Below are positions 1 through 64,000 of a stretch of DNA of 64,000 nucleotides, in pieces. Where the stretch lies: positions 33,172,001 through 33,236,000 of the forward strand of contig NC_065539.1 in assembly GCF_932294415.1 (NCBI RefSeq), given 5' to 3'. Under the pieces are notes generated by a model that saw only the letters and a list, made by a program, of their open reading frames with translations, was not told the DNA's origin and made no database searches. This DNA is from Quercus robur (lineage: Eukaryota > Streptophyta > Magnoliopsida > Fagales > Fagaceae). Positions within the stretch are counted from its first letter, which is position 1. Each line of letters starts with the position of its first letter. The position numbers and the translations under genes are program-made.

Positions 1-574
1 CAACTTGAGTTGAAAAAAAAAAATGTAATTAATGAGTCAATACACAATTTGGTTCAACAAATTAGTATAACCCTAGCCACATCAAATTCAAAGAATAATG
101 ATAAACCAAATGATGGGTCAAATCCAATATTCAGCTGTATTTGAGGATTTCAAATACCTAATGTTAATCAAAACCTGAAATCATCAAATGCTTAATGTTT
201 CCTATGTTTGATTGACATCTATATTCTAATACTGAAAGGTAACACTGGTGAAACATCTAGAAAAGCCAAAAGATATGATGATATTTAACATCTGAATATG
301 TAGCATGCCACAGAGAAAATGAATATGTGCTTATGTGAATAGGTTAATAACCAGAGAGCAAAATGAAAGAGGATGAATGCCCATTGTTAATTACTACTAC
401 AATAGAAAGAGTTCCGAACAGTTGCATACACACCCATGGTAAGCATAGTTTCTGCCAATAAAAAAAAAAAAAAAAAGTGCAACAGGTACATAAAGAAAAT
501 CTGATTACTACAACACCAAGCCTAAGCAACCCTATCGAGACAATCCCCCTTCCTTCAGAAAAGAAACTGAGGGT
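1..574. other. Non-coding stretch at window edge
   Basis: AT-rich sequence with an A-run near 461-475. No open frame here resembles a known protein and no terminal repeats are visible. It may be the 3' flank of the SANT-like pseudogene that follows on the minus strand. Confidence 0.5.
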
Positions 575-1602
575 TCATTTGGTACTGCATCTCTAATCAC
601 TTCAGTTGGATCTCCTTTTGATGACGTTGTGTTGCAAACATGTTCCTAGCCTCTTCGTTCCCATGAAGAAGTAGGTGCTGAACATATGAAGGCAATCACC
701 TGATTGCACCCCAGAAAGAGTCAACACCATATCCATAACTGCTTAAACCTCAGCAGCTGCTGTGGAAGCAAATGGTGTATGAGTACTTACACTTCTACTT
801 TCAACAATAACATATAAGACGTTCTTCAAAGAGTTGGACATCTCTTGCACAATTGAACGCTTTTTTCTTGGTTTCTTGCAAATTCCTCTGAAAAGGTGGA
901 CACCGCTTGTTAAGCCTTTCCCCTTATTCATTGCCAGTCCTACGCTCGACAATGATGGGCCTTTAACCTCCATTGGGTCAACACTTGCAGAGGGTTGACA
1001 TTGGGGGTCAACAAATTCTTTGCTATCAGTGGAGTCCCCAGACCCTTCGATGCATTCCTTTGGTATTTCACCACTCATGCAGAATGCATTTTTCTCTGTT
1101 GTAACCGTGCCTTTAAACATGATTTCCATAGACCCAACATTCGGCTAACCTTTGTTTTTAAAGGTTGATGCCTTGGGACATGCCTACATGTGTAGAACTA
1201 GTAGTTAGAACACAATATAGCTGTAGACAGTTGAGTTTTTCACAATTATGTAAAGTGAACTAACCTCAAGCTTTCAGGTCCACCACTCATCACTGGCTCA
1301 ATCTTCCCAGTTACAGGATCATAACCCAACCCAGTCTCATGCTTAAAAACCTCCTTCTAAGTCTTCCACTATTTTCTCAGATGATTCCATTTGTTTTTAA
1401 ACTGCATGTGAGTCACCACTTTTCCCATTTCACTCAACTATTTAATCACTACATCAACCCCTTCCTTTCTCAAATATCCTTGACTCCTCTTGTCGTCTAG
1501 GACCTAAGCATCACATAAATCACAAAAAACTTTTAGTTCCGTTGGATCTTTTCACCCAGTTCTCACTTCATTACCAATGTCCTTTGATTTCCCCTTACCC
1601 AT
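575..1602 (-). pseudogene. Myb/SANT-like DNA-binding protein pseudogene
   Basis: Read on the minus strand, the ATG at 1602 opens a Myb/SANT-like domain of the kind found in plant L10-interacting MYB-domain proteins and in the partner protein of PIF/Harbinger transposases. Recognisable blocks are ELKVFCDLC, QFKNKWNHL and ETGLGYDPVTGKIEP. The domain is interrupted by several in-frame stops, including ones where tryptophans are expected. A plausible donor follows the domain near 1265. A second exon (about 1185-575) carries a basic KKPRKKRS patch and an open stretch 743-1129, then the degraded C-terminal part (AVMDMVL, GVQSGD). Several stops and at least one frame change show it is dead. Family assignment is from motif recognition only. 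Confidence 0.65.
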
Positions 1603-2257
1603 TTTTGCTACAACGGAATTCTATACTCATTGAGGCATTTTGACAAACAGTTCGTATGCATATCATAATCGGTTATACATGCCCACATGAAAAATGCAAA
1701 TTAAACTCACATAGTCCAAATACAACATAGGCAAGAAGAGAAACCCACATATTAGTGTCATGAAAAACACAAAAACCACACACAAACATTGAACACAAAA
1801 ACCTCAAATTAATTTCATGGAAAACACAAAAATCACACACCAACAAATCAGAGAGTATGAGAAGTTAAACACGACTTATAGATAAATGCAGAGACCCACA
1901 GTGGCGGCAATGATGTCCTAAGCAGAGAGAAGGTAGGCTCGAGCGAAGGAAGAACAGAGGGTGGGTTCGTTTGTTACTGTGTTTCCTCTGTTTTGATGGT
2001 TTTTTGGAGTGTGGTGGGTAGGTGCAATTCATTTTAGAAGAGGATGGAGCATTTACGTGTATTGATTCCATCTCTGGCACATCAGTCTTCTCAAAATCAG
2101 AATGACATAGAACTGAGGAATTAGCTGTTGGAGACGAGTTGTTTGCATCGTGTTGTTGATCCTTTGCTTCTATGTGTGTTTCATGGGTGATAATCATATA
2201 GGTGTAATACCAAAACGGTGCGTTCATATGTGGGTCATGAGAACAGTACACGGACTA
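1603..2257. other. Upstream region of SANT-like pseudogene, unassigned
   Basis: Contains an open minus-strand frame at 1865-2251 (128 codons, Ser/His-rich, no recognisable domain). It also has two near-identical runs rich in aaaacacaaaaaycacacac around 1745-1840. The frame could be leader sequence of the SANT-like gene or chance; I do not call it a gene. Confidence 0.35.
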
Positions 2258-2395
2258 AAGAATTATTGAAACGATGCGTTAAGGAAAAAATAGCTATGCG
2301 TTTTGGGCATTTTTGTTCCAGCTACTATAGCTGTAGGTCCCACGGACTGAAAACGTGAAATGTTGGAAACGCTTTATCCAAACATTACCTAAAAC
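2258..2395. mobile_element. hAT-like MITE remnant
   Basis: On the minus strand this reads as the common plant hAT-type MITE: a TGTTTGGATAAAGCG end, then the core words ACGTTTTCAGTC and CCGTGGGACC. The same words occur in the MITEs near 15.5 kb and 44.9 kb. Ends and target duplication are not clear. Confidence 0.45.
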
Positions 2396-2413
2396 ACACA
2401 GCTCTAATTGCTC

Positions 2414-2463
<50 letters not shown>

Positions 2464-2482
2464 CACACACACGCACACAACT

Positions 2483-2680
2483 CTAAGCGTCACTGAGATG
2501 CCATGCCAGCAACATTTCTCTGTGCCTCTTGAAAGAGACTAACATTTATGGTTTCACCATGGTCAGGAATGTTTTCTGTGATTATAGGAACTTCCTTTAA
2601 ATTTTCCTTGCATATATATAGGCAAGGTAATGCATGGCCAGTTTGCAAATTCTACAAATGCTATGTTTACTTAGTAGTGG
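2483..2680 (-). pseudogene. Tau GST exon-2 fragment
   Basis: The minus strand matches the C-terminal end of GST exon 2, from the 'EVPxIxEN' region to the stop (tcactgaga at about 2489-2497). The closest visible relative is the pseudogene at 6442-7394, with which it also shares the flanking word ctctaagcgtcactgagatg. It has internal gaps and a small tandem insertion (cagcaacat), and lacks exon 1. It is too short and broken to be functional. Confidence 0.7.
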
Positions 2681-4900
<2,220 letters not shown>

Positions 4901-5237
4901 AAGATATTTGATATGCGAGTAAATTATGTTTGTATTGATCAGCATAGTTTATGGTTTGGTCATAAGTGTGCATTTTTTGTTACCTACCTTTTATTTAATT
5001 TTTTAAGATTGTATTATGTTATTATGAGTTGAATAATTAGGTAAGGATATGATAGATGGATAAGTTAGCATTAAGAATAAAGATTAGGTTTCATTTAGAC
5101 TTAATTTATTTATTTTTTTTTTTTTGGTTGTTGTTGTTGAGAAACAAACACACACACAAAAGAGAGAGAGAGATTTTAACACAAAAACATATCACAACTC
5201 CACTAAAAAACTATGGTAAAGCAAGTTGAAAATATTA

Positions 5238-6331
5238 TCTATATATACTATAAAACCGAAACTTTTGACTTTCTGTTGTCTTCATAATATATTGACACTT
5301 AAATCTGCGTTAATATATAGTGTTGTACAACTTGCATTAATGTTTTGACAATTAAATTTTTTTAAAAAAAAATAATTTCTATTATTTTATATGTGTCACT
5401 CACTACAGACTAGAGTGTGTTTCAAAACAAAAGAAAGACTAAAAACTGTGTAATGTTTTGATAAGTGTGTATATTGTTGTACAACTTGCGTTAATGTTTT
5501 GACAATTTGAATTTTCTTTTTCTTTTTTTATAAAAAAAAAATTCTATTATTTTATGTGTCACTCACTAGAGACTAGAGTGTGTTTTATTATTATTATTAT
5601 TATTTTTTGCTAAATCTAGAGACTAGAGTGTGTATGATATTTTGTTTACAGCTTGCAATCTTTAAATTTTGTAAAATTTAATTAAGCACAGTACAATCAT
5701 ATGTTTATTTTTTGGTTTCTCATGGTGTATATTGGCATTTGCTCTTGACATGATATGCTTTACTTCATACATTGTATAGGTACTGAAAATGGGAGTTCAT
5801 CCAAAAAAAAAAAAATAAAGAGTACTGAAAATGGGCTTTCAAGCTTTCATCTTTTCCTTTGTGGGGGTGGCTGCTAGCCTGCTAGGACATATGCCAAATA
5901 AACATGTATGTCATCCACTTGATGACCACACAAAAGTTTCCATGTAGATCTCTTTGCATTCTTGAAATTTTTTACTCCAACATGATTATACAAGAACAAA
6001 TTTTATGGTCACAAAATTTCACTTTGACTTGAGGTTAAAAAATCTGTGGCTAAGGTGTTGTAAGTTACGAAAAATTTGCCAATAATTGTCAGGGTTTATT
6101 CATAAATTCCATATGACAATGCCCCAATAATATATAACTATTACAAATTCTGGTATAGTATTCCATTGAAGGTTGAAGATAGCACAATATTGACCATATA
6201 TGATAATTTCATATAATGGTAATCTCTCAGACTATCACACAACAAAAAAAAACATAAAAATTTAATATAATTTTTTTAAAAAAATCTCATTCTCAATAGC
6301 TTTTCTGTGTATACACGGGGTTAATCACTAG
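5238..6331 (+). mobile_element. Non-autonomous Helitron
   Basis: The 5' end is TCTATATATACTATAAAACC, directly after an A. The 3' end is CACTAG followed by T, so the element sits in an A/T target as Helitrons do. A near-perfect hairpin around GTGTATACAC (6307-6316) lies about ten bases before the terminal CTAG. No Rep/helicase coding is present. An internal direct repeat (about 5310-5420 and 5470-5585) shares gttgtacaacttgc, gttaatgttttgacaatt and ctagagtgtgtt. Length is about 1.09 kb. Confidence 0.75.
5310..5585 (+). repeat. Internal direct repeat in Helitron
   Basis: Two copies of about 110 bp, spaced about 160 bp apart, each running from 'gttgtacaacttgc' through 'attttatrtgtcactcacta' to 'gactagagtgtg'. 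They differ mainly in the length of the A/T runs. Confidence 0.7.
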
Positions 6332-6441
6332 TTATTAGGAAAACCAAAACTGAAAAAAAATAAATAAATAAATAAAAAACCCACACAGAAGAGAAGCTTA
6401 AAACTTAAGAGTTAAAACACATTTGAAGTCATCTCTAAGCG

Positions 6442-7394
6442 TCACTGAGATGCCATCAACATTTCTCTGCGCCGCTTGAAATAGACTAACATTTCACCAT
6501 GATCAGGAAGGTTTTCTTTGATTACAGGAACTTCCTTTAAATTCTTTTTCCATGCATGCAAGCGAGTGAATGCATGGGCATCGAGCAATTTCACTCCAAC
6601 TATTTCTTCAATGAATCCCAACCAGTAAGCAAATTCTACAAAGGCTATGTCTACTATACCAATTTTGTCTCCGCCAAGAATTTCTTCTCACCTAGGCCAC
6701 GTTCTCCCACAATTTTCACAATTTCCAAGCTCTCCTTAAGGGCCTTCTCTTGCTCCTCACCACTGGATCGGAATAATAACCAAAATGGAGAATCCTATCA
6801 AATTTTAAAAAGTAATCAGTACCAAGTTGGTTTAATTTTTATGAAACTCGATTTCGTTTTTCTTGGGTAATGCCTTATAATTTTTTCAGTTTATCTTTCT
6901 AATTAATTACACACATCTCCATTTTTAAGCTTGCCAAATTAATGGTTGCAACACCCAGTATTACTCAGAAAATATAAATTTGTCATTCTCTAAATTAATT
7001 ATTGAAGATCAAACATGCAACAAAGATTAATATCTGTGTGCATACATACACACAAAAGATAGTGAAAAACACATAGGTACCTTGTCTGTGTTGTCATCAG
7101 CAAATTTAACCCAAAACCAAGCCATGGCTCTCTCATAAGGGTTATTGGGGCAGCAATGGATTCTGTGGCCATGGCTGTTCAATATATTCAACGATAATCA
7201 TGGACTCGCAAATTGGTTTGCCACCGTGAACAAGGGACTTTCTTGTGCACAGGATTGTACTGTAGAAGCAGAGGACCTTTGTTAAAAAGATCTTCTTCAA
7301 TGTATTCATATGATATTCCCTTTAGTTTCAGAGCCCATATCACTCTATAAACATATGGACTACTCCATCTTCCATGTAGCTTCACCTCAGCCAT
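6442..7394 (-). pseudogene. Tau GST pseudogene, minus strand
   Basis: Exon 1 runs from the ATG at 7394 to the donor after 7081. It begins [18 protein letters not shown], so the catalytic-serine motif is kept. A 5-nt loss just before the 'IPVLVH' motif shifts the frame and ends the reading at about 68 residues. Exon 2 runs 6794-6442 after a gatag acceptor. It has a single-base loss in the FFGG(D/E) motif and an in-frame stop where the aligned gene reads 'VDIAF'. Gene length, intron position and the terminal 'MASQ*' match the intact copies, so it is a recently dead full-length GSTU. It faces the intact gene at 8701, head to head. Confidence 0.88.
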
Positions 7395-7478
7395 ACTTGA
7401 GAGAGCAATGTGAGAGAGCTTAATTACCTAACAGACTCAACTTATAGTGGCTCTATTGCTCATGAGGTGCTCCACCTA

Positions 7479-8269
7479 GGGCTGTAAACGAGCCAAGCTT
7501 TGCCGAGTAGTGTGTGTTTGAGCTTGGCTCGTCAATAAAAATCAAATGCTCAAGCTTGGCTTGAGCTAGAGACATGCCTAAAAACAATGTTTGAACTCAA
7601 GCTTGTGAGAATGCCAAGAAGCTTGAGCTTAATACCAAACTCAAACTCGAGCTCAAGTCAAGCTTTTTAGCTTGGGATCCAAAAAAATTGCATCATTAAA
7701 TGCTTATATCACCAAAAATCAAGTAAACAAATATATATATATATATATATATTTATATAATACACTAATTTTATCATGCTTCTAACACCTGTGATTAGAA
7801 TTTGTTCAAATTACAACTTTACATAATTAAATTCATCCATCATCATTGTCTATAGTTTGAGTAATTGTTCAAAATACAATTTTTACATCCACATTTGTTA
7901 TTCGTACAACTATAATCTTCACAAATCTAAATAAATTAACATTCCAAAAAAAAAAAAACATATATATATATATATATATATATGAATAAACAAGTTATAA
8001 ATTAACATTCCAAAACATATGTGTAATGTCATAATAATAAGTTTATTTAGTAAATATATATCAAGCTATAAACGAGCTTAACCTCAACCTGTTTTGTATC
8101 GAGTTCTATTATTCATGAACAATTTTTTTTGCTTGAGCTCAGCATGTTTATCAAACAAGCCTAAAACTAAGGCTCAAGTTTGGCTTATTTGTAAACAAAC
8201 GAACATGAACGAGTTTTTTATCGAGCTGAGCCCGAGTTATTCATGAATGGTTTGGTTCGTTTACATCCC
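7479..8269. mobile_element. MITE with TA target (GGG-TGTAAACGAGC ends)
   Basis: The ends are inverted: GGGCTGTAAACGAGCC at the left and the complement of GGGATGTAAACGAACC at the right. TA is on both sides (7477-7478, 8270-8271). The arms are rich in gagctyaagctt words and the middle in AT repeats (7729-7752, 7963-7982). There is no coding capacity. It lies in the shared promoter interval between the minus-strand pseudogene and the 8701 gene. The TA target suggests a Tc1/mariner-like origin, but the superfamily is uncertain. Confidence 0.6.
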
Positions 8270-8369
8270 TAGTACTTCCACCCGATTTTGCTTGGGTAGT
8301 AAGCTTTTAGTGGATCAATTACAAAAATTTAGAAAAAAAAAAAAATCGATTAAAAAATTAATTAGTCCT

Positions 8370-8700
8370 CATTGTCAACACAGACTGTTGACTTGTTCAA
8401 TGCAATTGGCGTCATTCATGATCATAATGCATTTTAGTCAATTGGATGCCCCATACTTCGACAAAGAAGGGCCTTTGTCAAATTTAATTGATTGAGATGC
8501 ATCACGAATTACGGAGATTGCATTGAATAGCTTATGCTTATTGCCCAAGCATATGAAGACTAATGAATTTTTTAATGGAGATTGTAATTGTTTAATCATG
8601 CCAAAGGTTAGGCTTGTTGCACAAGCAAGATGTGGACGACATTGGCCACTATAAAATTGACTTGGTTGGGTAATCAAGCTCTCACATTGCACTCTCAAAC
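8370..8700 (+). promoter_or_regulatory. Promoter module of GST 8701 (TATA at 8650-8656)
   Basis: TATAAAA lies 51 nt upstream of the ATG and is followed at once by TTGACTT, a WRKY W-box core. The block from about 8370 has collinear copies at 10770-11080 and 29440-29877. They share 'ttgttcaatgcaat', 'gacaaagaagggcctttgt' and 'ttgtaattgtttaatcatgcc'. Similarity reaching about 330 bp upstream shows the promoter was duplicated with the gene. Confidence 0.65.
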
Positions 8701-9879
8701 ATGGCTGAGGTGAAGCTACATGGAACATGGTATAGTCCATTTCTTTACAGAGTGATATGGGCTTTGAAACTAAAGGGTATATCATATGAATACATTGAAG
8801 AAGATCTGTCCAACAAAAGTCCTCTGCTTCTGCAGTATAGTCCTGTGCACAAGAAAATCCCAGTACTTGTTCACAGTGGAAAACCAATTTGCGAGTCCAT
8901 GATAATCATTGAATATATTGAAGAGAAATGGCCACAGACTCCCTTGCTGCCAAGTGACCCTTATGAGAGAGCCAAGGCTCGATTTTGGGTTAAATTTTTT
9001 GAAGAAAAGGTATGAACTGTTTTTTCACCTTTTGTTTTGCATTTCATTCTCCTCTGTTTCATGTATTGGGTTTTTTATTTTGTTTTTTATAGTATACTAT
9101 ATTTATATTCCGAGTGTTACCGTTTGCTGCATACGTAGTGAGCTGAAATATGCTTATGCTGAAATGCATAGTGTCAATATGGTTACTTAATTTCTTGTTT
9201 GTCCTTGTTTGCACATTTTCTTGTTATACTATTATATATTATATTCTCATTTGTCCCTCAAAATGTTTTGGTTTTCACGAAAGAATTAGTACCAATTTCT
9301 AAAACAAAAGTGGGTATCTTGTTCCCATTTTTAATGTCCATCATCTGTAAACACTAAAAAGGATAATATATATTAAATAGGAGTCTCATACATGCGACTG
9401 ATTCCCGGTGCATAAAATAATTGTCCCTTAAAAATTCACATTATTACCTAAGAAATAATCAAACCAAGTTTCATTTAATTAAAACAACTTAACATTGATC
9501 ATTACATCTTAAATTTTAATAGGCTCCTGCAATTTGGCCACTATACCGATCCACTGGCGAGGAAAAAAAGAAGGCCCTGAAGGACAGTTTGGAAATGCTG
9601 AAAATTGTGGAAGAGCAGGGTCTAGGTGAGAAGAAATTTTTCGGTGGAGAGAGCATTGGTATTGTGGACATAGCATTTGGAGCGATTGCTCACTGGTTTG
9701 GAGTCTTTGAAGATGTAGTTGAAGTGAAAGTGCTTGAGGCCCATGCATTTCCTCGCTTGCATGCATGGAAAGAGAATTTTGAGGAAGTTCCTGTAATCAA
9801 AGAAAATCTTCCTGATCGTGATAAAATGTTAGACCATTTCAAGAAGAGGCGTATGGAAATTTTGTCTGCATCTCAGTGA
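8701..9879 (+). CDS. Tau-class glutathione S-transferase
   Basis: Two exons, 8701-9009 and 9523-9879, with a gt donor at 9010 and an atag acceptor. The product is 221 residues, normal for tau GSTs (about 220-230). The N-terminal thioredoxin fold carries W-x-SPF with the probable catalytic Ser12, KKIPVLV (51-57) and the glutathione-contacting Glu-Ser pair (CESMII, 65-66). The C-terminal helical domain has [15 protein letters not shown] and [24 protein letters not shown]. The family conjugates glutathione to electrophiles or acts as a peroxidase or carrier in the cytosol; the substrate cannot be told. The start is supported by the TATA box 51 nt upstream and by the same start in the paralogues. 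No defect seen. Confidence 0.95.
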
Positions 9880-10145
9880 AACTTTAGATCAAATGTGTTT
9901 TGGCCCCTCTTGTCTTTGTCATTAAAGTTTAAAGCTTATTTGATATGGAAGTGTATTATGTTTGTATTGATCAGCCTCTTTTATGGTTAGGTGTGTGTCT
10001 GTACTGTTATTTGGAACAATAAAGATTGAGAGGTTTTTTTGTTTTTAATCAATAAAGAGAGGCTGTTGGTTGTTTACATTTTTATAGTTGTCGTTAACTT
10101 ATTCTTAAAGAAAATATGAAAATATGTCACTAACAAATCTATGTA
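9880..10145. other. 3' flank of GST 8701
   Basis: Contains the 3' UTR words shared with the split pseudogene (caaatgtgttttggcccc, tgtttgtattgatcagc). No separate gene seen. Confidence 0.6.
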
Positions 10146-10221
10146 GCTTTAGTTTCAGAGCCCATATCACTCTATAAATATATGGACTACTCCATCATCC
10201 TGGTAGCTTTACCTGAGCCAT
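10146..10221 (-). pseudogene. Tau GST exon-1 5' fragment
   Basis: The minus-strand ATG at 10221 opens [23 protein letters not shown]-like sequence that stops matching after about 25 codons. The 75 bp upstream (10222-10297) match the upstream region of the 6442-7394 pseudogene (agtggctc-attgctcat), so this is a decayed second copy of that minus-strand unit. Confidence 0.75.
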
Positions 10222-10300
10222 GCTTGAGCTTGACAGGGCAATGTGAGAGCTTAATTAATTACTTGCCAAACTCAATTTATAGTGGCTCCATTGCTCATTA

Positions 10301-10676
10301 GAGCATCTCCAATGGTGTAGCTAAATGCATAAAAATCTTTATAATAGAGAATGACACCATAAAAATAGTCTCCAATGAACTCTCTATACTCGGAATTTTT
10401 TTTGGCTCATGAACAGTAGCTCATCAAGTCTGATGGGTTATTGTTCATTCTTCAAAAAAAAAAATTTCTTTCTATTATAATAACCAGGTATTGAATAAAA
10501 AAATGTTAGAAGATGTATAATTGTTAAAAAAAGAATAAATAATATTTAAATGAAATAGAGAACGGGATAGAGAATCTGTTGAAAAGTTTATTTGAAAAAG
10601 TGAGTAGCTAAAAGGTAAAAATCACTATTCATTTTTCAAACAGTACAAAAATTTGCCTAATATACTGAAGATGCTC
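10301..10676. mobile_element. Tourist-like MITE (PIF/Harbinger)
   Basis: The ends are GAGCATCTCCA and TGAAGATGCTC, inverted with one mismatch. They are flanked by TTA on both sides (10298-10300 and 10677-10679), the 3-bp target of PIF/Harbinger elements. Length is 376 bp, with no coding. Confidence 0.75.
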
Positions 10677-10707
10677 TTAGTGTGATTAAAAAACATTACT
10701 ACAAGAA

Positions 10708-10716
<9 letters not shown>

Positions 10717-10745
<29 letters not shown>
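10717..10745. repeat. (AT)n microsatellite
   Basis: About 14 AT units following an A-run. Confidence 0.9.
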
Positions 10746-10749
<4 letters not shown>

Positions 10750-10769
10750 TAAATGATTACTTAGTCCTC

Positions 10770-11080
10770 ATTGGTTGAAAAGGTTGTTTAATTGTTCAAT
10801 GCAATCCGCGTCGTTCATGATGCATACCTCTGATCTCAGGCAATTGGGATGCACCAGCTTACTTGCTTGGCCTTCAACGACAAAGAAGGGCCTTTGTCAA
10901 ATCAAATTGATTGAGCTACTAATTAATTTTTTAATCGGGATTGTAATATATTGTTTAATCATGCCAAAGCATATGATTATTGCCAAAGCAGAGTTTGGAC
11001 TACATTAATTAGCCACTATATATAAAATGACTTTGTTCAGTAACCAAGCTAGCTCACGTACACATTGCTCTCTGAAACAT
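10770..11080 (+). promoter_or_regulatory. Orphan GST promoter without its gene
   Basis: Collinear with the promoter modules of the 8701 and 29878 genes. It runs through the 'gacaaagaagggcctttgtcaa' region, 'ttgtttaatcatgccaaagc' and a tatataaaatgactttg TATA/TGAC block to 'ctctctgaaacatg'. The GST coding sequence should begin there but unrelated sequence follows. The gene body appears lost or never copied. Confidence 0.75.
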
Positions 11081-11159
11081 GCTAGCTCACGTAATTGGAG
11101 CATTTTGTTTAATACTGGCTCAAATGGTTAGAAAGTTCTAATTGCATTTGGAGAAATTT

Positions 11160-11197
<38 letters not shown>

Positions 11198-11547
11198 CAA
11201 AAAGCAAAGAATAAGGAAAGGAGCAAGCGCGCAAAGTTATTAGTATCCAAACAGTGCACCAAACTTGGGGTCATGTTGGTTAGACCAATTAATTAATAGA
11301 GATGATCCCTTGAACAGATTTTGGCAATGCAAAGTCAACACTATAAGTTGGATGGAAGAAGATGATCCCAACCAAATAGCCTCTGATCGATGTAGTTCCT
11401 TCATTTTTCAATCTAGTTATTATTTTTATTTCAAAAAATAACCTGCATTATTATTATTATTATTATTTTTAAAAAGTACGCCATAAATAATTTTCATTGT
11501 CGACAGCTAAAATAGTGTCATGTTAATGAATAAAATTATCCAACTAA
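11081..11547. other. Non-coding, with A-run and (ATT)n
   Basis: An A-run of about 32 bases lies at 11166-11197 and an ATT microsatellite at about 11448-11467. No coding frames of note. Confidence 0.6.
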
Positions 11548-11676
11548 AGCATTCCCATCAGCTCATGTAAACTCTTCTAAAATAGAAAAAAGGTGCAAGT
11601 TTTACACATTTTGAGCAAAATAACACCCACATTAGTGGGTGTAAAGTTGTGTATAATTTACACCCGGCTGTGTAAA

Positions 11677-11714
11677 TGAACAGTAACCGTGTATATATAC
11701 ACGGTTACTGTTCA
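11677..11714. repeat. Perfect 38-bp palindrome
   Basis: The left arm tgaacagtaaccgtgtata is followed without spacer by its exact complement. It lies within the Harbinger-like element, near its left end. It would form a hairpin in single strands or RNA. Confidence 0.95.
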
Positions 11715-11971
11715 CCGTGTAAACTATTTTTTTATTTTATTTTCTCTCTCCTCTATCAAACTACTTCTCTTCCCCAACCATTACAACAACCAGCGCGCCA
11801 GAATCAACTGAAAATTAACCAAAATCAACCCAGTATCAACTGAAAATTAACCCAAAATCAACAGAAAATTAACCCAAACACATTTACACAGAAAAATCTA
11901 CATAGAAATACACTTGCTAAAAAAAAAAAAAAACACAGAGAGATCGGAGCTTATCGGAACAATCAGTGCTT

Positions 11972-12233
11972 GACTGGAATGATCGGAGCTCATGGGTCTC
12001 GCTTGATCGGAGCTCGTGGGTATGGGTCTTGCTTGATCGGTGCTTGTGGATCGGAGCTGTCAAGATCGGTGCTTGCCTGATCGGAGCTGTGGATCGGTGC
12101 TTGACTGGAACGATCGGAGCTCGTGGGTCTTGCTTGATCGGAGCTCGTGGGTATGGGTCTTGCCTGATCGGTGCTTGTGGATCGGAGCTGTCGAGATCGG
12201 TGCTTGCCTGATCGGAGCTGTGGATCGGTGCTT
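11972..12233 (+). repeat. GATCGG-rich minisatellite, 131-bp unit x2
   Basis: Two tandem copies (11972-12102 and 12103-12233) differ at only a few sites. Each is built from shorter units of gatcggagct / gatcggtgctt with cgtgggtatgggtctt spacers. It is markedly more GC-rich than its surroundings. Open frames through it are by-products of the repeat. Confidence 0.9.
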
Positions 12234-12700
12234 ATGGCCGAGATGGTGTGGATTAGACCGAGAGGGAGAGTTGATTCAGAAACTAGTTAAATATAACAGG
12301 ACAAGTTGTTCTTGTTGATGGGTATAGAGATGGAGATCGGTGGATTGGAGAGGCGTTGTGGTGCTTGTGATGGCTGTGGTGTTGATGGAGTTCTTGCTTT
12401 GGTGCTTCTGGGCTTTGACCGTGAGAGAAAGAAGAAGAAAGAAGAGGAAGAAAAGAAAGAGGAAACAGCAGAGACAATGAAAGAGAAAGAAAGAAGAAAG
12501 AAAATGAGATATTGGAAAAAGAACGCGTAGGTGAAATAATATTAAAAAAAGAATATAAAAATATTATTTATATAAAATATCTTGTATAATAAATGAACTG
12601 ATGTGGGTATTTTATAAAGATAGATGTGTAAAATAGAAAAAGTAGCTTTTTCCGTGTAAAATAGATGATAAATTTACATGAGCTGGTGTGGATGCTCTAA

Positions 12701-13898
12701 ATTTAACATGATAACAAAGGGTTAAATATTGGTATGATGCAAATCATGCAATAGCTTGGCTGATACGGCATTATACTATGTATTATTATATATTTATAAC
12801 AGTCCCATCACATGCCTTATAAAAGTGTTCCAAGTTTTTATTTATTTTTTTTATTTTAATTCCATTTATATAACACTCTTTTTATTTAAAATAAGTCATT
12901 GCTTGGATGTGCATGTGAAAGAGTTTCAAAAAATTTTGTAGTTATAATTTTATAAAGAATTCAAATTATAAGTTTCTAAAAAAAAAAAAAGAATTCAAAT
13001 TATAATAGTTATTAATATGGATAAAATGTAGGATGTGCTGATATGGTTTTTTTTTTTTTTTTTGGGAGAAAACTTGCTGATATGGTTTTATATATATTTT
13101 TGTGCCTAAGTATTTAAGGCATTTTTTTTTTTTTCCATTTTAACCACTTTTTATTTCCCCCTCTCCTTATTCCAGTTGTCATTTTTTATTATTCTAAATT
13201 TGTATTTTTAAGAAATCAATTTGAACTAAACAATAAGGATAAAACTACTCCACATATTCCTGTATAACAATAAATTTAAAAACATATATTCCTTCTGAAA
13301 AAAAAAAAAAACAATAAGGATAATTTTGAAATTGAATTAATGAAAAGTTGATAATAAAAACTAAAAATTATTGTTCCAATTAATTATAATATTATTATGA
13401 ATGAGTAGAAAAGAAACTTTCATTGCAAATTACAAACACAAAGATTACACAAGGTGAAATGGACCAAATAAATTGAGGCATTGCATTGGGATTGGACCGT
13501 ATGACTACCTACTGATCTATCGAGTTGTGCTGTGCAGATTGCAGAAGGCATGCATCTTATAAGTAAAAGAACACAGGAACTGTGGCCTATCAAACCCTGT
13601 TCCGGTACACACACGCCAGTCTTACCCTGTTCCAGTACAAACAAACCAACGGCTAGGATTTGGAGGATTGAAAAGAAAAGACTGAATAAAAGTGAACATT
13701 AAAGAAGACAAAGTCCGAGCTGTATACGTTTGTGGTGGTATATCTGTTTGCTGCAGTAGTACGTACATGGACCAAAACAGTACACAAACATAACGGTTAG
13801 GAATTGGGGGATTGAGAGACTTTTAACTTTAATTTGGGTGGTGAGAGACTTTGTAGCTCAAATCTTCAAAATATTTCATCTTTTGTTCATTTGTTTTC

Positions 13899-13929
<31 letters not shown>

Positions 13930-14159
13930 CTCAAAGATATACCCATCACATTCACAACTCACAAGACCCCCTCACCCACCACTGAAACAGATATACATAG
14001 CCCAATACTCTTCACATTTAGCTCTTCAGTTCACAGTGCTACTGCTGGGGTATATTTCTAGAACTCACCTTCACTTCTTTTTTTGACTTGATGATGTAAA
14101 AAGCTTGTTCTTTAATTTTGTGATTCTTCATTCTTGTACTGGAAAACTGAGCATAGACC
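12701..14159. other. AT-rich non-coding spacer with (GA)n
   Basis: Contains T-runs (13050-13062, 13123-13134) and a GA microsatellite (13904-13929) in a CT/CA-rich stretch resembling a 5' leader. No protein homology recognised and no gene called. Confidence 0.5.
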
Positions 14160-15495
14160 CGGCCAACCCGGCCCACCCGACCCGACCCGAAGGGTCTTGG
14201 GCGGGTTAAATGGATGCTTGGGTCGGGTTTGGGTCCAATATTCGGGTCTGCCTTAAGTTCAGGTCGGTTTCGGGTCCACCTAACCAGACCGATCTTAAAA
14301 AAAAAAAAAAAAAAAAAAACATAACTAATTATCAGACAAGCGAAACTATGGCTGAGAATAAATTGAATTTGACTAACCCATTGTAAACTATGGTGCTCCC
14401 TCTTTCGTCTATGAATATGTGCTTCTTTTTTTTCTTTTTATTTTTTTTTTTAATTTTTTATTGTAGCATAATTTTCTAATGACAACACTTTCCATCCAAA
14501 TGAAGGTTAAAATGATAATAAAATAATTGGAATTCACAAAAAAGGAATAACTCTATTATCATTGACCCTGCACGGCAGGATAATAAAAAAGGAAAAATAG
14601 GCAGAGTACAATGCAAAATCTAGCCTAACTTCAAGGCAAATAATAAAAAGTTTTAAAAATAAAAAAGGGTTTAGTTTCAGTCCATGATACTAGTCATGCC
14701 TTGTTGTCTTGTTTTGGGGGATTTAAGAAGAGCCACATACATGTGCTTTACATGTCTTACCATAACTGTATGTATTAGATAAGGTTTGCCTTTAATATTT
14801 TCCATAGTGAAAGTCAAAATTATTTTTTTAAATATTTTATTTCGGTCCTAATTATATCAGGGATCCTGTTTCTTATTGGAAAGTATAATTCCAAACTAAG
14901 CCTAGTGTTGATGTAAATAAAAATGGTAAATTTTATTTCTCATTCAATGAGGAGCGGGTCAAGATGTACACAAGGAAAAAAATTGTAAAAGTTTGTTGCC
15001 TAATCAAGAAATCACGACCATTAAGCATATATGACAATAAATAAATTATTGAATTTAATTTTTCACATTAATGTAAATCACTAAATTAGTAAAATAATTT
15101 CAATAAAATATTGCCTAAACAGATATGCATTAACTTGATAAAGAAAAAGGAATTAACATTTATTATCATAAAAAGTGGAGATCCTTCAAATATGGAAGTT
15201 TAAAAATAAAAATAAAATCATGACAACTTTTAAATGGCAAGTTTGAGTAATATGTTAAGTAATTGTTTCCCCATTAATAGCTCATTAAAGTGGTGGCTAT
15301 TTCAATGTTTCTTTAGGCCTTTCACAATTTCACCTTCACAAAATTTGAAAAAAAAAAAAAGAAATACAAACCCAACCCAATACCCGACCTGAGACCCGTA
15401 CTTTTCGAGTTGGGTCGGGTTTCTCCCTGATAAACCCAATTGTTATCGAGTCGGGTTGCGGGTGGCAGTAAAACCGACTTGACCCAACTTGATAT
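14160..15495. repeat. Region bounded by CCCGACCCGA-rich arms
   Basis: A GC-rich arm with repeated cccgaccc / gggtcggg words lies at 14160-14300, and a related arm at about 15365-15490. They are roughly inverted relative to each other, as in a common class of plant non-autonomous repeats. AT-rich sequence lies between. Exact ends and a target duplication were not found. Confidence 0.35.
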
Positions 15496-15499
15496 CTAT

Positions 15500-16320
15500 T
15501 TGGATACCACTTATTTTTTTGAAAATTGAAAACTGAAAATATTGTAGCAAAATAATTTTTAAATGTATGAAGAGTGTCGTGGGACCTATTTTTTTTTAAA
15601 AAAAATTTGTTGAAAAAAGAGATTTGTGAGTCTCATGAACAGTACATAGGACCCATTGGACAGCCACAAAATCCGCTTCTCAACACCAAAAAAAAAATAA
15701 AAAATAAAAAGCCAAACACAAGACACTGGCATTATAAGTTGTATCCAAACGTTGCTTAAGTGTGCGTTTGGATTAGGATGAAAAATTAAAATTATTTTAC
15801 TATTCAGCTTATTTTTGCTACTATTCATGAGCCTCACTGTACTTTTTGGTACTATTCATGGACCCCACTGTACTATTTCAACTAATTTTTACCTTTATCT
15901 ACAGTACTTTCAGTAATAAGTTTTTAGTTTTAGCAAAATAAGCGGTATCCAAATTGTAAGTCTCGTGAACAGTGCACAAAACCCATTGGACAGCCACAAA
16001 ATGCGCTACTCAACACAAAAAAAAAAAAAAAAAAAAAAGCCAGACGCAAGACGCTGGCGTTATAAGCTGTATCCAAACGCTGCTTAAGTGTGCGTTTGGA
16101 TTGGGATGAAAAATTAAAAATTATTTTACTATTCAGCTTATTTTTGCTACTATTCATAGGTCTCACTATACTTTTTGGTACTATTCATAGGTTTCACTAT
16201 ACTTTTTGGTACTATTCATGAACCCCACTGTACTATTTCAACTAATTTTTATCTTTATCTACAGTACTTTCAGTAATAAGTTTTTAGTTTCAACAAAATA
16301 AACGATATCCAAACACATCC
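15500..16320. repeat. Tandem array of hAT-like MITE copies
   Basis: A unit of about 330 bp occurs twice. Each half has 'gtgaacagtrcayaraacccattgg', 'cagccacaaaatscgct' and 'aagtgtgcgtttggat', then 'actattcatgrrcc' repeats and a terminal atccaaa. The second half ends at gatatccaaacacatcct. Mirror-image MITE ends (gcgtttggat / atccaaac) occur at 15764, 15945, 16070, 16092 and 16309. There is no coding sequence. Confidence 0.6.
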
Positions 16321-17124
16321 TAAGACTGTAAACCATATATGAGTGTATGACTAGTTTTTGTTTTTTTGTTTTTTTTTTTTTTTTGGGCTAAGACATGCAT
16401 AGTGAACCAAGAACTCTCTTAGAATAAAACCTTTACCAAAATAAATTTGACATTTTCCTATCTAATAACAATCGAAACAAAACAAGTTAACTTTAAGCAT
16501 GCTTTACCTAATACTATTGATCATATTTCTGTAGTTGTACGATTCACTCATTTTATTGTACTTTATATAATTGATAAATTTCTACTATTTTTTGTTTTTT
16601 GTTTTTATGTGATATAATATTAGGTCACTATGCCATAAGAAATCAAAGAGAAAATGATAATTTATTCTGTATGACTTAGTCCTTTTGTACAAAAAATATC
16701 AATTGTAGGATTTGACATCTTAAAGTATGAATTAAAATGAAATATTTAATGAGTATCATGGGAAGAACACTTTCGATTTACTTTTAGTCTAAACCTTAGA
16801 GGTCAATTATAGTAATTGAAAATTTATAAATTGTGATACGGCCAAACCACAAAAGGATAAATTGTAAGTTCTTGAAATTGAAAATGATTGTATATTTAAA
16901 TTGATTTGTTTTTTTGTTTAATTTTTGATGTGAGATTAATTATATTCATTATTACATTAATTTTAAAATTTTAAAATTTTCTGCTTTTGTAATATAATTG
17001 ATAATAACTTTGATATTTTCCTTGGATATAAGTATTCTTAATGATGCATTTTAGTATTTTACTGTCAAAAGTCAAATGTAAATGGTGCAGCACTTCAAGT
17101 TTAACTAATATGACTTATTGAAGC
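16321..17124. other. AT-rich non-coding spacer
   Basis: No open frame, terminal repeat or RNA gene recognised upstream of the B3 pseudogene. Confidence 0.5.
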
Positions 17125-18430
17125 CGGAGAGACCATGGTAATGCCCCATCCGATCTTATTGGAAAGGACTCGCATTTTTTCAAGATTATTCTCGATGAAA
17201 CTCTTCGTGTTGGAAGGCTTGTAAGAATACTTACATATCCCTCTCCTTTTGATTCAAGAAATCTAATATTAATTAAGAATCATGGACTTGATTGGCTAGC
17301 TAGCTACTAGTTTAATTCTGATTGTACAATGTATATATGATGGTCACCTTGGTATAATTATTTGCGAATCTTGAAAAACATGTGATTTGTGTGTATTTAT
17401 ATTACGATGCTTGTATTGCATTTGCATGTATTATTAACTAGAGATTCTTAATTTGTAGACGATTCCAAAAATGTTTGTAAGGAAATACGGAGAAAATTTG
17501 TCAAGCCCTATATTTCTTAAGCTTCCAAATGATGCAAAATGGAAAGTAGAATTGACAAAATGCAATGATGAGGTTTGGTTACAAAAGGGTTGGAAAGAAT
17601 TTGCCGAGTGTTACTCTCTAAAGCAGGGACACTTTGTAGTTTTCAGATATGAGGGAAATTCTCATTTTCAAGTGCTCATATTTGATGAGACTGCAACGGA
17701 AATAGACTATCATTCCAATAGCTCCCATGGTCATAAGGATGGTAAGTTTGATGAAAAATATGAAGTTCCTAATATGGAAGATAATGATGAGAGTGATAGT
17801 TCTGTTCAAATCTTAGCTAACTTTCCTCTACACCCAAAGCCAAGGGATACATCACTCTTACGGTCTTCCCATGTCGTGGGCGACCTCACATGAAAATGAA
17901 AAGTACTTATACAAGTGCAAGAATTGTGAGCCAGAAATCTAACGTTCGTATAAGGATCCGAAAATTGACTAGGAAAGACAAAGCAAAAGCTCTTAAGAAA
18001 GTAGCAAGTGCCTTCAAATCGAAAAATCCTTATTTCATGGTGGTCACGCAGCCATCTTTCATTCAAGCGTATGACTCGGTAAGCTTTTAATTCAAAGAAT
18101 GCATACTAGAGCAACCTTGTCAAGGTTTTGCTTATATAGGACTAACTTATTAACTTATATAATAATATCTATTTTTTGGAGAGAATACCAGTCCACTTTA
18201 TTAAGAGAAACTATATTCAAAATGGACAATATGTGATGCTTAAAGTTGGTGATCGATCATGGGAGGTGAGGTTTGTGATTTCTGGAAAGGTACAAGGTTC
18301 ATTTTCTGCTGGTTGGGCTGCATTTGCAAAGGAAAATAATCTCCAAGTAGGAGATACTTGTGTCTTCTAGTTGATCAAGAGGGGTGATGTTGTGCTTAAA
18401 GTCTCCATTTTTAGACACTGCCTCAATTAA
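17125..18430 (+). pseudogene. Two-domain B3 (REM-like) transcription factor pseudogene
   Basis: Exon a (up to 17220) encodes HFFKIILDETLRVGRL, the start of a B3 DNA-binding domain, before a gtaaga donor. Exon b starts at 17459 (TIPKMFVRKYG...) and completes the first B3 domain (VWLQKGWKEFAE, GHFVVFRYEGNSHFQVLIFD) with an acidic linker. The frame breaks near 17890. The second B3 domain begins KAKALKKVASAFKSKNPYF, crosses an intron (donor after 18078, acceptor before 18182) and continues RIPVHFIKRNY, GWAAFAKENNLQVGDTCVF. A TAG then stands where family members have Glu (CVFELIK); the codons beyond it stay open to 18430. No ATG is in frame upstream of exon a. B3/REM proteins are plant nuclear DNA-binding factors. 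One frame change, one nonsense codon and no clear start make this a recent pseudogene, unless an exon boundary near 17880 was misread. Confidence 0.8.
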
Positions 18431-18485
18431 GCAGTTCTTATAGCATTGCTTTTTAATTTTCATTTTAAGAACTTATTTATGTTTT

Positions 18486-18487
<2 letters not shown>

Positions 18488-18521
<34 letters not shown>
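18488..18521. repeat. Poly-T run
   Basis: About 34 T residues between the B3 pseudogene and the Copia-1 target site. Confidence 0.9.
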
Positions 18522-18522
<1 letters not shown>

Positions 18523-18543
18523 TTCGGGTAATATTTATGTTGC

Positions 18544-18923
18544 TATTAAATATCTTGTAGATATTTGAGTATTGTAAAGTCTTGTAGATATCTGTGAGTC
18601 TTGTAGCTATCTGTCACAGCATAGAATATCTTGTAGATATTAGTTTAGTTTAGTAATTTTATAATGTAGTTTGTAAATAGAGTGTTAAGCTACATGCCAC
18701 TTGTCATGTTTGTATTGGCTGACTTGGGATTGAATATTGTTGGTCAAATTGGTTACTCTGTTTCCGTTATATATAAAGAAACAGAGTCAGATATTTATAT
18801 ATACAGAATCATTTTCTCAAAGCTCTAGAATGTTCATTCTCTCTCTCTCTGCATGCCTTCACGTCCCTGCATGCTTTCCGCCATTGCTGAACCTTCTTCG
18901 AGCTTGCATTTTTGATTTCAACA
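18544..18923 (+). repeat. Copia-1 5' LTR
   Basis: 380 bp. It starts TATTAAATATC rather than the canonical TG and ends TTTCAACA. It is longer than the 3' LTR because of a small internal duplication of the 'cttgtagatatytgtgag' word. Confidence 0.9.
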
Positions 18924-19399
18924 TGGTATCAAAGCTGAACTAGCTCAGAGAATCGTTCAAGTCTAGTATTCTTTGATTCTTCCTAGTTCAATTTCATTTT
19001 CTTTTTGATTTCTTGGTGCTTCTTTCAGATCAATTAGAAATTTTCTTCATTGTGTTTCTGATTGATTCTTGGACTAAGTTCATCATCTTCTAGATCTTGA
19101 TTTCTTTAGCATATTGAAATCTAGATTCCCCTCTTCATAATTGGAAATTGATTTCTTTCAATCTTAGGGTTTCAATTCCCAATTTGCAGTGAGTTCATCA
19201 AGATTGTAAATTAAATCTTGATTTGATCTGACATTACATTGTATCACATTGTTCATTACTTGTTCCTTGAAGATTTTTCTCTAAAAGGACAATTCTTGAT
19301 TTTTCGTTTGCTAAATCCTGTTTGGGACTCTGAATCTTCAATCAAGTTTCATCTTTTTCTTGATAAACATTGCACTAAGTATGACTGAAAGTACTTCCA

Positions 19400-20220
19400 G
19401 TGCTACTGCTCCAACTTTTCAGCCTTGGGAAAATTCCTTTAGCCCTTATTTTCTATCCGGTGGTGATAATCCTAGTATTTCATTGGTGGTTCAACCTCTC
19501 ACTAAGGAGAATTATAGCACCTGGAGTAGGGCAATCCTCATTTCTCTAGATGCCCAGACCGACTAGGATTCATTGATGGTTCTATTCCCAAACCTTAATC
19601 TGTTGATCATCCCTATTATAGAGCTTGGTGTAAATGTAACAGCACAGTCTTGGCTTGGCTGTTTAATTCTGTCTCCAATGATTTACAACCAAGCATAGTC
19701 TATTTCAAGACTGCCAGAGATGTGTGGATTGACTTACAGTTCATATTTGGACAAGGAAATGGCCCTATGGTCTTTGAGTTGAGAAAGGAGATTAGTTCTT
19801 TGACTTAAGACAATTTAACCATCAATGCATATTACACCAATTTAAGAGACTTTGGGATGAATTTTCCAATTATTGGACATGTACCTATGGTCATCAAGTG
19901 GAGGAGTGTACTATGTCTTTTCTGATGGGGTTGAATGAGACTTATGCAGCTGTTAGAGGACAGATTCTGATTATGGATCCTATGCCTCCCTTGAGCAAGG
20001 TGTTTTCTCTTATACTTCAAGATGAGAAGCAAAGGAAGGTTCGTGCTACCATGAAAATGCAGCTTGACACAGCAGCTGCTTTGGCATCAGCATTAGCAAC
20101 AAAGAATGTCAAGAACTTCAAGAAGGGTAGGCCACAATGTACTCACTATGGTGGAATGGGTCATGTGGTTGACAAATGCTATAAGTTGCATGAATACCCT
20201 CCTGGCTATAAGTTTAAGTC
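19400..20220 (+). pseudogene. Copia-1 gag remnant
   Basis: Fossil gag region: an N-terminal 'LTKENYSTWSRAI' block typical of plant copia gag (UBN2-like) and a CCHC-type zinc knuckle remnant (HYGGMGHVVDKCYKLH). Broken. Confidence 0.8.
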
Positions 20221-20979
20221 CACTAAAGGCTAGGTTGCAGCTATTCTACCACCTTTTGCCAACAATGTAATTGCTCCTGAAGATGATGCAAGTGGAGGAG
20301 AATATCACCAGTTACTTAGTTTGTTAATCTCCAACTGCCATTTTGGTACTCAAGGACCTTCTGAGGGAGCTGCAGATACCCATCAGGTTGCAAATATCAT
20401 CATTCAAACTTCATTTGATCTTCAAGGACATGAGATATTAGGTATATGGTCTGTTCCCTCTCTTGAATATTCAGTTTTTCTTCTTCCATCAGTACTTCTC
20501 ATATTGAGTCCACTGATTGGATTCTTGACAGTGGAGCCACTGATCATATGATTCATTCTTTAGCCTTTTTCACTTCCATTACTTCTACTGTACAAATTTC
20601 TGTTAGACTTCCCAATGGTGACGTGGCAAAAGTTACACATATTGGCACTGTGCAACTATCTTCTACCTTAGTTCTTGACAATGTGCTTTGCATTCCTAGT
20701 TTTTCCTTTAATCTGATTTCCATTATTAGACTGACCCAACATCCTTCTTGTTGTTGCATTTTTCTTTCACAACTCTGTTTCATTCAGGACTTACAGCCCT
20801 GGAAGATGATTGGGTTGGGTAGAAATCAAGGTGGATTATACACATTGCAAAGCAGCTAGCTAGATAGTTTGCCATCATGTGTTTCCAATGCTCTTTCCAA
20901 GCTTTCACCTTTTTTTCCTAATGTAACAGCTACTGTAATAGCTCTTAATTCTTGTGATGTGAATTCTGTTGATACTACT

Positions 20980-21500
20980 AGTCCATGGCATTGTAGATTA
21001 GGTCATCCCTTTGCCAAAAGACTTGATTTGTTGCAATCTGTTGTACCTACCATCATTTCTTGCAATAATAAGAACTTTGATTGTTCTATCTGTCCATTAG
21101 CTAAGCAAAAGAGGTTGTGTTTTCCTATTTCTACTTCTCATTCATTTGCATGTTTTGATTTAATACATGTTGATATCTGGGGCCCTTACTCCACACCTTC
21201 CCTAAATGGTTCTAGGTATTTTCTTACCTTAGTGGATGACTATAGTAGGTGCACTTGGGTGTTTCTAATGAAATACAAGTCAGAGGCTTCATCTTTGATT
21301 CAATCCTTTTATAATCTCATTTTGACTCAATTTAAACTTCCTATAAAGGTCATTAGATCAGATAATGGACCTGAATTTGCTTTGAATTCCTTTTATGATT
21401 CTAAAGGAATTATACACCAATTGTCTTGTGTGGAAACACTTCAACAAAATTCAATTGTTGAGAGGAAACACCAACATCTTCTTACTGTGGCTAGAGCTTT
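20980..21500 (+). pseudogene. Copia-1 integrase remnant
   Basis: Fossil integrase: a GAG-pre-integrase zinc-binding motif (WHCRLGHP ... CSICPLAKQ) followed by the rve core (DLIHVDIWGPYSTPS, SDNGPEF). Confidence 0.85.
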
Positions 21501-22349
21501 GAGATTTCATGCTAATTTACCTCTCAAATTCTAGGATGATTGTGTTCTCACTGCCACTTATTTAATTAATATAACACCTAGTCCACTTCTTCAAAATCTC
21601 ACTCCTTATGAAAAACTATTAAGGCATTCACCTTCCTATGGTCATCTAAGAATTTTTGGTTGTTTGTGTTTTGTTTCAACCTTATCTAGAGATAGGACTA
21701 AGTTTCATGCCAGGGCTAAGCCTTGTATGTTCCTTGGTTATCCTTTTGGCACTAACGGCTATAAAGTTTATGATTTGGTTACTAAAACTTGTTTTGTCTC
21801 TAGAGATGTTGTTTTTAAAGTAAGTATCTTTCCTTTTAAACATTGGTTGCCCAATTCTAAGTCTGTTTCCATTTCTTCCCGCCCCAACATGTTTCCTTCT
21901 CAACCTATCATACCAGATTCCTCTTCTTTTTTTCCCACTGCAGAATTCACTCCCTCTTTCTTCACAGACTTGGCTGTACCTCCTGATGAGTTCCCTGACC
22001 TTGTTCATCCTGATTCTAACCATTCTAATTCTTCTTGTGATGTTCCTCAATTCCAACCTGATGATCAACCTATTAGGCAATCCACTAGAGTTAGGAAACC
22101 TCCTAGTTATCTTCAAGACTACCATTGCAACTTGGCTTTTGCATATGTGTCTGCCTCAGTTTCACTTCCTTAATCAGATGCTTCCACTGCTCTTGGTGAT
22201 ACAGATATTCTTTATCCTCTTGCTTCAACACTTTCCTATGCCAAACTTTCTTCTTCCCATAAATCCTTTGCCTTTGCATTAACCATTGCTAAGGAACCTG
22301 AAACTTATGCTTAAGTTTTGAATGATCCTAAGTGGCTTGATGCCATGAA

Positions 22350-23090
22350 GGCTGAAATTGATGCACTTCAAGCTAACCATACTTGGGTTATATGCAAGCT
22401 TCCTCCTGGTAAGGTACCAATTAGGTCTAAATGGGTTTATAAAATCAAGTTGAAGGTTGATGGTTCTGTTGAGAGGTATAAGGCTAGGTTAGTGGCCAAA
22501 GGTTTTACACAAACTGAAGGTATAGACTTTTATGAGACTTTTTCTCTTGTGGTTAAGTTTGTTACTGTCAAAACTCTTTTGGCTCTTGCTGCTATTCATG
22601 GTTGGCATTTAACTCAGTTAGATGTCAACAATGCTTTCTTGCATGGGGACTTACATGAAGAGGTTTACTTGCTCCCTCCACCTGAGTTTGGCAGCAAGGG
22701 GGAGGTTTGTAGACTAACAAAGTCCCTTTATGGGCTTAAACAGGCAAGCAAACAATGGTTTGTAAAGTTATCCTCTACAATTGTGGATCAAGGCTTTGTA
22801 CAATCAAAGGTAGACTATTCTGTTTTTACCAGGATTAAGGGAGGTTCTATGATCATCATACTTGTTTATGTTGATGATATTCTTATTGCTAGTAATGATG
22901 TGGATGCTATGAATGTGTTTAAGCAATTTTTGGACAACAAGTTCAAGCTCAAAGATTTGGGAACCTTGAAGTATTTCCTAGGCCTTGAGGTAGCAAGAAC
23001 TGCCAATGGAATCTCATTATGTCAGAGAAAATACACTCTTGAGCTTCTATCTGATGCTGGTATGTTAGCTTGTAAGCCAACAAACATTCC
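22350..23090 (+). pseudogene. Copia-1 reverse transcriptase remnant
   Basis: Fossil RVT_2-type [34 protein letters not shown] and the catalytic YVDDILIA motif. This is the best-preserved domain of the element. Confidence 0.9.
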
Positions 23091-23349
23091 TATGGATCAA
23101 TCAGCTAAATTCAGTAGTTCAGTTGGTTAATAGGAAGACTTTTGTATTTGACATTAACTAGGCCTAACATTTGTTATTCAGTCCACAAGTTAAGTCAATT
23201 CATGAGTTCACCTAGAGTACCTCACCTTCAAGCTGCTTACAAAATCCTCAAGTACTTGAAGAAAACACCAGGTCAAGGCTTGTTCCTATCTGCAAGATCA
23301 GAATTGCAATTGAAGTCCTATTGAGATGCTAACTGGGTAGCCTATCCTG

Positions 23350-23780
23350 ATACCAGAAGGTTGATCACAGGGTTTTGTGTGTTTTTAGGAGATTCACTAA
23401 TCTCTTGGAAGAGTAAAAAGCAGCAGGTGGTGTCCAGATCCTCTGCTGAGTCAGAGTATAGATCAATGGCAACAGTCACTAGTGAGGTGGTTTGGCTCAT
23501 TACTTTGCTCAAAACTTTTGGCTTAAATCATTCTCAACCTGCTTCCCTTTATTGTGATAGTAAAGCAGCCCTCTATATAGCTGCTAATCCTGTGTATCAT
23601 GAATGAACAAAACATATTGAAATAGATTGCCATTTCATTCGAGAAAAGATTGAAGATGGGGTTATTAAAACATTTCATATTCCTACACGGCACCAGATTG
23701 CTGATTTCTTTACCAAAGCTCTTGGGCAGAAGCAGTTTCATCACTACTTGCTTTCCAAGATGAACTTTATTAACATATAC
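23350..23780 (+). pseudogene. Copia-1 RNase H remnant
   Basis: Copia-type RNase H1 with SWKSKKQQVVSRSSAESEY and YCDSKAAL, ending near the purine tract. Confidence 0.85.
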
Positions 23781-23799
23781 GGTTCATCTTGAGGGGGAG

Positions 23800-24152
23800 T
23801 ATTAAATATCTTGTAGATATTTGTGAGTCTTGTAGCTATCTGTCACAGCATAGAATATCTTGTAGATATTAGTTTAGTTTAGTAGTTTTATGTTTTAGTT
23901 TGTAAATAGAGTGTTAAGCTACATGCCACTTGTCATGTTTGTATTGGCTGACTTGGGATTGAATATTGTTGGTCAAATTGGTTACTCTGTTTCTGTTATA
24001 TATAAAGAAATAGAGTCAAATATTTATATATACAAAATCATTTTCTCAAAGCTCCAGAATGTTCATTCTCTCTCTCTCTGCGTGCCTTCACGTCTCTGCA
24101 TGCTTTTCGCCATTGCTGAACCTTCGTCGAGCTTGCATTTTTTATTTCAACA
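23800..24152 (+). repeat. Copia-1 3' LTR
   Basis: 353 bp, also starting TATTAAATATC directly after the gagggggag tract and ending TTTCAACA, followed by the GTTGC target duplicate. Confidence 0.9.
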
Positions 24153-24157
24153 GTTGC

Positions 24158-24732
24158 AGTTCTTAAATTGTTGTATCCAGATTCCAAACCCTGGCCTAGG
24201 ACATTTGACTTCTAATTTTCTATCAAATACTTGGTTGAACTATTATTTCCCATTAAACAAAATGTATGTTAGACATAGATGCATGAATATTAAAAATTAT
24301 GTATTTATTCAAATATTTATATCATTTAACAAACATAATCTATGTCTTTACTCATTAGGGTTTATAAATAAATAAATGTCTTTACTCATTAGGATTATAG
24401 TATTATTAATTTTATTTAATTATAATAGATGTGTCATGTCATTGGTTTAACCAATGGTTGTATTATTAATTTGATGAGCTCACCATCATCTTTTCAGTTC
24501 ACTTACAAAAAATTTTGGTTTAAACACTCGTTATTTGTTGTGTAATCCACCATTCGGCTTGTACACTGACAGATTTGTTAAAAGCAACTTCTTTCTGTTT
24601 GCTAGAAGTCTAATAAAAGAAACTCCAAACTTACTCTAAATGAGTATAATTTCTAATAAAATCACTAGGACCCATAAAAGATTTATAGCTAAAAGATAGA
24701 GGAGAATCAAAATAGCACGTCAATATCCTATG
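24158..24732. other. Non-coding spacer after Copia-1
   Basis: AT-rich. Contains a short direct repeat (aaatgtctttactcattagg, about 24338-24396). No gene recognised. Confidence 0.5.
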
Positions 24733-24740
24733 TTTGTTCC

Positions 24741-25138
24741 GAAACAAAGTTTCTCTCCAAACTAATTTGGAGAGAAACCCTTCAAACTTATCATATCTCT
24801 TTTTCGAGTGTGAATTTTGAAAATCTAACCGTTGAATTTCATGTTCATTATATTTTTAACATGCATCTCAAATTCCATTCAAATCGGATGTTATATAATA
24901 TTCAATTAATAAACTTATTTTTTATACATAATTTTAGAACACAAAAACTTGAAATTTTAACATTTGTTTGATGACATAATAATTGATTTTTTATTTTCTT
25001 GAAATTATGCAAGCACGAAAGATATAATAAGAATATGCAATCCAACGGTTAGATTTTCAAAATTCACACTCAATATAAAAATATATGATAAGTTTGAAAG
25101 ATTTCTCTTCAAACTAGTTTGGAGAGAAACTTTGTTTA
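24741..25138. mobile_element. Long-TIR MITE with 8-bp target duplication
   Basis: Inverted arms of about 100 bp: GAAACAAAGTTTCTCTCC at the left and the complement of TAAACAAAGTTTCTCTCC at the right. The arms continue through 'cttatcatat' and 'ttttgaaaatctaaccgttg'. TTTGTTCC occurs on both sides (24733-24740 and 25139-25146). An 8-bp duplication suits hAT; arms this long also suit Mutator-like MITEs. Confidence 0.8.
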
Positions 25139-25146
25139 TTTGTTCC

Positions 25147-26622
25147 TTTTTATCCTTTTAGAGTATTGACTTATTAGCATTAGTTTCAATGTTTTGTATA
25201 TAAAAAAAATATTAACATTAATATTGTTGTGACTTTGTTGTATCAATAACTTATTAAGATTAATTTTATTGCGATTTGTGGGTTTTTTTTTTTTTTTTGG
25301 CTTTTTGTTTGGGACTAATTTTTAGTGCAATATATATTTATAAGATAGGGAACTAATGAAGCATTTTAAAATTAATTAAATAAATAATGGAATGGAATGA
25401 AAATTAAAACAATAATTTTTATATAGGATAAGGTATCATAACTTTACAATTAAGTCAAGAAATTATTTGAATTGTTATGTAGATATAGGATGAATAACTT
25501 TTATTAGATTTGTAGATCATGGAAAAGTTATTTACAATGTATGATATTTTCAAAAGAAAAAAATACAAATAATAGAAGCTAAGGTGATGATTTGGTGTTG
25601 CTAGCCTCTAGTGTTTTTTTTTTTTTTGAAGAGTTGCTAGCCTCTAGTTATTTACATTGATGTATAATTGGGTGCACCAAAAGCTGTAAACAACCCATTC
25701 TGTAGCAGCTAATATACAGAATGATCAGTCCCTAAGCTGAATAGTCACAATGGATAATAAAATGAAAACAACTCGATCGATGTCAAACCCAACAGTCCGT
25801 TATGCAAGCCTCAAGCCCACACCCAGATTTTCCAGCATAAAGCAGATAAAAACCTTAATATCACTCGATTCCCACGTGGTAATTCCGTAATTGATTCTTG
25901 CCAATTAGTTGGCCATAACATTATTTCTCAATAATAATAAGTTGGCCATAACATTCACTAACCCCATAATGAATCCCCACACAACACTGCTCCATTTCAT
26001 CAACTATTAACCAAAAGATTCCACTCAGACACTCTCATCATTTCCTTGTTCATCCAAAAGTGGTAAGGAAGGAGGTAATGGCCTCCATACAGTAACCCTT
26101 ATCCTCTTCCTTGTTTTTACAATGAATTTCCTCTTTAAATCACATGGTTTTTTTTTTTTTTATTGATTCTTTGACTTCTGTTATTTACCTTTAATTAGTT
26201 TGAAAATGGTCAGTGCACACAAAATCACTTGAAAGAAAAGAGTTAAAAGTTGCAATTGTCACATTTCTAGAGTTCTTACCTAAAGTCATGAAGGTCTAAT
26301 TGATAGGGGCACGCCACTTTTTATTGGTGTATGCATTTAAAAAAAAAAAAAACTCAATTTCATACCACACTTTTTTAAAAGCTGAACCAAACTCAAAAAA
26401 TGTAGTGGCATACACACCAAACTTTCATCTCTTTTTTAGTAATAAATAAATTAACTTCTTATATGCATTTTGTCTCATTAATAAAATATTAACTTCTCAT
26501 ATAATATTTATTTATTTATTTTTCTTACTCTTATAGAAGTGGCTGTTTTCTTTAAATAAAGTGGGGATAAGATTTGCCCGTAACTTAACTGGACCAACAA
26601 AAAAGAAGAAGAAGAAGAAGAA

Positions 26623-26653
<31 letters not shown>

Positions 26654-26740
26654 ATTGATCAATTGTTTTAATTTGAAGTCAAATATGCCTCATGAGCAAA
26701 AAAAAAAAAAAAAAAGTTAAATATGCCTCACCAATGACAC
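25147..26740. other. Non-coding region upstream of GST 26921
   Basis: Holds T-runs, a small direct repeat 'gttgctagcctctagt' (25597 and 25634), a microsatellite (gaa)n(at)n at 26603-26651, and a block at 25655-25800 that reappears at 31005-31130. No coding frames recognised. Confidence 0.55.
25655..25800 (+). repeat. Dispersed block shared with 31005-31130
   Basis: Both copies read 'gatgtataattgggtgcacc', then a diverged middle, then 'caactygatgtcaarcccaac'. They flank the pair of GST genes at 26921 and 29878. Confidence 0.6.
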
Positions 26741-26877
26741 CAGTTGCATTTGAACAACTGTACGTTATGCCAGCAATTATCGCTACAAATTAATTGTTTG
26801 ATTGAAGTTGTAATTGTTTAATCATCCATTCATACCCAAGCTTGCTGCCCAAACAATAGGTGGACCAAATTGGCCCC

Positions 26878-26885
26878 TATAAAAA
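26878..26885 (+). promoter_or_regulatory. TATA box of GST 26921
   Basis: TATAAAAA lies 36-43 nt before the ATG and is followed by TGACTT. It excludes the upstream in-frame ATG at 26870 as the start. Confidence 0.6.
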
Positions 26886-26920
26886 TGACTTCTTATTTAT
26901 GCAAAGGTAATCAATCAAGC

Positions 26921-28248
26921 ATGGCTGATCAGGTGAAGCTACATGGAACATGGTCTAGTCCATTTGTTTATCGAGTGATATGGGCGTTGAAACTGAAAGG
27001 CGTCCCATATGAATACGTTGAAGAAGATCTTTTCAAGAAAAGTCCTCTGCTTCAACAGTACAATCCCGTTAACAAGAAAATCCCAGTACTTGTTCATGGA
27101 GGAAAACCAGTTTGTGAGTCTATGATTATTGTTGAGTATATTGACCAGACGTGGCCTCACAACCCCTTGCTGCCCACTGACCCTTATGAGAAAGCCATGG
27201 CTCGGTTTTGGGTCAAATTTGCTGAAGACAAGGTGTGTATATTTATTTGTCTCAATTCACTTTTATATCTACATGTAAATACAGTTTGTTCAACACAATC
27301 AGTCGAAATGCCTAAAGTCAATGGTCAACTCGTATTTAGTTTCCTATTTTTGCGAAATTAAGGATTTTTTCTTGTTTCTAGCAAAGAGAAAATCATTTTC
27401 TAAATGCTTGTTTGACATTTCATTTTATATAGATATCCCGAATTAACTCTCAAACTTAATGAGATTGCTTTTTAGTTTAATTTGTCTCTAAAGTTTCGTC
27501 AAGAATTTTGTAATTTAACTAATCAATACCTTTTAATATTTCCAACAGAAACATCTAAAATTAAAATCCATATTTTCTCAACTATTGTATTATAAAAAAT
27601 AAATTAAAAAAAAAAAAACCCTAAAGTGCCTTTGACTTAAGAATTAGTATCAGAAGTTTAATGTCCGTGATTTCTCAAATTAAATAGGATCATAAATAGG
27701 AGTCTCATATGAATGACACCCAGTACATAACCACTAATTATGCAACTTGGGCAAGTTAGTCTAGACTAATTGGAACCCAAGTAATAGAAAACATTACCTA
27801 AGGAATAACAAAACCAATACTTTCTCAAAAAAAAAAAAACAAAACCAATAGTTTTATTTAATTGATATAACTTACTACTCTTAAATTTTGATAGGGTTCA
27901 ATTATTGGGTCATTATTCCGAGTCAGTGGTGAGGAGCATGAGAAAGCCATTAAGGAGAGTTTGGAAATGCTGAAAATTGTGGAAGAGCATGGACTGGGTG
28001 AGAAGACATTTTTCGGTGGAGACAAAATTGGCATAGTGGACATAGCATTTGGAGCATTTTCTCACTGGCTGGGTGTCATTGAAGAAACACTTGGATTGGA
28101 ATTGCTTCAACCCAATGCCTTCCCTCGCTTGCATGCGTGGACAAAGAACTTCAAGGAAGTTCCTGTAATCAAAGACAACCTTCCTGATCGTGATAAAATG
28201 TTGGTCCAGTTAAAGGGGATTAGAGAAATGTACTTGGCATCTAAGTGA
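26921..28248 (+). CDS. Tau-class glutathione S-transferase
   Basis: Exons 26921-27232 and 27895-28248, with donor gtgtgt and acceptor tgatag; 221 residues. The N-terminal domain has WSSPF with probable catalytic Ser13, KKIPVLV (52-58) and the glutathione-binding CES (66-67). The C-terminal domain has [20 protein letters not shown] and [21 protein letters not shown]. An in-frame ATG 51 nt upstream lies before the TATA box, so the MADQVKLHG start shared with the paralogues is preferred. Product and role are as for the 8701 gene: cytosolic glutathione conjugation, substrate unknown. This copy diverges most in the C-terminal substrate-pocket helices ([13 protein letters not shown]), so its substrate range probably differs. 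No defects seen. Confidence 0.95.
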
Positions 28249-28989
28249 ATTTTAGAGCTGGTTTCTTTCTACTTTGAACTACTCCTAATATAATTAAGGA
28301 ATTTGAAGTGGCCGGGAGTGAACTATGATTGTATTCAGCCCCTTTCTATGTCTAGGGTGTATCTGTACTTCAATTTGCAAGAATAAGGAAGACTCTTCCT
28401 TGCTTATACTTCTATAGTTGTCACTAAAAATAGAAGTTAAATTACTAAATTGATCTTTCAATGATCGGCCAAAATTAAATTTTATTTCTCCAACTATTAA
28501 CTGTATCAATTTAATTCATCAACATTGAGAAATAAGTCAATTTTCTCCATTTAAATCGTAACAAAATTGGACCACTTGATAAATGCACATTATTTCTCTA
28601 AAGAATAAAGCTAGGGACACAACAATTTCATAATAAATCGTAAAAGATAAACGGTTAGCAGTAAGTAAATAAATGATTTAAGTAATTGATCGAAATAAAA
28701 CCAATTGCCACCCAATAATCTTTGTTGTGAAAATGTTGTAATGCCGCACTACTCATTTTTTTTTTTTTTTTTTAAGGACGGCACTACTCTTTTTTGAGAA
28801 ACAAAGACAGCATAATTCCAAAGTATTAAAAAAAATGTATTATTTCAAATCTAAACAAGAAGGAAAAGAAAATGTGTATCCGTGTGTCAAGCAAGCAAAA
28901 AAACTAATTGCCAAGAAAGAAAATACGGTTGTTGGTACCTTGGTGTAGTAGACTTACTAACTTGATCCCTGATTAGTCATTACTAACGA
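28249..28989. other. Spacer with decayed GST promoter
   Basis: The left half shows no feature. About 28800-28989 is collinear with the upstream region of the 43271 gene (cataattcc/catatttc, 'agaaggaaaagaaaatgtgta', 'ccaagaaagaraa', 'cttgatccc'), so a promoter of the MEEV-type GST was copied here. Confidence 0.6.
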
Positions 28990-29055
28990 AAGAAGTGAAG
29001 CTTATTCAGGCCAAGCCCCTTCAGTCATAGAGTGATATGGGCTCTAAAATTGAGG
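28990..29055 (+). pseudogene. Tau GST exon-1 5' fragment (MEEV type)
   Basis: Matches codons 2-26 of the 43271 gene (gaagtaaagct..., 'agccccttcagtcatagagt', 'gatatgggctctaaaa'), then stops at ggggt. The start codon region reads 'aacgaaagaagtg' instead of 'aatggaagaagta', so even the ATG is gone. Confidence 0.8.
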
Positions 29056-29357
29056 GGTTTGCAAGAAACTATGAAAAGTGGAAAATATCTCACAGAGAGA
29101 AATGCAAGAAAAAATGTAGTTGCAACTTAATGAATTCTGTGCTGGACTTAGGCTTTTATAGCCACAGAGCAGAGAAAGAGAAGGAAAAAAACCAACTAGC
29201 CGTTTCGTCTAACTATAACAAACAAATTCTCTAACTAACTGAAGATTAACACATGGGTAACTATAATTAACAGAGTGACACCGTTTCTTGAATCTGTACA
29301 CCATATGACACCGTTTCTTGTACAGGCTTGAAGTACTTGAGTAGAAGCTGATACCAA
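29056..29357. mobile_element. Possible LTR-derived insertion
   Basis: Lies between two GST scraps. On the minus strand it starts near TGGTATCAGC and has a ctataaaagcc TATA-like word and a (ca)accgttt-type direct repeat ('tgacaccgtttcttg' twice, plus strand). The features fit an LTR or its edge, but no target duplication or second LTR is visible. Treated as a fossil; low confidence. Confidence 0.3.
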
Positions 29358-29395
29358 TTTGAGTCGTCAATGCGACATTGTTTCTCTCACTTCCA

Positions 29396-29419
29396 TTCCA
29401 TGCAGCTTCAACTCAGCCA
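29396..29419 (-). pseudogene. Tau GST start-codon scrap
   Basis: Minus-strand ATGGCTGAGTTGAAGCTGCA matches the first eight codons of the MAEVKLHG-type genes and then diverges. It sits head to head with the promoter of the 29878 gene, repeating the divergent layout at 7394/8701 and 10221/10770. Confidence 0.6.
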
Positions 29420-29439
29420 TGCTCGTGAGCTTAATTGTT

Positions 29440-29877
29440 AATAATTAATCAGTCCTCATTGTTGGCTTAGGTTGTTGATTTGTTCAATAAAATTGGCGTC
29501 ATTCATGGTGCATCTCAGTCAATTGGATGCATCTTACTTGAGCTTCAAAGACAAAGAAGGGCCTTTGTGAAATCCACTTGATTGAGATGCATCACGAATG
29601 CCGAGGATTTCCTTGAATAGCCTAGGCCAGCAATGAGTGCTATTTAATTTTTTTTAATCCAGATCAATGTAATTGTTTAATCATGCCCAAAGCAAGATAT
29701 AGACTACATTGGATAGCTTATGCTTATTGCCCAAGTATGTGAGGGCTAATCAATTTTTAATGGAGATTGTAATTGTTTAATCATGCCAAAGCTTGTGCTT
29801 ATTGCCCAAGCAAGATGTGGACTACATTGGCCACTATAAAATTGACTTCGTTGGGTAATCACATTGCTCTCTCAAAC
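29440..29877 (+). promoter_or_regulatory. Promoter module of GST 29878 (TATA 29835-29841)
   Basis: Collinear with the 8701 promoter but with an internal duplication: 'ttgtaattgtttaatcatgcc'-like words occur twice (about 29665-29700 and 29768-29800), each with 'gcttattgcccaag'. TATAAAA is followed by TTGACTT as in the other copies. Confidence 0.65.
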
Positions 29878-30192
29878 ATGGCTGAGGTGAAGCTACATGG
29901 AAGATGGTCTAGTCCATTTGTTTACAGAGTGATATGGACTTTGAAACTAAAGGGCATATTATATGAATACATTGAAGAAGATCTGTCAACAAAAGTCCTC
30001 TGCTTCTACAGTAATCCTGTGCACAAGAAAATCCCAGTACTTGTTCATGGTGGAAAAACAATTTGCGAGTCCATGATAATCGTTGAATATATTGAACAGA
30101 CATGGCCACTAACTCCCTTGCTGCCAACTGACCCTTACGAGAGAGCTAAGGCTCGATTTCGGGTTAATTTTATTGAAGAGAAGGTATAATCT

Positions 30193-30232
<40 letters not shown>

Positions 30233-30836
30233 CATGTTTGCAAAACTAAGGACATTTATCTTTGGGTACAAATCCTCAAGAAGTAAATGGAAATCATTTA
30301 CATCTATTCCATTCCTAAAAAGTGATTAAACTTTTACATTGGCCATCAATCTGTCACAGTCCCTTTTTAATTTTGGGGTTGAGACCGGTTAAGGGAAAAA
30401 AATTGACACTAGACATTAACACAGGCGAAATTAGAAAAATAAAATTCAATACCTAAGAAAAAACCAAGCCAGGTTTCATTTAATAAAAACAACCTAGTAC
30501 TCATTACGTCTTAAACTTTGATAGGCTCCAGCAGCAATTTTGTCAGTATTTCGATCCAATGGCGAGAAGCAAAAGAAGGCCCTGAAGAACAGTTTGGAAA
30601 TGCTAAAAATTATGGAAGAGCAGGGCCTAGGTGAGAATAAATTTTTTGGGGGAGACAGAATTGGTATAGAGGACATAGCATTTGGAACAATTGCACACTG
30701 GTTTGGTGTCATTGAAGAAATAATTGAAGTAAAAGTGCTGGAAGCCCATGCATTGCCCCGCTTGCACGCATGGAAAGAGAATTTTGAGGAAGTTCCTATA
30801 ATTAAAGAAAATGTTGTTCTTTTTCAAGAAGAGTAG
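29878..30836 (+). CDS. Tau GST, altered and shortened copy
   Basis: Exons 29878-30183 and 30525-30836 (donor gtataa, acceptor tgatag) give an open 205-residue product, against 221 in the 8701 gene. Compared with 8701, a 1-nt loss and a 2-nt loss about 30 nt apart cancel. Residues about 38-45 are therefore read in another frame (STKVLCFYS for [11 protein letters not shown]), just before the intact [11 protein letters not shown] and CES motifs. The usual ARFWVKF is ARFRVNF. A deletion of about 23 nt and a frame change near the end replace the final helix with ENVVLFQEE. The active-site WSSPF is kept. It may be expressed but its stability is doubtful; a dying gene is as likely as a variant enzyme. 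The intron contains a T-run of about 37. Confidence 0.7.
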
Positions 30837-31149
30837 TATAGAAATGTTGTCAGCATCTCAGTGATTTACTTTGTGTGTGTGTCTGTACTGTTATTTTGAA
30901 TAACAGCGAAGAGGGTTTTTTTTTTTTTTTTTTTTTTTTTTTGATAATCAATAACGAGAGGTTAATGGTTATTGTCAGTGTAGCGAGAGGTTATTATTAG
31001 TAAGTCATTACACTGATATATAATTGGGTGCACCCACAAAACGGCTTTACAATTTTGGATTCACTAGCATCTAGAGCGCTCGGTCCCATTTCAAATGAAT
31101 ACAACTTGATGTCAAGCCCAACCCGCCATCTCTCATGTAAAGTTGTGAT
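30837..31149. other. 3' flank of GST 29878
   Basis: T-run at 30917-30942 and the dispersed block 31005-31130 described at 25655. No gene. Confidence 0.5.
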
Positions 31150-32210
31150 TTACAACTATGTTTTATGTTGCTTTTATTCCATGACAAAAAGTGTTGTAAT
31201 TACTTTAATTTTGTTCCTTGTATTTTGTAGGATTTTAGTGTATTGGGTTTAGTATTAAGTTGATGAAGACTTAAGTTTTATTGAAGATCAAGTGGATTTC
31301 GCGAGAAGCTCGCGAGAAGCTAACCCGCGAAGTAGCCACGTGAGAAGAACATGACTAGAAGCTGAAGAGTCGTGCCAAGCTGTCAGTTTCGCGAGTGTCT
31401 CGTAGGTAAAGCCTTCCCGCGAGATAATCGCGAAACATTCTGCTTAGAGGATTTTAAGTGTGACTTTCTTGCCCTTCACCCATACTATATATACCCTCAT
31501 TACCCACAAATGTAAGGAGGTCATTCAGAGAGAAAAACCCTAGATAGGTTTTCTATAACACACACACACCCATCTTTTAGAGAAAGAGCTACCCATCCTT
31601 AGTGAGAAATCATTGTAGCTTCTTCTCCTTCCCTCTCCCATTGTCATACCTTGAGAGGAGATTTGTATCCAAATACAACTCACACCTTTTTAGAGTGTAG
31701 AGAGTGTTTTGGAGTTTGGGAAACTTTGGGGATTTGCCAAAAGAAGTTGGTAAGGCTTGGCGGATGCAATGGGCGTATTGCGGGATCCGGAAAGTTAGAC
31801 AAGACACAGTTCTGAGAAGGCTTGTTGGAGTAGGAGCTTGGAGGACTTAGGTGCATTGGGTAAATTAGGCTTGGAGGGTCTCTTGCTATTCGTGTATTCC
31901 AACTTATTGTCTAGTAGATTGATTTACCGCTTGGAGGGCAGCGGAGAGGTTTTTCGCCGAGTTCTTCAATTCCCTCTTCGATAACACATCGGCGTGTTAT
32001 CTTGTGTTTGCATTCTCTCTTCCCTTACTCTTGTGCTTTACTTTTATTGTTTGTTGTTCATGTTTATGCACTAGATTAGTATCAGTTGTTTGCACTTCAT
32101 TTACTCTTGTTTCCTCACTTAAATGAGTTCGAGTAAAATCAACCGAGTCGTAATCTTTTAATTAAGGGTCTAAACAAGCTCTAATGTTTTAACACATTTT
32201 CGAGCTTTCA
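31150..32210 (+). mobile_element. Probable solo LTR or LTR-plus-leader fossil
   Basis: Contains a cluster of cgcgaga/ctcgcgaga words (31295-31430), a tactatatataccc TATA-like box, 'aaaccctagataggtttt', then 'gcttggagggcagcggagag' and 'ttcgataacac'. This composition is familiar from long LTRs of plant retrotransposons. No coding domain, partner LTR or target duplication was found, so the ends are approximate and the family is unassigned. Confidence 0.4.
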
Positions 32211-33720
32211 TCTCACAAGGCTCAAGCCCACTCCCTAATTTCCTACCTAAAGAAGCATATCATAAGTTTAAGAGCTAAAGAGTAATTGCATTACAAATAA
32301 TCATTCAAAACTAAAATATATCTTAATATCGCAAATAAACAATCACAATATGTCAAACAAAATAAACCACAACAACTAATAAATTTATATACGTAGGGTT
32401 TTGAACGGTATATTGGTAAGGACAAAACTTAGGTACAATACATTTAACTAAAAAATACACTTCCATCTCATAAGAAAAAATTCACGAGATAGAATCTTAA
32501 GAATGGAACCTAAGGAACAACACCTAAGTATTGTACCTAAGTCTTGCTCTATTGGTAAAATGACATTTTGTTAAACAGGTTTCATGGCTTGAATACGAAC
32601 GCAACACTTTCATTAAATGGGTCAATCATATCAACCCGAATATGACACGAACTTGTAAAGCCTTACAACTCATAACCTGCTAACTTTTTTTTGTGTCTTG
32701 TCATGTTTGCGGATCATGTCAGATTTCATCACCCCTATTGTGTACACCAGTGGAGGAGCTAGAAAGTTTTTTCAGAGAGCCAAGCTAAATAATAAATTCA
32801 AAGAATAACACACACACACACACTTATATAGAATGTTTGTAATTTTGATTTAATATATGGTATTTTCTTATATATACAAAAATATTTATATCAAGTAAGT
32901 CTTTACATCTTTGCAAAAAAAAATAAACAAATAAATAAAATAAGGAAAAAAAGAGTAAATCTTGACATGTGTAAAAAGTAAAAAGTAAAAATATACAAGT
33001 CAATTTAATAAAAATAAAACATAATTAAATTATGTATGGTATACATTAAATACACTTTGATTTAATGAGCTATGTATGATATAAGAGTAATTAGAGAAAA
33101 CAAAAATGTATTAGTCAATTATATAAATGCATTACATGTTTTTAGTAAAAATCTAAGGGGCCATTACTTGAATTTATGTCTAAAATTAAATATTTTTACC
33201 AAAATTACAAGAGACATGGAGGATTTTTGAAAAGTCAAGGGGATGTGATTCATGGGATGGAAGAGTCCAATGTTCTAGTGCAATAATAGGTTTTCGCTGT
33301 AAGTTGTCTATGAGTTGTAGTATCTAGATAAAGGTTTTACTTGCATTGTGATAACTTCTCTTTTCATAGCGAATTTGCAAGGAAAGTTTTCATTCAACTT
33401 TTGAATTGATAAGAGAGGAAGAGATGCACTTAATCAATGTTTTATTATTTGCCATAAAAATATATAAGAGAAAGAAATGTAGAGTCTAATTTTTGTTTTT
33501 TTTATTAATGTCAATTCTTATAGGTGAAGCCATGGTCAAACTATCTCCCCACCTCAAGGAGGTCCTCTATTTTGTTTGGCTGGTCGATCTTCCTTTCTTT
33601 GAATTGACATTTTGATCATTTGGTGTATTAGGGAGGGATTAACATTTTTAATGCATATCTAATCATACCAACATGATCCCATTGATTTTCTTTCGATCAG
33701 AGCATCAAGCAACACAACTC
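32211..33720. other. AT-rich non-coding spacer
   Basis: Contains a (CA)n run (32809-32822) and a 'gtggaggagctagaaag' word seen in dispersed plant repeats. No gene, clear terminal repeat or RNA recognised. Confidence 0.5.
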
Positions 33721-33959
33721 TTAGAGCATCCACAGCAGTGGAGTTAAAAATTTAGCTATTTGTCACCATAAAAAGTTATTTTATCTATTTTACTTACTCA
33801 CTTTACAAAATATGCTGCAACAGTGGATTTATTTTAGCTTTTAACACAATAAAATAATATAAACATCACAATAAAATAATATATTTACTACAATAAAATT
33901 TTACTCTAAAATAAAATTTTCTACTAATATTTTGTGAGTGAGTGTGAAGCAACAAAAGC

Positions 33960-33962
<3 letters not shown>

Positions 33963-34021
<59 letters not shown>
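33963..34021 (+). repeat. (GA)n microsatellite
   Basis: About 29 GA units immediately upstream of the captured ABCG start, in the position of a 5' UTR. Confidence 0.95.
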
Positions 34022-34023
<2 letters not shown>

Positions 34024-34042
34024 CAAAACCTCAGAGACGAAA

Positions 34043-34297
34043 ATGGTGGTTTTTGGTGGGAAGAAGGTGGGCCAGGTGGTGGCCGAAACAGCCTTCCTCT
34101 TCCGCCTCTTCTCTAGCCCAGGCCCAGCTCTTCCGCTGGTGGCTGATCAAGAAGATTGTGATGACTTCACCGAAGACTTTGAATCTAGCAATTCCACTAT
34201 CGACGATAAAGTCTTTCCGGTCACAATCCAGTGGTGCAACATCACTTGCTCTTTCTCCGATAAATCCTCCAAATCAGTCAATTCCTTCTTTTCTTAA
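34043..34297 (+). pseudogene. Captured first exon of ABCG7-like half-transporter
   Basis: An open 84-codon frame begins MVVFGGKKVGQVVAETAF. It continues through the 'FSSPGPALPLV' segment, an acidic linker, and VFPVTIQWCNITCSFSDKSS. As I recall the family, this is the N-terminus of plant ABCG7/WBC7-type transporters, just before the ATP-binding cassette. After KSV the match ends and the frame runs into AT-rich intron-like sequence. No Walker A, signature, Walker B or membrane part is present, so it cannot transport. The 5' leader with the GA repeat appears to have been captured too. Confidence 0.7.
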
Positions 34298-34543
34298 ATT
34301 CAAATTTTAATTTTTTGTGGAAATCTAATAATCTATCAAAGAAGTGGATCAGTTGGGAGAATAAAAGAATATAAAAAAATAAACAAACATATATTATTTT
34401 AATCCAGCTAATTCGGCTGAGAATATATATATATATAATTTTTTTTTTTTTTCGGCTCTCAGCTATAGTGCACAGCCATATTTGCATTGTAGTAATGAAG
34501 GTAAAAATTTTACCTTTAACTCCACTATTGTAGTATGGATTTT

Positions 34544-34820
34544 TGTGTTTTGGTGAAACTAAAATAACTATATAACCATTTAGCTTCTGCTGTGAGGTCT
34601 CTTATACCTATAGTTCAGACGTGGCTCCAAAGGGTATAAAGTGGGTGTAGAGATTCCTCAATATAGTTTGTGTTATGTCTAATGCTTAACATAGGCAGGT
34701 TGGTTTCTCTGCCGTCGTTGGGGAGCTCTTGGCGAGGAAACCTTAGGATAAGTTGCTAAAACAAATACTATACTTCCAAAGAAAGACTGTTGGCAGCAAG
34801 TGGAGACATTTATTTAGCCT
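34544..34820. other. Non-coding spacer before Copia-2
   Basis: No recognised feature; ends in the AGCCT target site (34816-34820). Confidence 0.5.
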
Positions 34821-34997
34821 TGTTAGAAATACTGAATGATTGTATTGTATTTCATAATCAAAGAATATACATGAATGCCTTTATATAGGAGGCATATGTG
34901 TGCAGTACAAGTAAGCCTATGTGTGTAGTACAAGTACAAGTGTGCTATACAAGTAAACTAGCTGGGCCTAAAGCCCATAACATAATATACATTAACA
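34821..34997 (-). repeat. Copia-2 3' LTR
   Basis: 177 bp, TGTTAGAAATAC ... ATTAACA, next to the purine tract. Confidence 0.9.
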
Positions 34998-35009
34998 GCC
35001 CCCCTCAAA

Positions 35010-35650
35010 CTCAAGGTGGATGTGAGACCAACTTGAGGTTGTCAACCAAATCACGAGTGCGTCCCTTAGGAAGTGACTTGGTGAAGATATCTGCAAGTTG
35101 ATTTTTGAAGAGACAGAGAAAAGCTTGAGAGCACCATGGACAAGATGATAACGGATAAAATGACAATCAATCTCAATGTGTTTAGTCCGTTCATGGAAGA
35201 CATCATTGTGAATAATATGAATGGCACTCTAGTTGTCACAATAAAGGGGAGTAGCAGAGGATGTGGACACACCCAAATTCTTAAGAAGCCATCGTAGCCA
35301 AAGGAGCTCAGATGTGGTATCAGCAAGAGCACGATATTCTACTTCAATACTGGAGCGGGCCACGAAAGTTCGTTTCTTACTTCACCAAGAAATGAAGGAA
35401 GAACCAAGGAGAAAGTAATAACCTATAGTGGACCTGCGATCAGTGGGATCTCCTGCCCAATCAGCATCAGAGAATGAACGAAGTACAAGAGGAGACTGAG
35501 CTGAGTAGAAAAGGCCATGGAAGAGAGTGCCCTTCAGGTATCGAAGTATGCGCAGAACAGCAGCATCCTGAGTTGATCATGGAGCAGACAGATACTGGCT
35601 CACCTAATGAACAGCATAAGAAATGTCTAGACGAGTAACCGTGAGATAAA
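35010..35650 (-). pseudogene. Copia-2 RNase H remnant
   Basis: Degraded copia RNase H region following RT on the minus strand; interrupted. Confidence 0.7.
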
Positions 35651-35749
35651 CTAGGCTGCCAACCAATCATCTATAAAGAGAAGGATTAGACACTGGTTCC
35701 CCCCCCTCCCGAATGTGTCAAATGCGCATTAAGCTCAACTGGAGTGTCA

Positions 35750-36480
35750 ACAGTTTTGCTATCAGTGAGTCCAGCTCGAGACAAAAGGTCAGAAGCATAC
35801 TTGGCTTGAGTAATATAGAGACCATCTGTGGAATGAGTAATTTCAAGACCCAAGAAATAGCTGAGATGTCCAAGATCTTTCATCTCAAACTGCTGACTGA
35901 GAAAATCCTTGAGTTCTTGAATGCCACTGAGGTCATCACCAATTATGATCATATCATCCACATATAGAAGAAGCAAAATAGTGCCTTTATCAGTGCGACG
36001 AAGAAATAAGGCATAATCATATGGACTGGCAGTGTAACCCAAGCGAAAGATAGTGGAGCTGAACTTGGCAAACCAAGCTCGTGGAGCTTGTTTAAGGCCA
36101 TAAAGTGCACGTCGAAGGTGACAAACCTTGTTTGATTTAACAGAGAGACTAGGAGGAGGTTGCATATAGACTTCTTCACTCAGATCCTCATTAAGGATGG
36201 CATTTTTAACATCCATCTGAAAAATATCCCATTTACTAGCAGCAGCAACAGCTAAGAGGGCACGAACAAAGGAGATACGAGCCACTGGAGCAAAGGACTC
36301 TTCATAATCAATCCCATACTCCTGTGTAAAACTTTTTGCAACAAGACGAGCCTTGTAGCACTTAATGTACCCATCAGAGTGAGTCTTGATCTTATAGATC
36401 CACTTACAACCAACCATAGGTTGTCCAGGAGGGAAAGTGACCAAATCCCAAGTATGGTTTTTGGTTAATGCATCAAGTTC
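35750..36480 (-). pseudogene. Copia-2 reverse transcriptase remnant
   Basis: RVT_2-type RT with CKWIYKIKTHSDGYIKCYKARL, FQMDVKNAILNEDL, LYGLKQAPRAWF and the catalytic LYVDDMIIIG. Confidence 0.9.
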
Positions 36481-37279
36481 CTCTTTCATTGCAATCTGTC
36501 ATAAATGGTCAGTGGAGGCCTCACGATAGGTCTAAGGCTCGAGAAGAGTAGCAAAGGTAGTGTAACAATAATAGTCAAGTAAATGAGGAGAAATGGATCT
36601 TACCCAGGTTAAGTGGCAAGGTGGAATGTCTTGTGGAGGATCTTCAGGTGGAGCAGGAGCAAGGGACCCAGGCTCAAGGTGGGGTAGCTCGTCATCAACC
36701 TGTTCATCTTCGACATGTCTAGGAGAAGCATCAAAAATATCTGGAGAGAAGTTCAAAGGAGGATCAAAAGTATTTGTAGAAAGAACAGGAGACTCATTTG
36801 GAAAGATTTCTAAAACAGAGGAGGTAGTTAGGGAAGAACGAAAGTGAGAAAGTTCAATAAACAATCGGTGTTCCCAAAAGACAACATTACAAGAAACACG
36901 AAAACGATGAGAGACAGGATCATAACACCTATACCCTTTTTGAGTTTCGCCATAACCAAGGAAACAACAAAGTCTAGATCGAGACTCAAGTTTGTTGTGC
37001 TCATGAGGTTGAAGGAGAACGAAACAGACAGATCCAAAGGAGCGAAGGTGATGATAGTCAGGGGGTGACCCAAACGGACGCTCATACGGGGTTTGATTAT
37101 GGATGACAGTGCTTGGAATGCGATTAATCGCATGAACAGCATGAAGAGCAGCTTCACCCCAAAATGGGGCAGGAACTTTGGCAGAAAGAAGAAGAGCACA
37201 AATAGTGTCAAGAATATGACGAAGTTTTTTTTTCGACTCGACCATTTTGCTAAGAGGTACCTGGACAAGTTAGATGATG

Positions 37280-37640
37280 TACAATGCCATAGGAATGTAA
37301 CAGAGCTTGAAACGCATATTGAGTATATTCAAGAGCATTATCAGATCGAAAAGTTTTGATATGTTTGGAGAATTGTGTTTCAACCATTTTTGCAAAGTTG
37401 CTGTATATTGGTAAAATTTCAGAACGAGATTTCATAGGAAAGATCCAACTATAACGAGAATAATCATCAATAAAAATAACAAAATATCGAGATCCACCAA
37501 TACTAGCAACAGGAGAAGGTCCCCGAACATCAGAATGAATTAACTCAAAAATACTATTAGAAATGGATTCACTGTTATTGAAAGGCAAAGCTGGCTGTTT
37601 TCCTAACTGACATGAAGTACAATCAAAATTGACTTTGGAC
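37280..37640 (-). pseudogene. Copia-2 integrase remnant
   Basis: Integrase core words CTSCQLGKQPALPF, ELIHSDVRGPSPVAS and FRSDNALEY. The C-terminal extension with 'GYGETQKGYRCYDP' continues at about 36550-37250. Confidence 0.85.
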
Positions 37641-37899
37641 ATAGAACCCAACAGACCCTTAAAAGCTAACTATTGTACCCGAGAATATGGTACATGACCA
37701 AGATGAGAATGCCAAAGTGCGAGAGATGGTAAGGAAGAAACTGCAGCAGCAACAAAAATAGGAGTAACAGGTGGAAGATGAAGATTGTCCACGGGAAACA
37801 TACGCCCAACTCTAGAACCGGTCCCAAGCTCCTGCCCCATCCTCAGATCCTACACAATGCACCTAGAATAGTAAAAAATAATGCGATAACCTAGTTCAG

Positions 37900-39136
37900 C
37901 TAATTGTCCCACAGAGCACAAATTATAGGATAGGTCAAGTACATGGAAGACTCCAAGAACGGAGAAGTTAGAGGTCGAAACAACACCTAGACTATTCCCA
38001 TACATGGTGGAACCATCAACTATATGAATATTTAGAGGATGTGGTGCAGGGCCAAGTTTGGAGAATAAGGATGAGTGAGGTGTCATGTGATTGCAACAGG
38101 CATAATCAAAAAGCCAAGTTTGAGACTTACCGGGTAGAACTGAGAGAGCAATGGAAAGAGATGCATTACCAGTCATACGAATAGCCTGAGCCATGATCTC
38201 CTGTAGTTCAGTGGGGGAGAAGTTGATAGCGGATCCAGAAGATTGGGTCTCAGCTGAAATGGAAGACATCGGCGAAGTAGGCTCAGTGTTAGCAACAGCA
38301 ACAGTAGATTTGTTGCGACGGTAACAAGTTTCAATGGTGTGGCCAGGACACTTGCAATAATTGCAGAACTTTTTGTTGGTCTGCTTGCGACGCTTGCTAG
38401 AGCCAGAGGAATCACCTGATTGTTGAGGTTGCTCTATGAGTGGAGCAGAAGGAGTAATAGCCAAAATATTGAGCTTATTCTGAGTTTGAAGGGTTGCAAA
38501 TCGAGCTTCTTCTCTAACCAACTCGTTCACAGCAGTATCAAGAGAGGGAGCAGGACTGCGATTTAGAAGCTAACCTCAAATGGGCTCAAAGTCATTGTGA
38601 AGTGACATCAGGAATTCATAGAGGCGAAATTCATCTCTAATGGAAGCATATTGCTGAGCATCCTTTAAGCATGCCCAAGTTGGATCAGAAAGGTCAATTT
38701 GGTCCCAAATGAAGCGAAGCTGATCATAGTAGTCATTGATGGATTGCCCTGGTTCTTGCCTGAGTTGATGCAATTCAACCACTAATTGATATTTCATGGA
38801 TCCATGAGTAGTGGAGTACCTTTTGGCCAACATATCCCATGCTAATTTTGCATCATCAAAGCTGCCCAACAGATTGGAGATGGAGGGAATGGAAGTGTTC
38901 CGAATCCATGTGAGGATTATGTGGTTGTGACTATCCCATTCAATCATGCGACCAAGGAAGGCAGCATCGTCTTCACTTGCTCCCTTGACAAGAATGGTGG
39001 CTACACCAATACAGTAATGCCAGAGCATGCAACCTTTAAGAAAACTGGGCATAGCTTGAGACCAAGATAAGTAATTCTTGTTTCCCTCCAATATAGTATT
39101 GATGGGGCGAGGAAGAAAAACATCTTTTTTATCCAT
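37900..39136 (-). pseudogene. Copia-2 gag and protease remnant
   Basis: Gag starts MDKKDVFLPRPINTILEGNK with the copia gag block 'WDMLAKRYS...LHQLRQEPGQSI'. It is followed by a CCHC zinc knuckle (CNYCKCPGHTIETC) and a protease-like segment (TWLFDYACCNHMT). Broken. Confidence 0.85.
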
Positions 39137-39798
39137 TTAGAGACACAATATGCAAAAACAGACTGGAAAAATGAAATCTACGCGAAAAACTGGGTAAGGA
39201 GAACCTGGACTGCAAAAGTCAACCCTAGAGAAAAGTCAACGGTCAAAGTCAATGGACGGTCAAAGTCAACGGTCAACGGATGGTCAAAGTCAATGGTTAA
39301 CATGGTCAACGGTCAGCAGATAACGTCACCAAGATGATGTGGCGCTGATGTCAACAGATGACTGGATGCTGACGTGGCATAGATGGCATCACGGGTGACG
39401 TCAGCTTGAACTGAGGATGGCACGTGTGGTGTGTGGGGTGCATGGGTCGCTGATGCAAAAACTTCTAGCGGCGCGTGAGGGCGTGTGCGGTCTCCGATGA
39501 TTGCGAGGCTTTCACCGGCGTGTAGATCGATTCAAGACGATCTCAGTGATACCTCCAGAAATGTGATCAGAGCAATATTCGCAGCGGGATGACACGTGTA
39601 GTGATTTGTGTAGTGTTGGACTCCTCAACGACAATGACTGCAGGTCTGGAACTCGAAGACAACGGCTGGAAGACATCGGAGGTTCAACGGCGAGAGGCTG
39701 TAGTGACTGTTGTGATGGCGGAAGCGATGTTGAAAGTGAAGTAACACCAATAAAGACAAGACTGTTAAGAAAAGGTCAGAGCAGTGGCTCTGATACCA

Positions 39799-39975
39799 TT
39801 TTAGAAATACTAAAGGATTGTATTGTATTTCATAATCAAAGAATATACATGAGTGCCTTTATATAGGAGGCATATGTGTACAGTACAAATAAGCATATGT
39901 GTGTAGTACAAGTACAAGTGTGCTATACAAGTAAACTAACTGGGTCTAAAGCCCATAACATAATATACATTAACA
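39799..39975 (-). repeat. Copia-2 5' LTR
   Basis: 177 bp, collinear with 34821-34997; adjacent to the primer-binding site. Confidence 0.9.
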
Positions 39976-39980
39976 AGCCT

Positions 39981-40792
39981 CATTCAAAAGGAAATGCATG
40001 CAAGGTTAAGTTCAATAGCTTCAACTACTCGAATTTTCAATATTCTTTTTTATTTCTCATCAAATGAATGACATTATTTTTGGGAAATCCTGGTCTTTCT
40101 TAGCATAATATTGGGAATATTTTTGCTATTACTCAAACAAGCATTAAATATTGTGCTTGGTTATTCGTGCATCTAGCAAAACAAATAAATGTTCCGTTCT
40201 TTTGGGCAGCCCAATGACATTAAATTTTTGTGTATGAATCTATTGACCCTGCATCGAATTGTTTGAAATTTGAACCCACTTTCAAAAAAATAATAATTAA
40301 TTGTTGTTTTATCTATAGTTGATCATAAAAAGTATTTAAAAAAAAAAAGCCTACATAATTCAACTCTTTCGAATAGTTGACAAAGTGTTGCAAATTTGTC
40401 TACAAAAGCAACATGCAATCAATCTCTTTTCATTTTGTTTTATTTATTTATTTATTTATTTTTTGACAAAGTTTAGCTATAAAATTGGTTGTAGTATAAA
40501 ACTACAATCTTACTCAATATCTTTTTATTGGAGGTAAATTTTGACAAATCCACTATTGGATTACATCTTTTTCTTATATCCTCCATGCTTACAAAATTTT
40601 TAAGAAATTAAAGATTAATAGCTATGTCTTCAATAAATTGTTCAAATGACATGTTTTGGTAGTTTAAAATTATGCATAAAATATAAGCTTATAAATTATA
40701 TAGTAAATCATATCTGATTGACAAAAAATTTAATATATATTAAGAATGTAAAGAACATGCAATTCAATGGTTAGATTTTCAAAATGTGTAAT
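39981..40792. other. AT-rich non-coding spacer
   Basis: No gene or terminal repeat recognised. Confidence 0.5.
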
Positions 40793-41605
40793 TGTTAGGT
40801 TCTGAAGATTTAGGAGTAAATATTTAAAATCATATTTTATTTGTGTCGGCAAACCAAGAACAAAACATGTTTAGTCTATGTATTAGGCAATGCTTAAAAG
40901 TATAGGTTTCGAGCTTCAAGTTCAGCTGACTACAGAAAAAGGGAGTCAATTTCAGTCAAGCTTGACCGATCGAGAATCGCAGAAATCAGATTCTGCAAAA
41001 GTTTTAAACAAGGCCCAATCTTACGAAAATGTTTAGGGTTTCATTCTAACTTGTCCACATATAAAAGGGAAACCCTAACTATGTTTTTTAAACTTTTGGA
41101 AAACTTGTGTGTTACTTTTTATGAGATTTGAGAGGTTTTGTACTTTCTAATTACACAAGAATCTACCGGAGCAAGATCTACAATCAAGTGGTAGTAGAAC
41201 CTAGTTGCTACTACAAGATCATTACTTCTGGTGATCTGAAACCTTTGAGTGAGATCTCAAAGTCACAAGCAAGAGTGCTTGTGTTGCTGTAAATCCAAGG
41301 AGAAAAGGAGTCCGTGAATTTGGAGCTCGCATGTGGTCGTGTCAGTAAATTACTACATGAGGTAGTAGTAGATTTAGGATTAAATCTTTTGTAAAAACTT
41401 CGATTCTCTTATAGTGGATTTACTTTACCTTAAGGATAGTTAGGTCAAATCATCCCTAGGTTTTTATCTGGAAACGGTTCGTTTCATCGGTTTTCCTAGG
41501 TCATCATATCGTGGTGTTATTTACTTTTCCGCTTTTATGCATGATATAATATATGCTTGTTTAACCTATACCTGAATAATAAACCTAATAATCAACTTGA
41601 GTAAT
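40793..41605 (+). mobile_element. Possible solo LTR fossil
   Basis: Begins TGTTAGGTTCTGAAG after gtaat, and gtaat recurs at about 41602. The interior has an acatataaaaggg TATA-like box followed by 'aaaccctaact' and a leader-like sequence typical of long plant LTRs. The right end does not show a clean CA, so the call is tentative. Confidence 0.35.
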
Positions 41606-42028
41606 AATGTTTATTTTATTGAGTAAGGTTATACTATTAGATTACAACTAATTTTATAACTAAACTTTATCCTTATTTTTTAAAGACCATAAAAGAATCT
41701 TTTATCCCTATATTTCATAAATTCTTACTAATCTCACAATTATAATAGTAGTCAAATAAAGAGGAATGGAAAGGAGGCTAAGAAGCGTGTGAGCCCCAAG
41801 TTTAACTAAATGAATATAATTTTTCCATTTCTAATTAATTATTTTTACGAACTCAAGGAGATCAGTTTAAAATCTCAAGGAGGTCATTTTAGTAGTTAGT
41901 AGTTAGTACATGCATCAAGATTTTCCACATTATCGGTGCAATTTGCACTTTCAAAACTATTCAGGTTCCACCATTGAATTGATCATAAAAATATAAAACT
42001 AATTGACCATCAAAATCAAGTATAATTT
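41606..42028. other. Non-coding spacer
   Basis: No feature recognised. Confidence 0.5.
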
Positions 42029-42705
42029 AGGGTGTGTTTGTTTGAAGGTGAAACGGGATGGATAGAAAATTTTGGAGAGAAAATGGGAAATAAAATTTTT
42101 TTGGAGCGTGTTTGGTTGGGTGGGAAAGAAGGAAAATAAATACTGGGACCCGTGTTTTCTCCCTAGACCCACCAAAATGTTTTCTCCCTAAAATGGAGAG
42201 AAAACGGAGTGGAGATGCATTTTTTCTTGATTCACAAAAATGCCCATGTGTTCGTCTACTTGCCTTTTTTTTCCTAGGCAGTAACATTGCTTCTTTTGAT
42301 TTTCTAGGGCTTGGGCGTGCCTCTCTTTCTTCTTCTTCTTCTTCTTCTTCTTCTTCTTCTTCTTCTTCTTCTTCTTCTTTTGGCAGTAACGTTGCCTTTT
42401 TTTTTTTTTTTTTAGCTAGATGTTGATTTTTTTTTACATGATTTTTATTTTTTTAATAAATTTGGGTGATTGCTCTCTCTTTTATTTTTTGGTTATTTGT
42501 CACTTTTTTGTTTTAATTGGACATCATTATTTAACAATGGTATATGATCAAATTTATTCAAACTCATTTTTTCCATCCCTTCATTTTTCCACTCCCAACC
42601 AAACAAAAATGAGAGAAATTAAAATATTTTTTATCCACCCACTTTTTCATCCTTCCACAATTTTTTATCCTCTCACTTTTTCACCCTTCCAACCAAACGG
42701 ACCTT
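42029..42705. mobile_element. hAT-like MITE with (CTT)n
   Basis: The left end AGGGTGTGTTTGTTTGAAGG is inverted relative to the right end ccttccaaccaaacggacct. The arms carry repeated 'ggagagaaaa' and 'tttttcayccttcca' words. A (CTT)n microsatellite occupies about 42327-42378. No transposase; target duplication not clear. Confidence 0.6.
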
Positions 42706-43215
42706 GAACCATCACCCTTACGAGTCCGAGAGTTGTAGTTTGCTGGCTTAATCCATTCATAAGTGAGTCCTTGATCTGCTTTGAACTAATCTCAAATCAT
42801 TTCATGATTTCTCACTCCCGTTTCGATTTGACTCCTTTGATTTTCCCTTGATTATTAGCTAATTCTTGTTTTAATTGCTTCATAACTCAAATCTATTGCA
42901 ATTATTGACTATTGTTACTAAAGATCATTATTAATTAATAGCAAATTATACGGTAGTTTCCTCTTGTTTAATAATGAACAGATAAAAGTAGGTTGACTTG
43001 GGGGTTGCAGGTGAAGAACATATGTGTCATGAAATATTTTTTTATTAAATAGAAAATTAGAAATACTTCTGGCACATGCTCATATTTCATTACTTATTGC
43101 ACAATTCGAAAGAAAAAAGAATTGCATAATTTCAAATCTTAAAAAGAAGGAAAAGAAAATGTGTAGTCAAACTAGCTACAAACTTATTTCCCAAGAAAGA
43201 GAACATCATTATTGG
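42706..43215. other. Upstream region of GST 43271
   Basis: Non-coding. The last 130 bp recur in decayed form at about 28800-28989. Confidence 0.5.
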
Positions 43216-43222
43216 TATAAAT
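43216..43222 (+). promoter_or_regulatory. TATA box of GST 43271
   Basis: TATAAAT followed immediately by TGACTTGG, 49 nt before the ATG. The same TATA plus TTGAC arrangement is found in the other GST copies. Confidence 0.6.
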
Positions 43223-43270
43223 TGACTTGGCATGGTCCTAGACCTCACACCTTGATCCCCCTCATTACTA

Positions 43271-44575
43271 ATGGAAGAAGTAAAGCTATTAGGATTCTGG
43301 CCTAGCCCCTTCAGTCATAGAGTGATATGGGCTCTAAAACTGAAGGGTGTGAAATACGATTATCTGGAAGAAGACCTTCCCAATGAGAAGAGTCAATTGC
43401 TATTGCAATACAACCCAGTTCACAAGAAAATCCCTGTCCTTGTTCATGGCGGCAAACCAATTGTCGAGTCCTTAGTCATTCTTGAATACATTGAAGAAAC
43501 ATGGCCCGACAATCCATTGCTGCCAAAAGATGCCCATGCAAGAGCCTTAGCTCGATTTTGGATACAGTTTGGATTACAGAAGGTAAGTTTGATCTTCATT
43601 GGGATTCCTTTTCTGATACTTCTTGTTATAAATCTGATTTCTTTTCTACTTAAGTAGAAGATAGCATATCTCTTTTATTAACGCAGTATAGCATACTACC
43701 GAATTAGAAAAAGTACTTATGTCATTTTCTTTAAGATACGTGGGTCATTTACTTCTTGGCCAATTAAGTTGACTTTTATCTAATGCAGGCTAAAAACATT
43801 AAAATGACTACAAATTTTACTATAAACAGTTTACAAATTTACAAATTGACGTAATAATAAATATGATTATCGTAATCTTAAATAAATATCTGAATTTTCT
43901 TTTAATGATTAATGACACATCAATTTATAAAGAAATTGATGTAAAGTTTATGTGCAATACAATTTTAAGAGAGTTTTAATCGGAGATTGAACCTCAAATC
44001 TCTTATTCAACCATTCAAAACTTTATCAATTAAACTAACTAGAACCCCCCATATTCTTAATACTACTCTTTTGAAAATATAACATGATCGTCTAAGTCTT
44101 CTGCTTGGCTTATGTAAGCCCAATATGGTCTAATCCAGTAATAATCATTTTTAGCACGTGTAATTTGAAATAATATTTTTGACTGATTCTATATATTAAT
44201 TTCTAGGCCCCCATTTTTCACGCATTTTTCCAAACCACTGGAGAAGAACAAGAAAAGGCAATAAAAGAGGCACAGGAAGTTTTTAAGATCTTGGAAGAGA
44301 AAGCTCTAGGGAACAAGAAGTTTTTCAGTGGTGACAGTATAGGGATGGTTGACATTTCATATGGATGGTTAGCTTATTGGTTTTCTGGCATGGAAGAAGC
44401 AGTGGGTGTCAAAGTGCTAAATCCGAGAACTTTTCCACGCCTGCATTCTTGGATTCAGGATTTTAAGGAAGTTCCTGTGGTCAAAGAAAACCTTCCTGAC
44501 TATGCAAATATGGTGACCTATATGAAGTTCATGAGGGAAAAATTCACTTCACACCTTCCATGTCATAATCACTAG
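43271..44575 (+). CDS. Tau-class glutathione S-transferase (MEEV type)
   Basis: Exons 43271-43582 and 44207-44575, with donor gtaagt and acceptor ttctag; 226 residues. It begins [18 protein letters not shown] with probable catalytic Ser12. KKIPVLV (52-58) and VES (66-67) form the glutathione site. The C-terminal domain has [44 protein letters not shown] and a slightly longer tail (LPCHNH). A second tau subfamily, closest in this window to the 61354 gene. Predicted cytosolic glutathione transfer to electrophiles; the substrate cannot be read from sequence. All splice signals and reading frames are intact. Confidence 0.95.
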
Positions 44576-44898
44576 TGTTGTGTATGAACTAAGCTCCTTT
44601 TTTTTTCTGCTAAAAAAAAATTGGGAATCTTTAGATTTTACAGAAGTTTTAAAATTTGGAATTTACCCTCTGAAATTTTATTCTATTTGCATTAGTAGTC
44701 ATTTCATCCATAGTTTCTGTTAATTGCCATATAAACTTATCATGCATATTTAATTTATCTAATAAAATAATATCACGTTATTTTTGTAACTTAAAAAAAC
44801 TATGAATAATTTTAAAAATTGAAGTTGTTTAATGAAAATAATGCGACATCATTTTATTAGATAAACTAAACACACATGATAAGCTTATATGACATTTA
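44576..44898. other. 3' flank of GST 43271
   Basis: AT-rich; no separate gene. Ends at the MITE. Confidence 0.5.
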
Positions 44899-45213
44899 GG
44901 GTGTGTTTGGATTGAACTTATTGTTGCTGAAACTAAAAACTGAAAACTAAAAACTGAAAACACTGTAGTAAAATAATTTTTAAATGTGTAAATAGTACCG
45001 TGGGACCCATTTTTAATATTTTTTAATGAATAAAGTGGCTGTGGGTTCCATAAACAGTACTGCTACAGCACCGCTACAGTACCGCTACAGTGCCACTACA
45101 GTGTTGTTTGTCCCCCTTTTCTGCAAAACGTGTGAAATGTAAAAAAAAAAAAAAAAAAAAAAAAGAGTGAAAACGCAGACGCAGCAAAGTTCAGTGCTAT
45201 CCAAACGAGCACT
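44899..45213. mobile_element. hAT-like MITE
   Basis: The ends GGGTGTGTTTGGAT and ATCCAAACGAGCAC are inverted. The core has 'ctgaaaactaaaaactgaaa', 'accgtgggaccc' and a run of (gctacagtacc)n repeats at 45061-45100. An A-run lies at 45140-45163. Confidence 0.65.
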
Positions 45214-47047
45214 TAATGAAAAAGATGGATAGAGATGCTGATAATGCAAATAGAATATGACTACTGATTGGTGTCTTGGTCTGATGACAAAGAGCAATCA
45301 TCAGAAGCGGACGTCATAGGTTGAAACTCTCTTAAATATAAAATCCAAAAACACCCAAATTTAGGATGTTGTTTGTACTTTAATTTTTTTTTTTTTTTTT
45401 TTTTAAGAATATATAAAATTATGAGCTAGCTTTGAACTTTGAAGAATACTTCAATTATTAGCATATACAATGCTTGTTATGAATTTAACAACATGTGGCG
45501 GATGGATTTTACTCCAACAAATTTGTGATGTATCAAATTTGAAATAATATCTTATCTAATCATTCCATAAATATATTTAAGCACATGGCGAACTTTCACA
45601 TTAGCATTCTATTTGAAAAGAATCCTAATAAAACCAAATTAGTTTGTTTAATGGAGTCCAAATATTCTATACCATTTTTCTTGCTCCACCAATAATAATT
45701 TTCCATATGTCCACCAATTTAATTCAAATCAAATTTTCAGCCTTTATTATTTAGTTTCCTAAAATAAATAAATAAAAAATCCAAATCATCCCCACTAGCC
45801 ACCATCATAGTTCCTCCACCACCACCAAAAATAACCTTCGTTGACACCACCAAGAGGAGATGGACGGCGTCATCAACGGCCAGCCACCCACCACCGCAAG
45901 TTATCAGTTACCCAAAAAATAGAAAATAAAAAGAACCCCACACACCCACACCAACCACCACCACCAACCTTCATCGGTACCACTAGGAAGAGATCTCCGG
46001 TGACATCAACAGCCATCCACCATTGCCTCCTTGTCTTCAAATCCATGACTGATATTAGTTTTGTGACACCTTGTTCATGGGTACTCATGGGCCATGACTA
46101 CCTTTCTTCTTCAAATCCATTGATGGTACCTAAACATGGCAATAATGCGGCATTGATGGTGTCGCCATCTCTACCTGGCGGCCTTGGACAATGGTGGTGG
46201 ACCGTTGGTGATTGATTGGTGATGGATGTTGGTTATAATCCTAAAATACCTCACCTCACACTCACAATCTCTTCAACCGCCTCTCATCTCTTTCTCTTCA
46301 GCTCACCACTCTAACTCATGCTCCTCTCCCACTCTTACTTACTCTCCTCTCATGTATCACGCTGTCGGCCATCAAATGTCAGCCGCCCTCTCTCATGCTC
46401 TCAACATCTCGACCTCACTCTCTTTGCCGAAGAAGACGAAGACGAAGACGAAAATCTAAGATTCTCGCCGCAAAGCCTCTCCGATCTCACCCAATTTCGT
46501 TCAATATTGCTCCCTATATTTGCTTTGCACCGAGTTTAGTGATAGCTGAAGCCAACAACCACAACCACGGTGATTTACGACAATGGTTTTAAATGTTCTT
46601 CTTCCATTTTTTCTTTATTTGATTAATGGGTTTGGGGATTTAGATTCTCTTTGTTTAACTTGTGGGTTTGGGGATTTAGATTTGGTTGTTAAGATTTGAT
46701 GTTCCTTGCATGTGCTTGTTTTAAATTTTGATTTCAAATGTATTTGGTTTTCGTGAATAGTTTGATTTCAAATGTATTTGGTTTCTGAGAATAGGAAATT
46801 TGAATGGGTATGGTGGATTTGATTTGAGATTTACTTGGATTTGTTGTTTGTGTTGTTGTGATTCTTTTTTCTCAGGAAAACATAATTTTTTTTATTGATT
46901 GGGCCATTGTTAGGGGTTGAAGATTAGGCCCTGAAGTGGCCTGGCTAGGCGGGGCCCGACAGGGCAGGTCTAGGCCCCAGGAAAAAAAAATTCCATTTAA
47001 TAGACGAGTTGTGGGTCGAGTCCAGGTATGAAATAACCCAACCCAAA
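45214..47047. other. Non-coding region, part CT/CA-rich
   Basis: 45780-46560 is C-rich (ccaccacc..., ctctc...) with several short overlapping open frames, none recognisable. It could be a captured UTR/exon fragment of a host gene. 46905-47045 carries a 'ggcctggctaggcggggccc' GC-rich word set. No gene is called. Confidence 0.4.
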
Positions 47048-47966
47048 CCTAGCTTGTTGCCATTCCTATTTAAAATATATAGAGATTAGCTTGCCGTTAT
47101 TGCAACCCAAAAAAAAAAAAAAAAAAAAAGCAAAGATCTCGACCTTGACATAAGTATATATATTTGTATGTAATACAAAATAAAGGATTTTTTTACCCTT
47201 TTTTTTTGGCTTATTTTAATATTGATACATAATTTGTTAAAATACAAAAATTTGATAGATGACATAGTTATTACTTATCACTTCTTGATTACCTTGAATT
47301 TTTTCAAATATAGAGAGTATAAAAAAATATATAATCTAACCATGAATTTGTAAAAATTCATATTCAACATTAAAATATTAGATATCCTCAATGTAGGAGC
47401 TCTCCCTCTCGCCTGACGAGTTTTTTCTCCCTTAGTTTGTCTTAAGGGTCTGTCTTTTAGCTTTCTTTCTTGGTGCTCAATGGCTGACGAAGTGATTCAT
47501 AGCTTGGAAAACATGAAACTAACCCCGGAGGAGGAGGAAGTGATAGAGGTATCTGACGAAGGAAGACAAGAGGAGATTGAGAGTTGTACACTAAGCTTAC
47601 TGGGAAAGCTTCTCACGTGTAAACCATTCAACAAAAAGGCAGCGATAAACACATTTAAGAAGGCGTGGGGGTTAGAAGAAGGAGTTCACAACATGGAGGT
47701 GGGCTCAAATCTGTTTCAATTCAAATTCCAAAAAGAGTTTGAGATGAAAAGGGTTTTCAAAGGAGGCCCTTGGACGTTCGACAACCAAGCACTTATGCTT
47801 TGTCGGTGGCAGATGGGTTTGACAGCACGTAACGTGAAGTTTGATTCAATACCGATGTGGGTGCAAATTTGGGACGCACCATTTGACATGGTTTCTCCCA
47901 AGGTGGCCGTGGAAGTGGGGAGTAGGTTGGGAGTGGTAGTAGAGGAGGAGAAGCGACTGAAGCTTG
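47048..47966 (+). repeat. Duplicated block, copy A (LINE flank + LINE 5' end)
   Basis: Nearly identical to 50411-51327. It differs by poly-A length and a few single bases. It consists of 337 bp of sequence upstream of the LINE, including the LINE target site (cattaaaatattagata, 47368-47384), followed by the first 582 bp of the LINE. Confidence 0.92.
47480..47966 (+). pseudogene. LINE ORF1 N-terminal part, truncated copy
   Basis: Starts MADEVIHSLENMKLTPEEEE and encodes the DUF4283-type RNA-binding-like domain (LLGKLLTCKPFNKKAAINTF, GGPWTFDNQALMLCRW). It is cut at 47966 by the join to Copia-2-derived sequence. Here the frame is uninterrupted at the point where the complete LINE copy has an extra A. 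Confidence 0.85.
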
Positions 47967-47974
47967 TAGAAAGA

Positions 47975-50410
47975 GTTCAAAGGAGGATCAAAAGTATTTG
48001 TAGAAAGAACAGGAGACTCATTTGGAAAGATTTCTAAAACAGAGGAGGTAGTTAGGGAAGAACGAAAGTGAGAAAATTCAATAAACAATCGGTGTTCCCA
48101 AAAGACAACATTACAAGAAACACGAAAACGATGAGAGACAGGATCATAACACCTATACCCTTTTTGAGTTTCGCCATAACCAAGGAAACAACAAAGTCTA
48201 GATCGAGGCTCAAGTTTGTTGTGCTCATGAGGTTGAAGGAGAACGAAACAGACAGATCCAAAGGAGCGAAGGTGATGATAGTCAGGGGGTGACCCAAACG
48301 GACGCTCATACGGGGTTTGATTATGGATGACAGTGCTTGGAATGCGATTAATCGCATGAACAGCATGAAGAGCAGCTTCACCCCAAAATGGGGCAGGAAC
48401 TTTGGCAGAAAGAAGAAGAGCACAAATAGTGTCAAGAATATGACGAAGTTTTTTTCGACTCGACCATTTTGCTAAGAGGTACTTGGACAAGTTAGATGAT
48501 GTACAATGCCATAGGAATGTAACAGAGCTTGAAACGCATATTGAGTATATTCAAGAGCATTATCAGATCAAAAAGTTTTGATATGTTTGGAGAATTGTGT
48601 TTCAACCATTTTTGCAAAGTTGCTGTATATTGGTAAAATTTCAGAACGAGATTTCATAGGAAAGATCCAACTATAACGAGAATAATCATCAATAAAAATA
48701 ACAAAATATCGAGATCCACCAATACTAGCAACAGGAGAAGGTCCCCGAACATCAGAATGAATTAACTCAAAAATACTATTAGAAATGGATTCACTGTTAT
48801 TGAAAGGCAAAGCTGGCTGTTTTCCTAACTGACATGAAGTACAATCAAAATTGACTTTGGACACAGAACCCAACAGACCCTTAAAAGCTAACTATTGTAC
48901 CCAAGAAGATGGTACATGACCAAGATGAGAATGCCAAAGTGCGAGAGATGGTAAGGAAGAAACTGCAGCAGCAACAAAAATAGGAGCAACAGGTGGAAGA
49001 TGAAGATTGTCCACGGGAAACATACGCCCAACTCTAGAACCGGTCCCAAGCTCCTGCCCTGTCCTCAGATCCTGCACAATGCACCTAGAATAGTAAAAAA
49101 TAAGGCGATAACCTAGTTCAGCTAATTGTCCCACAGAGCACAAATTATAGAATAGGTCAAGTACATGGAAGACTCCAAGAATAGAGAAGTTAGAGGTCGA
49201 AACAACACCTAGACTATTCCCATACATGGTGGAACCATCAACTATATGAATATTTAGAGGATGTGGTGCAGGGTCAAGTTTGGAGAATAAGGATGAGTGA
49301 GGTGTCATGTGATTGCAACAGGCATAATCAAAAAGCCAAGTTTGAGACTTACCGGGTAGAACTGAGAGAGCAATGGAAAGAGATGCATTACCAGTCATAT
49401 GAATAGCCTGAACCATGATCTCCTGTAGTTCAGTGGGGGAGAAGTTGATAGCGGATCCAGAAGATTGGGTCTCAGCTGAAATGGAAGACATCGGCGGAGT
49501 AGGCTCAGTGTTAGCAACAGCAGCAGTAGATTTGTTGCGACGGTAACAAGTTTCAATGGTGTGGCCAGGACACTTGCAATAATTGCAGAACTTTTTGTTG
49601 GTCTGCTTGCGACGCTTGCTAGAGCCAGAGGAATCACCTGATTGTTGAGGTTGCTCTATGAGTGGAGCAGAAGGAGTAATAGCCAAAATATTGAGCTTAT
49701 TCTGAGCTTGAAGGGTTGCAAGACGAGCTTCTTCTCTAACCAACTCGTTCACAGCAGTATCAAGAGAGGGAGCAGGACTGCGATTTAGAAGCTAACCTCA
49801 AATGGGCTCAAAGTCATTGTGAAGTGACATCAGGAATTCATAGAGGCGAAATTCATCTCTAATGGAAGCATATTGCTGAGCATCCTTTAAGCATGCCCAA
49901 GTTGGATCAGAAAGGTCAATTTGGTCCCAAATGAAGCGAAGCTGATCATAGTAGTCATTGATGGATTGCCCTGGTTCTTGCCTGAGTTGATGCAATTCAA
50001 CCACTAATTGATATTTCATGGATCCATGAGTAGTGGAGTACCTTTTGGCCAACATATCCCATGCTAATTTTGCATCATCAAAGCTGCCCAACAGATTGGA
50101 GATGGAGGGAATGGAAGTGTTCCGAATCCATGTGAGGATTATGTGGTTGTGACTATCCCATTCAATCATGCGACCAAGGAAGGCAGCATCGTCTTCACTT
50201 GCTCCCTTAACAAGAATGGTGGCTACACCAATACAGTAATGCCAGAGCATGCAACCTTTAAGAAAACTGGGCATAGCTTGAGACCAAGATAAGTAATTCT
50301 TGTTTCCCTCCAATATAGTATTGATGGGGCGAGGAAGAAAAACATCTTTTTTATCCATTTAGAGACACAATATGCAAAAACAGACTGGAAAAATGAAATC
50401 TACGCGAAAA
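47975..50410 (-). mobile_element. Copia-2-derived internal fragment
   Basis: Collinear with 36751-39188 of Copia-2, about 99% identical by eye, in the same orientation. It covers part of integrase, protease and all of gag, with no LTR at either end and no target duplication. It is a fossil segment that arrived by DNA copying or recombination, not by its own integration. Confidence 0.92.
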
Positions 50411-51327
50411 CCTAGCTTGTTGCCATTCCTATTTAAAATATATAGAGATTAGCTTGCCGTTATTGCAACCCAAAAAAAAAAAAAAAAAAAACAAAGATCT
50501 CAACCTTGACATAAGTATATATATTTGTATGTAATACAAAATAAAGGATTTTTTTACCCTTTTTTTTGGCTTATTTTAATATTAATACATAATTTGTTAA
50601 AATACAAAAATTTGATAGATGACATAGTTATTACTTATCACTTCTTGATTACCTTGAATTTTTTCAAATATAGAGAGTATAAAAAAATATATAATCTAAC
50701 CATGAATTTGTAAAAATTCATATTCAACATTAAAATATTAGATATCCTCAATGTAGGAGCTCTCCCTCTCGCCTGACGAGTTTTTTCTCCCTTAGTTTGT
50801 CTTAAGGGTCTGTCTTTTAGCTTTCTTTCTTGGTGCTCAATGGCTGACGAAGTGATTCATAGCTTGGAAAACATGAAAACTAACCCCGGAGGAGGAGGAA
50901 GTGATAGAGGTATCTGACGAAGGAAGACAAGAGGAGATTGAGAGTTGTACACTAAGCTTACTGGGAAAGCTTCTCACGTGTAAACCATTCAACAAAAAGG
51001 CAGCGATAAACACATTTAAGAAGGCGTGGGGGTTAGAAGAAGGAGTTCACAACATGGAGGTGGGCTCAAATCTGTTTCAATTCAAATTCCAAAAAGAGTT
51101 TGAGATGAAAAGGGTTTTCAAAGGAGGCCCTTGGACGTTCGACAACCAAGCACTTATGCTTTGTCGGTGGCAGATGGGTTTGACAGCACGTAACGTGAAG
51201 TTTGATTCAATACCGATGTGGGTGCAAATTTGGGACGCACCATTTGACATGGTTTCTCCCAAGGTGGCCGTGGAAGTGGGGAGTAGGTTGGGAGTGGTAG
51301 TAGAGGAGGAGAAGCGACTGAAGCTTG
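50411..51327 (+). repeat. Duplicated block, copy A' (flank + LINE 5' end)
   Basis: Second copy of 47048-47966. Here the LINE continues uninterrupted beyond the block end, so this copy is the one attached to the complete LINE. Confidence 0.92.
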
Positions 51328-52052
51328 AGGCACAACGGCTGTTCATGCGAGTCCGGGTTGCTATTCCGATTTCAAAACCGATAAGAAAGGGAGGCTTTGT
51401 GGCGGGATCAGATGGTACTCGGTACTGGGTTAAATTCAAGTATGAGCGACTGCCGTTGTTTTGTCACTACTGTGGGTTGCTGGGTCATGATCTACGTCAC
51501 TGCGCCAGTTACTACGCGGCATCAAAGAACAGCGGCGACGTGATGTGTCAGTACAGCGACTGGATGAAGGCGGTTGGCTCACGGACTTGGTCGCCAACGA
51601 GAAACAAAGCTAGGAACGACGAGGAGGAACTATTCCGTTCACAAAAACACAGACCTGAACGGCAGTATGAGACAGTGGCTGTCGGATCTATCTTTACAAC
51701 CCAGACGGAGGAGGAGACATGTGGAAAAGGAAATGACGCACAGTACGGAACGGACCCGGATTTTCAGGAAATTATTACAAGCAATAATGAGGGGTCTGAA
51801 ACGGATGCAGCAAAAGTGATGCCGCAACATGTGGACATTATTATGGGAGTTTTAAATCCGGAAACTCGTGGATTTTCAACGGAAAGTAACGCACAGAGAT
51901 CATTGGAGGAGGTGGCATTAAATATGAATCATGAAGAAGGTGATTCAGAGGCCATAAATAAAAAGGAGGCACGTGAGCCACTATTAGCAAAACAGGAGCA
52001 CGTGTTAGACAAGTCTAAACCAATTGGGCTTGCTAACTCAAAGCCCAAATAG
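50840..52052 (+). pseudogene. LINE ORF1 (DUF4283 + CCHC knuckle), one frameshift
   Basis: ATG at 50840. A one-base insertion at about 50876-50880 (gaaaac for gaaac) throws off the first dozen codons. From 50901 the frame is open to 52052. It encodes the DUF4283 domain, basic linker RVRVAIPISKPIRKGGF, and a CCHC knuckle CHYCGLLGHDLRHC (C-x2-C-x4-H-x4-C). A low-complexity acidic C-terminal region follows. Such ORF1 proteins bind the LINE RNA. Confidence 0.85.
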
Positions 52053-52255
52053 ACTAGACTTTCTCGTATGGATGGACTAAAGGGCTTAAGTGATGATGAG
52101 CCCACAAACTTATTGGGTAAGAGGCGGCCCTTACAGATCACAGACGAGGATACTAATGAAGATTCAGTGAAGCAGCAAAGGAAGAAGAGCAAGACACAAG
52201 ACGATGATATACCATATGCAGCGGCGGGGGTGATGGTTCACCCTTGCCGACCACA

Positions 52256-55200
52256 ATGAAGCTCCTCAGTTGGAACTGCCAAGGGCTTGGGAACCCTTGG
52301 ACAGTTCGAAGCCTTCGTAAAATTATGAAGGAACAAGCTCCTGCAGTTTGTTTTTTGATGGAAACAAGGCTGGATAAAAAAGGTTTTAAGAAACATTGTG
52401 GAAACCTAGACTTATATTATCCAAATCAAGTCATTGTTAAGCAACCTAACTCTGGGGGAGGTTTGGCACTGTTATGGAAACATGAGGTGATGGTAGATGT
52501 TATAAACTATGCTAAACATCATATCCTAGCAAAGGTGGTAGAGGATGATGGCTTTCAATGGTATTTGACGGGTTTTTACGGGTGGGCAGAAGCGAGTCAG
52601 AAGCCAAAATCTTGGGCATTGCTCTCTCATTTGGCTTCCTTTGTTGACGGTCCATGGTTGTGCATTGGTGACTTTAACGCTGTATTACACTCCTCTGAGA
52701 AACTAAGCAGCCGGCCTCCTATCTATAGTCAAATGGATGAGTTTCGACGAGCTTTGGAACCATGCCAGTTATCAGACTTGGGTTTCATCGGTTACCCTTA
52801 TACTTGGAACAACAAGAGACCAGGACTTGCAAACACAAGGCAGCGGCTTGATCGAGCTGTGGCATCAGAAAGCTGGAGAGCGAAATTCTCGGTCAGTTCA
52901 GTAACCCACTTATTTTCCCATGCATCCGACCATTTACCTTTGATCCTTCAGACAGGGACTTTTAAGAGAGTGGTGGCAAGGGGTTCAAATGGTTTTAAAT
53001 TCGAGGAGTCTTGGTTGTTATGGGAGGAATGTGAAGAATGTGAAGAAGTAGTTCAAGATGCTTGGAACAGGTTGGATAGAGGAAATACGGGTTTGACTAA
53101 GATCAAGGACAGGATTGCCAGCTGTGGGAGGGATTTACATGCATGGGGTTCCATCAGAACACACCCGGACAAGGATAAAATCAAGCAACTCCAGAAGAAA
53201 GTTGAAGCAATCAGTATGGGCGAATTGACAGAAGGTAATAGATCAGAATTTGTTACAGCAAGTAAAGAGTTGGATAGCCTTTTGTTGAGGCAAGAAATAT
53301 ATTGGGCACAAAGGTCTCGTATCTCTTGGCTAAAACATGGTGACAGAAATACCAAGTTTTTTCACTTAAAAGCTTTACAACAGAGACAGAGAAATTTTAT
53401 TCAGGGAATCAAGGACAAGGACAACAACTGGATTGAAGAGATTGATGATATTGCGGGGGTGGTAATAAACTATTTTGAGAATATGTTCAAAACAGGGGGT
53501 TGTGATCAGATGGAGGAATGTATTGCGGCAGTTCAACATAAGGTGGCCCCACACATGGTGGAGATCTTATCCAGTGAATATAGCACAGACGAAGTGCAAA
53601 CAGCTTTGTTCCAAATGGGACCAACGAAATCGCCAGGACCTGACGGTATGAATGCTCTCTTTTACCAAAAATTTTGGCATATTGTTGGGGATGATGTGAC
53701 TAATGCTGTGTTGCACTTTTTAAATTCTGGAATTATGGATCCTGAGATTATGTTCAAAACAGGGGGTTGTGATCAGATGGAGGAATGTATTGCGGCAGTT
53801 CAACATAAGGTGGCCCCACACATGGTGGAGATCTTATCCAGTGAATATAGCGCAGACGAAGTGCAAACAGCTTTGTTCCAAATGGGACCAACGAAATCGC
53901 CAGGACCTGACGGTACGAATAATGCTCTCTTTTACCAAAAATTTTGACATATTGTTGGGGATGATGTGACTAATGCTGTGTTGCACTTTTTAAATTCTGG
54001 AATTATGGATCCTAAGATTAACTACACTTATATTGTCCTTATTCCCAAGTTAAAGTCACCAGAAAAAATGTCTGACTATAGACCTATTAGCCTTTACAAT
54101 GTAATTTACAAGATTATTTCAAAAGTTTTGGCCAACAAATTGAAGAAAATTTTACCCCAATTGATTTCCCCTACCCAAAGTGCTTTTGTGCCGGGTCGGC
54201 TTATTACTGATAACATCCTGGTGGCATATGAAACACTACATACTATGCATAGGCGTAAAAAGGGTAAAAAAGGGTCTCTTGCTTTGAAACTGGACATTAG
54301 TAAAGCTTATGACCGGGTTGAGTGGACCTTCCTCAAGAGCATAATGGTGAAGATGGGTTTTCCGGATGTTTGGATAGACCGGGTGATGTGTTGTGTATCC
54401 ACCTCTTCTTTCTCTGTTAAAATTAATGGTAAAACTTATGGTAATATCATACCTACTAGAGGGCTCCGTCAAGGAGACCCTCTATCTCCTTATCTGTTTC
54501 TCTTATGTGCAGAAGGTTTCACTTCTTTATTGGCAAAGGCGGAGATGGAGAATCGGATCCATGGGGTGTCGATATGCAGACGAGCACCTAGTATTACTCA
54601 TCTTTTGTTTGCAGATGACTCTTTATTATTCTGCCAAGCCAAGCAAGATGAAGTTAAGGTGATAATGGATACCTTGCAGCTGTATGCCAGGGCTTCTGGT
54701 CAGTGTATCAATTTGGAGAAGTCTTCAATTTACTTTAGCAGTAACACAATGGCGGAACAAAGGGAATGGATAAAAAATAATTTGGGTGTAAAGGAGGTGA
54801 ACAGATTTGAGTCATATTTGGGACTCCCAACACTGATTGGCCGCTCAAAATACCAAACTTTCTCTTTTCTTAAAGATAGGGTTTGGAAAAAGCTGCAAGG
54901 ATGGAAAGGGAAATTATTATCAAGAGCCGGCAAGGAGGTGCTCATAAAAGCAGTTGCACAATCAATACCAACCTACACAATGGGGGTATTTCAATTACCG
55001 GTTAAGCTTTGCAACGAACTCAATGCTATGTGCGCTAGATTTTGGTGGGGACAAGTTGGCAATGAAAGAAAGATTCATTGGAGGAGTTGGGACATACTGT
55101 CTACTCCCAAAAAGGAGGGGGGAATGGGTTTTCGTGATATTCGAAGTTTCAACCTAGCGATGCTAGCCAAGCAAGGATGGAGGTTGATGCAAGGAAAAGA

Positions 55201-56668
55201 CTCATTGTTGCTTAGTTGCTTCAAAGCGAAATACTTTCCTAGATGTGGGTCTTTAGAGGCAGTGGACGTTCCTAACAGCTCCTTTGTTTGGAAGAGTATT
55301 TTGGCAGCTCAAGGAATCCTGGAGAGAGGACATTGCTGGAGGGTTGGTAACGGATTGGGAATTCGGGTTACAAAGGATAGGTGGATCCCAAAGCATCCGA
55401 CTAATAAGGTGATTCATGCAGTTCCAGATGAAGAGTGGGAATGGAGAGTGGCAGATTTAATTGATTGGTCAACTCATACATGGGATAGCTAACTCATAGG
55501 GGAGAAGTTTCACAGTGATGATGCAACTGCTATTCTCCGAATTCCATTAAGTCGGAGACTCATTCAGGACTCTATCTATTGGATACACAATAGGAAGGGT
55601 GAGTACACAGTTAAATCTGGATACCAAATAGCCAGGCAGATTGAAAAGGAGAAAAATATGCAGGGGGAGTGCTCCAATGCAAGGACGAGTGAATCTGTGT
55701 GGAGTACGCTATGGAAACTCCATATCCCAAACAAACTTAAGATTTTTGGTTGGAGATTCTGTCATGATATATTACCCACACATGAAAACCTAGTTCAAAA
55801 AACAATTATTGAGGACCGGACCTGTCAACTATGTACAAGAGGAGATGAAACTACATTACATGCGCTTTGGGAATGTAGTGTGGCTCAAGATGTGTGGGCC
55901 GGGAGTATCAAGAAGCTGCAAAAGGAATCTTGTGATGTGCATGACATAAGATAGTTGGTGGAGACGTTGACACACAAACTAAACTTGGAGGAGACCGAGC
56001 TATTTTTTGTGCAGGCATGGCTGATATGGTCACAGCGGAATTTGGTGCTGCATGGAGGGATGTTACAGGACCCATCTCGGCTGGTTCAGAGAGCAGCGGA
56101 CCTTCTGAAGGAATTCAGGGAGGCTCAGGTTCAGCTGGTGGCTTCCTTGAACGCACCGAGAGATTCACAATGAAGACCACCAGCAGCTAACGGCTTCAAG
56201 CTTAACTTCGATGCCACTATATTCCACGATATACATGCGTCGGGACTTGGAGCAGTTATTAGAAATGATTCGGGGGAGGTAATGGTGTCCATCTCAGCTA
56301 AAGGACCAGCGGTATTTGACAGTGAGGAGGCCAAAGTGCTTGCTTGCAGAAAGGCTGTGGAGTTTGCTGTGGATTCGGGGTTTCATAGTGTGATTATTGA
56401 GGGAGATAACTGCACTGTAATGAACGACATCATTTCTACTCTCAGGATGTGTACCAACCTGTCCAGATTAGGGCACTTGTACGAAGATATAGGCTGTATT
56501 ATTTTGGGTCTACAGTATGTGTCATTTAGTTGTGTGTGTAGGTCTGCTAATGCTGTAGCGCACTCACTAGCTAGATTTGCTAGAACTGCTGAGGATAAGG
56601 TTATATGGTTGGAGGATATCCCTCCACCTGCTCTACAAGCTCTGTATGAAGATTCTATTTCCATTTAA
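52256..56668 (+). pseudogene. LINE ORF2 (endonuclease, RT, RNase H), four stops
   Basis: Begins MKLLSWNCQGLGNPWTVRSL, the exonuclease/endonuclease/phosphatase fold, with VCFLMETRLD, GDFNAVL and SHASDHLPL catalytic blocks. The RT follows with SDYRPISLYNVIYKIISKVL, the FADDSLLF catalytic motif (about 54608) and 'GLRQGDPLSPYLF'. Then a zf-RVT block (WSTLWKLHIPNKLKIFGWR) and an RNase H of RVT_3 type (FKLNFDATIF, 56190-56668). The frame is constant throughout but stops occur at 53945 (TGG to TGA), 55490, 55952 and 56171. A 267-bp tandem duplication lies between endonuclease and RT. Confidence 0.9.
53483..54019 (+). repeat. 267-bp tandem duplication in LINE ORF2
   Basis: Copy 1 is 53483-53749 and copy 2 is 53750-54019 (three bases longer through an added aat). 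The unit is 89 codons, so the frame is preserved. It includes KSPGPDG of RT domain 0/I. Copy 2 alone carries the TGA at 53945. Confidence 0.93.
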
Positions 56669-57346
56669 ATAAACATCGAGTCCACTGTAAAAAAAAAAAA
56701 AAAAAAAAAAACATTAAAATATTAGATAGGTTTAAGTTACACCTAGTGTAACTTGACAAGAGTTACACCATTTGTAAACCGTAGATTTATAATTGATCTA
56801 ATAGTGAAAAAATAGCATTAAATGCTAACTGACTTACACCTTATTCACTTAATTAATAGCAATTTTTTTTCTCTCTACTTATTTATTATTTAAAACATTT
56901 TACATATATTCCTTTTTTTGCCAATGACTTTACAAATATATTTGCAATACTTTTTTCTTTTTTTTGGGTTGAGTTCATACTATTTTTTTTTTCTTCTTTT
57001 AAGCCGGTCATAATCTTATAGTGAATCTGGGCTAACCCTGGTGCAATTACTCCCTTTTCTTTTGGCTCTCTGCTAGGCACTTAGCTCCTCCTCATGGGCT
57101 GGGTTAAGAGCAAGAGATGGGTGGACTTCTTCAACCCAGATTCACAATCTGTGGAATGGGCTACAATGTGGTTGAAGACGGTTGAGAATTTTTTATTATG
57201 TAATAACACCAATGTGACACCCTACAACGAATCAACATAGAATAAGATGTGATGATGGATTATTTAACGGCTCCGGAATAAGCTTGCACATATGACAAAC
57301 TTGTGCAAGCGAGAACTATTAAATGAGCACGAAATGGCTAAGAATA

Positions 57347-57523
57347 TGTTGGGGAAATAAACACCTTGGGGAGCTTCCTTAAGTAATTAATATAACATAT
57401 AGAGACACACTTTAACCCAAAAGGCCTAAGCCCAATGGGTATGTGCTCAATTATGTTATATTAACCACTCATTCTTCTCATCTTTATTCAATGTGGGACT
57501 TCACTCACACGTGTAACCCAACA
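57347..57523 (-). repeat. TRIM LTR 1
   Basis: 177 bp; first bases tgttggggaaataaacacc differ slightly from the other two copies. Confidence 0.88.
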
Positions 57524-57891
57524 ATCTCCCCCTCACATGTGAGTTTGCCTATTTATGGGCTTCAGGACCTCTTTTGTGGGCCATGAATAAGTCCTTCTCA
57601 CTCCCCCTTGCCTAATGGGCTTTTCACTTTATCAGCGCGTCATCCATGGGTCTCTCGTACGCCATCCATGGGAACCACGTGTCAACCCCGCACGCACATC
57701 CATGGGAACCCCATACGTCCATGTCCATGGGAACCTCGCACCACACCATTATTTAGCACCATTTTTTCTTTCTTTTTTCTTCTCCAGGATCTTTGTGTGT
57801 GGGCCGTTTAGGCTTTCTCTGTCCCCGCTGGGTAGGGACCATAAACAACTCACCGCCTTCGTCGCACACCACCATGGGCTCTGATACCACT

Positions 57892-58068
57892 TGTTGGGGG
57901 GATAAACAACTTTGGGAGCTTCCTTAAGTAATTAATATAACATATAGAGACACACTTTAACCCAAAAGGCCTAAGCCCAATGGGTATGTGCTCAATTATG
58001 TTATATTAACCACTCATTCTTCTCATCTTTATTCAATGTGGGACTTTACTCACACGTGTAACCCAACA
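57892..58068 (-). repeat. TRIM LTR 2
   Basis: 177 bp, shared between the two tandem units. Confidence 0.88.
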
Positions 58069-58440
58069 ATCTCCCCCTCACATGTGAGTTTGCCTCTTTA
58101 TGGGCTTCAAGACCTCTTTTGTGGGCCATGAATAAGTCCTTCTCACTCCCCCTTGCCTAATGGGCTTTTCACTTTATCAGCGCGTCATCCATGGGTCTCT
58201 CGTACGCCATCCATGGGAACCATGTGTCAACCCCGCACGCACATCCATGGGAACCCCGTACGTCCATGTCCATGGGAACCCCGTACGTCCATGTCCATTA
58301 TTTAGCACCATTTTTTCTTTCTTTTTTCTTCTCCAGGATCTTTGTGTGTGGGCCGTTTAGGCTTTCTCTGTCCCCGCTGGGTAGGGACCATAAACAACTC
58401 ACCACCTTCGCCACACACCACCATGGGCTCTAATACCACT

Positions 58441-58617
58441 TGTTGGGGGGATAAACAACTTTGGGAGCTTCCTTAAGTAATTAATATAACATATAGAGAC
58501 ACACTTTAACCCAAAAGGCCTAAGCCCAATGGGTATGTGCTCAATTATGTTATATTAACCACTCATTCTTCTCATCTTTATTCAATGTGGGACTTCACTC
58601 ACATGTGTAACCCAACA
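58441..58617 (-). repeat. TRIM LTR 3
   Basis: 177 bp, only about two or three differences from LTR 2. Confidence 0.88.
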
Positions 58618-59049
58618 AAATATTGTGCAGTATCGCATACCTTTGCTCTCTTAATTGGATTTACGTTGGCATTGGCGGAAATTGTTAATGATCTAAGGCA
58701 GAGAAAAGAGTGTCTATGTACAAAACCCTTGTAAACTAAAAAGAAATTGTACACTAATTTTATTGATTCCGTGTACAGTGTCAAATCCTTTTTTTTTTTA
58801 CCTTCTTTTCAATTTTTCACCACAATGAAAATAAGATTGATTTCTGGTTTTGGACGCTGGTGTTTAAAATGTGATCCCCAGTAAAATCTGATGTAACCTT
58901 TTTCCCATTTAAGACTTGGAAAGATTTTACAGATTTTAATTCACATGTGTCACTTTTCCTTCTTCAACTCAACTTTCCAAAATTTCAACTACATCTTTGA
59001 GGGACTTGAGTGATTGAGGAGAGAGAGAGCAGAGAAAAACGTGAATTAT

Positions 59050-59053
59050 GGAG

Positions 59054-59087
<34 letters not shown>
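59050..59087. repeat. (GA)n microsatellite
   Basis: Purine repeat in the right part of the inverted-repeat element. Confidence 0.85.
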
Positions 59088-59357
59088 AACGTAGACCCTT
59101 TTTTTTTATACAAGATAGAATTCTACTCTAGCCTAATCTAAGTGTATATGTGTGTGAAACTCCCTCCTGGAGACTTGAACCCCGGCCCTTGCCCCCCACA
59201 CTCCACAAGCAAAGGTAATAAATAAGGGATAATTAATGATATTATAATTAGAATATTATCATTAATGAGTGTCTTTTTTAACCGTTGGATCTACTTAAAT
59301 CCAATGGTTTAGAAAATGTGTAACTCTTTAAAGTTACACCAAGTGTGACTTGAACCC

Positions 59358-59791
59358 ATCTCTTAAAATATTGAGTAAAGTAATATTACTCAAAGTTATA
59401 TCAAATGTTTTTAATTGCATGATTATTTATTTATTAAATGACTTAATTGGTTTTTTTTAAGGGTTTAGATGACGTAATAGGTTACGTGAGTAAAATATGG
59501 ATTAAAACTCATAAGGTTTTGTTTTTATATATATAATGAAAATTTTTTACTCTAGGCTGACTTATTCTAATATTGATACAAGAAAATATATTCTAACCAT
59601 GGATTTGTAAAACTTTATATCCAACAATAAAATATTAAATATTGTAGCATTGTTTAAAATTACACGAAATATAAGTCGAATTGAAACTATATATTATAGT
59701 AATCCTAAAATGGTCCATAAGTTATGAATCATTACCAAAATATTTAATTTCTTAATTTTATCAATCCAAAACAAGTAACATACGGCATCTA
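59358..59791. other. AT-rich non-coding spacer
   Basis: 59540-59640 resembles the LINE upstream flank at 47200-47384 (ttattctaatattgatac, 'ctaaccatggatttgtaaaa', 'caacaataaaatatta'), so a related older repeat lies in both places. Confidence 0.45.
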
Positions 59792-59934
59792 TGGACCCGT
59801 TTGATTTGTGTGTTTAAATAACAATTTTCATTTTTTTGGAAATACATGTGAGTGAAAAAGTGTGTAGAAATACGTGTAATATTATTTAAAAACTGAAAAC
59901 ATGTGTTTAAACTTGCATACCAAACGGGACCTAT
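59792..59934. mobile_element. Short MITE, copy 1
   Basis: The ends tggacccgtttgattt and accaaacgggacct are inverted. The interior 'aatacgtgtaatattattta' followed by 'aaaactgaaaa' matches copy 2. Confidence 0.65.
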
Positions 59935-60020
59935 AACTTTGTGACAGTGAGCTGGAGCAAAGGAAGAAAATTTCAGAGAAATTGATGGACCAGTACTTCA
60001 TGCGTGCATCTTTGATTCTT

Positions 60021-60174
60021 TAGGGGGTGTTTGGTATATACACTTAAAAACATGTATTTTATTGTTTAAAAATATGTGTGAAAATACGTATGGATGAAAA
60101 AATGTGTAAAAATACGTATAATATTATTTAAAAACTGAAAATATATGTTTGAGTTGTCATACCAAACGGGACTT
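60021..60174. mobile_element. Short MITE, copy 2
   Basis: Same family as 59792-59934 in the same orientation, 87 bp away; right end accaaacgggactt. Confidence 0.65.
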
Positions 60175-60558
60175 ATTATCTTGGACTTGAGTTGGACATA
60201 ATAATCAAAGCAGGCGGCCTGGCCTATATTCAAGGTCAGAACGCACCATCATATATAAAATCCACATTATGTTTTTTGTTTGATTAGACTCTCTAGAGAA
60301 TAGAGAACACTAGTTTTTGGTTTCATTCATTTCATTTTACTTTTCGTGATTCCGGGGAACTTGGCCCATTCATGTGACTTTTATATGCCTTTATGATTCT
60401 ACCATTTTTTCTTGCCACATCGTATGAATCGTGGACATCCTCAGCCATGTTTTTCAAAAGATGAATGATACGTAAATTTTCTGTGGTCCCAGTGGCTGTG
60501 GCACCTTGTCCTTTTGTGTCTCATTGATGGGGGCTGCACAATAATTTTTATGTTATGT

Positions 60559-60640
60559 TCACACCATTTTTTTTTAATGAGAATGTAGTGTTCACACCAT
60601 TTTTTTTTTTTAAATGAGAATGTAGTGTTCACACCACTAT
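60559..60640 (+). repeat. 41-bp tandem duplication
   Basis: Two copies of 'ttcacaccat', a T-run, then 'aatgagaatgtagtg'; a partial third 'ttcacacca' follows. Confidence 0.85.
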
Positions 60641-60756
60641 TTCATGGCTTTATTGAATTTTCTGACATGAAAAGTTTTAAGTTGGTGAAAGTCTGTGGAC
60701 ACGTGAAGTTTATTATTTATCTGCTACTCATCACAACTTATTACATCAGACCATTA

Positions 60757-60762
<6 letters not shown>

Positions 60763-60788
<26 letters not shown>
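60763..60788. repeat. (AT)n microsatellite
   Basis: About 12 AT units. Confidence 0.9.
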
Positions 60789-60790
<2 letters not shown>

Positions 60791-61283
60791 AAAATAGACC
60801 ATAATAGATAATGTGAACTTTATTATTGTTTATCACTCAGGATAAACTTGTATGATAAGAATTTGCACAGAGGAAAAAATTTTCAAAAATATATTTATAA
60901 AATGCTCTTCCAGCATTCAGATAATCAATTAAGCTAGGATTAATTACACAATGTTTTTAAAGTATAATAGTGTGGTATATTTTCTCTTAACATAATAATG
61001 GGTCCACTAATTAAATTTATAATGAGATTTATTATCCATATAAAAATAAAGAAATACGCCATTTTATACTTCTAAAATATTCTAAAATATAGAATAATAT
61101 TTTCCATTAAACTAATTCAATGTTCAATCCCTCCACATTTTTAACCATAACCCGTTGGCATGATTTCATTCTAATAATTTAGATAGAGATTCTAAAAAAT
61201 AAAGAATTTTAATTTCTTAAATACACACTTTTTCAAACTTGACAACCATAAGTGCTAAGCAAGAAACTTAGTACCGTTGTTGC
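60789..61283. other. Upstream region of GST 61354
   Basis: AT-rich and non-coding. No extended similarity to the MAEV-type promoter modules seen by eye. Confidence 0.5.
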
Positions 61284-61290
61284 TATAAAT
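61284..61290 (+). promoter_or_regulatory. TATA box of GST 61354
   Basis: TATAAAT followed by TGACATTT, 64 nt before the preferred ATG. Confidence 0.6.
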
Positions 61291-61353
61291 TGACATTTAG
61301 GTGCTGGTGGTAGACTTCCAACCTTGGTATCCTATTTACAAATTACAATTATA

Positions 61354-62776
61354 ATGGAAGAAGTGCAGCTGCTTGGATTTTGGCCTAGCCCCTTTAGCTA
61401 TAGAGTGATATGGGCTCTGAAGCTGAAGGGTGTGAAATATGAGTACATAGAAGAGAACCTGCGCAACAAGAGTGATAGGCTACTGCAGTACAACCCAGTT
61501 CACAAAAAGATTCCGGTTCTTGTTCATGGTGGCAAACCTATAGCTGAGTCCCTTGTTATCCTTGAATATATCGAAGAAACTTGGCCTCAGAACCCTTTGC
61601 TGCCAAAGGATTCTTATGAAAGGGCATTAGCTCGGTTCTGGATTAAATTTGGAGCAGATAAGGTAATTTTGACTATGACAATCCTATCATGCATGACTTT
61701 TAACAAAATCTTTTCTATTTCACTTGAAATGGAGGGTTCATTTTTAGGTTAAGATTTTATTTCTTGGATGTATATAATGACACACCATTTAAAGTTTCAA
61801 AATGATATGATATTGGATACACTTTTTGATTTATAATATTTAATGTAAACCATAAAATTGATTAATTTCAAATAGAGAGGATTTTAATGTGCTCATGTTG
61901 TCAAATTTAATTAATCACTTTTCTATTAATTACCTGAGTTCTGAATTACTTCTAGTTATAATTCTTTTTTCTTGATTTTTGTGAGAAGTCTCATATCTCC
62001 AACTTTTAGGAGAAATTACATTTTACTATCCAAAAACTATACTCAAAATTACATTTTACACTCTTAGTTTTCAAATTGCACGGCTAGCACCCTAAACTGT
62101 ACTACAAATTACACTATGCACCATAAACTTTGGTTTTCTATCCAAAATAATGAAAAATTGATGGCAGGGTGCAAATTGTGTACACGGGTTATAGTTTAAG
62201 GTGCTAACCATGTATTTTGAAAGTTTACGATGTAAAGTATAATTTGAAATATAATTTAAGGTGATAAAGTGTAATTACTCAGTTTTTAATTATGTTAATA
62301 ATAGGGAATGGATTGCAAGTAGAGAAATAATTTCATAACATAACCAAACCAATCACAGTCCCTCTCTCTCTGTTTTTTTTAATGCTAATAGCTTATCTTT
62401 CTGAATCATCAAGGGTCCTATTTTCTCTGCATTTTTCCGATCTACAAAAGAGGAGCTTGATCAGAATGCAATAAAAGAAATAGCGGAATATCTGAAAATC
62501 TTGGAAGAGCAAGCTCTAGGGGACAAAAAGTTTTTTGGTGGCGACAATATAGGATTAGTAGACATAGCATATGGATGGCTGTGTCACTGGTTTATAGGCA
62601 TGGAAGAAATGGGAGGAGTTAAACTGCTAGTACCAAGTACTGTGCCTCGCTTGCATGCATGGGCTGAGAATTTCAAGCAACTTCCTACAATCCAAGAGAA
62701 CCTACCTGACTATACAAAGTTGTTGGCACATTTTAAATCATTGAGGGAGAAAACTACTGGCTATGATGCCCGCTAG
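61354..62776 (+). CDS. Tau-class glutathione S-transferase (MEEV type)
   Basis: Exons 61354-61662 and 62414-62776, donor gtaatt and acceptor tcaag; 223 residues. It opens [18 protein letters not shown] with probable catalytic Ser12; KKIPVLV (51-57) and AES (65-66) bind glutathione. The C-terminal domain has [20 protein letters not shown] and [24 protein letters not shown]. An in-frame ATG 30 nt upstream (61324) is possible, but MEEV matches the 43271 paralogue. The 751-bp intron holds a MITE-like insertion. Role as for the other tau GSTs; no defects seen. Confidence 0.95.
62008..62282. mobile_element. MITE-like insertion in GST 61354 intron
   Basis: The left end ggagaaattacattttacta is roughly inverted relative to the right end aagtgtaattactcag. 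The interior has 'caaaattacattttacac' and 'caccctaaactgtac' with inverted partners. This layout is typical of long-TIR Mutator-like MITEs. Target duplication not determined. Confidence 0.5.
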
Positions 62777-62906
62777 CTGCTTGCTTGAATCTTATTTTAT
62801 CAGAATCCTAAACAGAGAAAATATGTTTCTCGATTAAAATTTGAAAGTGTATAAGGTGTCATGTCATTTAAATATTTAAATAACGTGACACTACTGGTGC
62901 ATTTGT

Positions 62907-63090
62907 TTCCAACGGCTGTGTTTGCGTTTGTTTCCTTGCCTTTTTTTGGCTAATCCATGGCACTGTTTATGGACCAGCCAAGTGTTAAAAACGGGTGAAC
63001 AGTAATTTGTAGCAATAAAAAATATTTTGCTACAGTATTTTGATCAACAATAAGATTTCAGTAAAATAAGCAGTATCCAAACACACACTA
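62907..63090. mobile_element. hAT-like MITE remnant
   Basis: Ends in gcagtatccaaacacacact and contains 'gaacagtaatttgtagcaa' and 'ttgctacagtattttg', words shared with the 15.5-16.3 kb array. The left end is degraded (ggctgtgtttgcgtttg). Confidence 0.5.
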
Positions 63091-63280
63091 CATATAATTT
63101 TAGATTTTTAACATTTAATCTCAATCATGAAATTGATCTATTTCAAATAGAGAGGTTCCTAATACTCCTAGTATATATATGTTTATATATTTTTCATGCT
63201 TATGTTTATATATTTTCAATGCTTGTGTATATGAAGTGAGAACCCTTGTGAGGGTGATAATATTAAAGGATAATAATAAT

Positions 63281-63661
63281 AGGGGTAAATTATGTATTTA
63301 GTCTCTATCATATACACCATATTTCAATTTGATCTCTAACCTTCCAATTATGTCAATTTGGTCCCTAAGTTTTCAAAACTATGCCAATTTAGTCCTTATT
63401 GTTATCTTTTAGATAAAAATTGATGACGTGTCTAATGGCTAAAATAAATAAATAAATAAATTTAGCTTTTGTTGACATGATAATAAACTAAAATTGTATT
63501 TTGCCCGTTTGTCATGTCAGCACTTTTTATATAATATATAACAGCATGGACTAAATTAACACGACACTAAAAGATTAAGGACCAAATTGACACAATTGAA
63601 ATATTAGGGATCAAATTAAAATATGGTGTAAAGATAGGGACCAAATATGTAATATATCCTA
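63281..63661. mobile_element. Long-TIR Mutator-like MITE
   Basis: Arms of about 85 bp: AGGGGTAAATTATGTATTTA at the left, inverted relative to 'ccaaatatgtaatatatcct' at the right. Each arm carries the 'tcaatttggtccct' type of word. It sits in an (ATA)n stretch, so aataataat on both sides could be a 9-bp target duplication or simply the microsatellite. Confidence 0.7.
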
Positions 63662-63662
63662 A

Positions 63663-63697
<35 letters not shown>
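63662..63697. repeat. (AAT)n microsatellite
   Basis: About 11 units beside the MITE. Confidence 0.9.
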
Positions 63698-64000
63698 GCT
63701 GATTTTGGTAGATTTTGTTTGGCAATTCACATAACTGCTTCATTTATTTTTCTTTCTTTATTTTTTATTTTTTTATTTTTTGAAACCGCTTCATTCCTAA
63801 TATAAACTGAACTTAAAATGAGATCAAATCAATTTTAACTGTTTTAATTATTTGATAGTTAGCTTAGCTAAACTCAAGTGAGAACAAATTTTAATTAATA
63901 TATAGTTTGTCTAAATTTAGATTTAAACTATTTTAATGGATATTTACTCTCCTACTATATATATTTATTGTACTTAACCTTTGACATGTACTTGTGTGTA
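63698..64000. other. Non-coding window end
   Basis: AT-rich; no feature recognised. Confidence 0.5.

Follow-up and report, generated by a model that had tools for sequence, protein, structure and literature searches.

Layout of the locus

In the window, i.e. the whole stretch of 64,000 nucleotides that was analysed, a Copia-2 element lies upstream of a LINE, and a piece of the Copia-2 interior recurs between two copies of a block taken from the LINE flank and the LINE 5' end. "Copia-2" and "LINE" are the labels of the initial annotation and agree with the features found. The features are as follows:

34821..39975, minus strand: Copia-2 element with two ~177-bp LTRs and the 5-bp target duplication AGCCT
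36750..39188, minus strand: segment a in the local Copia-2, the donor; 99% identical to the fragment, 37 private bases in common
36774..36784, plus strand: probable patch template TTGTAGAAAGA, in none of 28 family loci
39189..47044, no strand assigned: spacer (segment b), 7,856 bp
47045..47966, plus strand: block copy 1 (segment c), 340 bp of flank including the LINE target duplication and the first 582 bp of the LINE
47367..47384, plus strand: LINE target-site duplication ACATTAAAATATTAGATA, 18 bp, first copy; further copies at 50727 and 56711
47967..47973, plus strand: patch TAGAAAG at the left join, probably templated
47974..50410, minus strand: Copia-2 interior fragment, broken by stops, without LTRs
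50408..50410, plus strand: AAA microhomology at the right join
50408..51327, plus strand: block copy 2, running on into the remaining LINE, with a derived extra A at 50876
50745..56710, plus strand: LINE with poly(A) tail, downstream target duplication at 56711

The initial annotation had reported a 917-bp block that occurs twice. Self-comparison of the window together with an exact bookkeeping of positions confirmed the repetition and set the sizes at 922 bp for the first copy (47045-47966) and 920 bp for the second (50408-51327). Each copy consists of ~340 bp of flank that ends in the 18-bp LINE target duplication, followed by 582 or 583 bp of the LINE 5' end, and 2 substitutions plus 3 indels (2, 1 and 1 nt) distinguish the two copies. 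The interval between them is filled by 2,437 bp of Copia-2 interior, preceded by a 7-nt patch. If 36750-39188 is called a, 39189-47044 b and 47045-47966 c, the native order a-b-c has become a-b-c-a-c (abc to abcac), all in direct orientation. This is the DUP-NML-DUP layout, in which two duplicated segments in native order enclose a single-copy spacer; for spacer b no second copy of high identity was detected in the self-comparison of the window or, for its last ~1 kb, in the genome. When we compared 47045-47384 with the genome, the second block copy was the only match at 99%, and among the best 40 of 725 candidates the block flank (~337 bases) matched only its two places here plus one weak row touching its last bases. 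The LINE/Copia/LINE arrangement is real and is confirmed.

The LINE label is supported by a DUF4283 domain, which in LINEs is typical of plants, by the poly(A) tail and by the target duplication. In L003, an independent LINE insertion, the first base corresponds exactly to 47385 and the sequence extends past the position of 51327, so the LINE 5' end is fixed independently. Six substitutions separate the LINE part of the block from L003 and all six are common to both block copies, and the extra A at 50876 is peculiar to copy 2, neither copy 1 nor L003 having it. The reading frame that starts at 47480 in copy 1 stays open past the site of this A and through the join to 48037. For the upstream repeat we compared the relatives at six of the seven other loci (L040-L045, leaving out L046). 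Two of them, L040 and L042, cross 47045 at ~80% identity and the other four stop at 47002-47009; three further rows of the genome search (on C5, C37 and C39) also span 47045. As relatives of the upstream repeat cross 47045 and L003 crosses 51327, the left edge of copy 1 and the right edge of copy 2 are native, and the new joins are those at 47966/47974 and 50408-50410.

The LINE target duplication is present in triplicate; thus the rearrangement postdates the LINE insertion and LINE reverse transcription was not its cause. A LINE reverse transcriptase that switched from LINE to Copia RNA would be in keeping with the LINE sequence on either side of the fragment, but Copia lies on the strand opposite to the LINE reading strand, and neither block copy starts at the LINE 5' end as retrotransposition of a LINE would have it. 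The ~340 bp of non-LINE flank and the target duplication in both copies refute this route, and we give it practically no weight.

Origin and divergence of the Copia-2 fragment

The Copia label is supported by the LTRs, the target duplication and a match to Pol_BBD, which in the fragment is above its Pfam cut-off; gag and integrase (rve) fall below theirs. The LTR pair of the Copia-2 element differs by 9 substitutions over ~177 sites, and the element looks older than the LINE. The 2.4 kb between the block copies had been described as Copia-2 interior with no LTRs and no target duplication, and neither is present at the fragment; the LTR ends and 5-bp target duplication expected of a retrotransposed Copia are both seen in the donor.

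Fragment 47974-50410 corresponds to window positions 36750-39188 in the same orientation; their alignment spans 2,439 columns and contains 24 substitutions and one 2-nt indel. Four in-frame stops are common to the fragment and the local Copia-2 when these two copies are compared. The genome search with the fragment scored the best 40 of 823 candidates, which makes the count of the Copia-2 family a lower bound. Among the matches listed (41 rows) the local Copia-2 showed 99% identity, the next place 94% and the remainder at most 93%. Besides the fragment and the local copy at least 38 other places were listed, and the 28 that were returned as loci (L011-L038) were used as the family sample. The fragment and the local Copia-2 have 37 bases in common that occur in none of these 28 loci. 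These comparisons identify the local Copia-2 copy, ~11 kb upstream, as the donor, as far as the assembly allows. The initial annotation had placed a template 11 kb away in the same orientation, which was borne out. It had also allowed for another genomic copy as the donor, and this is ruled out by 99% against 94% among the matches listed and by the 37 private bases held in common. The alignment to the Copia-2 family that it had proposed for finding the closest donor returned the local copy (28 loci, best 40 of 823 candidates).

The Copia copies diverge more than the block copies do (24/2439 against 2/917, Fisher p=0.025). Nineteen of the 24 differences fall within 37642-38501, corresponding to 48864-49723 in the fragment. 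This tract was picked after the data had been seen, and a permutation test on the best tract gives p=0.006. Outside the tract the Copia rate (5/1578) is about the same as the block rate (2/917; Fisher p=1.0), which is a prediction of a single event and equally of a tandem duplication followed by a deletion. Polarised by the commoner family base, 14 of the 24 differences are changes in the local copy and 10 are changes in the fragment. Gene conversion of the tract by another family copy is unsupported, as within the tract none of 11 of the 28 loci exceeds ~93% identity to either copy and 19 of the 37 common private bases fall there. Family variation, in the same 11 of 28 loci, is ~7-10% within the tract and 5-7% either side. 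A faster-mutating stretch is the likelier explanation of the tract. With a 1.5-fold rate allowed, clustering persists (p ~0.0007) and is not fully explained.

The two joins

The left join runs from LINE sequence up to 47966 (..CTTG) through TAGAAAG into Copia sequence from 36750. The 11-mer TTGTAGAAAGA is found at 36774, at 47964 across the join and at 47998 within the fragment, and nowhere else on either strand of the window. When 60,000 random 60-mers were generated so as to preserve the neighbour frequencies, 8 contained the 11-mer and 348 contained its last 8 letters. At the position of the patch template 24 of the 28 family loci read TTGTAGAAGGA and none reads TTGTAGAAAGA. As the patch bears a base that is private to the local Copia-2 among the copies compared, the local copy or its fresh duplicate is the simplest template. 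The initial annotation had described an 11-nt match to 36774-36784 followed by a slip back to 36751; the 11-mer stands and the re-entry is at 36750. With up to 2 mismatches allowed, the left-join sequence matches once in the 785,749,727 bases searched. By the definition given in the available part of PMC10923293, a templated insertion of TMEJ takes at least 6 nt from the flank of the join and has microhomology anchors, and the patch shows both.

That the patch is Copia sequence continued beyond 36750 and then mutated is less likely, for the local copy has CTGGAGAGA there and not one of the 28 family loci contains TAGAAAG. A similar TAGAGAG, one base further out, is found in 4 of the 28, so that on sequence alone a short, heavily altered continuation stays a conceivable, if less likely, origin of the patch. 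An assembly chimera or false duplication is also very improbable: the patch holds a copy-private base, the block copies and the Copia copies each bear later mutations of their own, and the locus sits in a contig of 54.6 Mb.

For the right join an overlap of AAAC had been claimed. We found AAA, i.e. 3 nt; the run of As numbers four in the join and five in the local Copia, with five in 27 of the 28 family loci and six in the remaining one. Random local joins overlap by at least 3 nt in ~6% of cases, so the microhomology of the right join is weak evidence when taken alone. The patch is the stronger evidence.

Mechanism and comparison with known rearrangements

The reading that we favour, with a probability of roughly one half, is a single event in which a local template was copied and the product closed by joining of the polymerase theta type. 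The LINE would have inserted downstream of the older Copia-2, and a break would then have occurred in its 5' region. Repair would have duplicated ~0.92 kb of flank and LINE 5' end, one DNA end entering the nearby Copia-2 via the 3-nt AAA match and copying 2.4 kb of it in the same orientation, after which the copied end would have been joined to the LINE end. At this last step the LINE 3' end may have paired through TTG at a point 24 nt inside the Copia end and copied TAGAAAGA (8 nt) before its release, to re-anneal at 36750, 34 nt back, via a single common A and then be sealed. The scar at the left join would fit, step for step, the pattern of extension, release and reannealing by polymerase theta. 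Against the single-event account, a stagger of 0.92 kb is long for nick fill-in. The greater divergence of the Copia copies, with its clustering in one tract, also counts against it, as does a right-join overlap that chance would give in about 1 of 16 joins.

The observed sequence, with the same two joins, is also exactly what two successive steps would yield: a tandem duplication of 36750-47966 (11,217 bp) whose join holds the patch, then a deletion of 7,856 bp (39189-47044) from the second copy via AAA. This route makes a local donor and direct orientation obligatory, and deletions between short repeats are frequent in plant retrotransposon DNA, which counts in its favour. It requires, however, two independent events in a short time, the block copies being only 2/917 apart, and the second copy of the spacer that it postulates is untraced in the window or, for its last ~1 kb, in the genome. 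We regard it as an unlikely but serious alternative. Block-Copia-block would likewise result if a small circle of block and Copia piece had integrated here through homologous recombination within the block, but this needs the same two joins to form the circle plus a third step, and no observation demands a circle. Its chance is slighter still than that of an assembly error.

A replicative route by FoSTeS/MMBIR, in which a stalled fork jumps back to Copia-2, slips once, copies 2.4 kb and jumps on to 47045, would account for the DUP-NML-DUP layout, the microhomology, the slipped patch and the uniform orientation. Interspersed duplications with microhomology in humans are put down to template switching in the part of PMC6258378 available. 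Break repair is nevertheless expected to leave the same sequence, and a patch whose template lies no more than 24 nt from the joined end is just as typical of end joining, if not more so; this route seems doubtful, a little more so than duplication with deletion. The locus had been read as serial template switching. Template-directed copying, microhomology and the slipped patch are retained from that reading, and the single serial replicative event is not established, since copying during break repair with polymerase theta joining fits as well or better and the two-step route fits the same sequence. We put forward tentatively, at somewhat less than even odds, that serial template switching in one natural plant event may have made the 0.92-kb duplication and brought in 2.4 kb from 11 kb away, with a patch whose copy-private base records its template and with every switch readable to the base.

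Rearrangements of this kind are already known in plants and animals, and the locus is a clean example. Vaughn and Bennetzen reportedly dealt with tandem and filled duplications of rice in 2014. The abcac layout in human disease is named DUP-NML-DUP in the accessible text of PMC11658439. With the human cases there and in the accessible text of PMC6258378 the locus shares two duplicated segments joined to each other, a single-copy spacer and microhomology at the join; here the scale is in kilobases and the event lies between transposable elements. For Arabidopsis, the available part of PMC10923293 describes templated inserts of TMEJ that arise by extension, dissociation and reannealing, with a mean microhomology of 3 bp. 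Our locus resembles these polymerase theta insertions in its short patch, whose template lies only tens of bases from the joined end, and in its 3-nt anchor, here as read from the sequence.

Rice insertions are often tandem duplications, some of them longer than 1 kb, for which repair of adjacent nicks is given as the cause; the share of tandem duplications is down to 5% of events by 200 bp (PMC7971508, part available). Rice duplications may also contain filler DNA that originates no further than 200 bp from the break, often from multiple sources (review PMC7407515, as far as its text was accessible). The present locus is like those described in these portions of the two sources in that the target block was directly duplicated at the insertion; it is longer than most, and its 2.4-kb insert comes from far beyond the 200 bp of PMC7407515. 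In vertebrates, filler DNA is captured proximally at breaks (PMC2671141, available part). Common to that repair-mediated duplication and our case are a donor on the same chromosome, microhomology with filler and insertion within a transposable element; the target duplication of 0.92 kb is extra here. The accessible portion of PMC2671141 distinguishes a proximal class (donor within 5 kb, longest 619 bp) from a distant one of up to 3,424 bp. With 2.4 kb from a donor ~11 kb upstream, our case is alike in mechanism and lies outside the proximal class.

As the donor, the native order and the joins are readable to the base, with a diagnostic base in a patch of 7-8 nt, the locus is a useful worked case of the duplication and scrambling of transposable elements in genomes by routes other than transposition. 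It can also serve as a test case for one-event template switching against tandem duplication plus deletion.

Other repeats were noted in the window. An LTR-like unit of ~178 bp occurs three times, at 57347, 57892 and 58441 (57347-58618), with a spacing of ~545 bp and a primer-site-like TGGTATCAGAGCC on the minus strand; it looks like a tandem small LTR element of the form LTR-interior-LTR-interior-LTR. Self-comparison of the window also revealed a 278-bp direct repeat with 97% identity inside the LINE (53476-54020) and a 141-bp direct repeat with 95.7% identity at 11962-12233.
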